Source: Enterovibrio norvegicus DSM 15893 (GTDB taxonomy: Bacteria > Pseudomonadota > Gammaproteobacteria > Enterobacterales > Vibrionaceae). From it: a stretch of DNA of 64,000 nucleotides. The position numbers and the translations under genes were made by a program. The DNA lies in the NCBI RefSeq assembly GCF_900115495.1, contig NZ_FOWR01000005.1, forward strand, positions 1-64,000. The letters are read 5' to 3'. The notes below the pieces were generated by a model. It saw nothing but the letters and a program-made list of their open reading frames with translations, made no database searches and was not told where the DNA came from. Positions 1 through 64,000 of the stretch are shown here, piece after piece. How positions within the stretch are numbered: position 1 is the first letter of the stretch; every line of letters starts with the position of its first letter.

Positions 1-342
1 ACACTAAGAAGTAAAACGCCGGCGTTGGTCAAGCAGGAGCTTTGGGGGATGTTGCTTGCCTACAACCTGCTGCGTTTTATGATGTGCCAGATGGCGTATT
101 CCTTGAATACGGTAATGCCATACCAAATAGGTTTTAAGCAGGCATCGATATTTTTGGTGAGTCAGTTGCAGATGCTCCCGGCAGTCGCGCCCGGAAGATA
201 TCCAGAAGTGCTCAGGTATATCCTCGATATGGCAGAGAGCTTTGTGCTTCCAGAGAGGAGGGAGAGGACATATCCAAGAGCAGTAAAGAAAAGGCCCAGT
301 CGCTATGCGACCAGGCCTTCTAGAAGGCGTAATTCAGCTTAA
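1..342 (+). CDS. IS4-family transposase, C-terminal fragment (cut by window start)
   Basis: The reading frame is open from base 1, so the gene begins outside the window; the first in-window start-like codon (TTG at 25) is probably internal. The visible 113 residues resemble the C-terminal part of IS4-type DDE transposases: LRSKTPALVKQELWG followed by LLAYNLLRFMM, and near the end a RTYPRxVKKRPSRY basic tail, both typical of that family. The catalytic D, D and E residues would mostly lie upstream and cannot be checked. It is therefore unknown whether the element is intact. A hairpin and T-run follow the stop. The transposase would cut and rejoin the ends of its own insertion sequence. Family is recognised from memory of motifs; subgroup is not assigned. 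Confidence 0.8.
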   Translation, partial: TLRSKTPALVKQELWGMLLAYNLLRFMMCQMAYSLNTVMPYQIGFKQASIFLVSQLQMLPAVAPGRYPEVLRYILDMAESFVLPERRERTYPRAVKKRPSRYATRPSRRRNSA

Positions 343-377
343 TTCACATGCATTACAGCGATTAAGCTGGCCTTTTT
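335..377 (+). terminator. Hairpin plus T-run at the right end of the IS4-like element
   Basis: CAGCTTAAT (335-343) and ATTAAGCTG (361-369) form inverted arms and are followed by GGCC and six T residues. It overlaps the transposase stop codon. It may be the transposase terminator or lie within the terminal inverted repeat. The left end of the element is outside the window, so the exact boundary cannot be set. Confidence 0.5.
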
Positions 378-420
378 TATATGCACCGCGCGAGCGAAAA
401 TGTCATATGAAGGCTGGAGG

Positions 421-747
421 TTACTCGGTGCGTTTCCACAACAAGTGGCAGAATTTCTGCTCAGGGTCGCGACTGACAAGCATGCGCACAAGCACATCGT
501 TCAAGGTGTCTTCAGAGGTTAGGCCAATACGCACTTCAACGAACGTCTCGCGGTTAACGTCAAAACCTACGTGCTCTTCCCAATCACTTTCTGCATCAAC
601 CGCGATGCCAGCACCTTCCTCATCAAAACGGGCTTGAACCGCAAGAAGGTCATCGTAATCGAGGTTGTCTTCTGCCATTTCATAAAAGATATCAAACGCC
701 GTATCAAGGGTGTCATCAATTGAAAGTAGCTGGGTTTCCATCATCAT
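421..747 (-). CDS. yciU: YciU/HI1450-family putative double-stranded DNA mimic protein (DUF440)
   Basis: A 108-residue acidic protein. It matches the DUF440 family pattern: an N-terminal LDTAFDIFYEMAEDNLDYDD stretch (compare E. coli YciU [20 protein letters not shown]), a central DWEEHVGFDV and a C-terminal CHLLWKR. The family is known for a negatively charged surface resembling duplex DNA in H. influenzae HI1450, and binding to HU-type proteins has been proposed; the physiological role is unsettled. Length fits the family. Three ATG codons in a row (739-747) make the exact start ambiguous by one or two residues. It is a single-gene unit, divergent from the next gene. Confidence 0.88.
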   Translation of the reverse strand: MMMETQLLSIDDTLDTAFDIFYEMAEDNLDYDDLLAVQARFDEEGAGIAVDAESDWEEHVGFDVNRETFVEVRIGLTSEDTLNDVLVRMLVSRDPEQKFCHLLWKRTE

Positions 748-973
748 TCACTCTTAGATTTCTAACAGGTCTATTAAAGCATGTTCAAGAAGGTTTCCCA
801 AAGCGCGTTCTTGCCTTTCGTCGCGCAGAGAGTGTGCAAACAGACGGGAAGAACGCACAGTATTGCTGGTCTGAATAGGGTTTCTGCTTCTAAAATAGGG
901 AGATGTATCCGAACGTCCTGCGTTCAGCGTGATCCAGAAGACATTGAGTCCCGTCGCCAGAAAGGAGCGAAGT

Positions 974-1762
974 TTGTACAAAGCCAGCCCACGCCAAGGG
1001 TTACTGCCTGAACTCGATAGCGAACGCCCATTGCAAACACAGTTTGTCGACCCTGTCGCAACCGCCATGCGTCAACTTAAAGGCACGCTAGGGGACACAT
1101 TGCATAGTGCTTATCTGTCAGGCGACATTGCACATAGAACCGCGCCAGACAAAGCGACGATGAACGTAACGCTCGTGACACAACGCAGTTTAAACGTGAA
1201 TGAATATTCCATGTTGAATACGGTACGTTTCCGTATAGAGCAGGGCAGTGAAGCGATTAGCCGTGTTGCGATTGATGTTGTGCCAATCAACGATGTGAGG
1301 GATCTCGGGAATATCTTTAAATGGGGCTTTTTCTTAAAGCACTGCACCCAATGTATTCAAGGCGATAACCTTGCACAAAGCTTTGGTCACTTTGAAGTGA
1401 GCTGGGAAGTGTGCAAAGCGATGAATGATGACTTGTCAGCGCGTTTACGTGAACTTCGAAATAAAGTCGCCATTGCCACCAAATGGGGTACACAGTTGGA
1501 TGCCGCAGAGGAAGCTGCTTCGCGGCTGATCAAAGCCAGTTTTGGCTTGGTGGCTTACAAAGCCAATCGCTGGGAAGAAGAGTTAGACGCGTGTTCTCAC
1601 GTATTTCTTGAGTTTTACCCTGATAAAACCTTGGAAATGGAACGCCTTTTCTATCTGATCCAGCGAAAACCCGTGAAAAAACGCGCCGTGGTTGCCTTGC
1701 TAGATGCGCATTGGAAATGGGTGGTCGATGAGTACGAAAAAACCGATCGGAAAATTGGGTAG
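974..1762 (+). CDS. Nucleotidyltransferase-like protein with degenerate active site
   Basis: I start this at TTG 974 because AGGAG (963-967) sits six bases upstream; an in-frame GTG at 929 would add 15 residues. The first half resembles the nucleotidyltransferase fold (VDPVATAMRQLKG, then AYLSGDIAH in the place of the usual GS motif, then VTLVTQ, then VAIDVVPI). The usual GSxxxG...DxD catalytic signature is not conserved: the first acidic pair position reads TMNVTLV, so catalysis is doubtful. The C-terminal half is helical and may be a substrate-binding or HEPN-like bundle. A plausible role is a pseudo-enzyme or an aminoglycoside-adenylyltransferase relative. No partner gene is adjacent. Assignment is by weak motif likeness. 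Confidence 0.6.
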   Translation: MYKASPRQGLLPELDSERPLQTQFVDPVATAMRQLKGTLGDTLHSAYLSGDIAHRTAPDKATMNVTLVTQRSLNVNEYSMLNTVRFRIEQGSEAISRVAIDVVPINDVRDLGNIFKWGFFLKHCTQCIQGDNLAQSFGHFEVSWEVCKAMNDDLSARLRELRNKVAIATKWGTQLDAAEEAASRLIKASFGLVAYKANRWEEELDACSHVFLEFYPDKTLEMERLFYLIQRKPVKKRAVVALLDAHWKWVVDEYEKTDRKIG

Positions 1763-2043
1763 TTATGCAATAAAGGAAAAACGGGTTTCAGTGTGAAATC
1801 TTGGGCTTTAGGTGACATTATTCGTCTCGCCGTGAGAGTTGATGTAACAACTAATTAACAATTAATGCGTGAAAAATAAACAGTATTTGCTTCCTGAGTG
1901 GTCAAAAACATTGCTTTCGCTAATTTATTCAAAATAAGTGACTATTTATTATTTACAAGCGAAAAGAGTTAAATTAATCTTCGCCCAGTTAGTCACATTT
2001 AGTGAATATATATTTAGCAGCGCATTGCTCAGGAAGTCACGCC
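1763..2043. other. Intergenic region upstream of yjiH-like gene
   Basis: About 280 bases without a supported gene. The second half is AT-rich and contains the promoter and leader for the yjiH-like gene. A short frame at 1938 overlaps that gene's start out of frame and lacks a ribosome-binding site. No clear operator was seen. Confidence 0.5.
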
Positions 2044-3414
2044 ATGCAAAACACTCAGAAGATAGCAAAAGCATCATCATCGACACGGAATGTGTTGATG
2101 TTCCTTATTCCGTCCCTCCTCGGCATTTTGCTGTTCATGACGCCAGTCATGATCAATGGCGGGTTTACTATTCCTATTGCTGTTCTCGCAAAATCTTTGC
2201 TAGCGGTGTTGGGGAATTCGGCACCTGTTGTTGTAACAACCATCATTTTTGTTAGCGCCATCGGTTCTGTGTTCGCGTTGGCATTCAAACCACGCTTCAT
2301 TATGAACTCAACGTTCCTGTCAGGTCTTCTTTTAGCCACGCCAGTTTGGCTGACAGTGCGCATGTTGGGTGCAGCTTTTGTGTTAATGGCGTTTTTCGGC
2401 TTTGGGCCAGAGCATGTGATTGGCGGAGCAACCGGCGGTTTTGTACTGGGCGATTTGCTACCCACCCTGCTGTCTGTATTTGTGTTCGCGGGTTTGTTCC
2501 TGCCACTGCTGACCAACTTTGGTTTGCTTGAACTGATTGGTACTTTCATGACGCGCATCATGCGTCCTCTGTTTGGATTGCCTGGGCGTTCGGCCGTTGA
2601 CTGTGCAAGTTCATGGTTAGGTGATGGCAGCGTGGCGATTCTGATGTCGAGCAAGCAATACGAACAAGGTTACTACACAGAGCGTGAAGCGGCTGTTGTT
2701 GGCACAACCTTCTCAGTGGTTTCAATCAGCTTTAGCTTGGTGGTCATTGCACAAGTTGGTTTGGAGCACATGTTCGTGCCGTTTTACCTGACGGTGTGCT
2801 TAGCAGGCTTTGTTGCTGCTATCGTTGTGCCACGTTTGCCGCCACTTTGCTGGAAGAAAAACACACTGGTTAATGGCGAAGAGAAATGCTTAGAGCATGA
2901 AGCGCTACCAGAAGGCGAGACCCTGTTCAGCCATGGTGTGAAAACCGCGATTACGCGTGCATCTAAAATCCGTTCTTTAAGCGATGTGCTGAAAGAAGGC
3001 CTAGAAAACGCGGCCGACATGGTTTTTGGTGTGCTGCCTGTTGTCATGGCAATCGGTACTTCTGCACTGATCATTGCTGAATACACACCAATCTTTACGA
3101 TTCTGGGTATGCCATTCGTGCCATTGCTTGAGTTGCTACAAATCCCTGAAGCGGTTGCAGCGTCTGAGACCATGCTAGTGGGCATTGCAGACATGTTTAT
3201 CCCTGCGGTACTGGCTGCAAACATCGACAATGAAATGACCCGTTTTGTGGTAGCCACGTTGTCGGTCACACAGTTGATTTACATGTCAGAAGTGGGCGCA
3301 TTGCTACTGGGCAGCAAAATTCCTGTGAAAGCTTGGGAATTGGTGATGATCTTCATCCTGCGTACTTTGGTAACGTTACCCGTTATTGCAGGCGTGGCTC
3401 ACCTGATTTTCTAA
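2044..3414 (+). CDS. YjiH-family inner-membrane protein with nucleoside-recognition (Gate) domain
   Basis: Start chosen at ATG 2044 because AGGAAG (2031-2036) lies seven bases upstream; the frame is open further but the upstream part is AT-rich. The protein has 456 residues and about ten hydrophobic segments. The stretch LPTLLSVFVFAGLFLPLL and the later VLPVVMAIGTSALIIAEYTPIF resemble the paired Gate domains of YjiH/SpoVM-type membrane proteins. PGRSAVDCASSWLGDGSVA is a conserved loop of the family. The protein probably moves or gates a small solute, but the substrate is unknown. It stands alone, with a strong terminator 30 bases after the stop. Confidence 0.85.
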   Translation: MQNTQKIAKASSSTRNVLMFLIPSLLGILLFMTPVMINGGFTIPIAVLAKSLLAVLGNSAPVVVTTIIFVSAIGSVFALAFKPRFIMNSTFLSGLLLATPVWLTVRMLGAAFVLMAFFGFGPEHVIGGATGGFVLGDLLPTLLSVFVFAGLFLPLLTNFGLLELIGTFMTRIMRPLFGLPGRSAVDCASSWLGDGSVAILMSSKQYEQGYYTEREAAVVGTTFSVVSISFSLVVIAQVGLEHMFVPFYLTVCLAGFVAAIVVPRLPPLCWKKNTLVNGEEKCLEHEALPEGETLFSHGVKTAITRASKIRSLSDVLKEGLENAADMVFGVLPVVMAIGTSALIIAEYTPIFTILGMPFVPLLELLQIPEAVAASETMLVGIADMFIPAVLAANIDNEMTRFVVATLSVTQLIYMSEVGALLLGSKIPVKAWELVMIFILRTLVTLPVIAGVAHLIF

Positions 3415-3443
3415 TCACAGTGTGAACCCCTGAGCAAAAGAAG

Positions 3444-3469
3444 AAAGCGGCCATAGGCCGCTTTTTTTT
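3444..3469. terminator. Intrinsic terminator, bidirectional
   Basis: AAAGCGGCC, loop ATA, GGCCGCTTT followed by more T residues. It lies between the convergent yjiH-like gene and the small exported protein gene and could serve both. Confidence 0.9.
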
Positions 3470-3521
3470 ACGTTTTACGTTTTACGTTCAGCGTTTCACG
3501 GTATAACGCGATGAAAGGATT

Positions 3522-3839
3522 TTATTGGCTGTTGGTACTATCTATCACGTCATCCACTTTCGCTTCTGCCGCGTGCTTCATTTCGTTGGTTTCTGTTTTG
3601 GTGTCACCCACAGCAGAATCTGCGTCATCTTTGGCCTCTTTCATTGCTTGCTCGGTTTGCACTTCGGCTTCTTTCGCCATCTTGTCTACATCTGTATCCA
3701 CGTCATTCATGACTGCTTTGATTTCTTCAACGCGTTCTTGGGCGGTCAATTCTGCTAGGTTTGCCACGTCATCTGCGAGGGTAGAAAAAGGCAATATTGA
3801 AAACACGGTAGCGAGAATGGCGAGATTGCGAATTTTCAT
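3522..3839 (-). CDS. Small exported alanine/glutamate-rich helical protein
   Basis: 105 residues. An N-terminal signal peptide (MKIRNLAILATVFSILPFSTLA, cleavage likely after TLA) is followed by an entirely helical, highly charged mature part with repeated K/E/D/A patterns (VDKMAKEAEVQTEQAMKEAKDDAD). This looks like an amphipathic helix or coiled coil in the periplasm or on the membrane surface. AAGGAG lies seven bases before ATG 3839. No family was recognised. A protein of similar design is encoded at 47472-47870, and both may be envelope-stress or hydrophilin-like proteins; that is inference. Confidence 0.75.
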   Translation of the reverse strand: MKIRNLAILATVFSILPFSTLADDVANLAELTAQERVEEIKAVMNDVDTDVDKMAKEAEVQTEQAMKEAKDDADSAVGDTKTETNEMKHAAEAKVDDVIDSTNSQ

Positions 3840-3863
3840 GGATTAGCTCCTTAGTTAAATATC

Positions 3864-3899
3864 CCTAAACACCTGAATATGCGGGATTCAGAAAGCTTC
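3864..3899 (+). repeat. Degenerate extra copy of the MITE left-end motif
   Basis: CCCTAAACACCTGAATATG followed by CGGGATTCAGAAAGCTT closely parallels the left end of the adjacent inverted-repeat element (CCCAAACAACTTGAAGATG, then CCGAATTCAGCGAGCTT), about 54 bases further on. It looks like an older decayed end or a tandem end duplication. Confidence 0.6.
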
Positions 3900-3917
3900 T
3901 TCAGGTAGTTTGTATAT

Positions 3918-4177
3918 ACCCAAACAACTTGAAGATGCCGAATTCAGCGAGCTTTACTGACGTTATGATCAAGGCGTCCCTTTGCCAATGTAGTGAGCGC
4001 CATCAAAAAGGGACAACACCGAGCATGGCGTCAGTAAACTCGCCCGAAGGGAGACCCTCAGAGTGTCCACTTCATCGTTTAATTTCTGTGAAATAGAATG
4101 TCTATTCCTACAAGAATTTGCCTTGAATTGAACACTCTGATGGCCTCTGACATCGAGCATCCTCAGATTGTTTGGGT
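3918..4177. repeat. MITE-like element with terminal inverted repeats and multi-stem structure
   Basis: Left end ACCCAAACAACTTGAAGATG (from 3918) and right end (4157-4177, read on the other strand as ACCCAAACAATCTGAGGATG) are near-perfect inverted repeats. Inside are further stems: 3948-3962 with 4029-4042 (CGAGCTTTACTGACG against CGTCAGTAAACTCG), GTCCCTTTG near 3974 with AAAAGGGAC near 4005, and TCAGAGTGT (4058-4066) with ACACTCTGA (4132-4140). The result is a branched structure of about 260 bases. Similar elements are scattered in Vibrio genomes, where a minus-strand frame (here 3969-4160) is often called as a spurious hypothetical protein. No transposase is inside, so it is presumably mobilised in trans or spread as a structured repeat. 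Confidence 0.75.
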
Positions 4178-4454
4178 TCGTCCGCGTGACGATTAAGCAT
4201 CACGATAAAGATACTCATCGGGTCACGTGTTTTGGTGTGTTAATTGCGATACATTTAGTTTGAATAAATAGACATTAACGGCAGGGCGTTCTTTTTGATG
4301 TGTATGAGTAACTGTGACGGCAGCCTAGCTACAAATATTTTATTTGCTGCGACAATACGTTATTCACTATCAGGTGTTTTTGTCGTTGAAGGGTGAAGGA
4401 GAGTGACAACAGTATTGTTTCTGTTTGTCTAAAGAAAAATACAAGGACTAACCG
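4178..4454. other. Intergenic region upstream of the alpha/beta hydrolase
   Basis: About 275 bases with no gene seen. It lies between the inverted-repeat element and the hydrolase and should hold the hydrolase promoter. GAAGGAGAG near 4394 is too far from the hydrolase start to be its ribosome-binding site; ACAAGGA just before ATG 4455 fits better. Confidence 0.5.
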
Positions 4455-5057
4455 ATGAAAATTATCCTGCTTCACGGCTTATACATGCATGGCATTGCCA
4501 TGATCCCTTTGTGCAATCGCTTAAAAGAGGCGGGGCACGAAGTGCTCAATTTGTCTTACAACACGATTTCGCCTGATACCCCATCGTTGTTTGGCGAAAT
4601 GGATGACTTTATTGATGGCGATGAAGCTGCCATTGTTGCGCATTCCATGGGCGGCGTGATAACCCGCGCCTACATGGAGGCAGACAGTGACATGAGCCAC
4701 TGCGTTAAAACAGTGATTACGCTGGGTACGCCACATCAGGGCTCTAAAATTGCGGAATACTTGAAAGAGATTGGCATCGGAGATTGGATGTTCCAGTCCG
4801 CGAGTGAATACCTCATGCCAAAAAATACGCCTTCGTGGCCGAAAGGTGCTGCGTTATACAGCATCGCGGGTGACATGCCCATTGGCCCAGCAAGAGTCTT
4901 GCTCGACGCAAAGCAGAGTGAGGCTTCTGATGGAACCGTATTACTGAAGGAAACAGAGATTAAGGGCATGACAAGCCATGAAACTTTTCCTCTGACGCAC
5001 ACAGCGCTGATTTATGCCAAGCGCGTGAGCAATCGGATACTCGATATCTTGGCGTAA
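4455..5057 (+). CDS. Small alpha/beta-hydrolase, lipase/PGAP1-like
   Basis: 200 residues, no signal peptide, so cytoplasmic. LLHGLYMHG (5-13) gives the oxyanion-hole HG. AHSMGG (62-67) is the nucleophile elbow with Ser64. LGTPHQGS (90-97) is typical of lipases and PGAP1-like hydrolases. SDGTV supplies the acid Asp159 and THTAL the His182, so the catalytic triad is complete. It would hydrolyse an ester or thioester; the substrate is unknown. The protein is short because the lid region is minimal. It has its own ribosome-binding site and a strong terminator after it. Confidence 0.88.
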   Translation: MKIILLHGLYMHGIAMIPLCNRLKEAGHEVLNLSYNTISPDTPSLFGEMDDFIDGDEAAIVAHSMGGVITRAYMEADSDMSHCVKTVITLGTPHQGSKIAEYLKEIGIGDWMFQSASEYLMPKNTPSWPKGAALYSIAGDMPIGPARVLLDAKQSEASDGTVLLKETEIKGMTSHETFPLTHTALIYAKRVSNRILDILA

Positions 5058-5115
5058 TACGCTCCCTGATATCTGCTTCGTGTTGCGGTCACTCGCGGGG
5101 CCATCGTGACACACG

Positions 5116-5155
5116 AAAAGGGCAATGAATGAGAATTCATCGCCCTTTCGTTTTT
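5116..5155 (+). terminator. Intrinsic terminator after the hydrolase
   Basis: AAAAGGGC plus AATGAAT, loop GAGA, ATTCATC plus GCCCTTT, then CG and five T residues. It also lies downstream of the convergent cryptochrome gene and may act on both strands. Confidence 0.88.
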
Positions 5156-5213
5156 ATGTTTACTGATGTTTGTAGATGTTTATACGTGTTTATAAATGTT
5201 CGCTGGTGCGAAA

Positions 5214-6497
5214 TCAGTACTTCAGTAAGCTTTCGGAAGAGCTAGATTCCGCCCATTTATCAACAAATACGCCTTCAGGATCGTATTCACTCGCAAGCAC
5301 ATTCACATCAAATTGAGGATGTTCTTCTGGATCGGCATCAACGCCAGCCACTGCCTGCCAATTGCCGTAGTTTGACGACACATCAAAGTCGATAAGTTGC
5401 TGCTCAAAGTACGCAGCGCCAAATCGCCAATCAATACCCAATTCGTTGACGAGACAACTCGCCGCAATGTGACGACCACGGTGAGACATCCAACCGGTTT
5501 GATTGAGTTGTCGCATGCAGGCATTCACAATGGGGAACTCTGTTGTACCTTGTTCCCACGCTTTGAATTTTTCACTATGAAAACGTGTGAGTGGTCGTTT
5601 CTGTTTGAGGCCATCAAAGGCGAACATTCTTGCCCCTTGAACATGCATCATCCATTGGTAGTAATCGCGCCATAATAGTTCTGCAAAAATGGTGCGGGTG
5701 GACTCACCGCGTCCATGGCGATATTCATAGTTATCAAGCTCTGCTGCTACCATGCGTGCTGACAATGAACCATTCGCTAACCACGCAGATAGGCGTGACG
5801 AGAATCGCCACCCATCCAAATCGTTTCTTGTGTCCTTGTAGTGTTTTAGGCCCTGTGTTTTCCAGAAAAACTGGTTTAACTGCAGAGAGCCGGAATCTTC
5901 TCCGCCATGGTAAGGCGTTAGATCGTAGACAAACTCTTGCCCACCCCAAAAATCTCGACGCTCGTCCAACACGCTTGGTAAGGACTCGGGTGCGCTAATA
6001 GGAATGCAGGGCAAAAGGTTTTGATGATCAACGTGACGTCGAAATTGAGTGAAGGTTTTTGGAAAGCTGTCTTTTGTAAAATTAATTTGATTACGTAAGT
6101 AGAGCGTAAAGCTTTCGCAGACCCTCACTTCACTTGGCAGCACGCGTTTTAGGTACGCGACGTGTTGTTGTTCGTTAACGCCGGGATGATCCGTGACGGT
6201 GACAAGGTCAATGCCATGGCGTTGGCAAATATCTGGAATGATCTCGAGTGGGTTGCCGACTTTCACGACCAGACGTTGTTTTCGTTTTTTTAGTTCGCAT
6301 TCGAGTGAACGCAACGACTGATAGAGGAATTCTTCGCGGAAACGTCCCATATGTTTTGATTGAAAGTGGGTTGGACGAAACCACTCTGGATCGATGACAA
6401 AAAGCATGATGGCTTTCTCGCAACGCCGTGTCAGCGTCACTAAAGCAGGGTTGTCGCCCAGCCTCAAATCGTTCCTAAACCAAATTAGCCCTTTCAT
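5214..6497 (-). CDS. Cryptochrome DASH (photolyase/cryptochrome family, FAD and antenna binding)
   Basis: 427 residues. An N-terminal Rossmann-type photolyase domain (GLIWFRNDLRLGDNPAL) and a C-terminal FAD-binding domain are both present. DASH-type hallmarks are GGEDSGSLQLNQFFW (compare GGETAAL), LLWRDYYQWM, NACMRQLNQTGWMSHRGRH and SSNYGNWQAVAGVDADP. Members repair cyclobutane dimers in single-stranded DNA with blue light and may also signal. Length is slightly below many DASH proteins (about 430-500). AGGAGAGGCGAC precedes the ATG. It is a single-gene unit. Distinguishing DASH from class I photolyase rests on these motifs and seems firm. Confidence 0.92.
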   Translation of the reverse strand: MKGLIWFRNDLRLGDNPALVTLTRRCEKAIMLFVIDPEWFRPTHFQSKHMGRFREEFLYQSLRSLECELKKRKQRLVVKVGNPLEIIPDICQRHGIDLVTVTDHPGVNEQQHVAYLKRVLPSEVRVCESFTLYLRNQINFTKDSFPKTFTQFRRHVDHQNLLPCIPISAPESLPSVLDERRDFWGGQEFVYDLTPYHGGEDSGSLQLNQFFWKTQGLKHYKDTRNDLDGWRFSSRLSAWLANGSLSARMVAAELDNYEYRHGRGESTRTIFAELLWRDYYQWMMHVQGARMFAFDGLKQKRPLTRFHSEKFKAWEQGTTEFPIVNACMRQLNQTGWMSHRGRHIAASCLVNELGIDWRFGAAYFEQQLIDFDVSSNYGNWQAVAGVDADPEEHPQFDVNVLASEYDPEGVFVDKWAESSSSESLLKY

Positions 6498-6969
6498 GTC
6501 GCCTCTCCTTCAATATTGGTGAATTGGTGAGCGTCGCACGTGGTATTTTGGTCGTTTACTCTCCTTCCTTGGTGACATATATCGTGGCGATTCAAATGAA
6601 TACGACGAAATGTGTTTAACTTTAAAGAGATGTATCTTGATTACTGGAAGTTTAGCGTAATCGAGACAAAAGCAAGGTTAAGACAAATCGAAGTGTGTGC
6701 CGGATCAAGCACTAAATCCCTACTTTGTGAAAAAGTATTATCAGTCTACAGCCTTAGTGAAGTATGAGTTTTTGGCGTTTTTCTAGGCTTAAGCCCTTTG
6801 TTTACTAAGTTTTTCCGTTTGATCTGAATAATTATTAGTTAACGCTACTAGACACTTGATGGATATGTCAGCCTTTTTTACGGTTTTAGATGGAATATGA
6901 TTCATCGATGATTATTTGCGAGCGTTGTTTCTCTATATTTGGCTAAACGAGAAAAAGAGAGAGAACACT
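6498..6969. other. Divergent intergenic region
   Basis: About 470 bases between the divergently transcribed cryptochrome and TfoX-N-like genes. It is AT-rich in its second half and must hold both promoters. No gene, repeat or convincing operator was seen. Confidence 0.5.
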
Positions 6970-7305
6970 GTGACTGACAAACATCTTTCTGAGTCAGTGC
7001 GAAATGCACTGATTGGTATATCTGGCATTCGTGAAGAAATCGATAACCAGCGTGTGTACTTTTATCAACATGAGCGCTTGTTCAGCATTATCGACGAAGA
7101 CGGCCTTCAGTTCGTTGTTGGAGAAGAGTGCTTAAAAGAAGCGCTGAGGCGACCAGGGGCGAAACTAGAGCAACCTGGTGGGAAACGCTGTAAAGGTGTC
7201 ATCCGTGTCGCGCCAGAGCAATGCACGGACACAGAGCTCGACTTTTGGCTGTTGTTGGCACTGCCAACCAACCAAGGAACCATTGATCCGATTATATTCC
7301 ACTAA
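6970..7305 (+). CDS. TfoX N-terminal-domain-like small protein
   Basis: Start at GTG 6970 (TDKHLSESV...), preceded by a purine-rich AAAAAGAGAGAG; the frame is open upstream but that part reads like non-coding. 111 residues. The pattern LFSIIDEDGLQFVVG, then PGGKRCKGVIRVAPE, then ELDFWLLLAL follows the alternating strand and helix plan of TfoX-N/YjbR-like domains (usually MFAxxxxxxLxL, then MPGRPMKGWVxLP, then WLxxAL). That domain occurs in competence regulators and in many small proteins of unknown role; here there is no TfoX C-terminal helical domain. Function unknown; similarity is weak. Confidence 0.6.
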   Translation: MTDKHLSESVRNALIGISGIREEIDNQRVYFYQHERLFSIIDEDGLQFVVGEECLKEALRRPGAKLEQPGGKRCKGVIRVAPEQCTDTELDFWLLLALPTNQGTIDPIIFH

Positions 7306-7390
7306 TTCGTCAGGCGAATGGCGAATCGCCCGTGCTTAAAGGCCGTGGTATCAAATGGTTTGCTTGGTGCTTACCACGCAGGCCACGCTC

Positions 7391-7474
7391 GATGGCGATG
7401 GCGATGGCGATGGCGATGGCGATGGCGATAGTGAGAGTGAGAGTGATAGTGATAGTGAGAGTGATAGTGAGAGT
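7391..7474 (+). repeat. Hexanucleotide microsatellite, 14 units
   Basis: Six perfect GATGGC units (7391-7426) are followed by eight units alternating GATAGT and GAGAGT (7427-7474). It lies in the 350-base gap between two genes. A minus-strand frame through it (7310-7552) gives an alternating Ile-Ala and Thr-Ile tract and looks non-coding. Such arrays change copy number by slippage. Confidence 0.95.
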
Positions 7475-7598
7475 GGGGTAAGGTCGTCTGAGTGTGTTTC
7501 GTCTTCGTGTTGGTAGATATTGCGAGCTAGCGTGATTGATAAATGCAGTCAAAAGTTGGTTTTTCTCGTTTTTTAGCAGGCTTGTAACATCCAGATAA

Positions 7599-7629
7599 AA
7601 AAAGGGACTGATTTATTCAGTCCCTTTTT
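7599..7629. terminator. Intrinsic terminator for the ompA-like/tolC-like unit
   Basis: AAAAAGGGACTGA and TCAGTCCCTTTTT form a 13-bp stem with a short loop. It lies 30 bases past the stop of the minus-strand OmpA lipoprotein and can act in both directions. Confidence 0.92.
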
Positions 7630-7658
7630 CGTTGTTCATTTTTTATCATGTCTATCGG

Positions 7659-8285
7659 CTATTTTGATGTGTAGATAGTCCATGCCATCACGACACTCTC
7701 TTCTGTTGCTTTTACACCAGCCGTGACGCGGCGGCTCAAAATTTCAGTACGGGCTTGTGAATCTGCAATCACAGGTTCACTTTCTCCGAATCCCACAATC
7801 TTAATTCGATTAGCTTGAACACCTTGTCGCGTTAGCGCACTTTTCACAGACGCTGCACGTGCCTGTGAGAGCGCGATGTTGTGCGTGTCAGAGCCTGTTG
7901 GGCTTGCGTAGCCTTTTAGTTCAACACGGGTCGCTGGGAAGGTCTTCATGAAGGTCGACAGTTGACGCACTTCACCGTTAAAGCTTAGGGGAATAACAGA
8001 TGAATTATTCGCAAACAGGATGTGCAATTCATTCCTTGCATTGAGTGCGACAATCTCCGCACATCCATCATTGTTCACTTCAGCGCCTGATGCCGTTGTG
8101 GTGCAAAGGTCGCGCGCATTGATCACGCCATCGTTATCATCGTCTAACAGGCTTGCTGTTTGATCTGCCACTGGTGGATTTGAAACAGAAGTAGAACATC
8201 CGGCTAAGCCGAATGTTCCCAATAGTACAAATGTTGAAAGTGTCAGTGTGAACTTGGTTGTTGCCAACCTTACTGCGTTCTTCAT
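7659..8285 (-). CDS. OmpA-family lipoprotein with a calcium-binding-type repeat
   Basis: 208 residues. A lipoprotein signal ends at LAGC (Cys30), so it is likely anchored in the outer membrane. DDDNDGVINARDLC is a thrombospondin-type-3-like acidic loop. From about residue 85 an OmpA C-terminal peptidoglycan-binding domain follows (VELKGYASPTGSDTHNIALSQARAASVK, then GFGESEPV). Its ATG overlaps the TolC-like stop by four bases (ATGA), so the two are translationally coupled. Proteins of this kind accompany type I secretion loci for giant adhesins, and the adhesin gene is divergent next door. A role in coupling the TolC channel to peptidoglycan is inference. Confidence 0.9.
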   Translation of the reverse strand: MKNAVRLATTKFTLTLSTFVLLGTFGLAGCSTSVSNPPVADQTASLLDDDNDGVINARDLCTTTASGAEVNNDGCAEIVALNARNELHILFANNSSVIPLSFNGEVRQLSTFMKTFPATRVELKGYASPTGSDTHNIALSQARAASVKSALTRQGVQANRIKIVGFGESEPVIADSQARTEILSRRVTAGVKATEESVVMAWTIYTSK

Positions 8286-9733
8286 TGACCGTCTCCTTGA
8301 TCGTCATAGACCGAGGTTTGCCATTCTTCTGGTGTATCAACACGGAGTTCAGAGAGTAGTAATCCCGTCGCGTTTAATACTCGGTAGCGAGCGAGAATGC
8401 CTTCGAAGTGCGCATCGAGGTATGAGCGGCGCGCGTCGAAAAGTTCATTTTCAGTGTTGAGTAGGTCAAGCAGAGTGCGTCGACCAATCATGTATTGTTT
8501 CTCGTAAGCCGTAAGTGTTTTCGCCGACGCATCAACATGCTGTTGCAAGAAGGTCGTTTGCTTCTCAGACAGTTCTTTCGCTGTCCATGCAAGACGAGTG
8601 CTTTCATTCAACATGCGGTGTGCATTGTTACGAATATTCTTGGCCTTGTTGATTTGGTACGCAGCGCTGCGTGCTTCTGCAGCGTCTGTACCGCCACTAA
8701 ACAGGTTATATCGCATACGAAGCATGGCTTGGAACTCATCAGTGTCACCAGGCGAGCCATCGAGCTCTTCGCCCCATTCTTGTGACGCTTCAATGGTGAA
8801 GGTCGGGTAGAAATCGCCTTTCGCTTGTTCGTACTGATAACGTGCGGCTTCAACGTCGTTACTTGCCACATGTACAACAGGGTTGTTTTCTTTTGCAGCT
8901 GCGAGGGCATCAACCAGAGATTGTGGAATGAAGAGGGCATCGACTTCTGGTTTTACCAACGCAGCAGGACTTCGTCCGACTACACGTTCAAACTCGGTGG
9001 TTTCATCATCGAGGTTACTGCGTGCCGCTAGAAGGTTAGTGTGGGCCTGAGCCAAGCGGCCTTCAACTTGGGAAAGGTCAGCCGTTGAGCTGATACCTGA
9101 ATCAGTTCGGCGCTTGATGTCATTATGGATGCGTTCGTGGGTTTCGAGGTTTTTCAATGATAAATCTAGAATCGCTTCAGATTTTAATACATTTAGGTAA
9201 ACCTCGGTCACACTTAGCGCGGTGTCCTGCGCTTCAGAAAGAAGTTGAAAGCGCTGCGCTTCAGCTTCTGACTTTGTACGCTTGATATCGTTATAAGTAA
9301 TGGCACCATCCCAAATTAGCTGACGCAAACTGATGCGAACATCTCGAGGTTTGTAGTGACCTTGATTGTTGTCATTGTCATAGTCGGAATAACCGATGCC
9401 AGCTTCTAAATCGACAGAAGGTAAATACCCGCCTTGTGACGCGTCAATTTGCTCTTCCTGACTATTGAACTGGTTGTACGCTTCTCGAATGACTGGATTT
9501 TGAGACAGTGTCTCTGCAACAGCTTGCTCAAGTGACTGGGCAGACGCTGACGGAATGTACACAGAAACAGTTGCTGCGAGCACCATCATGCTCATTTTTG
9601 TTGGTATGCTTTCGGTGAGTAAAGTCATCATTTTAACTTGTTGTTTTGTATGGTTAATTTTTGATTTGAAGTAAGCTACATCAGTGTTCGTCTGCGAGAA
9701 TCGCTGTCTCTTTCGGGTATAGAACGGTTTCAT
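8282..9733 (-). CDS. TolC-family outer-membrane efflux/type I secretion channel
   Basis: Start placed at ATG 9733 because GAGGGAG lies about six bases upstream; the frame is open to 9832, and ATG 9631 is another option but has no good ribosome-binding site. The chosen start gives an unusually long basic N-region (MKPFYTRKRQRF...) before the hydrophobic core and the likely cleavage at ASA-QS. The mature protein has two OEP repeats: SLEQAVAETLSQNPVIREAY, later DALAAAKENNPVVHVASND, and the RRTLLDLLNTENELFDARR signature. It is closest in style to LapE/TolC proteins serving adhesin export. With the OmpA lipoprotein it forms a two-gene operon divergent from the adhesin. Confidence 0.9.
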   Translation of the reverse strand: MKPFYTRKRQRFSQTNTDVAYFKSKINHTKQQVKMMTLLTESIPTKMSMMVLAATVSVYIPSASAQSLEQAVAETLSQNPVIREAYNQFNSQEEQIDASQGGYLPSVDLEAGIGYSDYDNDNNQGHYKPRDVRISLRQLIWDGAITYNDIKRTKSEAEAQRFQLLSEAQDTALSVTEVYLNVLKSEAILDLSLKNLETHERIHNDIKRRTDSGISSTADLSQVEGRLAQAHTNLLAARSNLDDETTEFERVVGRSPAALVKPEVDALFIPQSLVDALAAAKENNPVVHVASNDVEAARYQYEQAKGDFYPTFTIEASQEWGEELDGSPGDTDEFQAMLRMRYNLFSGGTDAAEARSAAYQINKAKNIRNNAHRMLNESTRLAWTAKELSEKQTTFLQQHVDASAKTLTAYEKQYMIGRRTLLDLLNTENELFDARRSYLDAHFEGILARYRVLNATGLLLSELRVDTPEEWQTSVYDDQGDGQ

Positions 9734-9832
9734 GAATGCTCCCTCAAAGCGTCTTGATACTACGTTAAACGATAAATCTGTTCGTTTTTTACTCGGATGA
9801 ACGCAGGAAATGTTGTCTAGAAGACCTGCCAA

Positions 9833-10188
9833 AAAGGGTCTTTTTTCACGTTTTCAACAGGGCGTTCATCCCTATAAACCGCGAGAAATCACGTATTTGC
9901 TCGCGCCCATGTAAAAATAGGGCAAGTTAAACCCCTATTGACACCCCTAAAGTGGTTTATATCGCTCCGCTATCGTAAATGAGACAGGTCGAGACAAGTT
10001 AAATGCGACCAAACTGACTCAAGAGGGGTATATATGTGTTTTGGTTCGCTTACCTGACTGCGAGTTTTCAGTGGCGCTGCCTTTTTCGTATTCACTCCTT
10101 TTTCTATCCATTTCTAACAAAATCAATTTGTCTTGAGGCTGCTATCACGCTTTAGCTTTTTGGTTAAGAAAAGCGAGGATCGGAGAGC
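9833..10188. promoter_or_regulatory. Divergent regulatory region between adhesin and tolC-like operon
   Basis: About 355 bases drive two divergent units. TTGACA at 9938-9943 is a reasonable -35 element, but the best -10 candidates (TTATAT near 9957) have short spacing, so I do not assign a promoter firmly. GGATCGGAGAGC just before ATG 10189 is the adhesin ribosome-binding site. Adhesins of this class are commonly under cyclic-di-GMP control; no regulator site could be recognised here. Confidence 0.5.
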
Positions 10189-13100
10189 ATGGACGAGAAA
10201 GTAATTAGCAACGTTGAGAGAGAAAATGAACAACCTAACGAGCAAACTCGAGCACCATCAGTTGCGCCAACCTTTGATGCGCAACTTACCGTCATTGGTG
10301 GTCAACTTTATGTGATAAGAGACGGTGTCGCTGAGCCCGTTCCTTTCGCAAACGGTGTATTAATTGGTGACACAATTGTCGCGAGGCCTAACGCCGCTTA
10401 CGTCGTGATGAAAAATGGTGTGCCCGTCCTCGTCAATGAGCCTTGTGCGACCTGTATTCGTATCAATGAAGGTGAAATAGAAGCGATTGCACTGGCGGAA
10501 AATTTCGATTTTAAAGAGTCTTCTCAAGCAATTACCTTGCTGAATGACGACATTAGTGCGTTGCAACAGGCTATTTTAGAAGGCGCAGACCCGACACAAG
10601 AGTTTGAGGCTCCTGCGGCTGGTGGTGTGTTGAGTTCATCAATCAGTGGTTTTGCCATCATCGAATACAACTTCACAAGTGTATTAGCCGAGGCAGGTTT
10701 TTCGACGAGTTATTCACCGCAAGCTTCCACGATTGTTGACGATGATGATGTTGCCGTCATCTCTGCCGCTGGCGGGGAAATTTTTGGGCTTTCTATTCGC
10801 GAAGGTGATCTTGCAACGCTGGATGCAAGTGATGGATACCCAGTCACTGTAGACGCCACACTGCTCGTTGCTTCTGGCTCCTTGCCCATCGACCCAAATA
10901 GCTTTGTATTCGACACCCTAGGGCTGTCATCACTGCTTTCTGAACTCGCGTCTGAAACGAAAAGTGACGGCAATGCGGTGACGTATGCCATTAGCGATGA
11001 CGGTAAAACCCTGACGGGAAGCGTTAACGGTGAAACAGTGCTTACCCTTTCGATATCTGGTGAGGCATCTGGAAGAGATGCCACACTCAATGCCTCCATT
11101 ACTTTGTATAAACCGCTCGATCATATTGCTGATGATGGAACAGGCTTGGTGCGCGTGGTCGGGGATGCCATCCTGTTTTCAATGCCGATTCAGGCGCTTG
11201 ATGCGAGTGGAAATGCCTTGCGGGAAGCCGTCGAGATGAATGTGGCCATCATTGATGGTAGCAATTCTTCTGCAAACCCAAGCAGCCACACGCACAATGA
11301 AAATGAGTTGGACTATATATCGGAACCTATCCCGTTAAATATAGATATCAACAGTGATGCGCTCGCAAATGTACGATTTAGCGCGACGCCAGCGCTTATC
11401 AGTGTCCTTGAGTCCATAACCAGTGATGGAGAGCCAACCCAATACACCATCACTGATACTGCAATCACTGTTACTTTGGCGTCGGATCCTTCGGTCACGG
11501 TATTTTCATTGATGCTTGCCCCCCAAGCAGATGGTTCCTACGCCTATGTCGTGACCCAAAATGCAGCAATGGATAATACCGACGACAAAGACAATATTGT
11601 TGTGCCTGTCACTGTCGATGTGACAGACAAAGACGGTGATACCGTTCAAGCTGCATTCACCGTGTCATTGGAAGATGGAAATAATGCTTCGGGCGCTGCC
11701 GCTGTTATCTCTGGTGATTATGGCATTAAAGAAACCACGCCAGGCACACCAGAAGCACCCGCTATTGGTGCGATTACGCTTGCTGCTGGATCTGACAGGC
11801 TGCTACCAGATTCGATCTTCATTTCTAACCTGAATGAAGAAAGTGGTGTGCCAGGGTTATTGAATGAGCTGAATACGCTTTCCTCAGACGGTGAAGGGCT
11901 GACATTCGCTATTGCGTCAGGATCACCGTCAGGCACGATTGTACTGAACGGTATTAAGCCTGATGGCACGGTTGTAGCAACGCTAACGTTAATCTCTTCG
12001 CAAGCCGATGACGGGAAGGGGCTAACAGTATCTTCAAATTGGGTACTTTCCGAACCGTTAGACCATGAAAATAGCGCGACCTACAGCGCGAATCACTGGG
12101 TGAAATTCATTCAGTCCATTGATGGGCAAGGGAAGGCGGTTGAAACGTTCGTCATAGACGTTCAACTGCAAACGCGAGATTCCGATGGTGACTTGCTCGA
12201 TGCGCCTATTAACGTCAGTTACAGTGTGGTTGATGGGTTAACGCCAACCATTCAAGCGTCTGATTCTGACGTCACTGATCCCGCATTTAACGCGCAGCCT
12301 TCAGAAATAACGACATCCCTCGGCGTTGTGGTGGGGAGTGATCGTATTGAATCGATTGTATGGAACGTATCGCCATCGCTCATAACGCAATTGGAATCGC
12401 TGACCAGTAATGGCAATGCCTTGGCGTTGATTCCGGCTGGCATGGAAATTAATGGGTCGTCTGACCCGATAACCTTGGGGTATACCGCTGCTGATGGCTC
12501 GGTCATCACTGTGCTTACGGTGACATTGCTACCTGAAACGGGGCAATACAAAGTGGTGTTATCTGAAGCCCTCGACCAATCAGACACCGTGACCTTACCA
12601 CTCGGTGTTCGCGTGATAGATGTTGATGGTGATTTCGATACCAGTGATTTCGAATTGGTGGTGCGAGATGGAGCACCACCGAGTTTAAACCCTGTTGATG
12701 CCGATATGTTCGATCCTAAAACTGGCTCAATCGGTCAAACAGAAAGTTTCAGCTTAGGTTTGACGGAGGGTTCTGACGCGGTCGAAAGTATCATCTTCAC
12801 TGTGCCTGCGGGGCTAGAGGCAGCGCTGGATGCGCTAACCAGTAATGGATATCAAACGCGCGTTGAACCCCACCCTCTTTCGAGTGTGACTGACGAAATC
12901 CGTGTGCTTATTGATGATGCATCAGCGCAAAACAACGGTGCTACAGTGCTCACTATTTCGCTCGACGTGGATGCAAACAACGATCCCACCGGCAGCTATT
13001 CAGTCGCTCAACTTTTGTCTATTGACCAACCCTCCAATACCATCGAGCTGCCTATTGGTGTGCGTGTGAAAGACACCGACGGTGACATCGTCGATGGGCA

Positions 13101-16100
13101 ATTCACCATCACATTGAATGATGTTGATCCTTCGGTTTCACCGTCGACTGATGTTGTGGTGTCAGTGGATGAACCAGATCTCACACCTGAAGGGACAGAA
13201 ACGGGTTACCCTGATTCGTCGGCAACCCGTTTTAATATCGGTACGATCACTGACAGGTTACTTCCAAGCAGTATCGGTATTGCAGCGGCGTCTGTGTCGA
13301 CGTTGATCGCGTCGCTCAATGCCAATCTCACCAGTGAGGGGCAAGCGCTCAACTTCACGTATGACGAACCCAGCGCAACCCTAAAGGGCACAGTGAATGG
13401 TACTGAAGCGATCGTGATTACGTTCAGTGCTGATCAAATTTCAGGGGGGATAGGACTCGCCGCGACGGTATCTGTCAACATTTCCATGCCCATTGACCAT
13501 GTCGAAGATACAAGTCTCACCGGTTTAGTGGATATCGATGGCGATCAGATTCAAATCAAAATCCCCGTTCAAGTAAAAGACACCGATGGAGACTGGTTGG
13601 CGACGCCTGTTGATGTGCGTGTCGATATTATTGACGGGGAGCCCCCTGTTATTTCCAGTGCGCCAGCGTTAACCGTTGAAGAAAGCGATATTAACGCGAA
13701 TGGCAGCGGTTCAAACGCAAACCGTGCAGGCACAACCCCGGGCGGTACCGGGACTGATGGCGATACGGCGCGTGGCAAATTGGTTGTTGATAGTGGAAGT
13801 GACGTTGTCACTGATTATGCGCTCGACGTAGACTTATTTGCTGCGAATAACACGATTACCTCCCATGGCATCGCGGTGACGTTGTCAGAGCCCGTCCAAT
13901 CAGGTGATTCGAAAGTGTATACCGGATATGCAGGCACACGCCCTGTGTTTACGGTGACCTTGAGTAGCCAAGGCATTTACACCTTTACCTTGACGGGTGC
14001 GCTTGATCACTCGGTTCAAGGCAAAGATACCGTGTCTGTGCAACTTCCTATTCGCGTGACGGATGCCGATGGTGATGTCAGTGAGGCGAAAAATATTCTC
14101 GTCAATGTTGTGGATGATGTGCCGTTCTCACTCGAAACGGATGGCGTAGGTGTTGGCGGCGGTAGCTTAGTCACCGAAGAAGGAGCGTCTTCTTCTCGCG
14201 TCACCATTTTGCCCAGTCGAAACCGAGGGGCAGACGATGCGGTGATTAAATCTGTCACCATCAATGGCGAGCAGCATGAGCTGGTTCAAGGGGTCAACAA
14301 CCGCTTTGACGTCACCGAAGGTGTGGGTGGACAAGCATTGGGGACGTTGGTCATTCAAAGTAGCGGTAACGTTCAGTTTATCGCGAACCCAGACATTGAC
14401 CATCTGGGGACGACTGAAAACCGTATTGAAGAAAGTTTTAGCTACGAGATCCTGGATGGGGACGGCGACATCGTTGTTGGCACGACGCAAATTGTGGTGG
14501 TGGATAATGAGCCGCAATTGATTGTGGTGAATACGAGTGGCATTGAAGATCAAGGTCGAGATCTCGACCCGAACGATGAAAATGTTCTGAATCCAGAAAA
14601 TGGCATCGAAGTCAGCATGACGGTTGATGTGGGGGACAGCGACCAAGGTGAACATGTTGACCATGTACTCATCACCTTGCCGAATGACGCTCATGGCACG
14701 TTTTACGCAAACGGCACGGCGCTTCCTCTCTCTGTTGATCAGGTGAGTAGCGGTCAAGTGAGGCTTGATGGGGCGTTGTTTTCTCCTGATGCGCAAAATG
14801 AATTGTGGACGCTGCAAAACGTCACCTTCGTGCCTGACCAAGATTATTCCGCCGCAAATGGTATCCCTTCGTTTACCGTGACAGGGTTTGTAGAAGACAA
14901 CCAAGGCAATCAGCGACAACTTGCGGATCAAACGTTCACCATCACTGTCGATGGCATTGCAGACACACCGCAATGGAACGACACAGACACCGTGCTGTTT
15001 TACAGCATTGAAGAAGACAGTGACGGTGCAACGTTGAATTTGGTTGCTGACCTGCAAGATGCGGATAGCTCAGAAAGCCTGAATTATGTTGTCACCCTGC
15101 AAAGCGGTGAGGGATCCTTGTTGCTCAATGGGCAAACGTTGTCGCCTGTGAATGGTAAATATGAAATTTCAGCTGTCGATATCAATAACATCGTGGTGAA
15201 ACCGAACGCGCATTTTTCGGGCGACATTACCTTGTCCGTTGTTGCGCAGAGCAAAGAATCTTCGCCATTTGTGTCGGGTCAACAAACGGCAGATTCGCAA
15301 GCGAGGACAGTCACAGTGGCTGTCGATCCAGTGGCAGATACCACCACGTTAAAGGTCAGTCGCGCGAATGGCTTGGAAGATACTGCCATTAGCCTTTCTC
15401 CTCATATCAGTTTAACGGATTCGGCTGATGTTGACGGTTCAGAAGCATTGTATGTGTGGATTTCAGACATCCCAGAAGGCGCGACCTTATTACTGGCTGA
15501 CGGTTCTGAGGTGACAGACATCAACGGTGTTTACGAAATCGCTTATACGGAAGTGCCAGGTTTAACCTTCTTGCCACCACCTGAAGCCAACGGCAACTTT
15601 TCCATTAACGTTCGGGGTGTGGTGAAAGACACCATAACGATCACGAATGCCGCTGGCGTGGCGTCGAGTGTCACTTCCATCAGCGAAACAGCATCAAAAG
15701 TGCTAAATATTGCGGTGAAAGGTGTCGCCGACGAACCTGTTATCACGGCTGACACAGGCAATGTGTGGACACCCATTATTGAAAACGGCATAGAAACTGG
15801 CATCGAAACCACGATTAAAGAAGACGGCTCGGTATCACTGTCGTTCCAAATCAAATCGGGTGAAGACGGTAAAGCACTTGCGGGAGATAACTCTGAAACC
15901 CTAACCACGCTGGTGACAAATATTCCGCCCGGCGTAAAGCTTTACGATAACAACCAGCAGGAAATCAACCTCGTTTACGCTGGTGTGGATGCGCAAGGTG
16001 AGCCTCAGTATCAAGCCAAGGTTGATGGCTTAGAAGACGTGGAGTTGGTTCCCCCACTAGGGAGCACTGAAGACATCACTTTGGACGTGATCATCGTGGT

Positions 16101-19100
16101 CACGGAAGACGATGGTGACACGCTGACGGTGAGCAAAGCAGTGACTGTGCACATTGAACCAAGCATTGATGCGTCAGATTACACCTTGGGGTCACAAGGC
16201 AATGAAGATGCGAATATTCCCATCAATTGGCGACCTTCGACTGACCAAGGTTTTACAGATAAAAACGAATCCATTACTGCAATCACCTTCAATATGTCGG
16301 CGACTGCCATTGCTGCGGGGTACACCCTAACGATTCAGGGCGAATCTGCGCCGTTGTCCTTCGTGAATGGCAAGGTCGTGCTGACGAGTGCACAAGTTTC
16401 GGCGCTGAACAGTGGCAGTAACGTACTGATGCAAGCGCCAGACAATTCGGATGCTGATCGCGATCTAGGCCTCAGCGTAGAACTGACTGTGCAACAAACA
16501 GATGTAGATTCTTCCGTGATTGATTCTAAAGTCATCACGGGTGATCTTGATGTGGTTATCCGCGCGGTGGTAGAAGATGGCAGCATTGCATTGCTCAATG
16601 GCAGCGATACCGCGGTAACGGCAGTCAGTGATAACGGGACGGGGATGATTTCACTGTCTGCGTCCAATCAGCGTTTGGCGTTTGTGACTTATAAAGGCAT
16701 CAATACCGACGGCTCGAGCGATGAAGTGATCGACTCTGTTGTTATTTCGTTTGTGAAAGACGCAGCAGGGTCTGAGTTTGACCCACCTGATCAAGCCTTC
16801 TTTGATAATTTCTTCATTGAGGGTGGCATTAACAATGGCGATGGCAGTTGGACAGTGCCAAAAAGTGGATTAGCACAACTGGAAATATCCACGTCAACGC
16901 CTCTAAGTGAGCCCGTTTTCATCAAGGTGGTTGCAGAAGTGCAAGACCAAGGTGACAACAATGAAGGCGATGCGAGCGCCATTGATGAACAAGCGCCCGT
17001 TGTACTTACGCTTAACTTCACTGGATCCACGGACAACACCCAAGAAGCCGGTGCCGTGACCTTAGTGGATGTACAAAACATCACTGGGATTGAAGACACC
17101 AATGTTGATTTGGGCACTCAATTGAACGGGCGTATCGCTATCGACAGTGCAGACGCTGCGGATGATGAACTCAGTATGATCATCAAAGCCGGTGACTTAC
17201 CCGCCAATGTGTCTGTGACAGGCATGGAGTTTAATTACGAAACCAGTGAATACGTGGCGAAAGTCACCGTGGGAAGTGGCGGCGAATACGATCTTTCGAG
17301 CATAGGGTTAGGGCTGCCGACCCATTTCGCGGGTGATTTTGTTGTTCCAGTCAAATGGGTAACAACAGATACAGTGAGCGGTCATACCAAAGAAACAGAC
17401 GACAGTTTTACCGTGGTCATTGCGCCAGAGGTTGATGGTGTCAAAGTCAGCGTCAACGTGCTTGAAACGGATGGATTGGGTGCAGACAAACAACCTGTTT
17501 CCGATCCTGCTGATTCAGTGCCGATATCAGGACAAGCGTTAGAAGATGGCATTGTAAAACTTTCATTCACAACGGTATTGGACGATCCGGATACCGACAT
17601 TAAACAAGGCGTAGAAAGTGTTACACAAATTGTATTGAGCGTTGACAGCACGATGGGGCAATTTGTGGATGAAAATGGCTTAAATGGTGCGCAAAGCATC
17701 ACAGTGACGGAAGCTGAACTTTCTTCGATCTATTTCAAACCTACTGAAAATTACAGTGGCCCTGTCAACGTGACCGTTAAAACGACGGTAACAGACACGG
17801 CTCAAAACGATGACGCTGGTTTACCCGATGCCACTTCAACGCGGGTAGTGACCAATCAAGTCTCGTTCAATGTGGTTGCTGTGCATGATCCCGTCGACTT
17901 TATAGGAAACACGTCTCCGATCCAAGGTGACGAAGATGCAACAGGCGGTATTCGGTTAACCGGATTAGAAGCAAAACTCAACGATCTGGATGGATCAGAA
18001 CGCATAGTGTCGGTCAAACTCACCGGTTTACCCGATGACTTCCAAGTCTCGACACTTGGCAGTCACTTAGTGCAAAACAGTGGGGGCGGAGAGTGGACGA
18101 TCAGTGTTCCCGCGAACAGCACAACCATTGATTTCGACGATATCGTGGTGATCCCGCCAAATAACTTTAGCGGCACCTTCAATGTCGGGCTCGTTGTTTA
18201 CACCGACGAGGCAACCTTGTCCTCGCCAGAAGCCCACTCTACGTCGGTTGATATTCAAGTTAACCCCATTGGCGATGGCATTGATACGGACATCACCATG
18301 TCTGTCGAAGGGGCGGAAGATGAAACCATTACATTGCCGTTAGATATTCAGGTTATCGATAAGGGGCCAAGTTACAGCGGCGGTAGCAGCGCGATTTCTG
18401 AAAACCCTGCAGAGACCATAAAAATTGTTGTCACCAATGTGCCGGACTCAGCCACGCTGAGTTTACCAAGCGATGTGGCACCTGGAAGCAGTGCGGTCAA
18501 ACAGCCTGATGGAAGTTGGGTCATCATTGCTAATCAAACGGCATTGTCATCGTTACTTTTCACACCGGGAGATGCTAACGAACTCAATTGGGATGGGCAG
18601 TTGTCTGTGTCTATTCGCGCTGTCGATAACGGCGTAGAAGCGGAAAGCACGCTATGGGTGAATCAAACGATAGATGTGACGGTGTCACCTGTTAATGATG
18701 CCCCTGAACTGACGGTGCCTGCGACAGCATTAACGGTCGATGAAGACACGCCTCTTTTGATTGAGTCTATTCGTATTAACGATGTGGACGCCAATGAAAC
18801 CAGTGGTCATTCGATAACGGTTGAGATATCGGCAACGGAAGGTGTGCTGTCCATTCCTGCGTCGACAGACACGACAGGCATCACGATCACGGGAGAGGGA
18901 ACGGCAAATCTCAAACTGGCAGGTCCACTGGATGCAATTAATGCATTGTTGGGGGAATCTGGCGGCGGTGGGATCTTGTATACCGGCGGTTCGAACTTCG
19001 CGGGTGAAGAGACATTAACCGTATCTGTTAACGACAATGGCAACACGGGTTCGGGGGGCGCACTCAGTGACTCAAGCACTATCACCGTGAACGTCACACC

Positions 19101-20457
19101 AAAACCGGATGTGCCGACGCTTGTATTGAACAATGCGCAGTCTGCGTCTGTTGGCGGTGCAACTGCAGCGATTATTCCGCTTCTTGGTTTAGTCGCTGCA
19201 CTGACCGATGCCGCTGAGACACTGAGTGTTGAAATTCGCGGCATTCCCAATGACATGACGTTCGTAAATGCACAAGGCGTTGCTCTAGGCACGGGGCCTG
19301 TTGGTGGTGTTTTAACGCTCACGCCAACAGAACTTTCGCAGCTTCATGTCATGGGTAACACCGCGCAATCGACGACAGTACAGGTTGTTGCGATTTCATC
19401 GACAGACCAAGAAAGCGCGGCGTCCTCCGCGATTGATCTCAATATCTCTGTCATTGACCCAAGCCAAGGCGCAATTGCTGCACAAGATGCATCAGCAGAA
19501 AACATGGTTGTCTCTGGCGCTGAAGCGGCAAGGTTAGAGGGTGGCGCGAACATTGATACCTTAATCGGTGGTTTGGGCGAAGACATTCTGACTGGGGGGC
19601 AAGGAGACGACACACTATGGGGCGGTTTACTAAACGGTAACGGTGACAACGCGAAAGATCGTTTCGTATGGACGGCGTCTGATCTGGGGTCAAGTTCGGC
19701 GCCATCGACGGACACTGTCATGGATTTTGAGCCTAACATCGATCTCATTGATTTGAGTGCTGCAATGGATGTCGCGCAACTGTTAAGTTTCGATGTGCTC
19801 ACACAATCATTGTCATTGTCCGAATCAAATGGTGATGCACTGTTGAGCATCAGTAATGGCGGAAGTGAGATTCAACATATCGCGTTTTCTGGCGTGAGCC
19901 TTGATGCGTTAGTAGGAGGTGCATCTTCTGGACTCTCTCAATCGGAGTTACTAGAAGCGATGGTGAACAAGGGTAACCTTTACCTTGGCGATACCATTGG
20001 GAGCGCGGCCGACGACAACCTATCAGCGCAAGCTGGAGGACAGAGCCTGTTTGGGCTAGACGGAAATGACACACTGCAAGCGGGTACGGGTAATGACATC
20101 CTCACTGGTGGGGCTGGTAATGACGTATTCACTTGGCTTGAATCATCATTGAGCACTCCCACCAATAGTGACATCGTCACAGATTTTGAGTTGGGTGAAG
20201 ACGTGCTTTATATCAGTGGCTTACTACCAGATTTAGGTGCTAACCCTGACGTGAATGATCTACTTCCTTACATTGACGAAGCCACTCTAGATGCACAAGG
20301 CACTATCAGGTTGGGGATTATCTCGGGTAGCCAGCAGCAAGACATTGAATTGCAACAGATGGACATTACGAGTTCTGGTTTACATCTCGTTGCTGGCGCG
20401 GAAACCAGTGCGATCATTAACGCGTTGATTGAGCAACAAGCCCTCAAAATGGATTAA
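10189..20457 (+). CDS. Giant type I-secreted adhesin with LapA-like retention module and RTX C-terminus
   Basis: 3,422 residues. Residues 30-145 form a retention module (AQLTVIGGQLYVIRDG..., ending ILEGADPTQEFEAPAAGG), with a PAAG site at 142-145 resembling the LapG protease cleavage motif. Cys86 and Cys89 form CxxC inside the module. Residues 170 to about 1440 hold about seven repeats of 130-190 residues, each closing with a DxDGD loop (near 482, 664, 811, 963, 1131, 1292 and 1423). Then come cadherin/VCBS-like Ig repeats with VDGIADTP, VDPVADT, VKGVADEP and VSPVNDAP junctions. RTX nonapeptides (GGLGEDILTGGQGDDTLWGG about 3127-3146; LTGGAGNDVFTW about 3305) and a VLYISGL-like secretion signal end it. 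It would be held in the outer membrane by its N-terminus and released by a LapG-type protease. The partner channel and OmpA gene are divergent upstream. Confidence 0.95.
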   Translation: MDEKVISNVERENEQPNEQTRAPSVAPTFDAQLTVIGGQLYVIRDGVAEPVPFANGVLIGDTIVARPNAAYVVMKNGVPVLVNEPCATCIRINEGEIEAIALAENFDFKESSQAITLLNDDISALQQAILEGADPTQEFEAPAAGGVLSSSISGFAIIEYNFTSVLAEAGFSTSYSPQASTIVDDDDVAVISAAGGEIFGLSIREGDLATLDASDGYPVTVDATLLVASGSLPIDPNSFVFDTLGLSSLLSELASETKSDGNAVTYAISDDGKTLTGSVNGETVLTLSISGEASGRDATLNASITLYKPLDHIADDGTGLVRVVGDAILFSMPIQALDASGNALREAVEMNVAIIDGSNSSANPSSHTHNENELDYISEPIPLNIDINSDALANVRFSATPALISVLESITSDGEPTQYTITDTAITVTLASDPSVTVFSLMLAPQADGSYAYVVTQNAAMDNTDDKDNIVVPVTVDVTDKDGDTVQAAFTVSLEDGNNASGAAAVISGDYGIKETTPGTPEAPAIGAITLAAGSDRLLPDSIFISNLNEESGVPGLLNELNTLSSDGEGLTFAIASGSPSGTIVLNGIKPDGTVVATLTLISSQADDGKGLTVSSNWVLSEPLDHENSATYSANHWVKFIQSIDGQGKAVETFVIDVQLQTRDSDGDLLDAPINVSYSVVDGLTPTIQASDSDVTDPAFNAQPSEITTSLGVVVGSDRIESIVWNVSPSLITQLESLTSNGNALALIPAGMEINGSSDPITLGYTAADGSVITVLTVTLLPETGQYKVVLSEALDQSDTVTLPLGVRVIDVDGDFDTSDFELVVRDGAPPSLNPVDADMFDPKTGSIGQTESFSLGLTEGSDAVESIIFTVPAGLEAALDALTSNGYQTRVEPHPLSSVTDEIRVLIDDASAQNNGATVLTISLDVDANNDPTGSYSVAQLLSIDQPSNTIELPIGVRVKDTDGDIVDGQFTITLNDVDPSVSPSTDVVVSVDEPDLTPEGTETGYPDSSATRFNIGTITDRLLPSSIGIAAASVSTLIASLNANLTSEGQALNFTYDEPSATLKGTVNGTEAIVITFSADQISGGIGLAATVSVNISMPIDHVEDTSLTGLVDIDGDQIQIKIPVQVKDTDGDWLATPVDVRVDIIDGEPPVISSAPALTVEESDINANGSGSNANRAGTTPGGTGTDGDTARGKLVVDSGSDVVTDYALDVDLFAANNTITSHGIAVTLSEPVQSGDSKVYTGYAGTRPVFTVTLSSQGIYTFTLTGALDHSVQGKDTVSVQLPIRVTDADGDVSEAKNILVNVVDDVPFSLETDGVGVGGGSLVTEEGASSSRVTILPSRNRGADDAVIKSVTINGEQHELVQGVNNRFDVTEGVGGQALGTLVIQSSGNVQFIANPDIDHLGTTENRIEESFSYEILDGDGDIVVGTTQIVVVDNEPQLIVVNTSGIEDQGRDLDPNDENVLNPENGIEVSMTVDVGDSDQGEHVDHVLITLPNDAHGTFYANGTALPLSVDQVSSGQVRLDGALFSPDAQNELWTLQNVTFVPDQDYSAANGIPSFTVTGFVEDNQGNQRQLADQTFTITVDGIADTPQWNDTDTVLFYSIEEDSDGATLNLVADLQDADSSESLNYVVTLQSGEGSLLLNGQTLSPVNGKYEISAVDINNIVVKPNAHFSGDITLSVVAQSKESSPFVSGQQTADSQARTVTVAVDPVADTTTLKVSRANGLEDTAISLSPHISLTDSADVDGSEALYVWISDIPEGATLLLADGSEVTDINGVYEIAYTEVPGLTFLPPPEANGNFSINVRGVVKDTITITNAAGVASSVTSISETASKVLNIAVKGVADEPVITADTGNVWTPIIENGIETGIETTIKEDGSVSLSFQIKSGEDGKALAGDNSETLTTLVTNIPPGVKLYDNNQQEINLVYAGVDAQGEPQYQAKVDGLEDVELVPPLGSTEDITLDVIIVVTEDDGDTLTVSKAVTVHIEPSIDASDYTLGSQGNEDANIPINWRPSTDQGFTDKNESITAITFNMSATAIAAGYTLTIQGESAPLSFVNGKVVLTSAQVSALNSGSNVLMQAPDNSDADRDLGLSVELTVQQTDVDSSVIDSKVITGDLDVVIRAVVEDGSIALLNGSDTAVTAVSDNGTGMISLSASNQRLAFVTYKGINTDGSSDEVIDSVVISFVKDAAGSEFDPPDQAFFDNFFIEGGINNGDGSWTVPKSGLAQLEISTSTPLSEPVFIKVVAEVQDQGDNNEGDASAIDEQAPVVLTLNFTGSTDNTQEAGAVTLVDVQNITGIEDTNVDLGTQLNGRIAIDSADAADDELSMIIKAGDLPANVSVTGMEFNYETSEYVAKVTVGSGGEYDLSSIGLGLPTHFAGDFVVPVKWVTTDTVSGHTKETDDSFTVVIAPEVDGVKVSVNVLETDGLGADKQPVSDPADSVPISGQALEDGIVKLSFTTVLDDPDTDIKQGVESVTQIVLSVDSTMGQFVDENGLNGAQSITVTEAELSSIYFKPTENYSGPVNVTVKTTVTDTAQNDDAGLPDATSTRVVTNQVSFNVVAVHDPVDFIGNTSPIQGDEDATGGIRLTGLEAKLNDLDGSERIVSVKLTGLPDDFQVSTLGSHLVQNSGGGEWTISVPANSTTIDFDDIVVIPPNNFSGTFNVGLVVYTDEATLSSPEAHSTSVDIQVNPIGDGIDTDITMSVEGAEDETITLPLDIQVIDKGPSYSGGSSAISENPAETIKIVVTNVPDSATLSLPSDVAPGSSAVKQPDGSWVIIANQTALSSLLFTPGDANELNWDGQLSVSIRAVDNGVEAESTLWVNQTIDVTVSPVNDAPELTVPATALTVDEDTPLLIESIRINDVDANETSGHSITVEISATEGVLSIPASTDTTGITITGEGTANLKLAGPLDAINALLGESGGGGILYTGGSNFAGEETLTVSVNDNGNTGSGGALSDSSTITVNVTPKPDVPTLVLNNAQSASVGGATAAIIPLLGLVAALTDAAETLSVEIRGIPNDMTFVNAQGVALGTGPVGGVLTLTPTELSQLHVMGNTAQSTTVQVVAISSTDQESAASSAIDLNISVIDPSQGAIAAQDASAENMVVSGAEAARLEGGANIDTLIGGLGEDILTGGQGDDTLWGGLLNGNGDNAKDRFVWTASDLGSSSAPSTDTVMDFEPNIDLIDLSAAMDVAQLLSFDVLTQSLSLSESNGDALLSISNGGSEIQHIAFSGVSLDALVGGASSGLSQSELLEAMVNKGNLYLGDTIGSAADDNLSAQAGGQSLFGLDGNDTLQAGTGNDILTGGAGNDVFTWLESSLSTPTNSDIVTDFELGEDVLYISGLLPDLGANPDVNDLLPYIDEATLDAQGTIRLGIISGSQQQDIELQQMDITSSGLHLVAGAETSAIINALIEQQALKMD

Positions 20458-20584
20458 CGAATCCGAGATGATTTGAGAGTAAGCACGATAAATTTTGATT
20501 AATGAGGCATTTGTTTATAGATCGTGACTATGCTGTAAAAGTACATTTTTTCATTTCCGCGTCATAAACCCATCGAGATTTGGC

Positions 20585-21613
20585 ATGAGTACAGAACTAA
20601 AAAGTTCAATCTTGACAGAAAGTGGAACCAACGAGCTCGAGATTATCGAGTTTAGCTTGTTAAAAAAACAGCCAGATGGTTCCAAGAAGATTTGTTATTA
20701 CGGCATTAACGTAGCAAAAGTCAGAGAAGTCATACGCGTTCCTGACACAACAGATTACCCGAATGCGCAACCGAATGTGTTGGGTGTGTTTTCGTTACGC
20801 GGAAAACTTATTCCTTTGGTCGATCTCGCCAGCTGGTTGGGTGTACCGACTGAAAATGACCTTGAAAACAAAGTCGTTATCGTGACTGATTTCAATCGCA
20901 TGGCGAATGGCTTTTTGGTCGATAGCGTGAGCCGCATACACCGAATTTCTTGGGAAGAAGTCGAGTCTCCTTCCCAGTTTCTTGAGGCATCTGATCAGGA
21001 TTGCGTTGTGGCGGTTGTTCGACAGAACACCAACCTCATCATGATCCTCGACTTCGAGAAAGTCATTGCTGACATCAATCCAGAACTCAGTATGGAAAAA
21101 TACGATGTCACCAAAGACAAACGCGTGGTCATTGATGATGTAATGATGGCCAAGCGAGAAGCGAAAACCATTATGGTGGTTGATGACTCCGCCTTTATCA
21201 GGCGCTTGATTGAAAACACACTGCGGTCAGCGGGGTACAACGTGATTTCGGCGAAAGACGGCGGTCAAGCACTGGATTCGCTAACAGAGTTTGTGCGTTT
21301 GTGTAATGAGGAAAACCTCCCCATTTCAGAGTTCGTTGATGGCATTGTAACCGACGTGGAAATGCCCAAAATGGACGGTATGCACTTAGTCAAGCGTCTC
21401 CGAGAAATTGAAGAATACAAAACGACACCTATCGTCATGTTCTCGTCACTGATGAGTGATGATAATCGTCGTAAAGCCATTGAGTTAGGTGCGAACGATA
21501 CGATCACCAAGCCAGAAATTGGACGTATGGTGGGCTTGATGGACAGCTTTGTGTTGAATATCGAACCACCCGAAGGATCAGGGAGCACGCCGGCCCCTGA
21601 AAGCGAAGAATAA
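20585..21613 (+). CDS. cheV: Chemotaxis coupling protein CheV (CheW domain plus receiver)
   Basis: 342 residues in two domains. Residues 15-165 are CheW-like (FSLLKKQPDGSKKICYYGINVAKVREVI, then GVFSLRGKLIPLVDLASWLG), linking receptors to CheA. Residues 195-325 are a receiver with acidic pair Asp200/Asp201, phospho-acceptor Asp257 (TDVEMPKMDG) and Lys309 (TKPE). CheV is thought to adapt or buffer chemotactic signalling when phosphorylated. The upstream ribosome-binding site (GAGA) is weak. It is transcribed in the same direction as the adhesin, 127 bases downstream, with no obvious terminator between, so partial readthrough is possible. Confidence 0.95.
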   Translation: MSTELKSSILTESGTNELEIIEFSLLKKQPDGSKKICYYGINVAKVREVIRVPDTTDYPNAQPNVLGVFSLRGKLIPLVDLASWLGVPTENDLENKVVIVTDFNRMANGFLVDSVSRIHRISWEEVESPSQFLEASDQDCVVAVVRQNTNLIMILDFEKVIADINPELSMEKYDVTKDKRVVIDDVMMAKREAKTIMVVDDSAFIRRLIENTLRSAGYNVISAKDGGQALDSLTEFVRLCNEENLPISEFVDGIVTDVEMPKMDGMHLVKRLREIEEYKTTPIVMFSSLMSDDNRRKAIELGANDTITKPEIGRMVGLMDSFVLNIEPPEGSGSTPAPESEE

Positions 21614-21655
21614 CTCACGCTTAGACAGCCCTTTTCTGGCTAAGCCGGTAGAAAC

Positions 21656-21681
21656 AAAAAAGCGCCCGAAGGGCGCTTTTT
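21656..21681. terminator. Bidirectional intrinsic terminator between cheV and TRAP permease
   Basis: AAAAAAGCGCCC, loop GAA, GGGCGCTTTTT. It separates two convergent genes. Confidence 0.92.
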
Positions 21682-21734
21682 CAGTTTTGAAGGATGACTT
21701 GTGTTGTTTTATCGTTTCAATCAGCAATCAAGCC

Positions 21735-23870
21735 TTACGCTGTTACGACAGCGGCTTGCTTTCGGCTGTACAAAAGCAACGCGATAAACAACGCTGCACC
21801 CACAACACGGAAAGTGATGTCTAGCCCTGGCCACATCATGATTGCAGCTAAACCTGCAGCCACGGCACGAAGGACGATGTTAATCGGGCCCTCTAAGTAA
21901 CCTTCCAAACACGCAATCAATGACCATGTGCCCAAAATAGAAAATCCGGTCACCACAACCACTTGCTGGAAATCTCCCGACACCAATGGCGTGTAGGCCA
22001 TCAGCAAGGGTACGATGTACAAGCCTTTTGCGATTTTCCATGCAGTAAAGCCTGTCGCCATTGGCGGCGTTTTCGCAATGGTTGCTGCTGCAAAGGCTGT
22101 TAAGCAGACAGGAGGCGTCACGTTACTGTCTTGCGATAGCCAGAAGATGATCAAATGCGCTGAAAGCAATGCCAGTCCAACAGTCACAGGGCCTAAGCTT
22201 TGCTCTAGCAAGGTGGCTTTGAAATCATCAGGCACTATGCCAACGAGCGCTATCGCGCTTTCGAACGACATGGGCGCACCCAGTGCAGCGAGTTGCTCGG
22301 GGGCGATCAGCATAAAGATGGTTTTTGCTTCTTCCGGTAATTGTCCCGTGGTGAGAAGCTCAAGAAGTTGCTGCTCGGCAATCAATCCATAAATTGCAGG
22401 CGCTGAAAGGGTACCGAGAACGATATAGCTCGCCGTTACGGGTAAACCCATCCCCAGAATTAACGAAGCAACCGCGACCAAAACCAACATCATGAACAAG
22501 CTACCGTTTGCCCAATCGTTGATCATCAAAGAGAATGTATTGCCGATCCCTGTGGTACTGATGACATTCACCACAAGACCAATGCCCGTCAGCAAGACTG
22601 CCGTGGTTGCCATGTTTCTAGCGCCTTGCGCCAGTGCATCAAAAATGTCTGCCACTCCCATACGGTTAGGAGACAGCCATGACGCGACAACGACAGATAT
22701 GATTGAGATACCGGCCGCGTAGGTTGGCGTGAAATCCATCACGAGCAAGGTGACGAGCACGGCCAAAGGAATCAGATAGTGCCAACCGGAGACGAGCACG
22801 GAAAGCATGGATTGTGTTTCTGTTTCGACATGGTGAACGCCGGAACGTTTTGCCTCTATGCGAACGAAAAAGGCCACAGACAAAAAGTAAATCAATGCAG
22901 GAGCGAAAGAGACGGCAATGATTTCCACATAGGGAATTTGCGTATAGGACGCCATGATGAACGCACCTGCGCCCATGACTGGAGGCATCAATTGCCCCCC
23001 CGTGGATGCAGCGGCTTCAACGCCTGCGGCAAAGCGGGGTGGAAAGCCTGCTTTCTTCATGAGGGGAATAGTAATAACACCGGTTGATACGGTATTCGCC
23101 ACGCTTGAACCTGAAACAGATCCCATCAAGCCTGAACCCAGAACAGCAACAAAACCGGGGCCGCCGATAATTTTTCCTGCCGCCGCTCGCGAGATATTGA
23201 TGATGTAATCGCCCGCACCAGATTTAACCAAGAATGCGCCAAACAGAATAAACATGAAGACATAACTCCACGAAATACGGGAGATAGGGCCAAACATGCC
23301 TTCAGAACTGTAGAAAGCGCGATAGAGCATGGTTTCTGCAGAAAGGCCGGGGAAGGAGAATATGCCGTCTATCCAGCTTCCCCACCACACGACATAGGTC
23401 AGTGCGACAAGTATCAAGCAAGGAATGAACCAGCCCATGGTGCGTCGAATGAGTTCGAGTGCGATAAGAATGGCGATGATGGAGAAGATCCAATCTGACG
23501 TGACGAATTTCACGCCGCGCTCATACAGCGCATCTTCGCCAAAAATGATGTAAACAAAACACGCAACCGCTGCGATAGCGATGGTGATATCGATGGATAA
23601 AGCGAATTTACTCTTTCGCCATGTTGCCGCGGCGGGGTATGTTAACGCCACCATCACGGCGAAGCCCGCAAAGTGCGCGGAAGAAACCCACAACTCCGAG
23701 AGCGTCGCGAGTGTGTTGAACCAAATATGAACAAGTGAAAGCAAGATACCAATGACGGTGACAATGCGAGTAAGCAGTGGGAAGTCTGTTCGTTGCGTCA
23801 ATTCAAATTGAGACAGGGCGTTATCGGTGTCTGAAGAAGCCTTTGTTCCGTCAGGCGTATGATTTGTCAT
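21735..23870 (-). CDS. TAXI-TRAP transporter fused permease (DctQ-DctM type)
   Basis: 711 residues with a short charged N-terminus and many membrane segments. The N-terminal part (about 25-130) corresponds to the small DctQ-like subunit and the rest to the DctM-like large subunit. GPGFVAVLGSGLMGSVSGSSVANTVSTGVITIPLMKKAGF, read in pieces, is the DctM substrate-path signature, and GMGLPVTASYIVL is the second. Such fused permeases work with a TAXI periplasmic binding protein, encoded just upstream at 23977. Import is driven by a sodium or proton gradient; the substrate is probably an organic acid but unknown. AGAAGGAAAC precedes the ATG. Confidence 0.93.
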   Translation of the reverse strand: MTNHTPDGTKASSDTDNALSQFELTQRTDFPLLTRIVTVIGILLSLVHIWFNTLATLSELWVSSAHFAGFAVMVALTYPAAATWRKSKFALSIDITIAIAAVACFVYIIFGEDALYERGVKFVTSDWIFSIIAILIALELIRRTMGWFIPCLILVALTYVVWWGSWIDGIFSFPGLSAETMLYRAFYSSEGMFGPISRISWSYVFMFILFGAFLVKSGAGDYIINISRAAAGKIIGGPGFVAVLGSGLMGSVSGSSVANTVSTGVITIPLMKKAGFPPRFAAGVEAAASTGGQLMPPVMGAGAFIMASYTQIPYVEIIAVSFAPALIYFLSVAFFVRIEAKRSGVHHVETETQSMLSVLVSGWHYLIPLAVLVTLLVMDFTPTYAAGISIISVVVASWLSPNRMGVADIFDALAQGARNMATTAVLLTGIGLVVNVISTTGIGNTFSLMINDWANGSLFMMLVLVAVASLILGMGLPVTASYIVLGTLSAPAIYGLIAEQQLLELLTTGQLPEEAKTIFMLIAPEQLAALGAPMSFESAIALVGIVPDDFKATLLEQSLGPVTVGLALLSAHLIIFWLSQDSNVTPPVCLTAFAAATIAKTPPMATGFTAWKIAKGLYIVPLLMAYTPLVSGDFQQVVVVTGFSILGTWSLIACLEGYLEGPINIVLRAVAAGLAAIMMWPGLDITFRVVGAALFIALLLYSRKQAAVVTA

Positions 23871-23913
23871 GTTTCCTTCTAACGTGCGGCAGTTGCACGA
23901 TGTCCTGATGAAG

Positions 23914-23943
23914 AAAGCGCTGACGGTGCGGTGTCAGCGCTTT
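23914..23943 (-). terminator. Hairpin between TAXI binding-protein and permease genes
   Basis: AAAGCGCTGAC and GTCAGCGCTTT make an 11-bp stem inside the 106-base gap. No strong T-run follows on the minus strand, so it may be an attenuator or an mRNA-stabilising stem that favours excess binding protein over permease. Confidence 0.7.
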
Positions 23944-23976
23944 ACATTGCCTCCAAAATAACGAAGCGATTCCGTA

Positions 23977-24993
23977 TTAGTCTGCAATTAAATGTGCTGG
24001 AATCTCAATGCCTTGTTCTTTGTAGTAACGTGCAGCACCTGGGTGCAATGGTACAGGCAAACCATCAATCGCTTTTTGAAGAGACATAGCTTTAGTGGCT
24101 TTGTGAATGCCATTCAAGAAGGCGAGGTTTTCATAGATGGTTTTTGTTAGAAGGTAAACGTCTTCTTCTTTCAGGTCGCTACGCGCTGCAAGGAAGTTAG
24201 GTTGTGCGATGGTGTTTACTGCTTCGGTTTGACCTGGGTAGGTGTTGGCATCAATCACAAAGCGTGTCCACAAGTTGTAGCCACCGTTCGCGTCTTTCAT
24301 TTGCTCATCAGTGAAATTCAGAATGCGGATATCTTCACCCATAGACGCGTATGCACGTGTGACTGCGCTCACTGGCACACCCGCAGGAATGTTCATGCCG
24401 TCAATGGTGCCATTTTGCAGTGCATCAGCACTTGCGCCGTAACCCAGGTATGCCAGGTTGAACGTTTCAGGATCGATGCCTAAACCTGACATGATTTGAC
24501 GGCCAGACCCTTCGGTGCCGGAGTTTTTCTTACCGATGGAGAATTTCTTATCCTTCATCGCGTTAAGATCATCAACAGTGCCTGTTTTTGCCATGTCACT
24601 TAGAATGACGAAGTGTTCAACATTCTGCCAAAGCATGGAGACTGAGCGGAGATCTTTTTGTGGACCTGCCTGTTTTAGCTTGCCGTCACCGTTCCATGCC
24701 CAAGCGCCATACAAACCTTGAAGGATCGCGAATTGAGCTTCGTTTTCGCCAAGCAGTTTTACGTTCTCACCAGAGCCTGCAGAGCTAATAGCAGAAAGGG
24801 AGAACTTATGTTTAGGTTCAAGCTTCACTTTACTCAGTGTCGCCAGCGCAACACCGACAGGGTAGTACGTACCGCCTGTTGATGCGGTAGCGAGAATGTA
24901 GTCTCTATCTGCTGCAGCGGTAGCGGTGTTCATGCCAGCCAGCGAGATAGCAGTAGCAATAGAGAGGGTTTTAAACAGGGATTTCAATTTCAT
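23977..24993 (-). CDS. TAXI-family TRAP transporter substrate-binding protein
   Basis: Start at ATG 24993 with GGAG seven bases upstream; the frame opens 14 codons earlier without a ribosome-binding site. 338 residues. A signal peptide ends near ATAAA. The mature protein starts RDYILATASTGGTYYPVGVALATL, the standard TAXI N-terminus, followed by ISSAGSGENVKLLGENEAQFAILQG. It captures the substrate in the periplasm and hands it to the fused permease downstream. TAXI proteins are reported to bind glutamate-like or other organic acids; nothing here fixes the ligand. It is the first gene of the two-gene operon. Confidence 0.94.
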   Translation of the reverse strand: MKLKSLFKTLSIATAISLAGMNTATAAADRDYILATASTGGTYYPVGVALATLSKVKLEPKHKFSLSAISSAGSGENVKLLGENEAQFAILQGLYGAWAWNGDGKLKQAGPQKDLRSVSMLWQNVEHFVILSDMAKTGTVDDLNAMKDKKFSIGKKNSGTEGSGRQIMSGLGIDPETFNLAYLGYGASADALQNGTIDGMNIPAGVPVSAVTRAYASMGEDIRILNFTDEQMKDANGGYNLWTRFVIDANTYPGQTEAVNTIAQPNFLAARSDLKEEDVYLLTKTIYENLAFLNGIHKATKAMSLQKAIDGLPVPLHPGAARYYKEQGIEIPAHLIAD

Positions 24994-25272
24994 ACAACGC
25001 TCCAATGTTGGCGATTTCCATATGAGCAGTGTCAAGCCATGAATGACGGAAGGTCATTAAGGCTACACACCATTGCGTTTGTACAGCGTTCCGAACGGTA
25101 AGGGTGAGAACGGAATAAGATGAGAGGATAGCCGAGTTGTAAATGCGATGTTAAGGCGGAGCGCATAAATATAAGCATCTTCTCAGTTTTTTGAGTGAAG
25201 CGTGATAGATACCTAACCAATTGGATAACATTAAGATCTTAAGTACTATCCCAGCTGAAAGGGAGAGTGAGT

Positions 25273-25524
25273 ATGGCAAAACCGAACAAAAAAGGCCCCA
25301 CACGTACGGTAGATATCCTCTGCGCGAAGTGTAAAAGTCCGCTGTTTAAATACCGAAAAGGCGGAAAGGGCGCATTGGTGAAGTGTTTCAAAGAACGCAT
25401 CGTGACAGATTTTACTACCACACCCTGTGAGTGCCCGAATTGCGGAACGGTGTTTGGCCGTGAAGCCCTCGTACGTGGTACACCCGCCTACAAAATCATT
25501 GGCGGAAAAGCGGTAATGAAATAG
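25273..25524 (+). CDS. Small zinc-ribbon protein
   Basis: Start at ATG 25273 because GGGAGAG is properly spaced from it; GTG 25267 is too close. 83 residues. CAKC and later CECPNC form a four-cysteine zinc ribbon, with a basic linker KYRKGGKGALVKCFKERI between them. Proteins of this size and layout are common and uncharacterised in vibrios; they may bind nucleic acid. It is followed 75 bases later by the HAD hydrolase in the same direction and may be co-transcribed. Confidence 0.78.
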   Translation: MAKPNKKGPTRTVDILCAKCKSPLFKYRKGGKGALVKCFKERIVTDFTTTPCECPNCGTVFGREALVRGTPAYKIIGGKAVMK

Positions 25525-25599
25525 TAAAGATGAAAAGATGCGTCACCGTCGCTCACACCATTTAAACAAAAACACGAATAAACATTTAGGGAGAGAAAA

Positions 25600-26217
25600 A
25601 TGACGAACCCAGACATTAAAAACGTGGTGTTTGATGTGGGCAATGTGTTGGTCAGGTGGAACCCTGTTGAGATCATCCGGCTGACATTTGGCGACGATGT
25701 TGATGCCACTGAACTTTCTAAGCGCGTGTTCCAGCAAGAATTGTGGCTGGCACTCAACCGAGGCGAATTGACAGAGCAAGAAGCCAAACACCAATACGTG
25801 CAAACACTTTCCCTGTCACCCAGTGAAGTAGAGCGGCTTTTCTATTACATAAAGCAAACGCAGATCCCGTTGTTTGGCACCGTTGCGCTCATGAAAAGAT
25901 TGAAAACGGCCGGATATGCCACGTATGCATTGACAGACAATGTTCATGAAATCGTGTCTTTTCTCAAACAAGAATACGATTTTTGGCCATTGTTCGATGG
26001 CGCGATTGTGTCTGCAGAAGTGGGATGCTTAAAACCCAACGCCGATATTTTCCATCAACTCCTCGATACCTTCGACTTGAACGCTAACGAAACCGTGTTT
26101 CTCGATGATGTTGCTAAGAATGTTGAAGGGGCACGTAAGGTGGGCCTGTCTGCGATTCAGTTTACGCAAGCATCTCAGGCTGAGCGTGAACTGAAAGAAT
26201 TGGGATTATGTTTTTAG
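25600..26217 (+). CDS. HAD-superfamily hydrolase, YihX-like (subfamily IA)
   Basis: 205 residues. Motif I is VVFDVGNVL with nucleophile Asp12; the DxGN form is usual for the YihX group. Motif II is YALTDN, motif III the Lys in GCLKPN and motif IV FLDDVAKNV. A helical cap lies between motifs I and II. E. coli YihX dephosphorylates alpha-glucose-1-phosphate, and this protein is a candidate for a similar sugar-phosphate phosphatase in the cytoplasm. GGGAGAG precedes the ATG by eight bases. Substrate is inferred only from family likeness. Confidence 0.88.
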   Translation: MTNPDIKNVVFDVGNVLVRWNPVEIIRLTFGDDVDATELSKRVFQQELWLALNRGELTEQEAKHQYVQTLSLSPSEVERLFYYIKQTQIPLFGTVALMKRLKTAGYATYALTDNVHEIVSFLKQEYDFWPLFDGAIVSAEVGCLKPNADIFHQLLDTFDLNANETVFLDDVAKNVEGARKVGLSAIQFTQASQAERELKELGLCF

Positions 26218-26267
26218 AGGTTAAGTAAGGCATGTTAGGAAAAGTGTGTGAGATGCCAGTAGGATAA

Positions 26268-26299
26268 ATGCCCTTGACGGTAGATGCCCTTGACGGTAG
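26268..26299 (+). repeat. 16-bp tandem duplication
   Basis: ATGCCCTTGACGGTAG occurs twice head to tail, exactly. It lies between the HAD hydrolase stop and a hairpin. Confidence 0.95.
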
Positions 26300-26302
26300 A
26301 TG

Positions 26303-26343
26303 TGCTCAGTGTTGATCGCCAAGGTAGGCAATCACACTGAGCA
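26303..26343. terminator. Hairpin between convergent genes
   Basis: TGCTCAGTGT and ACACTGAGCA flank inner arms TGATCGCC and GGCAATCA. There is no clear T-run in either direction, so termination is likely but not certain. Confidence 0.6.
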
Positions 26344-26354
26344 TTCACTAAGTA

Positions 26355-26843
26355 TTAGATGCCAGCACGTTTAAGCAGACCAGACATCAGCTTAGAACTT
26401 GATCTCACGCCTGAAGATTTACCTTTAAACTCCCCGGCTAGTCGGTTGTCACCAATTTCACGCGCGATGTGCTGCATGGTGAGGTACATGTCTTTCGCTG
26501 ACTGCATACGGTTTTTGTCATTCAACGGTGCAAGCAGTTTGATCATGTCAGAGCCTGACAGTTTGTTTTCAATGGAGTGACGTTCAATAGAAGACAAGAG
26601 TTTGTCCAAATCAACGGTCGCTTCATTGCTTTCAACACCTTCTTTTTTCATCGCTTTCAGATTACGTTTACGGATCTGATTGATGACGAAGGTAGGGCGG
26701 TTCATACGTTTAAAGCCAAAATAGCCAGCCGCAACAACCAGTGCGATACCACCAACAACGTATGGCCAGATTGCACCAGAAGACTCGGCGGCTGTTTGCG
26801 CCGCACTTACAACTTCCACTGCGGCAGCGGGTACATCAGACAT
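26355..26843 (-). CDS. Single-pass membrane protein of unknown function
   Basis: Start at ATG 26843 (MSDVPAAAV) with GAAGGAA upstream; the longer frame lacks support. 162 residues. A short N-terminal segment is followed by one membrane span (IWPYVVGGIALVVAAGYFGF, about 26-45), then a basic patch (KRMNRPTFVINQIRKRNLKAMKK) and a helical cytoplasmic domain ending in a basic serine-rich tail. No family was recognised. It stands alone and convergent to the HAD gene. Confidence 0.78.
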   Translation of the reverse strand: MSDVPAAAVEVVSAAQTAAESSGAIWPYVVGGIALVVAAGYFGFKRMNRPTFVINQIRKRNLKAMKKEGVESNEATVDLDKLLSSIERHSIENKLSGSDMIKLLAPLNDKNRMQSAKDMYLTMQHIAREIGDNRLAGEFKGKSSGVRSSSKLMSGLLKRAGI

Positions 26844-27193
26844 GTTCTTTCCTTCATTATTAATAGGGAATTTGGAATTGAGCGTAGTGTCGCACCGTTT
26901 CATTTAATTACGGTGTCACGCCTCACATTCGCGCAAAGAAGTTAAGTTGAACAAGCGCGAATGATGAATTTTTACACCAATGCTGATGGTAAAATCAACG
27001 ACCAATACACGTGAGTTCATATAGACCTGACACCTATGATAAACATTTCCATGTTTTTACAGATGCCTACGAATGTCACACTCGTCGAAAAAGGTGGTGA
27101 GAAACTTTCTCAATTTCATCGTATTACCACAATAATAGGGTTGTATGAACGCCAAAATAGGCAAAATGTGGTTGTTATAAGGCATAGAATTTG
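26844..27193. other. Divergent intergenic region
   Basis: About 350 bases between two divergent small membrane-protein genes. No gene, repeat or recognisable operator was found; it should contain both promoters. Confidence 0.5.
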
Positions 27194-27517
27194 ATGAAAA
27201 AAAGTACCGTTATTCTGTTACTCCTTTTAATTGTCTCGAATGTCACTTGGGGGGCAATGTTCTTTTATCGTACTGTTGACTCAGGCATCAGTCTCACTCA
27301 CCTTCAATCCAGCAATGATCGGAAATCATCACAGTTAGAAATTGCGATGTTCACTGCGAACCACGGTTTGATAGGCATGCCCGTTGAAGAAGCGTTTGAA
27401 GTGATCGTAACGGAAAGTAATGAAGAAGATCCTTTCATTAAAAGTGGCTGTTTAAACGCAGGCAATATGTGTTTAAAAATTGGTTCAGCGCGAACGATTG
27501 TGGGTATTAAACAGTAA
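27194..27517 (+). CDS. Small membrane-anchored or exported protein, unknown function
   Basis: 107 residues from ATG 27194; a TTG directly before it is an alternative, and the ribosome-binding site (AAGG near 27178) is poorly spaced. An N-terminal hydrophobic stretch (KKSTVILLLLLIVSNVTWGAMFF) acts as a signal or anchor. The remainder is a small domain with two cysteines (SGCLNAGNMCLKIG) that could form a disulphide in the periplasm. No family recognised. The next gene starts 60 bases later in the same direction. Confidence 0.62.
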   Translation: MKKSTVILLLLLIVSNVTWGAMFFYRTVDSGISLTHLQSSNDRKSSQLEIAMFTANHGLIGMPVEEAFEVIVTESNEEDPFIKSGCLNAGNMCLKIGSARTIVGIKQ

Positions 27518-27577
27518 TCTGACGCTAAACAATAACCTAACGTTAAATAGTGACCTGGAATTGATGAAGGAAAATGC

Positions 27578-28624
27578 GTGTATAGGGAAGGTGTAAAGCG
27601 ATTATTGGGAACGGAACTGCCAATCATTCAAGCGCCAATGGCTGGCGTGCAAGACAGTGAACTTGCTATCGCGGTGTGTCGTGCTGGTGGCTTAGGCTCA
27701 ATACCTTGTGGCATGTTAACCATTGATCAGATAGTCAATGAAACGCAGCGTATTCGCGAAGCAACAACACAGCCCTATAACCTCAATTTCTTCTGTCATT
27801 CCATGCCTGCCTACAATGAACACAGTCACGCTCGATGGCAAGCATGTTTAGCGCCGTATTTTGATGAGGTCGATGAACAATGTGTTCCAAATCCTAATGG
27901 CGCAAGCAGAATGCCTTTCAATCATGATATTGCGGATGCCATCGAATCATTGAAACCTCCTATCATCAGTTTTCATTTTGGTTTGCCTGACAAGGCATTA
28001 CTCGCACGTGTGAAGCGTTGGGGAACGAAGGTGATTTCGTCTGCAACCACCGTTGAAGAAGCCTGTTGGCTTGAAGCAAATGGTGCCGATGCCATCATTG
28101 CACAAGGCAGTGAAGCAGGTGGACACAGAGGCATGTTTCTTTCTAACGATCTGTCTGCTCAGTCGCCGATGAACGCGCTGTTAGCTTGTCTTGTTGAGTC
28201 GGTTTCGATTCCTGTGATAGCCGCTGGTGGAATTGGTAATCATGACGATGTGCAACGCGTGTTGGCGTCAGGCGCAGGTGCTGTGCAGGTAGGAACAAGC
28301 TATATGCTTTGTTCAGAAGCGAAAACATCCTCTCTGCATCGAGATGCCATCAAAGGTGCATCAGAGGCAGACACTGCCATCACGAACATCTTTTCGGGTC
28401 GTCCTGCGCGAGGCATCATGAATCGCGCAATGACAGAGCTCGGATGTATCAATGAATTGGCGCCCGCGTTTCCCTATTCGTCCATCGAAATGGGGCAGTT
28501 ACGGAGTCACTTTGAGAAGATGGGCAAACGTGATTTCTCTCCGTTGTGGAGCGGTCAAAATACGTCAGGGTGCAAAGAGGTTTCTGCGGAGACGTTGACG
28601 AGGGAACTGGCAGGGATCGGTTAA
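27578..28624 (+). CDS. Nitronate monooxygenase / FMN-dependent 2-nitropropane dioxygenase-like
   Basis: 348 residues from GTG 27578, with GAAGG seven bases upstream. TIM-barrel FMN enzyme: PIIQAPMAGV (15-24) is the family N-terminus, GSEAGGHRG carries catalytic His183, and PVIAAGGIGNHDDVQRVLASGAGAVQVGTSY (in pieces) is the phosphate-binding end of the FMN site. It probably oxidises alkyl nitronates or a related substrate in the cytoplasm. FabK enoyl reductases share the fold, but the AGGHRG motif and overall layout favour nitronate monooxygenase. A terminator follows about 50 bases after the stop. Confidence 0.9.
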   Translation: MYREGVKRLLGTELPIIQAPMAGVQDSELAIAVCRAGGLGSIPCGMLTIDQIVNETQRIREATTQPYNLNFFCHSMPAYNEHSHARWQACLAPYFDEVDEQCVPNPNGASRMPFNHDIADAIESLKPPIISFHFGLPDKALLARVKRWGTKVISSATTVEEACWLEANGADAIIAQGSEAGGHRGMFLSNDLSAQSPMNALLACLVESVSIPVIAAGGIGNHDDVQRVLASGAGAVQVGTSYMLCSEAKTSSLHRDAIKGASEADTAITNIFSGRPARGIMNRAMTELGCINELAPAFPYSSIEMGQLRSHFEKMGKRDFSPLWSGQNTSGCKEVSAETLTRELAGIG

Positions 28625-28676
28625 CTCAGACGACCAACGGCTTCATGTCGGCGCACTGTGTTGGCGTAAAGAGAAT

Positions 28677-28705
28677 AAAAAAACAGAGGCGAATGCCTCT
28701 GTTTT
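28677..28705. terminator. Intrinsic terminator after nitronate monooxygenase gene
   Basis: AAAAACAGAGGC, loop GAAT, GCCTCTGTTTTT. It lies between convergent genes and may serve both. Confidence 0.9.
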
Positions 28706-28755
28706 TGTTTCTGTCATCGATGTAGATTCGTTGGCGCTGTCGCTTAGATATCACC

Positions 28756-28830
28756 GAGCTACGTTTCACAAAGCTATATTCGATAAAGCTATGTTTCACA
28801 AAGCTATATGTCCCAAAGCTACATGCTACC
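28756..28830. repeat. 15-bp tandem array, five units, overlapping the gabD-like 3' end
   Basis: Units are GAGCTACGTTTCACA, AAGCTATATTCGATA, AAGCTATGTTTCACA, AAGCTATATGTCCCA and AAGCTACATGCTACC, all sharing an RAGCTA core at a strict 15-base period. The last unit contains the stop codon (28819-28821) and final codons of the dehydrogenase gene, so the array looks like downstream amplification of the gene's own terminus. Confidence 0.88.
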
Positions 28831-30246
28831 GAGACAAATGTATTTGGTGTTGAGGTATTCATCGATACCTTGTCTAGCGCCTTCTCGTCCGATGCCAGAT
28901 TGTTTCACGCCGCCGAAGGGGGCGACCTCTGTCGAGATAACACCTTCGTTAACACCGACCATGCCGTAATCCAGTGCCTCTGCGATTTTGAAGATACGGT
29001 TGATGTCTTTGCTGTAGAAGTAGCTGGCCAATCCATAAATGGTGTCGTTCGCCATTTCGATCAATTCTTCGTCATCACTGAAACGAATCACTGGCGCGAT
29101 AGGGCCAAAGATCTCAGCTTGAACAATGTCCATGCTGTGCGAAACGTGGGTGAGCACGGTCGGTTCAAAAAATTGGCCGCCCAAATCATCACCGCCAGCT
29201 GACACAGTCGCACCTTGTTGAAGGGCTTGGTCGAGCAATGATTTAATTTTGAGCTTGGCGTTGTCGTCGATCAGCGGGCCGATAACAACATCGTCATCCA
29301 ATCCGTTGCCGACGGTGAGTTCATCAACAGCCAGCGAGAATTTATGAACGAACTCTTCGTACACCGCGTCGTGAACATAGAAACGGTTAGCGCAGACGCA
29401 AGTTTGTCCTGCATTGCGGAATTTTGACGTGATTGCACCTTTCACCGCTAAGTCGATATCCGCGTCATCAAACACGATGAATGGGGCATTGCCGCCTAAC
29501 TCCATGGAGACGCGCTTTACAGATTCTGCACTTTGCTTCATCAATATACGCCCGACATCGGTCGAGCCGGTGAACGAGATTTTTTGTATGTGTGGGCTAT
29601 TACAAAACACATCGCCGATCATGGGAGCGTCTTCGCTGGTGACGACAGCAAGAAGATCATCAGGCAGCCCAGCTTGGCGGGCAAGTTCGACCACAGCATA
29701 CGCACTCAACGGCGTTTGTATGGCAGGCTTTGCAACAAAACTACAGCCAGCAGCAAGGGCTGGTGCGGCTTTGCGTGTGATCATGGCAATGGGGAAGTTC
29801 CATGGTGTTATTGCAGCTGCGACACCCACAGGCTGTTTGATCGTCATGATCCGACGGTCGGCCAAGGGGGTTGGAATTGTTTCGCCGTATGCGCGCTTAC
29901 CTTCTTCTGCAAACCATTGGACGAAAGACGCGCCATACGCCACTTCACCACGAGATTCAGCCAGCGGCTTCCCTTGTTCTAAGGTCATTATGCGGGCGAG
30001 ATCTTCTTGGTTTTCCATCAACAACTCGTACCAACGCATCAAAATAGCTGCACGCTGCTTTGCCGTGGTTTTTGCCCAGGCCTTTTGCGCATCGCGAGCG
30101 CGGAGAATCGTGGCTTCCACCTCTTCCCGCGAGTGTGCTTGAACATGCCCTATAAGGGTTTGGTCTGCAGGGTTAGTCACGGCAATGGTGTTGTCGAGGT
30201 TGTCGCACAGCGCTGAAAGCAGCGTATGGTTTTTGATCTGTTTCAT
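28819..30246 (-). CDS. gabD: Succinate-semialdehyde dehydrogenase-like aldehyde dehydrogenase
   Basis: 475 residues, cytoplasmic. Aldehyde dehydrogenase motifs are ITPWNFP (146-152), FTGSTDVG (225-232), ELGGNAP with general-base Glu249, and FRNAGQTCVCANR with nucleophile Cys283 and a second Cys285. The CxC pair and the motif around it match GabD, which oxidises succinate semialdehyde to succinate in GABA catabolism. One oddity is KPAIQTPLSA, where GabD proteins usually have an acidic residue after PA. No gabT or gabP is nearby, so the true substrate may differ. AAGGACA precedes the ATG at a long spacing. Confidence 0.85.
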   Translation of the reverse strand: MKQIKNHTLLSALCDNLDNTIAVTNPADQTLIGHVQAHSREEVEATILRARDAQKAWAKTTAKQRAAILMRWYELLMENQEDLARIMTLEQGKPLAESRGEVAYGASFVQWFAEEGKRAYGETIPTPLADRRIMTIKQPVGVAAAITPWNFPIAMITRKAAPALAAGCSFVAKPAIQTPLSAYAVVELARQAGLPDDLLAVVTSEDAPMIGDVFCNSPHIQKISFTGSTDVGRILMKQSAESVKRVSMELGGNAPFIVFDDADIDLAVKGAITSKFRNAGQTCVCANRFYVHDAVYEEFVHKFSLAVDELTVGNGLDDDVVIGPLIDDNAKLKIKSLLDQALQQGATVSAGGDDLGGQFFEPTVLTHVSHSMDIVQAEIFGPIAPVIRFSDDEELIEMANDTIYGLASYFYSKDINRIFKIAEALDYGMVGVNEGVISTEVAPFGGVKQSGIGREGARQGIDEYLNTKYICLGSM

Positions 30247-30428
30247 TACGTCACAGTGTCCTTGTGGTGTCAGTTCATCGCTGTGTCAGCGAATGAAAAG
30301 TAAGAAAAACATTCTTATCATGCTTGGGGCAGATTGCGCGTAAGCACCACGAACAGAAGGGTGTGGGAGGCTGCGCAATTCGGGCGCGTAGCATCGTGTG
30401 AAGCGTTTAAATGATGAAAGTTTCGAAG

Positions 30429-30496
30429 CCTAGGTTGTTTCAATGCTTAGGTTGTTTCAATACCTAGGTTGTTTCAATACTTAGGTGGTTTGAAAG
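30429..30496. repeat. 17-bp tandem array, four units, upstream of gabD-like gene
   Basis: CCTAGGTTGTTTCAATG, CTTAGGTTGTTTCAATA, CCTAGGTTGTTTCAATA and CTTAGGTGGTTTGAAAG at an exact 17-base period. The last unit runs into a hairpin. It lies about 180 bases upstream of the gabD-like start codon. Confidence 0.93.
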
Positions 30497-30514
30497 CATT
30501 GCTGCTTTCAAACC
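30487..30514. repeat. Perfect 11-bp inverted repeat adjoining the 17-bp array
   Basis: GGTTTGAAAGC, loop ATTGCT, GCTTTCAAACC. It overlaps the last repeat unit. No T-run follows it. It could be an operator or a structured end of the array. Confidence 0.8.
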
Positions 30515-30612
30515 ATTGACGCTTTTAACACGATAAAACTAGCCTAACGATGAAAAGGACATGCCGCAATGTTGCCAGTGTGAGCCAGTTCAGTAATTGC
30601 ATACCGAAATGA

Positions 30613-30637
30613 GAAAAGGCCAGTGATTACTGGCCTT
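30613..30637 (-). terminator. Terminator of the CoA-disulfide-reductase-like gene
   Basis: On the minus strand AAGGCCAGT, loop AATC, ACTGGCCTTTTC. It lies about 40 bases past the stop. Confidence 0.85.
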
Positions 30638-30677
30638 AAGACAAATGGGGGGTGACTCTAGAAATATGGATCGAGAA

Positions 30678-32015
30678 TTACTTCGCGACGTTCCCCGCAA
30701 CATTCATGATGTCCCACGTGCGAGAGAAAGGAGGCGCGTAAGCGAAATCCATCATGCCAAGTTGTGTGGTTGTCACACCCATGGTGACGGCAACGGCCAT
30801 CGCATCAATGCGGTGGACTGCGCCCTTGTATCCTGCGATTTGTGCGCCCAGCACGCGCTTTGTGCCTGCTTCATAAATCAGTTTCATGTGAAGGTCTGAT
30901 TGACCATCACAATAGTTCGTGTGGCATTTGTCTTTGATCACCAAGGTTTTCACATCAAAGCCTGCGTCAATTGCTTCACGCTCGGACAAGCCTGTACGAC
31001 CTGCTTCCAATCCCATAACGCGAACACAGCTGGTGCCAAGTGAGCCAGGGAATTCGAACGCATCGCCATCTGTTTGCGCGATATTATCGCCAATCATTCG
31101 GCCCAATTTGTTTGCGCCGGTCGCCAGAGGAATGTAAACGTCTTTGTTTGAAATCGCGTTCCAAATCGTCGCGCAGTCACCCGCAGACCATACATCCGGC
31201 AATGACGTACGACCTTGACGGTCAATACGAATTGCGCCGTTCGGTAGGGTTTCAATGCCGGTTTCTTTCAAAAACGCGGTATTAGGTTTTACGCCTGTGC
31301 ACACAACCACCAAATCTGCAGAGTATGTGCCTTTATCTGTCGTAATGTGCGTAACCTTGGCATCGCCTTCAATCGCGAGTAACGACTCGCTGGTCAGGAT
31401 TTCAACGCCGGCTTTTTTCAGCTCGTCATAGAAGTGGATACTGATTTCAGGGTCAAACGCGTCTGGAATCAAACGCTCAGCACGTTCGATGAGGCGTACG
31501 TTTTTGCCTTGATGCACCATGGCTTCCGCGACTTCTAAGCCAATGAAACCCGAACCAATGATGGTGACGTTTTTGCAGTGTTCTTGCGCGACGGCTTGCT
31601 TCAGTGCGATGCCGTCATTCATGACGCGAAGCGTGAACACGCCGTCTTTATCTAAGCCCGACACTGGGGGGAACACTTCTTTCGCTCCCGTGGCGATCAT
31701 CAGTCGATCGTAGTGGGCTACGAATACGTCGTCTTTATGTGTAATCTCTAGCTTCTTATTGTCAGCATCTACTTTTGTGACGCGATGTCCGATATTGACT
31801 TGAATGCCACGCTCAGCAAATTGCGCAGGTGTGAATTCAGACATGTACTCGTGGTTTTGGAATTCATCTGCCACGTAGTAAGGCAGGCCACAGGCACCAA
31901 ATGAAATTACCTCTGACGCTTCATACACAATGATGTCGGCGTTTGGGTTTACACGACGAGCCTTTGCTGCAGCGCTCATGCCTGCGGCTTCACCACCAAT
32001 AATCACTATTTTCAT
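30678..32015 (-). CDS. CoA-disulfide reductase / NADH oxidase-like flavoprotein
   Basis: 445 residues. KIVIIGGEAAGMSAAAKARR is the FAD-binding Rossmann start. SFGACGLPYYV places a single redox cysteine at residue 42, as in CoA-disulfide reductases and NADH oxidases (class III pyridine-nucleotide disulfide oxidoreductases). VTIIGSGFIGLEVAEAM is the NAD(P)H site and VWSAGDCA the second FAD motif. A C-terminal dimerisation domain follows. It would reduce CoA disulfide, persulfide or related low-molecular disulfides in the cytoplasm. The cystine carrier TcyP lies directly upstream on the same strand, which suggests a thiol or sulfur-metabolism link. Confidence 0.88.
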   Translation of the reverse strand: MKIVIIGGEAAGMSAAAKARRVNPNADIIVYEASEVISFGACGLPYYVADEFQNHEYMSEFTPAQFAERGIQVNIGHRVTKVDADNKKLEITHKDDVFVAHYDRLMIATGAKEVFPPVSGLDKDGVFTLRVMNDGIALKQAVAQEHCKNVTIIGSGFIGLEVAEAMVHQGKNVRLIERAERLIPDAFDPEISIHFYDELKKAGVEILTSESLLAIEGDAKVTHITTDKGTYSADLVVVCTGVKPNTAFLKETGIETLPNGAIRIDRQGRTSLPDVWSAGDCATIWNAISNKDVYIPLATGANKLGRMIGDNIAQTDGDAFEFPGSLGTSCVRVMGLEAGRTGLSEREAIDAGFDVKTLVIKDKCHTNYCDGQSDLHMKLIYEAGTKRVLGAQIAGYKGAVHRIDAMAVAVTMGVTTTQLGMMDFAYAPPFSRTWDIMNVAGNVAK

Positions 32016-32105
32016 GGGTTGTATCCTAAAAAGTCTTTAATGCTTTTATGCCCAAGCAGCCTTAAGAAGCGCGTTCTGTAGGTGTGTGTTTGGGTATGTT
32101 GAGCA

Positions 32106-32133
32106 AAACGTGGGGGCAATAGCCCCCACGTTT
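32106..32133 (-). terminator. Terminator of the tcyP gene
   Basis: AAACGTGGGGGC, loop AATA, GCCCCCACGTTT. The GC-rich stem ends in TTTT on the minus strand. It separates tcyP from the downstream flavoprotein gene. Confidence 0.85.
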
Positions 32134-32191
32134 ATTCGTTGTTGTTTACGTTTATGAATCGTTGCGTTGGTGAGACTGCTTTTTTAGAGGC

Positions 32192-33592
32192 TTATGCCGT
32201 CGTATCTTCGCCATCTAGATTGACAGGTTGGCCATCGTTAAAGACGTCCATGTTGGTTTCACCCATCAATTTACTGGTCACTGAACCTGCAGTGATCGAG
32301 CCAGACACGTTAAGCGCGGTACGGCCCATGTCGATCAAGGGTTCGATAGAAATCAATAGACCCGCTAACGCCACTGGGAAATCAAGCGCTGACAGCACGA
32401 TGAGCGCTGCGAACGTTGCACCACCGCCGATGCCTGCAACACCGAATGAACTGATGGTGATGATAGCTACAAGTGTCACGATAAAGCTGATATCTAGCGG
32501 ATTGATGCCCATGGTTGGCGCGATCATCACTGCAAGCATGGCAGGGTAGATACCCGCACAGCCGTTCTGACCGATGGTTGAACCAAATGATGCTGCGAAG
32601 TTCGCAATACCGTTTGGAATGCCCAAGGCCTTCTCTTGTGTCTGTACGTTCATTGGAATAGACGCCGCACTGCTGCGAGACGTGAATGCAAATGTCAGAA
32701 CAGGGATGATTTTCTTAAGGTGACGAATAGGGTTCAGGCCGATCATTGCGATAATCGCAAGGTGAATAGCAAACATGCTGAACAGCGCACCGTAAGAGGC
32801 GAGAACGAAGTTCGCCAAGTTTACGATGTCTGCATAGTTTGAACCTGAAATGACTTTGGTCATCAGAGCCAACACACCGTAAGGCGTAAGGCGTAGAACC
32901 AATGTCACCATGCGCATGACGATCGCTTGCGCGACGTTAATGAACTGTTCGAATGACGCGAAAATCTCTGGTTTCTTGCTGGCTATACCCGTGGCAGAAA
33001 TGCCCACAAAGATAGAGAAAATAACCACTGCAATGGTCGACGTTTTACGAGACCCTGTCATGTCTAAAAATGGGTTAGCAGGGATGAATTCCAACAACAT
33101 GTTGGCGAAAGACATGGTTTCGACTTTGCCTAAGTTGGTTTGAAGTGCTTCCGCGCGCGCCATTTCTGCTGCACCTGCAGTGAGGCCCTCAGCAGACAGA
33201 CCAAACATCACTGACCATGCGATACCGACAAGCGCTGCAATCATGGTTGTAACGACCAGAACACCAAGGGTCATGCCACTGATTTTACCCAGTGAAGATC
33301 CGCCATTGAGTTTTAATATCGCGGAAATAATCGACACCATGACCAATGGAATGATGATCATTTGAAGCAGTTTTACGTAGCCTTTACCAACAATGTCAAA
33401 GTAATCAATGCTGGTTGCAATAATATCTGAGCCTGCGCCGTAATACAGTTGTAATAAGCCACCAAATACGACCCCCAAACCTAAACCTGTAAATACGCGT
33501 TTTGTGAAAGCAACGTATTTAGATTGGAGCGTATAAAGGAAATAGATTAACGCAATGAATATCGCGAGGTTAAATATAACGCTTAGTGCCAT
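32192..33592 (-). CDS. tcyP: L-cystine transporter TcyP (dicarboxylate/amino acid:cation symporter family)
   Basis: 466 residues, with the fold of glutamate transporters (DAACS). KGYVKLLQMIIIPLVMVSIISAI is the second-helix signature, FTSRSSAASIPMN the HP1 re-entrant loop, and GQNGCAGIYPAMLAVMIAP the unwound seventh helix, with the wording typical of YdjN/TcyP cystine carriers. It imports L-cystine with cations across the inner membrane. GGAAACAC precedes ATG. The neighbouring disulfide-reductase-like flavoprotein could reduce imported disulfide; that link is inference from proximity. Confidence 0.93.
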   Translation of the reverse strand: MALSVIFNLAIFIALIYFLYTLQSKYVAFTKRVFTGLGLGVVFGGLLQLYYGAGSDIIATSIDYFDIVGKGYVKLLQMIIIPLVMVSIISAILKLNGGSSLGKISGMTLGVLVVTTMIAALVGIAWSVMFGLSAEGLTAGAAEMARAEALQTNLGKVETMSFANMLLEFIPANPFLDMTGSRKTSTIAVVIFSIFVGISATGIASKKPEIFASFEQFINVAQAIVMRMVTLVLRLTPYGVLALMTKVISGSNYADIVNLANFVLASYGALFSMFAIHLAIIAMIGLNPIRHLKKIIPVLTFAFTSRSSAASIPMNVQTQEKALGIPNGIANFAASFGSTIGQNGCAGIYPAMLAVMIAPTMGINPLDISFIVTLVAIITISSFGVAGIGGGATFAALIVLSALDFPVALAGLLISIEPLIDMGRTALNVSGSITAGSVTSKLMGETNMDVFNDGQPVNLDGEDTTA

Positions 33593-34406
33593 TGTGTTTC
33601 CTTATTATTGTTAGAGGGCGCAGTGGTTAAACACTAGCCAAATGTAGGGAGGTAAGTTCCATTTCCTCAAAATACTGTTAAACCGCCAACGGCGTATTAA
33701 CATTCCATCTTTATTGGTGCTACATCTCCTGAGCCAACGCGGAGCGCGGTTTGGCGGGCTATTTGCCAGAATGGCGGAGATGATAGTGCATGCTCTTATG
33801 CATCAATAACAAATTTATATGCCTAAAAGTTCTAAGTTATAAAGTGAACAATAACTGCTTTGTTTTTTCTCGGCATGCTGCTTATTAAACCAAAATTTAA
33901 TTTTTTAAGTGTGGTGTTAAAACAGTGGGTGCATTTCCGGTATGCATTTTTATATTAATTAAATGTTAATTATTTTAGTTGGTTAAATTAAATTCATTTA
34001 AATATTTTAATGATGTTGATGAATATACCGATTATTTCTGTGTAAAGAGTGAGCGTCTTCTCTTATTAAAAACAAGGTATGGTTGGGATCCTGAATTCGT
34101 TGTGTACATCACTATTATTGAGCTTCTCAATGCGAGTGATGTCTCGGTGTGATTTTGCTACGAACCTTCAATGATTATGTTGGCTCCTGATACCAGATTT
34201 CATGCTGTATGTTTTGCGTCATCTTGTGTGACTTTTATCACCATATTCACTGCGAGCGTTAAAGGTTTATTGAACTAGATTGAACAGTACTCAATGTGAA
34301 AATCGCAAAATCGTACGTGGCTTTTATTCCAAAGCACTCAGTGGTCGCTGCGTCGAAAAGACGATTAAAGACATTAAAATAAGAACATGATGAAGGGGCT
34401 AGCTTT
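33593..34406. other. Long intergenic region (about 810 bases)
   Basis: No convincing gene. A GC-rich patch lies at about 33715-33785 (CGCGGAGCGCG near 33736) upstream of tcyP, which may be its leader or an operator. An AT-rich stretch follows at 33800-34080, then a strong stem-loop at 34106-34142. The region is divergent between tcyP and a lipoprotein gene. It is long enough to hold a small RNA, but none could be recognised. Confidence 0.5.
34106..34142 (+). repeat. Two-tier inverted repeat in the long gap
   Basis: Outer arms ACATCACT (34106-34113) and AGTGATGT (34135-34142) enclose inner arms TTGAG (34118-34122) and CTCAA (34126-34130). No T-run follows. It could be part of a small RNA or an operator. 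Confidence 0.7.
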
Positions 34407-35723
34407 ATGAACCGATTTAACAGACCTGCGCTGGCTGTGTTGATCATTGCAAGCTTGAGCGCTTGCCAGTCAACCTCAGAACCTCGCCAAGCAGTCAGTG
34501 ACACTAACAAACCTGCCATGCAAGAAAATCAAAACACACTTCAAGTCTACGAAAAAGCCAAATCGGATTATTCGACATGGTTGGAAAAAGTGGCTGAAAG
34601 CAAGACGCTTGTTATCTATAGCAAAGGCACCGTGAATACACTTTTTGATGCGTGGGATGATGCCGTCGATGTTTATGATGAGTTTGCATCAAACCCAGCA
34701 AAGACAATGGAGAGCTACTCTGTCTTTTCATCAGGCACGTATGCTGACAAGTTTAATGGATACCTTGCAACAGTCTCTGTTCAATACGATAAGTTGCAGG
34801 GGTTGAAAAAGACCGCGGACTCTTTGCTAGCGGATTCTATCGCTGAAATGGCGTACCTCAATGAGATAGACGCAAAATCTGTTTACGCCACAAAATTCCG
34901 CAGTGTTGAGAGGGATTACTACAAACTCTACAGCTATGTCGAAGACAACGAGATTGATGATGCGCAAGTTAAACAGGCTGAATTTCTTCAAAAAGCCAAG
35001 CAACTGGAAGCCTTGGTTGCGATGAAACGCAACATTGCACCGCTGCAAACTGAGATCGCCACATTGCGTAAGCAAGGGTTCAAAACTGTTGCGCCGATTA
35101 GCTACACAAAAACGAGTGCCGCACTTGAACAGGCCCAAGCTGTGGTCAACCTGAACCCAAGAGACGCAAAAGCCATTGGCGTTGCCGTTGAAGACGTGCA
35201 ATTTGAAATTGCGCACCTCAAGCATATCGGGCAAGAGGTGAAGAAGTTTAAAAATGTTGACGACGACAAGTTTGAACCGCTCATCTTGGAGCTCGAAAAC
35301 CGGTTACATGTGATCGCACAAACGTTAGATGATCTCGATTTACGAAATACGCCAATGCAGCGCCAAGCGGATGTCCTTGCTGATAAAGTGGCTCAACTCA
35401 ACGAAAAAGCCAATCTCGAATCGGCTGCTGCTGACGCAAATGCTGATCCTCAACTGGCGGCGCTTGTTGCGAGGTTAGATGCCGTCAATGCGGACTTGTC
35501 TTCAAAGCAATCAAAAAACCAAGTGCTTACTGCACAAGTGACGGCGCTTGAGATGGCTAACGAAAATAACGAAAGCTTAATTGGCGACTTGAAATCGATC
35601 ATCAATACGATAAAGCCGGAAGCATTGAACCCGTTTTTAGACAAAAAAGCGGGTGGTCTTCCTGACACTAATCTGACACCGGCGTCGTCAGTTAACCCTG
35701 TGACATCAACGGCAAGTAACTAG
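34407..35723 (+). CDS. Coiled-coil lipoprotein of unknown function
   Basis: 438 residues. The signal ends at LSAC (Cys20), so it is a lipoprotein; the +2 residue is Gln, so outer-membrane sorting is likely. The mature protein is almost wholly helical, with coiled-coil segments around 130-230 (AVAMKRNIAPLQTEIATLRKQ region) and 270-400 (LDDLDLRNTPMQRQADVLADK, VARLDAVNADLSSKQSK). No enzymatic motif was seen. It may be an envelope-spanning or peptidoglycan-facing structural protein. AAGGGGC precedes the ATG at good spacing. It is a single-gene unit with its own terminator. Confidence 0.82.
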   Translation: MNRFNRPALAVLIIASLSACQSTSEPRQAVSDTNKPAMQENQNTLQVYEKAKSDYSTWLEKVAESKTLVIYSKGTVNTLFDAWDDAVDVYDEFASNPAKTMESYSVFSSGTYADKFNGYLATVSVQYDKLQGLKKTADSLLADSIAEMAYLNEIDAKSVYATKFRSVERDYYKLYSYVEDNEIDDAQVKQAEFLQKAKQLEALVAMKRNIAPLQTEIATLRKQGFKTVAPISYTKTSAALEQAQAVVNLNPRDAKAIGVAVEDVQFEIAHLKHIGQEVKKFKNVDDDKFEPLILELENRLHVIAQTLDDLDLRNTPMQRQADVLADKVAQLNEKANLESAAADANADPQLAALVARLDAVNADLSSKQSKNQVLTAQVTALEMANENNESLIGDLKSIINTIKPEALNPFLDKKAGGLPDTNLTPASSVNPVTSTASN

Positions 35724-35794
35724 AGTTGTCTAACTAAGCAACTAAGCAACTAAGCGGTTAAGAGGGTTAATCCTCACAAAATCATTGATACAAA

Positions 35795-35818
35795 AAAAGC
35801 GCCTGGATAGGCGCTTTT
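35795..35818. terminator. Bidirectional terminator between lipoprotein and membrane-protein genes
   Basis: AAAAGCGCCT, loop GGAT, AGGCGCTTTT, with further A residues on the left. The two flanking genes are convergent. Confidence 0.9.
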
Positions 35819-35856
35819 CGCTTTCTGAGGGTTGCGTATCTCTAAGAGGGAGCGGT

Positions 35857-36936
35857 TTAAGCCTGAACCGATGGTGCGAGGTAATAGTGATGATTCGCTT
35901 TCTTCGCCATTACGCCAGCTTCCATCATTTGTTCAAACAGGGCATCCACCTCATCCGCAGCCAGCATGAAATGTTTTGCTACTGCTTTCTTCGAACAGGT
36001 AATGACACCATCACGTACCGACTTCTCAACGTTTTCTGCCAAAGTCAGTGGCGGCGTTGTTTCTTCGCTTTCTTGATGACGTTGACTATACACCACGTCT
36101 TGTTCGGGCTTGTGCTCGATAAAGCCGACAGGCATAGCCATGGCGTGAGGTGTTAGCGCAATCTCGCCGAAATGTTCATAGAATCGACGGAAGCGCAGTT
36201 CTTCGCCGATCACGCCAACAAAAAATGCCGCAAACAAATCAAGCAAAATAGAGAGGAATACTACCAAACCAAGCTGTGCAATTTGCGTTGAAACGTTGAA
36301 CGCATCAGCCAAACTGTTGATCAAGCCAATCGCGGAACCCTGAGCCACAGGCGGAAGGGCATCACGTTCTGCTGCCAATCGAATTTGTTGTTCACGTAAT
36401 TGGTTATTTTGTTTTTGAATACGCGTAACGCCTGTCGCGATACGTTCCATCTCGATGTATTTTTCGGCCGCCAGATTATTCAGCTGAATCTGTTTTTCGA
36501 TAGATTCAATCTGACGGTCATAGGCAAGGACTTTCGATTGTTCTATGGCGATAACGCTCTGTGCTTTATTGGTTGCACTGTTGATGCCGCCAACGCTACC
36601 CCCAATAGAGATTGCTGCAAGCACCAAATAGAAAATCAAAGAAGTGATCGCGCCGGTGTAGTTCTTGTGCGCGCGGCGTTCACCAAACTCATACCAAGCG
36701 TAAAACTTGCCCGCTTCAAAAATGATAGCCAGCGTGCCGAAAAGCCCTTTCATGAGTGGACTGTCGTCTATCGAAAGGAAAAGCAGCAATGAAAAAACCG
36801 TCGACGTGATTACAGCAGCACCCGTGAAGGTGTATACGCTGATCATGGCAAACGGACCTTTAGGGTATCGATACCCCAGCATGTTTTTATAGTGCATAAA
36901 TGCGTCACAGATCACGTTACGAGAGCCGCGGAGCAT
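35857..36936 (-). CDS. Four-span membrane protein with periplasmic-or-cytoplasmic coiled coil and C-terminal winged helix
   Basis: 359 residues. Membrane spans lie at about 32-54, 63-82, 96-118 and 220-243. Between spans three and four is a charged coiled coil of about 70 residues (IESIEKQIQLNNL, EMERIATGVTRIQKQ, REQQIRLAAERDA). The C-terminal 60 residues (SVRDGVITCSKKAVAKHFMLAADEVDALFEQMMEAG) look like a winged-helix domain. No family recognised; the architecture suggests a membrane-tethered regulator or a plasmid/phage-type membrane protein. The start is uncertain: internal ATGs at residues 14, 19 and 31 are possible. Confidence 0.75.
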   Translation of the reverse strand: MLRGSRNVICDAFMHYKNMLGYRYPKGPFAMISVYTFTGAAVITSTVFSLLLFLSIDDSPLMKGLFGTLAIIFEAGKFYAWYEFGERRAHKNYTGAITSLIFYLVLAAISIGGSVGGINSATNKAQSVIAIEQSKVLAYDRQIESIEKQIQLNNLAAEKYIEMERIATGVTRIQKQNNQLREQQIRLAAERDALPPVAQGSAIGLINSLADAFNVSTQIAQLGLVVFLSILLDLFAAFFVGVIGEELRFRRFYEHFGEIALTPHAMAMPVGFIEHKPEQDVVYSQRHQESEETTPPLTLAENVEKSVRDGVITCSKKAVAKHFMLAADEVDALFEQMMEAGVMAKKANHHYYLAPSVQA

Positions 36937-37100
36937 ACAGCAAGCACGTCCCTAATGCCTTACTGAACAAGGCTTTCGGGGGTTGATTGCTCGTTTTCAC
37001 GTCGAGTCGTCTGATTTTTCAACACATGAGATGGTTATAAATGCAGATTGCTATGAAACGCATGGGCGCTGCCAGGCTTGAATCACAGTCTTTTGTGCTG

Positions 37101-37994
37101 CTAATACGCCTTGTCTTTATCCATCGCCCAGAGGTGCGCAGCTACCAAAGCACGCCAAGGGGCGAACTCGGTTAACCATTTTTGCGCTTCTTTTTCTGTC
37201 GGCTTCTCGTCGCTATCAAGTAAGCGCTGTATGTTTCGTCTAACGGCCACATCGCCATGAAGTGAACCGTCTAAATAGCCAAAACCTCGTAACAAGACAT
37301 AGCTGACTGTCCAGGGCCCGATACCTTTTATGGCGAGTAATGCTTTCCCAATGTCGGTTGGGTCTCTATCTGGTGATAAGTCTAATTCGTTAGCAACGAT
37401 GGCCTTAGCAATCCGTTGAAGTGTCGTGGCTTTGCTGTTTGAGTATCCACAGGCTCTATAGGTGTCGATATCCGTGTTTGCCAGAATATGTTCATCCGGC
37501 AAACACCAAATGCCGCTGCTATGCGGTTTTCCTGTCGCCTCAATCAACCGTCTACGAATGGAAATCGCAGCATCCACGCTGATCAATTGCCCGGTAATCG
37601 CCCAGGATATTGCTTCAAACGGTGTGGTGGTTTGGGGGATACGTAAACCATGTTGATGTGAAAGAAGACGCGAGATATCAGGGTGGTTCTGGTATTTGCT
37701 TTCGAAGCCTGCAATGTCTTGCTGAAGTCCAAGCATACGGCCTGCCAGTAGAGTCATTTCACTGTCACTCAATGCATTTTCATCAGCGTCAGCATTGATT
37801 GTCATGGTTGCGATCTCTGAACCTAGCGAGAGTGAAAGACGACAGGGAATCGCATTCATCAACACACCTTTGTGTATTTCCATGCCATCTACTCTTTCCG
37901 AAAGCTCGGTCTTATCGCGTTGATGAAAACCAATGAAATCTTGGTAGCGAAAATCAGAAGGTAAGGGCAGGGAAACGCTTTGTGTTGAGGGCAT
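37101..37994 (-). CDS. DNA-3-methyladenine glycosylase II (AlkA-like)
   Basis: 297 residues. An N-terminal AlkA-like beta domain is followed by the helix-hairpin-helix GPD glycosylase domain. HhH motif IKGIGPWT at 222-229 is followed by SYVLLRGFG and LHGDVAVR with catalytic Asp248, at the position of Asp238 in E. coli AlkA. It excises alkylated purines from DNA. No Ada-type methylation-response domain is fused. It is a single-gene unit on the minus strand. The ribosome-binding site is weak. Confidence 0.9.
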   Translation of the reverse strand: MPSTQSVSLPLPSDFRYQDFIGFHQRDKTELSERVDGMEIHKGVLMNAIPCRLSLSLGSEIATMTINADADENALSDSEMTLLAGRMLGLQQDIAGFESKYQNHPDISRLLSHQHGLRIPQTTTPFEAISWAITGQLISVDAAISIRRRLIEATGKPHSSGIWCLPDEHILANTDIDTYRACGYSNSKATTLQRIAKAIVANELDLSPDRDPTDIGKALLAIKGIGPWTVSYVLLRGFGYLDGSLHGDVAVRRNIQRLLDSDEKPTEKEAQKWLTEFAPWRALVAAHLWAMDKDKAY

Positions 37995-38453
37995 GTTGGG
38001 TATCCGTGATTAGGTTAGCCCTATCACCCTAAAGGGGTTGGTGGTTGAATACGAGCAAAATGGCTTTAATGCACTATAACTAAATATAAATTATTCTATT
38101 AATATAAGTGGCATCACATGAAAAATGAACACGCATGTTTAAATGAAATATAACCTTGCAACTGTTGATATTTAGATTGTCTATAGGTAAGGCCACAGTA
38201 ACTTATTGAAAAATAATACTGGTTTTTTTGATGTCTCGTATTTTAATTAAATATATAAGTGTTTAATTCCTTATTTAATGTATGGTTTAATATTTTTTGT
38301 TATATTGCTTTGCATCGCATTAAATTGGTTCTGTTGTGTATTAAAGAAACATTATCTTTTAAATTTGGCTTCTCATCGTTGTTCTTCTCTATCTTTACTT
38401 GTGGATTTAGAGTAATGCTCTGATTTAAATGCCTTTTGGAGATGTGATATATT
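37995..38453. other. AT-rich intergenic region
   Basis: About 460 bases, clearly richer in A and T than its neighbours, especially 38080-38400. It is divergent between the glycosylase and an AT-rich lipoprotein gene. No gene seen. The composition matches the lipoprotein gene and suggests the two were acquired together. Confidence 0.5.
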
Positions 38454-39224
38454 ATGCTAAAAAGATATTTAATTATTCCTTCAGTACTATTTTCATTATC
38501 TCTTATCGGATGTGGTGGTTCTAGTGATACTTCTTCAACGGAGCCTGTTGTTTCAGAGTATCTTGCTCAAGGATTTGACCCTTCTCAGGTTACATCTTGG
38601 TTTGATGTAGAAGTATCTATTGCTGAAAAAACTAAGGATAGTATTGGTTTTTCACGTTTAACCATTGAGTTTGATATCAACAACAATAGTACCTTCGATG
38701 AAGGTGATATTCGGCTTATTGCTGGCAATAATCTTGATGGCTTATCTGTAGACTATCAGAGTAACTGGTTTGATGGGGCTGATTTTTACGTTGAGTACAT
38801 CGAAGCAGGCACAGTATATAGAATGACAGAACTGCGAGGTATAGTCATTGGTGGTGGCACCACTATTATTCGTGTGGGAAAAATTGGTGGCGTTTGGCTT
38901 TATACTAAAGATGTTGATTCAACACTTACTGAAAGTATTATTGGTCTGCGAGTCAATAAAGGGGTTGTTTTAGATGATTGGAGCAGCGCGTATAGTTCGC
39001 AAATGCAAAACATATTGACGCAAATACAAAATATTTCTTCTTCTACACCAGTCAATGTCGAATTGAAAGATGGAAATGATCCGTTAAGTGTTGATTATGC
39101 CCCTTCTCAAGGCGTGTTTAGCCAACAGAGTAATGGTGTAGTATTAGATTCCGCGTCAGATTACTTTGGCACCGAAAGTTGGGTCGATATCTTATCTGTT
39201 TCTTTCAAACACGAAGAAAATTAA
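38454..39224 (+). CDS. AT-rich lipoprotein with acidic calcium-binding-like loop, unknown function
   Basis: 256 residues. The signal ends at LIGC (Cys20) followed by GGSSDTSS, a typical flexible lipoprotein linker. FDINNNSTFDEGDIRL (about 73-88) resembles a calcium-binding DxNxNxxxDxGD loop. The rest is predicted beta-rich. No family was recognised. Codon use is markedly richer in A/T-ending codons than neighbours, which with the AT-rich upstream gap suggests recent transfer. GGAG lies about ten bases before ATG 38454. A terminator follows. Confidence 0.75.
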   Translation: MLKRYLIIPSVLFSLSLIGCGGSSDTSSTEPVVSEYLAQGFDPSQVTSWFDVEVSIAEKTKDSIGFSRLTIEFDINNNSTFDEGDIRLIAGNNLDGLSVDYQSNWFDGADFYVEYIEAGTVYRMTELRGIVIGGGTTIIRVGKIGGVWLYTKDVDSTLTESIIGLRVNKGVVLDDWSSAYSSQMQNILTQIQNISSSTPVNVELKDGNDPLSVDYAPSQGVFSQQSNGVVLDSASDYFGTESWVDILSVSFKHEEN

Positions 39225-39259
39225 TACCTGAACATTTGTAATGTATCGTTTTGATTAAC

Positions 39260-39281
39260 AATGAGGGCTTTTGCCCTCATT
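39260..39281. terminator. Bidirectional terminator
   Basis: AATGAGGGC, loop TTTT, GCCCTCATT. It lies between the lipoprotein gene and the convergent response-regulator gene. T-runs are short. Confidence 0.75.
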
Positions 39282-39292
39282 GTCGTTAAGTA

Positions 39293-40012
39293 CTATTGTC
39301 CCAACGCCAAATACCGTCTTTCTGGCCTACCTACGCTGCCGTAATTCACCTGCGCTTCCAGTTCTTGCGCGCTCACCATGTATTCCAGATAGCGTCGTGC
39401 GGTGGTGCGGCTTGCGCCGATCAATGTACCCACTTCTTCTGCGTTTAATGATTCATCAGCATCGCTGAATACGGCGCGAATTTTATCGAGGGTGATGACA
39501 TCGATGCCTTTTGGCAGCCGTGGATGTGATGACGTCGTCTGTGGCTCTTGTTGATGTGCTGACGTGTTTGTTGCGCGTTGTGGCAGCAGGGTGTCGACAT
39601 CGGTTTGCGCGAGGGATTCCATCGCTTTTAGTTTGTCTAAATGCGCTGAATATTGGGCTAGCACTTCTTGAAGGCGTTCAAATACCAAGGGTTTGAGAAT
39701 GTAGTAAAACACGCCACTGCGAAGGGCTTCCCTGAGCGTATCGACTTCTTTGGCCGCAGTAATCAATATGACATCTGTGGCGCAATTGTTGGCACGCAGT
39801 TTTCTTAGTAGATCGAGCCCAGTACCTTTTGGGAAATGGTTATCGAGCAGAATTAACTCCGGTTTAAAAACATCCACGAGATCTTCTGCATCTTCAAGCG
39901 TATGGGCGATACCAACCAGTTCAAACCCGTCAATACGTTCTAAAAAGCGTTTTTGAATTTCTGCAATTTGATGGTCATCTTCAGCAATGACGACGCGAAT
40001 GTTTTGGCTCAT
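39293..40012 (-). CDS. DcuR/CitB-family response regulator
   Basis: Start at ATG 40012 (MSQNIRVVIAEDD), with a purine-rich GGAAGAAG upstream; the frame is open 18 codons further. 239 residues. Receiver domain has acidic pair Asp12/Asp13, phospho-acceptor Asp57 (LLDNHFPKGTGLDLL) and Lys107 (LKPL). The C-terminal domain (LNAEEVGTLIGASRTTARRYLEYMV) is the helix-turn-helix of the CitB/DcuR/MalR group. It pairs with the sensor kinase gene immediately upstream and should regulate the divergent tct operon. Control of tricarboxylate or C4-acid uptake is inferred from family and position. Confidence 0.9.
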   Translation of the reverse strand: MSQNIRVVIAEDDHQIAEIQKRFLERIDGFELVGIAHTLEDAEDLVDVFKPELILLDNHFPKGTGLDLLRKLRANNCATDVILITAAKEVDTLREALRSGVFYYILKPLVFERLQEVLAQYSAHLDKLKAMESLAQTDVDTLLPQRATNTSAHQQEPQTTSSHPRLPKGIDVITLDKIRAVFSDADESLNAEEVGTLIGASRTTARRYLEYMVSAQELEAQVNYGSVGRPERRYLALGQ

Positions 40013-40124
40013 AAATACGGCTTCTTCCTTGGTTTCGATAGGCAGCATTACAACGTAATCAATCATATGCCTTTCTGTTTGTCTCTTTATCCCTGTCTAT
40101 TTTTATCGCTGTCTGTCTTTAATG

Positions 40125-41729
40125 CTATCTGTCTTTAGGGATATAGACGGTAAAGCGACTTCCTGCTTTGTCTCCAGGTTCTAACATAATGGTGCCACCC
40201 AGCTTTTGAAGCAATTTAGTGACTAAGTGAAGGCCGAATCCATGACCTTCACCTTGTTTCGATGTAACACCTTTGCGGAATATGTTTTCGTGCTGTTCTT
40301 CGGGAACACCTGCGCCTTGATCTTCAATTTCGAAAATAAGGTCATTGCCTAAATCCGTCATTGAGAGCTTTACTTCGAATTTTTGGTTCTTCAAGGTTGC
40401 TTCGAGGGCGTTATCAATCAAGTTGCCAAGAATACTCACCAACTCTTCGCGAGGAATACGATCTGGGATCGCTTTCATACTGCTCTCAGGGTCAATATCG
40501 AGGTGCAACCCTAGTTCTTTGGCACGGTTGTATTTTCCTAATAAACAGCCTGCAAGAATCGGGTCGGGTACCGCTTCCACCAGCAGTTGAATCAAGGCTT
40601 GGTGGCTCAATGTTTCTTGCCCTATAAGCGCGAGGGCTTCTTCGGTTGCACCGATTTGAATAAGACCCGCGATGGTATGCAGCTTGTTAGAATACTCGTG
40701 AGATTGGCTACGCAATGTGTCCGCGTATTTCTGGATTTGAGTTAAACGGCGGCTAACCAAATCAAGTTCGTCTTTTCGTCTGAAGCTCGATACAACCCCC
40801 GTGATTTCATTATCTTGATGCATCGGGAGACGGTTAACGATCAAATTCCTATCTTGTAACCATATTTCTTTATCAAACTGGGGTTTTCCAGAAAGCATCA
40901 CGTTCATTAAACGGCTATCGGGCAAGATTTCTTCAATGGGTTTTCCGGTGAGTTGGGTATTTGCATCTAGGCCCAACGTTTCAATAGCGGCGCGATTAAA
41001 GGTCGTGATATTGCCTTGGTTGTTTACCGCAATGATCCCTTCACGAATGGATTCCAGTGTGGCATTTCGTTCTTGGAATAGTTGCCCGATCTGTTCAGGC
41101 TCTAAGCCAAAAATGGCTTTTTTAAAGTGAGAGGCAAACCAGAGCCCGGTGAGCACACTCAACCCAAAACTTAATGCGATAACCAAATACAGCGTGTTTC
41201 GATATCGATCGATAATCTCTTCGACTGTGTCGAGCATGAAGCCCACGGAAATGATCCCAACAACGTTTTCATTGTTGGAATCGAAAATTGGGGCCTTGCC
41301 TCGGACGGACGCCCCTAAGCTTCCTGTCGCTTTTTGAATATACGGCTTGCCATAGAGAAGGGCGGGCTCGTTGTAGTCGCCATCATCGTCGTACATGGGT
41401 TTCCCAACGCGCTTCCAAGAGGGGTGAGCGAGACGAATACCGTTTCTGTCTCCGATCACAACGAAACGTGCGTCATTGATATTGGCCAGTTCAATCGTCA
41501 ACGGTTGAAGCAATTCGCTGTCGCGGTTTTCGACGGCTTCAATCACTTCAGGAATGGAGGCGATGGTCTTGGCAACATGAAGTGCGCGCTGTCCAATCTG
41601 TTCATCAAGGGAGTGACTGAGGTATGCCAAGGCAAAAAAACCGATCAATCCGGTTTGTAGTAACGCCATCATGCCGAGGATCAGCACCATGCGGGTTTTC
41701 AATTTAAACGAGCGAAGCGAAAGCAACAT
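40125..41729 (-). CDS. DcuS/CitA-family sensor histidine kinase
   Basis: I prefer ATG 41729 because AAGGAT lies upstream of it; ATG 41741 adds four residues. About 534 residues. Membrane spans at about 14-38 and 180-201 enclose a periplasmic PAS/sCache ligand domain (HVAKTIASIPEV, FVVIGDRNGIRLAHP, GKAPIFDSNNENVVGIISVGF), the hallmark of CitA/DcuS. A cytoplasmic PAS domain, the LRSQSHEYSNKLHTIAGL phosphorylation motif (His344) and a HATPase domain with NLIDNALEA (Asn440) follow. It likely binds a di- or tricarboxylate in the periplasm and phosphorylates the adjacent regulator. Confidence 0.92.
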   Translation of the reverse strand: MLLSLRSFKLKTRMVLILGMMALLQTGLIGFFALAYLSHSLDEQIGQRALHVAKTIASIPEVIEAVENRDSELLQPLTIELANINDARFVVIGDRNGIRLAHPSWKRVGKPMYDDDGDYNEPALLYGKPYIQKATGSLGASVRGKAPIFDSNNENVVGIISVGFMLDTVEEIIDRYRNTLYLVIALSFGLSVLTGLWFASHFKKAIFGLEPEQIGQLFQERNATLESIREGIIAVNNQGNITTFNRAAIETLGLDANTQLTGKPIEEILPDSRLMNVMLSGKPQFDKEIWLQDRNLIVNRLPMHQDNEITGVVSSFRRKDELDLVSRRLTQIQKYADTLRSQSHEYSNKLHTIAGLIQIGATEEALALIGQETLSHQALIQLLVEAVPDPILAGCLLGKYNRAKELGLHLDIDPESSMKAIPDRIPREELVSILGNLIDNALEATLKNQKFEVKLSMTDLGNDLIFEIEDQGAGVPEEQHENIFRKGVTSKQGEGHGFGLHLVTKLLQKLGGTIMLEPGDKAGSRFTVYIPKDR

Positions 41730-41970
41730 ATGCTGATACATCCTTATATGTGTGGCTGACTGTACGCGTTATTTCGTGATGCGCGTCGTCAGGTTCCCAT
41801 TTTTCAGCACTGGGTCACGTCTATGAACAAAATGAACTTAACGTTTTTTAAACACTAAAAAAACATTAAATACAGAAGCTTTCCAACACAAGTATGGAGA
41901 AATAGTTTGAAGGGGTAGGTCAACAAAATAAATTCGTCCTAAGGACAGAACGACACGAGGATATACACCT
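41730..41970. promoter_or_regulatory. Divergent control region between sensor kinase and tctC
   Basis: About 240 bases. AT-rich runs (TTTTTTAAACACTAAAAAAA near 41840) resemble the A/T-rich sites bound by CitB/DcuR regulators, and GTCCTAAGGAC lies near 41936. CACGAGGATA before ATG 41971 is the tctC ribosome-binding site. The likely target of the adjacent two-component system; specific sites are not proven. Confidence 0.5.
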
Positions 41971-42954
41971 ATGATTTCGAATCTATTCACCAAAAAACGT
42001 TCATTCGTTGCCGCAATTGCGCTTACCTCTGCGTTGACTGCAGGGTTAGCATCGGCTGCTGTAGAAGAAGTACACTTTCTCATCCCTGGTGGTGCAGGTG
42101 GTGGCTGGGATGGCACTGCTCGCGGTACCGGTGAAGCTTTATCAAAATCTGGCTTAGTGGAAACGGTCTCTTACGAAAACATGTCTGGCGGCGGCGGCGG
42201 TAAAGCGATCGCGCATTTAATTGAAGTTGCTGAGCAGTCAGAAAACACCTTGATGGTGAACTCTACACCTATTGTCATTCGCTCTCTTTCTAAAGTGTTC
42301 CCCCAATCTTTTCGCGATTTAACACCTATTGCTGCCACGATCGGTGACTATGCGGCGTTCGTTGTGCCGAAAGATTCTAAATACACCAGCTTTAAAGAAA
42401 TCGTTGCAGACTACAAAGAGAATCCACGATCAATTGCTGTTGCTGGGGGCTCTTCTCGCGGCGGCATGGACCACCTCGTTGCGGCGATGGCATTTAAAGC
42501 CGCAGGCGGTGATCCAAAACGTGTGAAATACGTGGCGTACGATGCGGGCGGTAAAGCCATGGCAGGGATGCTTTCGGGCGAAACCCAAGTGCTTTCGACT
42601 GGCTTCAGTGAAGCCCTTGCGCTAAAAAACGCTGGCGAAGTACGCATTCTAGCTGTAACCAGCGATGAGCGTTCTGCTGCGGCACCGGATGTGCCAACCC
42701 TGAAAGAGCAGGGTTATGACGCGAGTTTCGTTAACTGGCGTGGCTTCTTCGGTGCGCCTGGCCTTTCTGATGCACAAGCAGATGAATACGCACAAACGCT
42801 TGAGAAAATGTACGCAACCGATGAGTGGGTAGAAGTGCGTGACCGTAACGGTTGGACTGAAATCTTCAAACCACGTGCAGAGTTCGTCACCTTCCTTGAA
42901 GGACAAGAACAAGAAGTGGGTAGTTTGATGAAGGAACTTGGCTTCCTACGTTAA
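41971..42954 (+). CDS. tctC: Tripartite tricarboxylate transporter substrate-binding protein TctC
   Basis: 327 residues. A signal peptide ends at ASA-AV. The mature N-terminus EEVHFLIPGGAGGGWDGTARGTGEAL is the standard TctC/Bug-family start, and ISVAGGSSRGGMDHLVAAM-like wording near 150-170 forms the carboxylate site. It captures a carboxylate in the periplasm for the TctAB permease. The Bug family also binds non-citrate ligands, so citrate is not proven. It is the first gene of the operon and is separated from tctB by a terminator-like stem, which should raise its level over the permease. Confidence 0.95.
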   Translation: MISNLFTKKRSFVAAIALTSALTAGLASAAVEEVHFLIPGGAGGGWDGTARGTGEALSKSGLVETVSYENMSGGGGGKAIAHLIEVAEQSENTLMVNSTPIVIRSLSKVFPQSFRDLTPIAATIGDYAAFVVPKDSKYTSFKEIVADYKENPRSIAVAGGSSRGGMDHLVAAMAFKAAGGDPKRVKYVAYDAGGKAMAGMLSGETQVLSTGFSEALALKNAGEVRILAVTSDERSAAAPDVPTLKEQGYDASFVNWRGFFGAPGLSDAQADEYAQTLEKMYATDEWVEVRDRNGWTEIFKPRAEFVTFLEGQEQEVGSLMKELGFLR

Positions 42955-42965
42955 TCATGAAAAAC

Positions 42966-43004
42966 ACGCCGAGCTGCTAATAAGCACTCGGCGTTCTTAT
43001 TTTT
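42966..43004 (+). terminator. Attenuating terminator between tctC and tctB
   Basis: ACGCCGAG, a one-base bulge, TGC, loop, GCA, CTCGGCGT, then TCTTATTTTT. It lies inside an evident operon, so partial termination is expected. Confidence 0.85.
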
Positions 43005-43044
43005 GACGGGCTTGCTCGTTTGTTGTTGTATCAAGGAGTGTCAG

Positions 43045-43518
43045 ATGGTTGTCACTAAAGACCATATCGGTGGTCTCGTCTTTCTCTGTCTTTCAGTGGC
43101 CTATGGTTTTTACGCGCGTGAAATCCCTATGTTTCCCGGCGATGAGTATGAACCGTTTAACGCCCAAACGTTGCCCATCTTCCTATCTTGGTTGGGCGGA
43201 ATTCTAGGTTTTCTTATGTTGGTAACGGCGCGTCGCGACGTTGCAAGCAAACTCTCTGTGGCCGGGCTTGATTTTCTGCTGGTCGCGAAACTTCTCGTTC
43301 TGATCATGATTTTTGCTTTCGCCCTTGAGTGGGTGGGCTTTATGTTGTCGACGATTCTGTTTTTGGTGGGCGGATATTGGATCCTTGGTGAACGCCGTCC
43401 AAAAATGCTGTTCATTGCATCCGTGCCTTTTGCTGTCGGCATCTGGTTTATTCTTGCGAAGCTGTTGGATATCTATCTCGCACCAGGTCGCTTCTTTACA
43501 CAAGTTTTAGGAGGGTAA
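43045..43518 (+). CDS. tctB: Tripartite tricarboxylate transporter small membrane subunit TctB
   Basis: Start at ATG 43045 with AAGGAG six to seven bases upstream; the frame is open 14 codons earlier without a site. 157 residues with four membrane spans (LVFLCLSVAYGFYAREIP, LPIFLSWLGGILGFLML, LLVAKLLVLIMIFAFALEW, MLFIASVPFAVGIWFI). The layout fits TctB, the poorly conserved small subunit. The tctA start follows four bases after the stop. Confidence 0.92.
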   Translation: MVVTKDHIGGLVFLCLSVAYGFYAREIPMFPGDEYEPFNAQTLPIFLSWLGGILGFLMLVTARRDVASKLSVAGLDFLLVAKLLVLIMIFAFALEWVGFMLSTILFLVGGYWILGERRPKMLFIASVPFAVGIWFILAKLLDIYLAPGRFFTQVLGG

Positions 43519-43522
43519 GACG

Positions 43523-45073
43523 ATGTGGGAAGGAATCTCAACCGGCTTAGGCACTGCCTTAATGCCGTTCAACCTCATGATGGTCGTCGTCGGCTGTTTC
43601 GCTGGCACCTTCATTGGCATGCTGCCGGGCCTTGGCCCTATTTCTGCGGTTGCGTTAATGATCCCGATTACCTACGGCCTTGATCCTGCGTCTGGCATCA
43701 TCTTGATGGCGGGTGTGTATTACGGTGCGGTATTTGGTGGTTCAACGTCTTCTATCCTGATCAACGCGCCGGGTTGTGCAAGTACGGTTGTTACCGCATT
43801 TGATGGCTACCCAATGGCGCAGCAACGCCAAGCAGGTAAAGCCCTTGCGCTGGCAGCGTACTCGTCGTTCACTGGCGGCACGATTGGCGCAATCATTTTG
43901 CTTTTCGCGGCGCCTGCACTGGCATCGGTGTCACTCAGTTTCCAGTCTTCTGATTACTTCGCACTGATGATCCTCGGTTTGACTGCAGTGTCAGCGTTTG
44001 CGGGTAAAGGCCAAGTGCTGAAAGCCATGGCAATGACCGTATTTGGTTTGATGATCGCCACCGTAGGGACAGACGCAATTACCGGTGCGCCACGCTTCAC
44101 CTTTAACAATATCGATTTGGTGGATGGCATCAGTTTCTTATTGCTCGCGATGGCGACGTTTGCATTGGCAGAAGTTGTCACCACAGTGATGAAAGGGCAG
44201 CACAAAGAGAAAGAAGCGGACATGGACATGGCGGCGCTCGGCAGCATGAAACTGTCAAAAGAGGAAGTGAAAGAAGTGGCTCCGACCGTGGCGCGCTCTT
44301 CCATTTTCGGCTTTATCGTCGGTGTTTTGCCGGGGGCAGGTGCGACGATTGCGTCTTTCCTTGCTTATGGGCTTGAACGTAACCTTGCACCAAAACGTTT
44401 GAAAGAGAAATTCGGTAAAGGCGCACTGCGCGGATTGGCAGCGCCAGAGTCTGCGAATAATGCGGCGTCTACAGGCTCATTTGTACCCTTGCTGACATTG
44501 GGTATTCCTGGGTCGGGGACAACGGCGATCATGCTGGGTGCGTTGATTGCCTATGGTATTCAGCCCGGCCCGCGTTTGTTTATTGATAATCCTGATGTGT
44601 TTTGGTCGGTCATCATCTCTATGTACTTCGGTAACTTAGTGTTGTTGATCCTGAACCTTCCACTGATTCCGTACATTTCGCGTTTGTTGGCCATTCCGCG
44701 CCCCATCTTGATTCCGTTGATTTTGTTTTTCTCCATCACCGGTGTGTACTTGGTGAGTTTCAACACTTTCGATATCAATATGATGGTGTTAATTACCGTG
44801 GTGGCGATATTCCTTAAACTGCTCGATTTCCCGATGGCACCGATGTTACTCGGCTTCATTTTGGGCGGGATTATGGAAAACAACCTGAGTCGCGCACTGA
44901 TCATCTCTGACGGCAGCTTGAGCTTCCTGTGGGATCGTCCGTTAACGCTGACCATCATGTGTATTTCGATATTTGTGTTGTTCTTGCCACTGATTCGACG
45001 TGTGCTCGACAAAATGGGGGTCGGCATCAAACTGCAGCCGAATAAAGCACAAGTCGATCGTAATGACGGCTAG
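43523..45073 (+). CDS. tctA: Tripartite tricarboxylate transporter large membrane subunit TctA
   Basis: 516 residues and about 12 membrane segments. GTFIGMLPGLGPISAVALMIP is the conserved TctA signature, with GSTSSILINAPGCASTVVTAFDGYPMAQ and a repeat-like second half (GVLPGAGATIASFLAY, then GSFVPLLTLGIPGSGTTAIMLGAL). It is the ion-coupled channel subunit of the carrier. TTTAGGAGG precedes the start. Only eight bases separate it from the CoA-transferase gene. Confidence 0.96.
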   Translation: MWEGISTGLGTALMPFNLMMVVVGCFAGTFIGMLPGLGPISAVALMIPITYGLDPASGIILMAGVYYGAVFGGSTSSILINAPGCASTVVTAFDGYPMAQQRQAGKALALAAYSSFTGGTIGAIILLFAAPALASVSLSFQSSDYFALMILGLTAVSAFAGKGQVLKAMAMTVFGLMIATVGTDAITGAPRFTFNNIDLVDGISFLLLAMATFALAEVVTTVMKGQHKEKEADMDMAALGSMKLSKEEVKEVAPTVARSSIFGFIVGVLPGAGATIASFLAYGLERNLAPKRLKEKFGKGALRGLAAPESANNAASTGSFVPLLTLGIPGSGTTAIMLGALIAYGIQPGPRLFIDNPDVFWSVIISMYFGNLVLLILNLPLIPYISRLLAIPRPILIPLILFFSITGVYLVSFNTFDINMMVLITVVAIFLKLLDFPMAPMLLGFILGGIMENNLSRALIISDGSLSFLWDRPLTLTIMCISIFVLFLPLIRRVLDKMGVGIKLQPNKAQVDRNDG

Positions 45074-45081
45074 GGGGGCGC

Positions 45082-46284
45082 ATGCACGATGCATTGTCAT
45101 CCTTTAGGGTGTTGGATTTAACCAACGTACTGGCAGGCCCATTCGCCTGCCATCAGTTGGCGCACTTGGGTGCAGAAGTGATAAAAGTGGAGGTCCCCCA
45201 TAGTGGGGACCTTGCGCGTCAATTGGGTGCCGATGCGGATTTAAACCGCGAGAAAATGGGCATTTCCTTTCTGGCGCAAAACTCGGGTAAACGCTCCATT
45301 ACCGTCAACCTCAAACACCCTGACGGCAAAGCCGTGCTCAAAAAGCTGGTTGAATCTGCTGATGTGTTAGTGGAGAACTTCCGGCCGGGTGTCATGGCGC
45401 GCTTGGGGCTCGACTATGACGTGTTGAAAGCGGTAAATCCCAAGCTGATTTACTGCGCCATTTCTGGTTACGGTGCTGATGGCCCCATGAACAATCTGCC
45501 TGCCTATGATCAAATTATTCAGGGCATGTCGGGCGTGATGTCGATAACCGGCGCGCCTGATAATGCGCCGTACCGTGTTGGTTATCCCATTGCAGACACC
45601 ATTGGTGGCCTGACTGCCGCATTTGCGATTTCTTCTGCGCTCGCGGGACGTGCTCACACGGGCAAGGGCTGCTTCATTGATGTGTCCATGTTGGAATCAA
45701 CACTCGCCACCATGGGGTGGGCGGTATCGAATTTCCTTGTCGCAGGTCGTGAACCGCAACCCATGGGCAATGACAATGTGACGGCCAGTCCCTCTGGTGC
45801 GTTCAATACCGGTGATGGCCTGATCAATATCGCCGCCAACAAGCAGGAGCAGTTTGACGCCATTTGTGATTTGTTAGGGCGGGCTGAACTGAAAACTGAC
45901 CCTCGCTTTAGCGAACGACAAGCCAGACTGAAACATCGCGATGTGCTGACAGAGATTCTTGAAGATGCGTTTTCCTGTGATTCAGCTGAAGTGTGGGAGC
46001 AAAAATTGAATGCCATTGGCGTGCCTGCGGGGCGTGTGCTGTCGGTGCCTCAGGCATTGAGTTTAGACCAAGTAAAACAACGCGACTTTGAAGGCACATT
46101 CGATGATGTCGAAGGCGTAGGAAGAGATGTTCATATCGTCAGAACCGGTTTTCTTGTGGATGGACAACGCCCTAAAGTGGCATCGCCGCCACCCCAATTA
46201 GGTGAACACAGCGCTGATATTCTCTCTGAGCTCGGGTTTAGCGATGACGACATTAAAACGTTTCGAGCAGAGGGCGCAGTATGA
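45082..46284 (+). CDS. Class III CoA-transferase (CaiB/BaiF family)
   Basis: 400 residues. The N-terminus RVLDLTNVLAGPFACHQLAHLGAEVIKVE is the class III CoA-transferase signature. Catalytic Asp171 lies in GYPIADTIGG, matching Asp169 of formyl-CoA transferase. It moves CoA from a donor acyl-CoA to a carboxylic acid acceptor. In this operon, next to a tricarboxylate importer and overlapping a citryl-CoA-lyase-like gene by four bases (ATGA), the acceptor is probably the imported tricarboxylate. Substrate is inferred from context only. The start has a G-rich ribosome-binding site. Confidence 0.92.
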   Translation: MHDALSSFRVLDLTNVLAGPFACHQLAHLGAEVIKVEVPHSGDLARQLGADADLNREKMGISFLAQNSGKRSITVNLKHPDGKAVLKKLVESADVLVENFRPGVMARLGLDYDVLKAVNPKLIYCAISGYGADGPMNNLPAYDQIIQGMSGVMSITGAPDNAPYRVGYPIADTIGGLTAAFAISSALAGRAHTGKGCFIDVSMLESTLATMGWAVSNFLVAGREPQPMGNDNVTASPSGAFNTGDGLINIAANKQEQFDAICDLLGRAELKTDPRFSERQARLKHRDVLTEILEDAFSCDSAEVWEQKLNAIGVPAGRVLSVPQALSLDQVKQRDFEGTFDDVEGVGRDVHIVRTGFLVDGQRPKVASPPPQLGEHSADILSELGFSDDDIKTFRAEGAV

Positions 46285-47126
46285 GTATTCGACGGCCGAC
46301 TAACGGCCCAGAAAAAGCGGTTGCCGATTGGTGGCGCACAGACATTATCGATATGACGCCGGGGGAGATTGGCTATTACGGGTATCCGATAGAAGATCTC
46401 ATTGGCAACGTCAGCTTTACCCAAATGATTTGGTTGATGACGCAAGGTTCTCTGCCTTCGCCAGAAAAAGCGAAATTGCTCGATGCCGCGTTAATGTCTG
46501 CCGTTGATCATGGCCCACAAGCGCCAAGTATTGCGATTGCGCGCATGGCAGCAACCTGTGGCGTTGGTTTGAACAATGCCATGGCGTCTGCGGTGAATGT
46601 GTTGGGCGATGTGCATGGTGGCGCGGGCGAACAGGCAATGGCCTTGTATCAAATGATTGATGACATTGTGCAAAACGACGGTGTGGATGTTGTCGTTGCT
46701 ACGCAAAAAGGGCTTGAGAAACAGCGCGAGCTGTTCGGTAAGTTCATTCCCGGTTTTGGCCACCGTTTCCATCCTGTCGATCCAAGAGCACCGCGTTTAA
46801 TGGCGGTGGTAGAAGGCGCGAAAACGGATGGTGAGGTAGAAGGGCGTTTTTTGGCGATAGCTCAACAAGTCGAATTGCAACTTGAGCAGGAGAAAGGGCA
46901 GAAAATCCCCATGAACATCGACGGCGCTACCGCCGTCATATACGCCGAACTGGGTGTAGCACCTGAACTTGCGAGAGGGCTGTTTTGTTTGTCTCGCTCC
47001 GTCGGCATACTGGCTCACGCATGGGAGCAGACGCAACAGGGCGGTAGAAACAAAGGCCCAATCCCTCGAGACTTACTGTGGACGTATGACGGTCCTGCGA
47101 AGCGCTCGGTGCCTGATTCAGATTAG
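46281..47126 (+). CDS. Citrate-synthase-fold citryl-CoA-lyase-like protein
   Basis: 281 residues, shorter than citrate synthase (about 380-430) because the N-terminal part is reduced. Citrate-synthase catalytic positions remain: His112 in VHGGAGEQA, His161 in GFGHRFHPVDPRAP and Asp214 in MNIDGATA. Short proteins of this type are annotated citryl-CoA lyase and are thought to run the reaction toward cleavage. Overlapping the CoA-transferase by four bases, it would split the CoA ester of the imported acid into an acyl-CoA and an oxo acid (acetyl-CoA and oxaloacetate if the substrate is citrate). Reaction direction is inference. Confidence 0.88.
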   Translation: MSIRRPTNGPEKAVADWWRTDIIDMTPGEIGYYGYPIEDLIGNVSFTQMIWLMTQGSLPSPEKAKLLDAALMSAVDHGPQAPSIAIARMAATCGVGLNNAMASAVNVLGDVHGGAGEQAMALYQMIDDIVQNDGVDVVVATQKGLEKQRELFGKFIPGFGHRFHPVDPRAPRLMAVVEGAKTDGEVEGRFLAIAQQVELQLEQEKGQKIPMNIDGATAVIYAELGVAPELARGLFCLSRSVGILAHAWEQTQQGGRNKGPIPRDLLWTYDGPAKRSVPDSD

Positions 47127-47162
47127 TCCCCGCTTAGTGCCATTTTTATGTGCATAGGTATA

Positions 47163-47188
47163 AACGTCATCTCTCCGATGGCGTTTTT
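47163..47188 (+). terminator. Terminator of the tct operon
   Basis: AACGTCATC, loop TCTCC, GATGGCGTTTTTC (one G-T pair). It lies about 40 bases past the last stop. Confidence 0.8.
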
Positions 47189-47471
47189 CATTTGAGATGT
47201 ATTGTGCTCATTCAGAGAGAGGTGATTCACTTGCATGATAATGAACGGTGTTTTATTGTTATGGTCATTGTGACGCTGAGTCGTGTTATCTCTGTCTATA
47301 TTCGGTGCGTTGATTGTTTTCAGATGGGGGAAGGTTGTGAAACTCTGCCTTTTAAACACTGAACGAGATGCAGCATTCAACGAGATTGACTAATGTGTAG
47401 GGAAATGCATCAGTATTCGGCGCACCTGACAAGAGGCTAGTTGGGTGTCACCAGAGAGAAGGAGCATTAAG
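47189..47471. other. Intergenic region upstream of the exported helical protein
   Basis: About 280 bases with no gene seen. GAAGGAG (47458-47464) belongs to the following gene. Confidence 0.5.
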
Positions 47472-47870
47472 ATGCAAATGAAACCGATTTTACTGTCTTT
47501 GTTATTTTGTTTGCCTGTGTTTGGCCTGTCTGGGGCAGCACATGCAGAGCAAACCAGCTGGGATAAAGCCAAAGAGTCAGCCACAGAAGCGTGGGAATCT
47601 GCGAAAGAAGCGGGTGATAGCGCATGGGATGCGACCAAAGAGAAAAGTAGTGAGTTGTTAGAAGGCGCACAAGAAGGCGGTGACAGCTTATGGGAAAGCA
47701 CCAAAGAAAAGAGTGCAGACATTTGGGATAAGACCAAAGAAAAAAGTGGCGAGCTAGCCGAAGAAGCGAAAAAGAAAGCTGATGAAGTGCTAACGCCAGA
47801 AGAGACCGAACCTGCGCCCGTGAAGCCTTTGGAAGCTGAGCCTGAGAGTGTGTTTAATCAAGAAGCGTAG
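47472..47870 (+). CDS. Exported amphipathic-helix repeat protein
   Basis: Start at ATG 47472, with GAAGGAG seven bases upstream. 133 residues. A signal peptide ends at AHA-EQ. The mature part is built of irregular 11-residue repeats with a tryptophan at regular spacing: WDKAKESATEA, WESAKEAGDSA, WDATKEKSSEL, then LWESTKEKSAD and IWDKTKEKSGE. This is the pattern of LEA or apolipoprotein-like amphipathic helices. A proline/glutamate-rich tail ends it. No enzymatic role is visible; membrane-surface binding or desiccation and osmotic protection are possible. It parallels the protein at 3522-3839. Confidence 0.82.
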   Translation: MQMKPILLSLLFCLPVFGLSGAAHAEQTSWDKAKESATEAWESAKEAGDSAWDATKEKSSELLEGAQEGGDSLWESTKEKSADIWDKTKEKSGELAEEAKKKADEVLTPEETEPAPVKPLEAEPESVFNQEA

Positions 47871-48398
47871 CGGTGTCTGGTCGTCCATGTGAATGGCTGA
47901 ATATTGTCCCCTAATACGCCATCGTTAACCGTCTTTCTGATTTTCATTGAGGCGCAGCAGTACCGACATTACTGCTGCGTCTATCCAGTTGAGAACCTTC
48001 GTGAACACGCATTTCTCGGTGATTTGGACACAACAACGGTAAAAATAGTAATTATCCCTGCAAATCTTTTGCCATGCGTACTGTTACCCCTGGTAAGTTT
48101 TAGTGCTAATGCTTGCCTCTGAAAATACTCTCCTATCAGTTTCCTGTCAGATATACTCGCAATAACGCCATATCCTCACATTAATCATTACTATTAACTA
48201 TATTATTAAAAACAACAGGTTGTTTTTATTTCGCCTTAATAGTTCGCATTCACCTATTTGATAATCCAATGCTTGGTATTCATCCTTTCGATTGAACAGT
48301 GAATGCTGTCAAACATAACCTTTTGGTAGCTCAGCGATAGACTGAGGCAAAGGCTAGGAAAACTATACTCACTGGACTAAAAGCAAAGGAGATTGCTA
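47871..48398. other. Intergenic region upstream of the DASS transporter
   Basis: About 530 bases. It contains a strong hairpin at 47953-47979 and an AT-rich part at 48180-48240. No convincing gene; the small frame at 47904 lacks a ribosome-binding site. It should contain the promoter of the DASS operon. Confidence 0.5.
47953..47979. terminator. Strong 10-bp hairpin, terminator-like
   Basis: CGCAGCAGTA, loop CCGACAT, TACTGCTGCG. No T-run follows, so it may be a structured RNA element or a weak terminator of the upstream gene. Confidence 0.55.
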
Positions 48399-49865
48399 GT
48401 GGTAAGCATTGTGAGAGACCTGAGCTCCAAAAGTAAAACAGAGAAAATAATGTATTACCTCGGCCTACCATTGGCCATGGTTGTACTCATGATTTTCTAT
48501 TCCATACCAACACCTGACGGCATTACGTTCGAAGGTAAAATGTCCCTGGGTATTTTTAGCTTTGCGCTAATCCTTTGGGTATCAGAATCACTGCCCAACT
48601 ATGCGACCTCAATGATTTCAATCGCCTTACTATCCATTCTTGGTGGGTGGGCCGAGAAGAATGCGTTAGGGACCATGGGCTACGGCGTGATTTGGCTAAT
48701 GATCTCAGCCTTCATCATTACATCGGGCATGGAAAAGAGCGGATTGGCTAAACGTATTGCGCTAGCGATCATCACTCGCTTTGGTAAAACATGGAAGTCG
48801 ATGTTGATGTCGTTGATGGCTGCAAACTTTACCATCGCTTTTATTGTGCCATCCACAACGGCGCGTGCCGCCATGTTGCTACCAATCGTTCTTCTTATTG
48901 CCAAAGCATTCAGCGTTGAAAAGGGAAATAAAAACCTTGGCAAGTTGCTGGCCATTCAAGGCCTGCAAGCCAACAATATTTCCACGTCAGCCATTGTGAC
49001 AGCCACAGCACCTCAGATTCTTGCCATTGGTTTGATGAAAGAGCTAACCGGCTCGTCAGTGTCGTGGGGGGAATGGTTCATTGCGTCAGCACCTATCGCC
49101 ATCCTTACACTGATTGCATCATTCTTTATCGGTATTACGCTATTTAAACCGTCAGGTTCGGCGAAATCAGGCGGCGAAGAGATACAAGAAATCAATCGAC
49201 AATATCAGGAGCTGGGTTCTGTATCGTCAAATGAAAAGAAAGCCGCGTCCATCTTCATTCTCACCATCTGTTTATGGGCCACTGATAAATGGCACATGGA
49301 CCTGTTTGGTTTTCAGATTAGCTTAGTGATGGTTGCGGTTATTTCTGCAGCGATATTCTTTATGCCTTATGTCGGCATTCTTTCTTGGAAAGAGGCCAAA
49401 ATACCCTGGAACTTGATGGTGTTTGCCGCCGGCGCTTACGCCGTTGGTGTGTCATTGAGCGAAACCGGTGTTGCGTCATGGGCGTTGGGCAGTATCTTTG
49501 ACCACCTTGGTGTGAAAGACATGAACTTCACCACTCTCTATGGTGTGGTTATCGCGATATCCAGCTTCAGTCATTTTGTCTTCACCAGTAAAACGGTTCG
49601 GACCATTATCCTTATTCCCACCCTTATCGGTCTTGCAGAAAGTGCAGGGGTTCCGCCTCTGATGTTGGCGCTACCTGCCGCATTCACGATTGCAGATACC
49701 ATCACGCTTCCTCCACACAGTAAAGCAAACTTGGTGTATTACAGCACAGGCTATTTCTCGGTAAATAACCAGTTGTTATATGGCGTTTTAACCTTGATGG
49801 CGAAGTGGTGCTTCATGTTTGGCGCGTCGTTCACATGGTTCGCATATCTCGGCATTACACCTTAA
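48399..49865 (+). CDS. DASS/SLC13-family sodium:anion symporter
   Basis: Start at GTG 48399, seven bases after AAAGGAG (48385-48391). 488 residues, about 11 membrane spans. PSTTARAAMLLPI stands where DASS proteins have the SNT sodium- and substrate-binding motif, and LPPHSKANLVYYSTG sits in the second inverted half. Members import dicarboxylates, citrate, sulfate or sulfonates. The altered STT motif and the unusual second-half wording make the substrate uncertain. It is the first gene of a unit with an anchored periplasmic protein and a phosphoglycerate-mutase-like enzyme. Confidence 0.9.
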   Translation: MVSIVRDLSSKSKTEKIMYYLGLPLAMVVLMIFYSIPTPDGITFEGKMSLGIFSFALILWVSESLPNYATSMISIALLSILGGWAEKNALGTMGYGVIWLMISAFIITSGMEKSGLAKRIALAIITRFGKTWKSMLMSLMAANFTIAFIVPSTTARAAMLLPIVLLIAKAFSVEKGNKNLGKLLAIQGLQANNISTSAIVTATAPQILAIGLMKELTGSSVSWGEWFIASAPIAILTLIASFFIGITLFKPSGSAKSGGEEIQEINRQYQELGSVSSNEKKAASIFILTICLWATDKWHMDLFGFQISLVMVAVISAAIFFMPYVGILSWKEAKIPWNLMVFAAGAYAVGVSLSETGVASWALGSIFDHLGVKDMNFTTLYGVVIAISSFSHFVFTSKTVRTIILIPTLIGLAESAGVPPLMLALPAAFTIADTITLPPHSKANLVYYSTGYFSVNNQLLYGVLTLMAKWCFMFGASFTWFAYLGITP

Positions 49866-49874
49866 GGAGGCTAC

Positions 49875-50654
49875 ATGATGTTTAAGCCGTTATTTTCATC
49901 ACGCGCAGTGCTTACACTGTTATTTCCACTCGCTATCGTGTTGTCGCCAACCCTTGCTGCTAAAGAATTTGGAGACATTCAGCAATACCACGAGAACATC
50001 CAACCGTCAGGTTCGGAAGGCATTATTAATACCTCCGTCACTGCGACCACCAATGCCGAGGGTGTTGTTTACTTGCCTGCTTATGAAAAGGGCGAGTTAG
50101 CAAACTACGAAGTATTGTCGGGAACATTGATTGGCATGCCTGAGCGCATCGATATTCATGGCCGTGAGGCTTATCGATACCGTTTTGCGTCAAGTGATAG
50201 CTTGGTGACGTTGCAGCAAACGTTTCAAGTGAAAAAACTCTACAAAGAAAAGAAAGCGAAGCTCAAGTACAGCCATCCTGCTGGCGTTACGCGTGTTTCA
50301 TACACCTTTACCAATACATCACCCTCAACGATTGATGATTTTTCGACCCAGCTTTCTGTGCCAAAAGGCACCGAGCTTTATGGTGTTGTAACACCGGAAT
50401 GGTCGAAGAAAAAGAAAACATTCACCATCAGTAAACTGGATGATTGGAAAGTGGTAACGGTGAATCGAAGCGCGCTGACTGCTGGACAGGACGTTGAAAC
50501 AAAAGTGCGCTTATACCGTCCAGCACCAAATATCAAATGGGTGCTTTGGACGTTCGTCATCCTAATTTCCGGCGCGTTGCTGTGGAAACGAAGAGATGTA
50601 CTTGTCGACGAAAAAGAAGCCGTTGAATCAGCGCCTATTGAGGAGCAAAAATGA
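49875..50654 (+). CDS. Exported, C-terminally membrane-anchored protein of unknown function
   Basis: 259 residues, AAGGAGG six bases upstream of ATG. A signal peptide (ending TLA-AK) and a C-terminal span (IKWVLWTFVILISGALLW, about 220-237) bracket a beta-rich periplasmic domain. Sequence such as GVTRVSYTFTNTSPSTIDDFSTQLSVP looks like an immunoglobulin-like fold. The last 20 residues are acidic and cytoplasmic. No family was recognised. It lies between the DASS carrier and the mutase-like gene and overlaps the latter by four bases, so it should act with them, perhaps as a periplasmic accessory of the carrier. Confidence 0.82.
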   Translation: MMFKPLFSSRAVLTLLFPLAIVLSPTLAAKEFGDIQQYHENIQPSGSEGIINTSVTATTNAEGVVYLPAYEKGELANYEVLSGTLIGMPERIDIHGREAYRYRFASSDSLVTLQQTFQVKKLYKEKKAKLKYSHPAGVTRVSYTFTNTSPSTIDDFSTQLSVPKGTELYGVVTPEWSKKKKTFTISKLDDWKVVTVNRSALTAGQDVETKVRLYRPAPNIKWVLWTFVILISGALLWKRRDVLVDEKEAVESAPIEEQK

Positions 50655-51898
50655 GTAAACAAGCCCTATTAATTATTGCTGACGGTATGGGGGATAACCC
50701 GATACCTGACCTAAACGGTCTTACCCCGCTCGAGTATGCGTTAACACCAAACTTAACTGCGTTGGCGAAACAGGGGTTATTCGGGAACGTGCACCCAGTA
50801 CAACCGGGCGTTCCTGTGGGTACGGATGTAGGCCATTTAGCGATTTTTGGTTACGACCCATATGATGTTTACACAGGGCGTGGTCCTATTGAAGCATACG
50901 GTGCAGGCATCGAGTTGTTACCCACTGACATTGCTTTTCGCGGTAACTTTGCAACGGTTGATGATGAATTCACCGTGCTTGACCGTCGAGCTGGGCGCAT
51001 CAACGTGGGCACACATGAACTTGCAGAGGCGCTGGATGGGATTGTGCTTTCTAATGGGACTAAGGTGATTGTTCGTCCGCTGAGTGCCCACCGTGTTGCT
51101 GTCGTTTTGCGCGGTGAGAACCTCTCTGAACATGTGAGAACGACAGATCCTGGTACAGCGAAAGAAGGTGAGACCGTCCAAAAGAGTATTGCATTGAATG
51201 AAGAAAGTGATGCGATACACACAGCCGACGCCATTAATGAACTGACAGAGAAAATGTTTTCTGTCCTGAGTTTGCATCCAGTCAATGCCGAACGTTCGTT
51301 ACAAGGTATGCCGCCTGCAAATATGATTTTGCTCCGTGGTATTGGGCGAGAAATACAGGCACCAAAGATCACAACAACGCTGGGTATTCGTGGTGCGTGT
51401 ATCGCGGGTGATCGTACTGTGCTCGGAATTGCCAGAATGGCGGGCTTTGACGTGTATCACCGCGACAGTTTTACCGCAGGCCATGATACGGACTTTATCG
51501 CTAAAGCAGACCTTGCGATTGAACAATTGAAGAGCGGTTATGATTGGGTCGTGCTGCACATCAAATCACCTGATTTGGCGGGGCATGATTGCCAACCCAT
51601 GATTAAAGTATCATCTGCGATTAAGCTTGATATGATGCTAGGGCATATACTCAGACACATTGATTTGAATGAATGTTTTGTTGGCTATACCAGCGATCAT
51701 TCCACCCCTTGCATGAGACGGGATCATTCTGGTGATCCTGTGCCGACATTTTTTGCAGGCGGGAATGTGAGAAGCCTGCCGCTTGAAAACTTCGGTGAAA
51801 AGTACGTGACACATGGCAGTTTGAATAACCTCACGGCGCGGGATTTTTTCCGCATACAAATGGATCACTTAGGGGTCGTTGCTAAGCTCGGTGCTTAG
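50651..51898 (+). CDS. Archaeal-type cofactor-independent phosphoglycerate mutase-like enzyme (ApgM family)
   Basis: 415 residues, alkaline-phosphatase superfamily. ADGMGD (10-15) gives metal ligand Asp11; VPVGTDVGHLAIFGYDP (54-70) holds the nucleophile position, here Thr58 where characterised phosphoglycerate mutases have Ser; IKSPDLAGHD and TSDHSTPC bring the remaining metal ligands. The family was formerly called phosphonopyruvate-decarboxylase-related. Its start overlaps the preceding gene by four bases. A housekeeping glycolytic role is unlikely in this transporter operon; a phospho-acid or phosphonate substrate is possible. The Thr may mark a different subfamily. Confidence 0.85.
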   Translation: MSKQALLIIADGMGDNPIPDLNGLTPLEYALTPNLTALAKQGLFGNVHPVQPGVPVGTDVGHLAIFGYDPYDVYTGRGPIEAYGAGIELLPTDIAFRGNFATVDDEFTVLDRRAGRINVGTHELAEALDGIVLSNGTKVIVRPLSAHRVAVVLRGENLSEHVRTTDPGTAKEGETVQKSIALNEESDAIHTADAINELTEKMFSVLSLHPVNAERSLQGMPPANMILLRGIGREIQAPKITTTLGIRGACIAGDRTVLGIARMAGFDVYHRDSFTAGHDTDFIAKADLAIEQLKSGYDWVVLHIKSPDLAGHDCQPMIKVSSAIKLDMMLGHILRHIDLNECFVGYTSDHSTPCMRRDHSGDPVPTFFAGGNVRSLPLENFGEKYVTHGSLNNLTARDFFRIQMDHLGVVAKLGA

Positions 51899-51954
51899 CT
51901 TCGTGCTTAGGTCATAAAGCACTATCTAAGCAAGGTTATCTCTTATACTCAAAA

Positions 51955-51995
51955 CAGAAGTGACATCATGATTGATGTGTCACTTCTGTTTTTTT
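51955..51995 (+). terminator. Strong terminator 12 bases before the lysR start codon
   Basis: CAGAAGTGACA and TGTCACTTCTG form an 11-bp stem followed by seven T residues (51989-51995). The ribosome-binding site (AAGGAA) of the next gene begins almost at once, so the regulator is either made by readthrough or has a promoter reading through the stem. Confidence 0.92.
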
Positions 51996-52007
51996 ACAAG
52001 GAATGAA

Positions 52008-52979
52008 ATGAGAATAGAGAACTTTGAGGCTTTCGTGAAAATCGCCCATCTGCGCAGTTTTACACAAGCCGCTGAAGAGTGCTTTTGTACTCAGGCGACG
52101 ATCTCTCAACGCATTAAAAATTTAGAGAACTATTATAAAACGCAATTGCTCGATCGTGTTGGGAGAGATGTGAAACTTACGGTGGCTGGACAGCGGGTGT
52201 TACCTCACTGTGAGGCCGTGATAAAAGCGATTCGTGATTCGAAGAACGAGTTAGTCATTTTAAATAAACTATCCACAGGCGAACTCAACGTCTGTAGTTC
52301 CAATACACCAGGCACTTATATCCTTCCTCAAGCTCTGTCTGATTTTCACCTCCTGTACCCTAGCGTGAATATAGAGTCTCAAATTAAATATGCCAAAGAT
52401 GTCATCAGTGAAGTGTCTTATGGGCGTGAGTGTGAGTTGGGCTTTGTTTCACAACCGGCAGAAACGGGGTTGGATGATAAAAAGCTACACTTTGAGCCCT
52501 TGCTGCGCGATAGGTTAACGGTGATTGTTTCGCCGCAACATCCGATGGTGTTGACCAAGTGGGAAGGGAAAACATCGATACCATTAAGTGAGTTGCATGG
52601 GCTGTCGCTACTGACATCCAACCGCAAGAGTACGACCGTCAAAAACGTCGAGAGAACAAGTGGCACGAAAGTAAACTTTAAACAGGTCGTTGCTCTTGGC
52701 AGTATGGAGGCGGTAAAGAAAGCCGTTGAGTTAAATACGGGGGTGGCAATCGCCTCTCATTTTTTGATTCAAGACGAGGTGAAAAAAGGACGCTTGTTGT
52801 CGTTCTCAATTGACGATGTTTTCATCAACCGTTACATCATGCTGGTGCATAGAAAGAATGTCAGCTTATCCCCCGTTGCCCGTGCATTTATAAAAAAACT
52901 GAAAGAGGATTTGATCGCGAATTACCCCAAACTGTACTGTGGCTTTAGTGGGCAAACGGGATCAAACAGCAATATCTGA
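52008..52979 (+). CDS. LysR-family transcriptional regulator
   Basis: Start at ATG 52008 (MRIENFEAFVKIAHLRSFTQAAE) preceded by AAGGAA; the frame opens 12 codons earlier across the terminator. 323 residues. The N-terminal winged helix (RSFTQAAEECFCTQATISQRIKNLE, in pieces) is the LysR DNA-binding domain, followed by the two-lobed periplasmic-binding-like effector domain (GELNVCSSNTPGTYILPQAL onward). It likely controls the DASS-mutase operon it follows, responding to that substrate. Unusually it is on the same strand as, and downstream of, its presumed target. Confidence 0.9.
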   Translation: MRIENFEAFVKIAHLRSFTQAAEECFCTQATISQRIKNLENYYKTQLLDRVGRDVKLTVAGQRVLPHCEAVIKAIRDSKNELVILNKLSTGELNVCSSNTPGTYILPQALSDFHLLYPSVNIESQIKYAKDVISEVSYGRECELGFVSQPAETGLDDKKLHFEPLLRDRLTVIVSPQHPMVLTKWEGKTSIPLSELHGLSLLTSNRKSTTVKNVERTSGTKVNFKQVVALGSMEAVKKAVELNTGVAIASHFLIQDEVKKGRLLSFSIDDVFINRYIMLVHRKNVSLSPVARAFIKKLKEDLIANYPKLYCGFSGQTGSNSNI

Positions 52980-52988
52980 CGCCATGAT

Positions 52989-53036
52989 CGTATTGGTATT
53001 GGTTTAGGTTTAGGTTTAGGTTTTGGTATCGGTATT
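52989..53036 (+). repeat. GGTTTA/GGTATT hexamer array
   Basis: Eight hexamers: CGTATT, GGTATT, then GGTTTA three times, GGTTTT, GGTATC and GGTATT. It starts nine bases after the lysR stop. It is a second hexanucleotide microsatellite in the window and resembles telomere-type repeats only by chance. Confidence 0.9.
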
Positions 53037-53142
53037 GGGTTCATTCCTCTCCCTTTTTTTACCTACGCGTTTATGATGCATGTGAAGGTGCCGGCATCTT
53101 CAGGTCATCGGGTATAGCATTGTTGAGCAAAGGGAGAAAGGC

Positions 53143-53883
53143 ATGCGCATTGCGCTGATATCAGACATTCACAGTAATATTTACGCACTGGATGCCGTGC
53201 TTGATGACATTCGCCATCAAGGTGTCGATGTGGTGGTGAACTTGGGTGACATCCTCTACGGGCCCATTGCGCCGCGCGCGACTTACGAACGCTTGATGGA
53301 AGAAGATTTCCTTACCATTCGCGGCAATCAAGACCGACAAATTTACGAAGCGACGCAGACCGACATCGATTCAAATCCCACCATGGCATTTATACTCGAG
53401 GATCTGGGTGAAGCGCCGTTGACCTGGATGCGAAGCCTACCTGCCACTTATGCGCTTAACGATGATGTGTTTTTTTGTCATGGGACTCCCCAAGATGATT
53501 TGATTTATCTGCTTGAAGACCTTAAAGAAGGTGAGCCTACTCTGCGTGACGAATCTGACATTCTTCGCCTGTTAGCGGGCAACACCCATTCACTTATTTG
53601 TTGTGGTCACACGCATTTACCTCGGTTGGTCAAAACCTCAACGCAGCAATACATCGTTAATCCGGGTAGTGTAGGTTTGCCAGCATACGCAGATGATGAG
53701 CCCGTATGTCACAAAATGCAGACATTCAGCCATCATGCCTCATACGCCATTGTGGACGGAGAAGGCGCTGATTGGCATGTCTCCCACAAACGTATTGATT
53801 ACGACGTTCATCGCGCAGTGAAAGCGGCGAAAGAAAGAGATCGTTTGGATTGGGTGTCATTTTTGTCAACGGGGCGTGCATAA
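53143..53883 (+). CDS. Calcineurin-like metallophosphoesterase (YfcE/MJ0936 type)
   Basis: 246 residues, cytoplasmic. Dimetal ligands are all in place: Asp8 and His10 (ISDIHSN), Asp36 (NLGDILYG), Asn62 (RGNQD), His113 (CHGTP), and His156 with His158 (CGHTHLP). NPGSVGLP ends the core. It hydrolyses a phosphodiester or phosphomonoester; the substrate is unknown. The protein is longer than YfcE (about 180 residues) by an insert after residue 65. GGGAGAAAGGC precedes the ATG. The next small gene follows 36 bases later. Confidence 0.9.
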   Translation: MRIALISDIHSNIYALDAVLDDIRHQGVDVVVNLGDILYGPIAPRATYERLMEEDFLTIRGNQDRQIYEATQTDIDSNPTMAFILEDLGEAPLTWMRSLPATYALNDDVFFCHGTPQDDLIYLLEDLKEGEPTLRDESDILRLLAGNTHSLICCGHTHLPRLVKTSTQQYIVNPGSVGLPAYADDEPVCHKMQTFSHHASYAIVDGEGADWHVSHKRIDYDVHRAVKAAKERDRLDWVSFLSTGRA

Positions 53884-53919
53884 TCATGCTGGCGTGTACT
53901 CGACAAGCTGAGGGATCGC

Positions 53920-54204
53920 ATGGCAACAAAATATCAGTTCTTTACTCTTCCGAATTCGGACAGGAAAAAATACACCTACCTTGATATGGCATCAGACACA
54001 TTCCTTGTCGAAAAAGCAGGGTTGTTAGAACAAGGGTTTGAGATTGAAGATGACGTCATCCTTGCTGAATCATCAGAAGAAGCGGTTGAGAAATACAAGT
54101 CGAACTTCATCTATGTTATGGAAGACTATAATGCCTCAACAAACGTGTTCTATACCCTCTACATGATGTTCAAGTCATTGTTTACGTCCAAGAAAAATGT
54201 GTAA
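53920..54204 (+). CDS. Small cytoplasmic protein of unknown function
   Basis: 94 residues, GAGGGA about six bases before ATG. Starts MATKYQFFTLPNSDRKKYTY, with an acidic central part and a partly hydrophobic C-terminus (NVFYTLYMMFKSLFTSKK) that could be an amphipathic membrane-binding helix. No family recognised. Close spacing behind the metallophosphoesterase and a shared terminator suggest one transcript. Confidence 0.75.
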   Translation: MATKYQFFTLPNSDRKKYTYLDMASDTFLVEKAGLLEQGFEIEDDVILAESSEEAVEKYKSNFIYVMEDYNASTNVFYTLYMMFKSLFTSKKNV

Positions 54205-54215
54205 CGAAACGATGT

Positions 54216-54244
54216 AAAAAAAGCGCCGAGTGAGGCGCTTTTTT
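54216..54244. terminator. Bidirectional intrinsic terminator
   Basis: AAAAAAGCGCC, loop GAGTGA, GGCGCTTTTTT. It lies between convergent genes. Confidence 0.92.
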
Positions 54245-54282
54245 GTGGGTGTGATACAGGCTCAATGCTCTGCTATCTGCTG

Positions 54283-55992
54283 CTAGAGCTCGTTTTTAGG
54301 CAAGGGAGGAATGTCCGAAGATGCCATGTGTAAATGCACATCTTGTTGAGGGAAAGGTATCGATATGCCTTCTTTATCAAAGCGGATTTTTACTTCCCTC
54401 GTCACATCCCAGTACACATCCCAATAGTCGTCGGTTTTGACCCAAGGGCGGACGATGAAATCAAGCGAAGAACTGTTCAACACATGCAGCTTGATCACCG
54501 GCTCGGGTGCACGAAGCACCGATGGGTGATTCATCACGATGTCCGTGAGCACCTTTTCCACCTTCTCTACGTCATCGCTATAGCTGCACCCAAATACCAT
54601 ATCAACACGTCTTACGCGCTCATGCGTGACGTTTTTGATCACGTCGCCCCATATCTTGCTGTTTGGCACAATGATGATTTGGTTATCGAAGGTTTTGATC
54701 GTGGTATTCACCAAACTCATGTGGCTAACCTTGCCTTCAACACCGCCCGCAGACACGAAATCTCCCACATCGAAAGGGCGGTAAATCAGCAGCATCATGC
54801 CCGCAGCAAAGTTAGACAATGTATCTTGTAGGGCGAAACCAATAATGACACCCGCGATACCAAAACCGGTCAGGATCGGCGTGAGGTTCAAGCCAATCTG
54901 AGACAGCGCAATCAGGATACCGATGAACCATACTGCTTTGCCGGACATCGAAATAAAGAACTCTTGCATTAGCATGGACAGCTTGAAGTTCTTCGTGGCG
55001 ACGGCATGTTTCACCACGCGGCGGGTGATGTTGGCAATTTGTCGCGCGACCAGCAAGATGACCAAGAACACAAACAGTTGGAAGATATGTTGCGGTGCGT
55101 TTTCAATGAACCAGTTGCCGAACTTGCTCGACCAGGTTTTGACAATCGCAAAGATGACGTCAGTGCTCAGCAAGTCCTGCGTGACGCTGCCGGTCACTTC
55201 AAAATATAAACGTTTGTATTCGGCGCTTGGAATACCTTCTTCATCCGCCATTTCAATCATGGTGCGCAGGCTGGTGGTTGTGATGTCCATTCTGCGTTGG
55301 GTGATGAGTTTTCGCAGCTGAATCGCCGCCTTTTCTGATTCAGGTGCGACACTGAGTTGCGCGTTATCTGCGCTTAGTTGTTGTTTTAAATACTCAATGT
55401 TAGCGGCCAGTTGTTCAGTGCGTCTGATGATGTCTTTATCGAAGTTTTTTTGAACGGTAGGGTCTAAGGCATCGAGTTTTTTCAGCCAGTCAATGTTTCG
55501 TGATTGCTCCTCATACAAACTGTCGAGGTACTTTCTTGCTTCACTGTAATCACTGAGCAGTGCAAACTTGTCTTCGCTGTTCGCGTTGCTGATTTCCTCA
55601 GACAGTTTGGTAGAGCGTTCAGTGAGGTATTTTATCCCACCTTTGCTGTATTTCTGCTGTTGGTTGACTTGTGCGATGAGGAACTTGGCGTCTGTACTCT
55701 TTCCTTTGATCGCTTGAGAGATCAGCGTTCGCAGCTCTTCGTTTTTTTGAAACATTTGAAGCTGCATAGCCAGCTTATCTTCGCCTACCGCCTTGTCTTG
55801 CAGGATAACGAGTTCGGCTAAATCGCGATTGAAATCCTTTATGCGTTTTTCAAGAGATTCAGAGGGTGACGATGAAGCAGCAGTTGGCGTTGCTGCAGGC
55901 GCTTCAGAGCTAGCAAGTGTCGTGCCTGAAAACAGTGCAAAACATAAGAAGAAAAGTGGTAGGGCACCATGCAGATGCTTTCTGACAATCAT
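54283..55992 (-). CDS. MscS-family mechanosensitive ion channel with periplasmic coiled-coil domain
   Basis: 569 residues. A signal peptide (ending TLA-SS) is followed by about 230 residues of periplasmic coiled coil (LEKRIKDFNRDLAELVILQDKAV onward). Membrane spans begin near 295. The MscS pore helix GFGIAGVIIGFALQDTLSNFAAGMMLLIYRPFDVGDF is clear, followed by the beta domain (VEGKVSHMSLVNTTIKTFDNQIIIVPNSKIWG) and the cytoplasmic cage. It opens on membrane tension to release solutes in hypo-osmotic shock. GAGGT precedes the ATG. It is a single-gene unit. Confidence 0.94.
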   Translation of the reverse strand: MIVRKHLHGALPLFFLCFALFSGTTLASSEAPAATPTAASSSPSESLEKRIKDFNRDLAELVILQDKAVGEDKLAMQLQMFQKNEELRTLISQAIKGKSTDAKFLIAQVNQQQKYSKGGIKYLTERSTKLSEEISNANSEDKFALLSDYSEARKYLDSLYEEQSRNIDWLKKLDALDPTVQKNFDKDIIRRTEQLAANIEYLKQQLSADNAQLSVAPESEKAAIQLRKLITQRRMDITTTSLRTMIEMADEEGIPSAEYKRLYFEVTGSVTQDLLSTDVIFAIVKTWSSKFGNWFIENAPQHIFQLFVFLVILLVARQIANITRRVVKHAVATKNFKLSMLMQEFFISMSGKAVWFIGILIALSQIGLNLTPILTGFGIAGVIIGFALQDTLSNFAAGMMLLIYRPFDVGDFVSAGGVEGKVSHMSLVNTTIKTFDNQIIIVPNSKIWGDVIKNVTHERVRRVDMVFGCSYSDDVEKVEKVLTDIVMNHPSVLRAPEPVIKLHVLNSSSLDFIVRPWVKTDDYWDVYWDVTREVKIRFDKEGISIPFPQQDVHLHMASSDIPPLPKNEL

Positions 55993-56293
55993 CGAGAGAC
56001 CTCATAAATATAGGACGGAAGCAGGTTGAGAACAGTATGGCATTTAGTACAGAGGCGAGCACTGGAAGTTCTTCTCACTCCTGGCTTTTTTCTGAATTCA
56101 CCTATCAAAATTGAGATAAAAAACCGTTTGTGAAACACCGTTTTCCAATGTGTGTCAGATACGATCAATGGCATAAGTAAACATCAAATATTTGCCCCTT
56201 TTTTTTACCTAACTTTACATGCTGCTCATTGTTTAAGCGATTGACTGGCGCTAAATTAGCCTTACTTAAAATAATGATAATGGAACATGTAAA
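55993..56293. other. Divergent intergenic region
   Basis: About 300 bases between the mscS-like and cytochrome b561 genes. AAAATAATGATAATGG just before the cytochrome start resembles half of a Fur box but is not convincing alone. No gene was seen. Confidence 0.5.
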
Positions 56294-56827
56294 ATGAGTA
56301 ATGTGTCGCCTCTATCTAAACCGACGATCTATTTTCATTGGTTAGTCGCCATCAGTTTTATCGCAGTGCTTGCTTTTGGTTTGTATGTGGAAGATTTACC
56401 AAAAGGGCCTGAAAAAGGTGAGCTGATCGGCCTACATAAATCTTTTGGTGTGCTCGTCCTTGTTTTGGCTGTCTCTCGTTTGTTGTGGCGCTTTAAGGAA
56501 GGATCCATTTCTTCTCTACCAGGCTCACCAAGATGGCAGGAAAAAATCGCTGTGGGTGTTCATCATCTTCTTTTGCTCGCGACCTTATTGATGCCCATTT
56601 CCGGTATCGCCATGTCGCTTGGTGGTGGCCATGATATCGGTGTATTTGGCGTTACGCTGATTACCGCCGGCGAGAAAAACGAGCTGCTTGGTCAGATAGG
56701 CCATACAACACATGGGGTACTTGCCAATATTGTATTGGTGACACTCGCACTGCATGTGCTTGGGGCGCTTAAACACCACATTGTCGATAAAGATGCCACG
56801 CTAAAACGCATGTTAGGGAAATCCTAA
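56294..56827 (+). CDS. Cytochrome b561
   Basis: 177 residues, four membrane spans. PTIYFHWLVAISFIAVLAFGLYV starts the family with haem-ligand His15, GLHKSFGVLVLVLAVSRLLWR the second helix with His48, VHHLLLLATLLMPISG the third and LGQIGHTTHGVLANIVLVTLALHVLGALKHH the fourth. It is a two-haem b-type electron carrier in the inner membrane, probably oxidising quinol or reducing superoxide as CybB does. The ribosome-binding site is weak (GGAAC). A terminator follows. Confidence 0.93.
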   Translation: MSNVSPLSKPTIYFHWLVAISFIAVLAFGLYVEDLPKGPEKGELIGLHKSFGVLVLVLAVSRLLWRFKEGSISSLPGSPRWQEKIAVGVHHLLLLATLLMPISGIAMSLGGGHDIGVFGVTLITAGEKNELLGQIGHTTHGVLANIVLVTLALHVLGALKHHIVDKDATLKRMLGKS

Positions 56828-56847
56828 CGCTGCGTGAGCCTCAGTGA

Positions 56848-56875
56848 GAAAGCCACCTTCAAAGGTGGCTTTTTT
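56848..56875 (+). terminator. Intrinsic terminator after cytochrome b561
   Basis: AAAGCCACCTT, loop CA, AAGGTGGCTTTTTT. Confidence 0.93.
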
Positions 56876-57021
56876 CGTTTTCCTCGTTGAATTCTCGTAC
56901 TTTTATTCCATCCCCCTAAATCGAGAGCTTCCTTCACTTTTCTGCCTTAACAACCTGATATTGTTAATAGATATGCACAGTTCGTGGTCGTGCTTCTTCA
57001 TTGTTAACAAGGGCAGGGATC

Positions 57022-57813
57022 ATGAGACGGATCATATTCAATCAAAAAGGCGGCGTAGGTAAATCAAGCATTACAGTAAATCTTGCCGCACTCAGTGCCG
57101 CGAGCGGCAAAAAGACATTGCTGATAGACCTCGATATACAAGGCAACAGCAGTCATTACTTGGGCGTTGATATCAACGCCAAAACGGAAAGAAGCGTTGC
57201 GGATTTATTGGATCAAACCGTCTCTTGGTTTTCAATGTCCACGCCGATTAAGCAATTTCCGCAAGCAACGGCGTATGAGAACCTCGATATCATCCCGTCA
57301 AGTCCACGATTGGCTGCGTTAGAACCTGAGCTTGAGCGTCGTTATAAAATCTACAAACTCCGCGATGCGCTGGATGAGTTAGAGAGCGAATATGATCGCA
57401 TTTATATCGATACGCCACCAAACCTGAATTTCTACAGCAAAGCGGGGCTGATTGCCGCGCACAAATTACTGATTCCTTTCGATTGCGACAGTTTCTCACA
57501 CCAAGCCTTGTTAACATTAATGGACAACCTTGCTGAACTGCGTGATGACCACAACAAGAAGCTGATGTTGGAAGGCGTAGTGGTGAACATGTTTAACGCA
57601 CAAGCGAAGTTCCCAGGTCAAATTATTGAAAACGTGCGAGAGCTTGGGCTACCTCTGTTAGAACCTTTTATTCCTCAATCTGTGAAAATGAAGGAATCGC
57701 ACTATCAACAAATGCCGCTCGTTCATTTCGCACCGAAACATAAGCTTTCTCAGAGTTTCGCAGCGTTATACGACAACCTAGAAGTCCAGATTGAAGACAA
57801 AGAAGCTTGTTAG
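57022..57813 (+). CDS. Orphan ParA-family ATPase
   Basis: Start at ATG 57022 with AGGGCAGGG upstream; the frame opens seven codons earlier. 263 residues. The deviant Walker A is KGGVGKSS (9-16, signature Lys9 and Lys14), followed by LLIDLDIQGNSS and Walker B IYIDTPPN. ParA proteins move on DNA or membranes to position cargo. No parB and no parS-like array is adjacent, so this is an orphan that may position a protein complex rather than DNA. It lies just upstream of the SatD-like/DUF3307 pair on the same strand. Confidence 0.92.
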   Translation: MRRIIFNQKGGVGKSSITVNLAALSAASGKKTLLIDLDIQGNSSHYLGVDINAKTERSVADLLDQTVSWFSMSTPIKQFPQATAYENLDIIPSSPRLAALEPELERRYKIYKLRDALDELESEYDRIYIDTPPNLNFYSKAGLIAAHKLLIPFDCDSFSHQALLTLMDNLAELRDDHNKKLMLEGVVVNMFNAQAKFPGQIIENVRELGLPLLEPFIPQSVKMKESHYQQMPLVHFAPKHKLSQSFAALYDNLEVQIEDKEAC

Positions 57814-57832
57814 TGACCTTATCTGGTCACAT

Positions 57833-57860
57833 TTGACAATGTTACGTATTAACGTAACAA
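57833..57860 (+). promoter_or_regulatory. Candidate promoter with operator-like palindrome
   Basis: TTGACA (57833-57838) and TAACAA (57855-57860), 16 bases apart, could be -35 and -10 elements. The spacer is filled by a perfect palindrome TGTTACGT ATTA ACGTAACA (57840-57859). A regulator bound here would block the promoter. The SatD-like gene that follows encodes an HTH and may autoregulate; that is inference. Confidence 0.5.
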
Positions 57861-57863
57861 TCT

Positions 57864-57897
57864 AAAGAGTTACATTTTTGTGTAACTCTTTATTTTT
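57864..57897 (+). terminator. Terminator after parA-like gene, or leader attenuator of the satD-like gene
   Basis: AAAGAGTTACA, loop, TGTAACTCTTT, then ATTTTTG. The arms share GTTAC with the palindrome just upstream. If the promoter at 57833 is real, this stem lies at the start of the transcript and would act as an attenuator. Confidence 0.8.
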
Positions 57898-57923
57898 GTG
57901 CTTTGGTTGACGTGAGTGGAAAC

Positions 57924-58556
57924 ATGATGAGTGTTGCAGGTGTCATAACAGGGGATATCGTGGATTCCACCAAAATGGATGAAGCCACACGCCGGCGATG
58001 TTTATCGGCCATAGAAGCGTGTTTTACCGCTTTTGGTGACTGCGCGAATGGCGAAATATACAGAGGGGATGCGTTCCAGATATACACGTCAGCGCCCGAC
58101 CAACTCCTTTACATGGCCATCAAACTCCGGTTGAGCTTACTGCGTCTTGAGCCCTCTGCAGACGTAAGATTGTCTCTGTCTGTCGCTAAAGCAACGGCGA
58201 GAGAACTGCCGGTCCGTATGTCGAACAACAGTGAGGCATTTCTTCTATCAGGGCGACATCTCGACGCAATGAAAAGCGAGCGCTTAACCTTCAGTGCGGA
58301 TGACGAAGCCTTTGCGGATGATGGCAAAATGGTGTGCTCACTGCTTGATGATGTAATGAGTGGATTAACCGTGAAAATGGCCATTGCACTTGATGTTTGG
58401 ATTGAAGACTCTTCGCTCTCCCACGCTGAATTGGCGGAAAAGGTTGGTCTTTCACGCAGCGCGTTTACCCGTATTATCAACCGTGCAAACTACGCCAAAG
58501 TGGAAAATGTACTCGAATGGTATCAGCGTCGATATCATCGCTATCTTGCTGGATAG
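57924..58556 (+). CDS. SatD-family protein with C-terminal helix-turn-helix
   Basis: Start at ATG 57924, with GTGGA just upstream; ATG 57927 and TTG 57903 are alternatives. 210 residues. VITGDIVDSTKM (7-18), EIYRGDAFQIY (44-54) and the NSEAFLLSGRHLDAM stretch (102-116) follow the SatD family, whose fold resembles nucleotidyl-cyclase/polymerase palm domains with paired acidic residues (here Asp11 and Asp14). Residues 165-190 (LSHAELAEKVGLSRSAFTRIINRA) form an HTH. SatD was named from a streptococcal acid-tolerance operon, and its activity is unknown. The DUF3307-like membrane protein follows at 58639; the two families recur together. Confidence 0.85.
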   Translation: MMSVAGVITGDIVDSTKMDEATRRRCLSAIEACFTAFGDCANGEIYRGDAFQIYTSAPDQLLYMAIKLRLSLLRLEPSADVRLSLSVAKATARELPVRMSNNSEAFLLSGRHLDAMKSERLTFSADDEAFADDGKMVCSLLDDVMSGLTVKMAIALDVWIEDSSLSHAELAEKVGLSRSAFTRIINRANYAKVENVLEWYQRRYHRYLAG

Positions 58557-58638
58557 TATGTCTATAATTGCGCGTATATTTGTTTGCAATACTCGTAAAA
58601 CCGTCAAGTAAATCAACGAGAAGGAGAAGGCAGAAGAA

Positions 58639-59418
58639 ATGATACTCACCGTATTTCTGACCATGGTGGCGATTCACGTATTTGTTGAGTTCTACGTTAT
58701 TCCTGAAGATGGTGTGGGGCCACGCTTCTTACGCAGATCCCGTGGCGAAGAAAATACAAAGAAAACGCTCAACCGTAGATTGATTGTTTCTGTGCTTTGC
58801 CAAAGCATCTTGATGCTCATCGCGCTTCTCTTTTTCACGCATACATTTCTCTATGCATTCGGTGCTGCACTGTTCATCGGTTTGTTTGCCTTCGTGATTG
58901 ATGTGTGGGGCGTAGAACGAGTCACGACACTGCGGTTACTCGTGATTAAACAAAGCGCTCACCTTGGTCTACTGCTTTTTGTGGCGATAGCGATAGCCTC
59001 ATCAGATGCGAGAAGTGAAGCGATTACCGCGCTTCAACAGCAAAGTTGGTGGGGATTATTTTCAGGCGTGTTGGCGTATTTGCTTGCGATGAAACCTTCT
59101 TCCGTCGCGATTTCATTGCTACTGCAAAATTGGACGCAGGAATTGAACGACGCGTCTGATATTGAAAAGAACCGCCCACTGAAAGATGCGGGTACCTACA
59201 TCGGTTATTTTGAACGCGCGTTGATTGTTACCTTTGTGCTTTGGGGGCAATTGCCCGGCGTTGCATTGGTGTTGGCGGCCAAATCTGTCTTCCGCTTTGG
59301 TGATATGAAAGATCACGGTAGCCGAATGTTCACCGAGTACGTCATGCTAGGTACGTTTGCAAGCACACTGTTTGCGATAGCGAGCGGCGTGTTAGGGCTT
59401 TACCTCGTTCATCTTTGA
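58639..59418 (+). CDS. DUF3307-like multi-span membrane protein
   Basis: 259 residues and about six hydrophobic spans. The N-terminus (ILTVFLTMVAIHVFVEFYVIP) resembles the DUF3307 domain that accompanies SatD proteins. The remainder holds ALFIGLFAFVIDVWGVERV, LLLFVAIAIAS, WWGLFSGVLAYLLAMKPSS and the C-terminal TYIGYFERALIVTFVLWGQLPGVALVLAAKSVFRFGD, a conserved-looking loop. It has a good ribosome-binding site (GAAGGAGAAGG). It lies 82 bases after the satD-like gene with no terminator, so the two form an operon. Function unknown; a membrane partner of SatD is inferred. Confidence 0.82.
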   Translation: MILTVFLTMVAIHVFVEFYVIPEDGVGPRFLRRSRGEENTKKTLNRRLIVSVLCQSILMLIALLFFTHTFLYAFGAALFIGLFAFVIDVWGVERVTTLRLLVIKQSAHLGLLLFVAIAIASSDARSEAITALQQQSWWGLFSGVLAYLLAMKPSSVAISLLLQNWTQELNDASDIEKNRPLKDAGTYIGYFERALIVTFVLWGQLPGVALVLAAKSVFRFGDMKDHGSRMFTEYVMLGTFASTLFAIASGVLGLYLVHL

Positions 59419-59501
59419 CGTGTAAGCGTTGAAGCTTGAAACAGGCTCTGGCGTGATGCGTTTATCCATCAACGATCGCTTTCTCTTATTACACAAAAAC
59501 A

Positions 59502-59527
59502 AAAAAAGGCACCGACGTGCCTTTTTT
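59502..59527. terminator. Bidirectional intrinsic terminator
   Basis: AAAAAAGGCAC, loop CGAC, GTGCCTTTTTT, between convergent genes. Confidence 0.93.
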
Positions 59528-59544
59528 CATTTTAATCACTGCCG

Positions 59545-60507
59545 TTAAGCAGCGGCTTTTTCTATTCGGCGTTGTTTCCAAATAGACGCGCCAATGCCGA
59601 CTGCCAACGATGTCACAATCACCCCTAAAGAAACCGGCGTTGCAATCGCAAACGGCGTTTCGATAAGCAGCATTTTCACACCGATGAAGCACAGCATGAA
59701 TGCCAGCGTGTGGTGCAGGTAAGCAAACTTGCTCAGCATGCCACCCAGCACGAAATACAGTGAACGCAAGCCGAGTAGGGCGAACACATTCGCGGCCAAT
59801 ACGAGGTAAGGTTCTTGTGTTACCGCAAATATTGCAGGGATGGAATCCAGTGCGAACATCACGTCAGTCATCGCGATAACCAGCACAACCACCAGCATTG
59901 GGGTTGCGAGGATACCCACCGCGTCGCGGATCAACAGTTTGTTGCCGTGGTAATCTGGACTTACGCGCAAGAATTTCTTCACCATGCGGACAGGAAAGCC
60001 ATCCGAAAACGATTCGTCTTCTTCGCCATGCTGACGCCACATTTGAACACCCGTCCAGATCAAGAAGAAGCCGAACAGGTAAAGCACCACGTGGAATTTC
60101 GCGATCAACGGTGCACCTAATGAAATCATGATGCCACGCAGTATCAAGGCACCCACAATACCGAGCATCAGAATGCGTGGTACGTTTTTCTCTGGCACTT
60201 TGAATTGGCTAAAAATCAATGCAAATACAAAGAGGTTATCAACGCTCAGTGACTTTTCAAGCAGATAACCCGTGATGAAAGCCGTTGCCGCTTCGCTGTT
60301 TGACAACAAACTTGTTGGCGACATGTCAGGCCAAAAGAAAAATATCGCACCAGCGAAAAGAAACGCGAGAGCAAACCAGAATACGCTCCAAATGGCTGCA
60401 GAACGGAAGCTTATACTGCCTCTTGTTAGGAGCAAGTCGATGCCTAGCATCAAAAGCGTAAGAATTAACAGGCCTTCATAACCTGAGAAGAGTTCACTTA
60501 AGAACAT
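59545..60507 (-). CDS. alx: TerC/Alx-family membrane protein (manganese exporter-like)
   Basis: Start at ATG 60507 with GGAGG seven bases upstream; the frame is open a further 18 codons. 320 residues, about eight spans. TerC signatures are TGYLLEKSLSVDNLFVFALIFS and MTDVMFALDSIPAIFAVTQEPYLVLAANVFALLGLRSLYF (read in pieces), with acidic residues in the spans. In E. coli, Alx exports manganese and is controlled by pH and manganese through a yybP-ykoY leader. A leader of that kind lies upstream here (60511-60690), which supports the same role. Confidence 0.93.
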   Translation of the reverse strand: MFLSELFSGYEGLLILTLLMLGIDLLLTRGSISFRSAAIWSVFWFALAFLFAGAIFFFWPDMSPTSLLSNSEAATAFITGYLLEKSLSVDNLFVFALIFSQFKVPEKNVPRILMLGIVGALILRGIMISLGAPLIAKFHVVLYLFGFFLIWTGVQMWRQHGEEDESFSDGFPVRMVKKFLRVSPDYHGNKLLIRDAVGILATPMLVVVLVIAMTDVMFALDSIPAIFAVTQEPYLVLAANVFALLGLRSLYFVLGGMLSKFAYLHHTLAFMLCFIGVKMLLIETPFAIATPVSLGVIVTSLAVGIGASIWKQRRIEKAAA

Positions 60508-60510
60508 GAT

Positions 60511-60690
60511 ACCTCCGCGAGCGGAAGGGACAGGAAAGCAGGGTAGCCTGACCAACCGCAAAGCTAAAAAAAGAAAAGCAATACGTGGTGTTGGTCTTGT
60601 CAGAACTCAATGATGATGAGTTCTCGCGTGCCGGAAGCATAAGCTTCGGGATGACGACAGCGCGACGAAATGACTACTCCCCAAAACGCC
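60511..60690 (-). ncRNA. yybP-ykoY-type manganese riboswitch leader of the alx/terC gene
   Basis: Read on the minus strand, the leader begins GTTTTGGGGAGTAGTCA (5' side of P1 with the GGGGAGTAG box), continues with GTCGTCATCCC (compare the family CGTCA box) and ends with TGACAAGACCAACACC, carrying the CAAGACC box that closes P1. Thus the aptamer covers about 60585-60687. Downstream GCGGTTGGTCAG can pair with the GACCAAC of P1 (alternative fold), and CTTCCG ctcg CGGAGG (60512-60527) sequesters the ribosome-binding site. Family known to sense Mn2+. Assigned by eye from boxes, not by covariance search. Confidence 0.82.
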
Positions 60691-60850
60691 GCAATAGTAG
60701 TGCTTTTCACCTTAATAGAAAACAAAAATATTGTGAATTCGTACCAAATTAAACGCCGAGAAAAACACGAGGTTGTTGTTTTGGTTATCGCTGAGGTTGT
60801 TAGAAAGTGAATCGTGATCGAATGGCTGAAAACGGAGGTGCGAGAAACAA
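60691..60850. other. Gap upstream of the riboswitch leader
   Basis: About 160 bases containing the alx/terC promoter region (AT-rich around 60710-60740) and the end of the chemoreceptor unit. No gene was seen. Confidence 0.4.
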
Positions 60851-60883
60851 AATGCCCTGTCGATATTGCGTCGACAGGGCATT
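60851..60883 (-). terminator. Terminator of the chemoreceptor gene
   Basis: AATGCCCTGTCGA, loop TATTGCG, TCGACAGGGCATT, a 13-bp stem; TTTTGTTT follows on the minus strand. It lies about 30 bases past the stop. Confidence 0.92.
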
Positions 60884-60912
60884 GGGTTGTTACTTTTCAG
60901 TGTTTATTGGTG

Positions 60913-62802
60913 TTAAATCTGGAACTTCGCAATCGCAGCGCTCAGTTGTTGGTTAGACGCTGACAGTCGTTGAACATTACTTAACGTCGCTTCACCGCTC
61001 ACATTCAACTGTTCGACCATTTCACTGATGGAATGAATACTCTTACTGATATCGTGTGACGCTTGATTTTGCTTATTAGTGATTTCGGTAATATTGCTGT
61101 TGAGCTGATTAATTTCATTGACCGATTCCGCCATGACATCGAGATTTGCATCCACCAAGTTGGTTTGTTCAACCGACTGCAAGCAACTGCGTTTGGTGTT
61201 TTCTATTGATTTAACGGCATTGTCTGTACCTGCGTTTAGGTTTTGCAGCATGTCGTTAATTTCAGAGGTGCTTTGTTGCGTACGACTTGCTAACGCACGC
61301 ACTTCATCAGCAACCACCGCAAAGCCACGGCCTTGCTCACCGGCACGTGCGGCTTCAATAGCAGCATTCAGTGCTAGCAGGTTAGTTTGTTCAGCAATGT
61401 CACCGATAACGGTTAAGACAGATGCAATCTTCTCAGAGTTCTCGCTCATGTTTTGAATGTCAGATTCCATGTCCGTGATTTCTTGGAGTAGGGAATTCAC
61501 ACTCGTGACAGACTCTTTGACTTTCTGCTTTGACTCAACCGTTTGGGTATTCGTCTTTTGCGTGCAACTCAAGGCTTCTGATGCGCTTTCTGCCACCGTT
61601 TCTACTGTCGAATTCATGTTATCGATTTTCGACACAACGTCTTGAGTGACCTGGCTGTGATGGTGGAGAACGTTGTGATTTTCATCTGTCTTGCTCTTCA
61701 CTTCTTCCACTTCATGAGAGATCTTCTTCGTCGCGTCAGAAATGCCACTCACGATGTCTTGTAGATTCTGAGCAACTTCATTCATTCCATTTGCAATTAA
61801 GCTTATTTCATCGCGAGACGTCACGTTAACGCGAGCGGTGAGGTCGCCTCGTGCTAAGCGTTTCATCGCGCGGATAATGTCTGATAGCGGTCTAAGGAGC
61901 TTGTTCACCAGCAAAATCGCGATCCCTGTAATCAAAATCACTTGGACAATGGCAAAGATAAGGGAATCAATTCTGCTTGATGTCACGCTCGCGAAAGCGG
62001 CTTGTTCATCCATTGCGATTGCGAGGAACCAAGGTGTTCCTTCTACAGCGTGAAGATTAAAGAGGTAGGGCACATTTGCAATGTTCATCATGCTGACATC
62101 TGTACTGGCAGCGAGTGAGTTAAGTGCTTCGGGCGTTAGCTGAGGTGTCAGTTCTGTGGCGGGTTGTAAACTCACAGAAGGGTTAACGCTGGCAAGAATC
62201 GTCGCGTTGTTATCCATCAGTATCGCTTGCGTATTTTCGTTGCTGATACTGTTGATGTAGCTTATCAGTTGACCAATTTTGATGTCGCCAGCGATAACCG
62301 CTGAGTCACCATTATTACGCGTGTATTTTTGAGCGATAGTGACAACCGCTTCTCCTGTCGAAGAATCTTTATACGGTTTGGTGATGATAGGGCCTTCAGC
62401 CGACGAGGCACTGATATACCATGGCCTCTGTCTTGGGTCGTATCCCGCTTTCGAAGGTTTCGCATTATAACGAATCATTTCACCTTCGCTTGTTCCTACG
62501 TATACAGATTCAAAACCGCCCGCTACGCGCGCTTGATCAAGGTAGGAATAGATGGGGATATTCTGTGCATTCACATCGCTGTTCATCGCACTTTCAATGA
62601 CTTCGATGCGAGGCTCAATCCAATTTTGGATGCCCTTGGCACTGGCAATACCCACAGAGTCAATGAATTGCGCGACAGATTGCTCCGTGTATCCGACCAG
62701 CTGTTGGTCTTGTCGTTGAAACTGAACGGCAGCAACAACAATGATAATAGAAGCGATAGCGAGTGATATTTTGTGTTTGATCGAGCGAGGTAGAATCATC
62801 AT
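60913..62802 (-). CDS. Methyl-accepting chemotaxis protein with double Cache sensor
   Basis: Start at ATG 62802 or 62799 ([11 protein letters not shown]); the frame is open further without support. 629 residues. Spans at about 12-30 and 285-305 enclose a dCache_1 ligand domain ([35 protein letters not shown]). A HAMP domain ([22 protein letters not shown]) and a cytoplasmic signalling helix pair follow; the hairpin tip [28 protein letters not shown] is the MCP signature. It ends without a CheR-binding pentapeptide. The DPRQRPWY motif is common in amino-acid- and amine-binding dCache receptors; the ligand is unknown. Confidence 0.95.
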
Positions 62803-62996
62803 AACGTCTCTACATTGCGAATTAAGTGTTTTTGTTAAGACACTCAAGTAGCATAGAACATGACACTCAATTGATCCTTTCAAGTTCATGAGAGACAGTA
62901 AGAAAATGCTCAATAAGCACCGAAAAGTTGACGCTGATACGTCTAAATACGTGTTTTATCGATAAGACGGAAAGGAGAGAAAAAGTCTCAAAGACT

Positions 62997-63287
62997 ATGG
63001 GGTGGTGTCGTGCCTCATTGCCATCGATCCAACCCGTTGACTCACTTTCTTTTATGGGAAAGGGCAGACATCGAATCATTCAAAATGAAGAGACCTTAGA
63101 AACCGAGCACGACCCGTATTCGGATACCGCCTTACTCATTTTGAACGCAGCGGAGAAATCAGTCGGCCATATGAAAAATGGTGAAACATCAAAGAGCCTT
63201 GGCTGTTTTAAGGCTTATCACTCGGAAAGTTATCATGATTTTATTGCGCGGCAGGGTGCGTACGTTCTTCATATTTCGTATAAATGA
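62997..63287 (+). CDS. Doubtful small hypothetical protein
   Basis: 96 residues from ATG 62997; a TTG at 62928 would give 119. AAGGAGAG (62972-62979) is too far from the ATG (about 18 bases). The protein shows no signal, span or motif I can name. Its one support is that the stop codon abuts a good hairpin at 63288. It may be non-coding sequence. Confidence 0.3.
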   Translation: MGWCRASLPSIQPVDSLSFMGKGRHRIIQNEETLETEHDPYSDTALLILNAAEKSVGHMKNGETSKSLGCFKAYHSESYHDFIARQGAYVLHISYK

Positions 63288-63316
63288 AGAAAAATCTCAT
63301 TGAGTTAGATTTTTCT
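63288..63316 (+). terminator. Hairpin with T-rich 3' arm
   Basis: AGAAAAATCT, loop CATTGAGTT, AGATTTTTCT. It begins at the base after the stop of the doubtful small gene. The stem is AT-rich, so termination is uncertain. Confidence 0.55.
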
Positions 63317-63692
63317 CTGTCCAACGTTGCTTCCTACCATCACAAAGAGATTTTAGAGAACGATGAATTATTAAAGCACTAAATCAGTGTATCCCTAATT
63401 GTGTAGAGGCAGATACGGCAAAAAAGTCTATGCATTGACCTTGATTTTTAATTAATTAACTATTGCTTATTTAGATTGACTTTGCCTGATTTTATAATGT
63501 AAGTGAAATAATTTCAGTGATAGTATTAAAGAGTATTGTTAATGTTTCTTTGTTCTTACGTTAATAAGATACTATATTTTTGTGTTCTAATTATGGTTGT
63601 TTATAGGCGTGAATAATTGATTGTCGAATGTGATAAATAACCCTAAAATGGAAATATTTTGAATGTTTAAAATTTAACAGTGTGATGATTTA
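63317..63692. other. AT-rich intergenic region
   Basis: About 375 bases, strongly AT-rich from 63440 on. No gene seen. It probably contains the promoter of the lipoprotein gene at 63693. Confidence 0.5.
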
Positions 63693-64000
63693 ATGAATAT
63701 TAATCCAAGTATAAATAATTATAATGTTAAAAATTTGGATTTATTATGCTCCATTTTTATTGCAACTCTTGTTACCGCCTGCTCATCGAGCATAGATACT
63801 AATGGAGAATTGTTGCCTGATCACTCTAATCTACAAAGAGTAGATAAAGAACAGTCCATCTCGAATGCATTAAAGAATTCATCTGAGCCAGACTTTATAG
63901 TTAAAAAAGAAATCCGTAATCAGATACAGAAACTAGAAACTAAGAAAATTGCCGCGGGCAAGCCACATGAAACTAATGAAAGTCATGTGATGGGTGAACA
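63693..64000 (+). CDS. Lipoprotein, N-terminal part (runs off the window end)
   Basis: Translation from ATG 63693 is open to the last base (102 codons visible). The start MNINPSINNYNVKNLDL is followed by a hydrophobic stretch (LLCSIFIATLVTAC) with lipobox LVTAC at about residues 26-30 and then a serine-rich linker SSSIDTNGELLPD. The visible mature part is hydrophilic and lysine/glutamate-rich (QIQKLETKKIAAG). Codon use is AT-rich, like its upstream gap. The ribosome-binding site is weak. The C-terminus and function are outside the window. Confidence 0.75.
   Translation, partial: MNINPSINNYNVKNLDLLCSIFIATLVTACSSSIDTNGELLPDHSNLQRVDKEQSISNALKNSSEPDFIVKKEIRNQIQKLETKKIAAGKPHETNESHVMGE

Follow-up and report, generated by a model that had tools for sequence, protein, structure and literature searches.

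How would a tricarboxylate, once sensed and imported, be broken down by the two genes that lie behind tctA in Enterovibrio norvegicus DSM 15893? The locus, on contig NZ_FOWR01000005.1, comprises seven ORFs, all open within the window, by which we mean the whole 64,000-nucleotide stretch of DNA analysed. The original prediction took them for a sensor kinase and regulator, the transporter genes tctC, tctB and tctA, a class III CoA-transferase and a short lyase, and each indeed matches the expected Pfam family, at positions in agreement with that description. The tight spacing claimed for the operon holds between tctB and tctA (four bases), tctA and caiB (eight bases) and caiB and ccl (an overlap of four bases) but not between tctC and tctB, where the gap is 90 bases if tctB starts at the ATG at 43045, or 48 bases if it starts at the TTG at 43003.

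The regulatory genes lie on the reverse strand, a CitB/DpiA-type response regulator at 39293..40066 (Response_reg plus a DpiA-like HTH_64) and a CitA-type sensor kinase at 40125..41741 (sCache_3_2, PAS, SPOB_a and HATPase_c). The kinase had been described as of DcuS/CitA type, and it is the CitA half of that label that stands: the sensor domain matches the CitA structures 1p0z (6.5e-25), 2v9a and 2j80 (both 8.5e-25) better than it does DcuS 3by8 (1.8e-13), and matches 8bgb, an entry named only Histidine kinase, at 6.5e-30. Residues R103, H106, S141, R147 and K149 align with the citrate-binding residues of CitA 1p0z. Since the sensor domain is closer to the solved CitA domains, which outscore DcuS over this region, DcuS-type sensing of C4-dicarboxylates is not our first choice. 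An observation contrary to the CitA reading is that, over the whole protein, the NCBIfam models place DcuS/MalK (426.2 bits, cut-off 520) above DpiB (362.4 bits, cut-off 656), neither cut-off being reached. The regulator likewise scores below the cut-offs for DpiA (160.5 bits against 264) and DcuR (145.2 bits against 262); judging by motif position, its phospho-acceptor is probably Asp75. The divergent promoter contains a candidate regulator site (41824..41841, forward strand), consisting of two TGAAC repeats 9 bases apart, which is conserved with few changes in a 13-row alignment spanning two genera. The repeat pattern occurs once in the window against an expected 0.12, a figure that gives no independent support because the pattern was derived from the same alignment.

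All remaining genes are on the forward strand. Those for the periplasmic solute receptor TctC (41971..42954; 3.1e-21), TctB (43045..43518, with AGGAG upstream of the ATG; 2e-16) and TctA (43523..45073; 3.6e-154) encode domains above their Pfam cut-offs and so constitute a tripartite tricarboxylate transporter set, best read from its sequence as a predicted citrate importer. Members of the TctC family bind other acids, an observation contrary to the citrate scheme set out below. One report describes a Vibrio receptor of this transporter class that binds alginate oligosaccharides, not citrate, and has less than 35% similarity to reported receptors of the class (PMC13390454). Uptake of alginate oligosaccharides was considered for the present TctCBA and rejected, the two genes behind tctA not being alginate genes and the alginate receptor being so dissimilar to reported ones. 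Between tctC and tctB lies a hairpin (42966..42994, forward strand), found by folding a 98-base stretch (-29 kcal/mol, z -2.63). It is absent from the results of the terminator scan and its sequence is not conserved in the alignment with Grimontia; perhaps it is an attenuator.

The last gene, ccl (46281..47126), encodes a short protein of the Citrate_synt family that is probably a citryl-CoA lyase. It scores 456.9 bits with the NCBIfam citryl-CoA lyase model NF004864, passing the curated cut-off of 261, and its best match of solved structure is the citryl-CoA lyase 6hxp (1.9e-37). His112, His161 and Asp214, the catalytic positions previously said to be retained, do not vary in any of the 87 aligned rows, nor do H77, R169 and R239; R263 is found in 83 of the 87. 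All seven residues, which presumably have the catalytic and oxaloacetate-binding roles of their citrate synthase counterparts, are identical in 6hxp according to the alignment. The predicted structure has a mean pLDDT of 71.3 and a pTM of 0.70, with low values at 77-112 and 241-265; around the active site it is too poor for us to draw on.

Immediately upstream, caiB (45082..46284; CoA_transf_3, 5e-120) encodes a class III CoA-transferase, proposed here to be a citrate CoA-transferase. The Pfam match covers residues 5-377 with 401.4 bits against a cut-off of 23.3, and the nearest solved structures are 4hl6, 4ed9, 10uh and 9br6 (225-255 bits). The catalytic aspartate, earlier placed at 171, is in fact Asp172, which is invariant in 84 of 84 aligned rows and pairs with an Asp in 4hl6. 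With YfdE and the succinate-HMG, succinate-glutarate and formyl-CoA transferases the protein shares its family, its full length and the catalytic Asp; it differs from them in forming a separate orthologous group and in its strict co-occurrence with ccl in the genomes searched. It falls under every named NCBIfam cut-off for seven families (best 312.4 bits against 750), those covered including succinate--glutarate, oxalate, formyl-CoA, mesaconate and carnitine CoA-transferases.

The distribution of these genes shows the locus to be composite, with the caiB-ccl pair as its true unit. Orthologues of tctC occur in 231 of 329 Vibrionaceae genomes, while caiB and ccl occur in the same 15, and in six genomes of the same genus this tct locus lacks caiB-ccl. 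The claim of a complete module forming a single unit is thus not supported, as the import part is widespread without the cleavage part; the best explanation is that caiB-ccl is a two-gene cassette adjoining a widespread uptake locus. The pair also shares an identical set of genomes, 62 of 200, in Burkholderiaceae, so that among the 529 genomes searched all 77 carriers of ccl also have caiB. Given these identical sets and the bit score of Ccl, chance is not an issue. The ccl tree of Vibrionaceae falls into two groups; a single origin, recovered in 13% of 200 bootstrap trees, is the less likely reading.

We also compared loci, taking the best 80 of 138 stretches encoding a Ccl relative. Counts from this set therefore lean towards close relatives, and distribution is more fairly judged from the genome searches. 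Loci were annotated with a codon-based caller and tblastn; since the former missed ccl in a number of them, the counts are based on tblastn. For two ccl loci, L030 and L034, the genome search turned up no orthologue of caiB, an observation contrary to the citrate scheme. In favour of that scheme, a CitAB-like two-component pair, at 47 and 48% identity, flanks caiB-ccl-tctCBA in a metagenome-assembled genome of Desulfuromonadales. Two of 81 loci have near caiB-ccl a relative of RraA type, a family that includes oxaloacetate decarboxylases.

Across the whole E. norvegicus genome, no match to CitF (PF04223) was found at E 0.001, a search in which the E. coli control scored above the cut-off. The supposed lack of classical citrate lyase is thereby borne out as regards CitF, the alpha subunit and the one covered by the genome-wide search. 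The Pfam families of the operon ORFs include no ATP-dependent citryl-CoA synthetase, and genes for oxaloacetate decarboxylase alpha and beta (OadA- and OadB-type) are present in the genome. Among the 329 Vibrionaceae, the 15 genomes with ccl and the 50 with CitF do not overlap at all; this mutual exclusion was not counted as evidence since so complete a separation would arise by chance with a probability of 0.08, uncorrected for relatedness.

The best reading of these data remains, as first suggested, the sensing, import, activation and cleavage of a tricarboxylate. Whether this was citrate or a relative had been left open; both the CitA-type site of the sensor and Ccl's complete set of oxaloacetate/citrate-binding residues now favour citrate. 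In the scheme that we infer for substrate, CoA donor, direction and regulation, the CitAB-type system would sense citrate and switch on the divergent operon, TctCBA would import citrate, and CaiB would transfer CoA to it from an acyl-CoA, acetyl-CoA or succinyl-CoA, yielding free citryl-CoA. Ccl would then cleave this to acetyl-CoA and oxaloacetate, the latter passing to pyruvate through an oxaloacetate decarboxylase encoded elsewhere. Were acetyl-CoA the donor, citrate would be converted to acetate and oxaloacetate with acetyl-CoA regenerated every turn, and the pair would amount to a citrate lyase without acyl carrier protein or prosthetic group. To this scheme as a whole, with the caiB-ccl cassette performing transfer and cleavage, we assign a probability of roughly 0.6.

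Somewhat unlikely is action of the pair on a citrate analogue: 2-methylcitrate, hydroxycitrate, homocitrate, aconitate after hydration, or citramalate. The chemistry, CoA transfer followed by retro-Claisen cleavage, would be unchanged and the products would differ. Within 5 kb of caiB-ccl, 10 of 81 loci carry a gene for a fuconolactonase-like amidohydrolase and six carry one of SMP-30 type (one of these weak), all in other lineages, where these lactonase-like neighbours suggest citrate analogues as substrates, contrary to the citrate scheme; an enoyl-CoA hydratase-type gene is near the pair at two of 81. However, none of the three gene types was found near caiB-ccl in the Enterovibrio and Grimontia loci (L004-L007), and the sensor site here is CitA-like. 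Citramalyl-CoA is further disfavoured since its 2-oxo product would be pyruvate, yet Ccl keeps the full set of arginines that we assume to bind a dicarboxylate.

It is improbable that caiB-ccl serves an internally made acid, in a pathway separate from the uptake locus whose tctA promoter it would share. That tctCBA is found without the pair, and the pair with other transporter genes (TAXI-TRAP, DASS-like, MFS-type or a lone receptor), is compatible with such independence, but the same kind of TctCBA, with TctC at 62% or more, accompanies it in three gene orders at 21 of the best 80 of 138 loci, and the four-base overlap and eight-base gap imply co-expression. More doubtful still, and to our minds very improbable, is that the lyase acts as a synthase, with acetyl-CoA and oxaloacetate condensed to citryl-CoA or citrate. 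Ccl does have the fold of citrate synthase, and Claisen reactions are reversible, but the pair sits in an uptake operon and two longer ORFs of the genome (438 and 386 residues), weak matches judged by length alone, resemble ordinary citrate synthases.

Citrate cleavage by the transferase and lyase, the reading we prefer, may be set beside the established routes of CitDEF, ATP-citrate lyase and CCS/CCL. CitDEF transfers CoA or an acyl group to citrate and then cleaves it to oxaloacetate, the same net chemistry as that proposed for the pair with acetyl-CoA as donor; it does so on a carrier-bound prosthetic group, whereas the pair would use free CoA and belongs to unrelated protein families. The CCS/CCL system of the reductive TCA cycle, in which citryl-CoA synthetase precedes citryl-CoA lyase, likewise has a stand-alone short lyase for free citryl-CoA, but activation there is by an ATP-dependent synthetase, whereas here a CoA-transferase gene adjoins that of the lyase and the setting is uptake and catabolism. 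Citrate uptake through tctCBA under CitAB or BctDE control is described in PMC5812351; the adjoining citrate two-component system is common to both, and the two catabolic genes behind tctA are the difference. A literature search, mostly outside subscription papers, found, among the papers listed, no citrate pathway combining a CoA-transferase with a citryl-CoA lyase. We tentatively raise the possibility that a dedicated class III citrate CoA-transferase and a stand-alone citryl-CoA lyase form an undescribed, widely shared pathway, in which free acetyl-CoA would replace the acyl carrier, with neither ATP nor maturation enzymes, plugged into varied transporters and, in lineages that have an added lactonase, extended to analogues of citrate that form lactones, hydroxycitrate for example.

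If the scheme is true, transferase and lyase would constitute a further route of citrate cleavage, at zero ATP cost with acetyl-CoA as donor, and would explain how citrate can be broken in a genome that has citrate sensing and uptake but in which CitF was not found. It would also suggest a likely role for the transferase accompanying ccl in every carrier among the genomes searched. The genomes of the same genus with and without the pair at one locus offer a natural comparison.

The observation behind the original prediction is confirmed with small corrections, and its interpretation is partly supported. All seven genes are real and their positions hold on this contig (number 21 of 99 in a source genome of 5.45 Mb). 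From a divergent region of 229 bases, a regulator (39293..40066, −) and a kinase (40125..41741, −) run leftward, while tctC (41971..42954, +), tctB (43045..43518), tctA (43523..45073), a class III CoA-transferase gene, caiB (45082..46284, +), and a short citryl-CoA lyase-like gene, ccl (46281..47126, +), run rightward. The tight spacing claimed for the rightward genes is found between tctB and tctA (4 bases), tctA and caiB (8 bases) and caiB and ccl (a 4-base overlap), but the most likely tctB start, the ATG at 43045, leaves a 90-base gap after tctC. Folding of this gap gives a hairpin at 42966-42994, not kept in an alignment with Grimontia, which might raise tctC expression over that of tctBA. 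A candidate regulator site is formed by a pair of TGAAC repeats (9 bases apart) and an ACATTAA block, which persist with a few changes through a 13-row alignment spanning two genera.

The most useful result is that the CaiB and Ccl genes travel as a strict pair. Among 80 ccl loci kept from a genome scan, the best of 138, caiB lies directly upstream of ccl in 77 (in L024 as a split copy, in L078 truncated by the contig end); in L071 one gene separates the two. L030 and L034 lack caiB beside ccl, and a search of the rest of their genomes at E 1e-100 found no orthologue either; that threshold also misses the split copy in the genome of L024. The next gene downstream of ccl in L034 encodes a radical SAM protein. 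Searches free of the best-of-138 selection covered 329 Vibrionaceae and 200 Burkholderiaceae genomes. In the former, ccl (E 1e-40) and a caiB orthologue (E 1e-120) each occur in 15, the identical 15; in the latter, ccl (E 1e-60) and caiB (E 1e-115) each occur in 62, again identical, all these counts ignoring kinship. A looser first caiB search of the Burkholderiaceae offered as many as 46 class III candidates for one of the genomes listed, nine of these being scored. The Burkholderiaceae genes are at most 200 bases apart in 58 of the 62 pairs, three others having a gap of 1.5-1.7 kb with a sugar/MFS-type transporter gene and one being split between contigs.

The "complete sense-import-activate-cleave module" of the original prediction is better seen as a composite. 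Orthologues of tctC (E 1e-60) occur in 231 of the 329 Vibrionaceae genomes, and caiB-ccl is at the tct site in 8 of the 14 same-genus genomes with tctC, but not in G023, G024, G025, G027, G028 and G030, where the order of regulator, kinase and tctCBA is unchanged. The sense-import part is therefore common, caiB-ccl having been gained or often lost. An AlkA-type neighbour is present in five of these six genomes, and in four the small gene that follows ccl in the window directly follows tctA; in G027 the contig ends just past tctA. In G025, caiB-ccl sits at another locus alongside genes for a TAXI-TRAP transporter and an SMP-30-type protein. Vibrionaceae rows form two groups in the ccl tree, compatible with one or two origins. 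Some operon genes are broken into overlapping ORFs, namely tctC and the kinase gene in G020 (L102), and the kinase gene, tctA and ccl in G029 (L104), reflecting either draft errors or decay. Downstream of the operon (48393-51898) lie genes for a DASS-type anion symporter, a 259-residue protein and an archaeal-type phosphoglycerate mutase (apgM), found at the same place in G017 (L103); no DASS match was found in the Enterovibrio/Grimontia loci L004-L007. Elsewhere in the window, a 3422-residue ORF (10189-20457) combines a cadherin-like domain with RTX calcium-binding repeats and looks like a large secreted adhesin, and an outer membrane efflux protein gene is nearby (8282-9832).

Ccl (281 residues, matching the Citrate_synt profile from position 162 onward) passes the curated citryl-CoA lyase cut-off with 456.9 against 261 bits, as do all six relatives scanned (445-502 bits). 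Its best solved-structure match is the citryl-CoA lyase 6hxp (1.9e-37), and its closest named homologue, at 98%, is from Enterovibrio sp. ZSDZ42. The predicted retention of His112, His161 and Asp214 extends to every one of 87 aligned rows, in which H77, R162, R169 and R239 are also invariant and R263 is kept in 83. By alignment, these residues occupy the positions responsible for oxaloacetate binding and Claisen catalysis in citrate synthase, and the product is therefore expected to be a dicarboxylic 2-oxo acid, for example oxaloacetate. CaiB is a full-length class III CoA-transferase (5e-120) that falls short of the cut-offs of all named NCBIfam families; among solved structures it is closest to YfdE (4hl6), a CAIB/BAIF protein (4ed9), a formyl-CoA transferase (10uh) and succinate-hydroxymethylglutarate CoA-transferase (9br6). 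Its catalytic aspartate is residue 172, invariant in 84 of 84 rows, rather than 171. Elsewhere in the genome, CaiB matches only a single tandem protein of 836 residues (L118:1084-3594, −), each half of which is of the class III CoA-transferase type; it is similar in length to the DMSP enzyme DddD.

That a tricarboxylate is sensed, imported, activated and cleaved is a partly supported reading, with citrate favoured by the sensor site and by the company of TctC. The periplasmic sensor domain is a far better match to CitA than to DcuS, and R103, H106, S141, R147 and K149 align with the citrate site of CitA, although the whole-kinase NCBIfam score leans to DcuS/MalK and so counts against citrate. 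TctC of at least 62% identity accompanies caiB-ccl in 21 of the 80 loci (best of 138), in three gene orders (tctCBA-caiB-ccl, divergent and caiB-ccl-tctCBA), and in a Desulfuromonadales MAG (L044) a kinase and regulator of 47% and 48% identity flank caiB-ccl-tctCBA. Citrate-responsive two-component systems beside tctCBA have already been described (PMC5812351). Against citrate, TctC-type receptors also bind other acids, and one Vibrio receptor of the tripartite tricarboxylate transporter (TTT) type binds alginate oligosaccharides and not citrate (PMC13390454). On balance we favour citrate as the substrate in the window operon with moderate confidence.

The stated lack of classical citrate lyase genes holds genome-wide for CitF, the subunit searched for, which has no match in the genome. 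Whereas citrate lyase uses an acetylated carrier, acetyl-CoA would take the carrier's role here if it were the donor, and the net reaction would be that of citrate lyase; with succinyl-CoA as donor, acetyl-CoA would be gained. The genome has genes with domains of the oxaloacetate decarboxylase alpha and Na+-transporting beta subunits.

Other company is kept by ccl in other lineages. Across 81 loci (the best 80 of 138 plus L101), genes lying up to 5 kb from ccl include IclR-type regulators (40 loci), a fuconolactonase-like amidohydrolase (10 loci), an SMP-30-type gene (six loci, with a weak match in L009), and RraA-type and enoyl-CoA hydratase-type genes (two loci each); no locus has both the amidohydrolase and the SMP-30-type gene. 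Neither the amidohydrolase nor the RraA relative reaches threshold: the former scores 73 bits where fuconolactonase requires 400, the latter 124 where the oxaloacetate decarboxylase/aldolase family requires 179. In three of five further Burkholderiaceae regions (L120, L122, L123) an SMP-30-type gene adjoins ccl, the other two having been scanned in part. Lactonase-like genes of these two unrelated families, SMP-30 type and amidohydrolase, adjoin ccl in these three and in L064, L071 and L101, and lie within 5 kb of it in L016, L040, L043, L050, L057, L070, L075, L076, L079 and L081. The finding is placed under putative citrate cleavage via citryl-CoA, and caiB-ccl may not be confined to one substrate.
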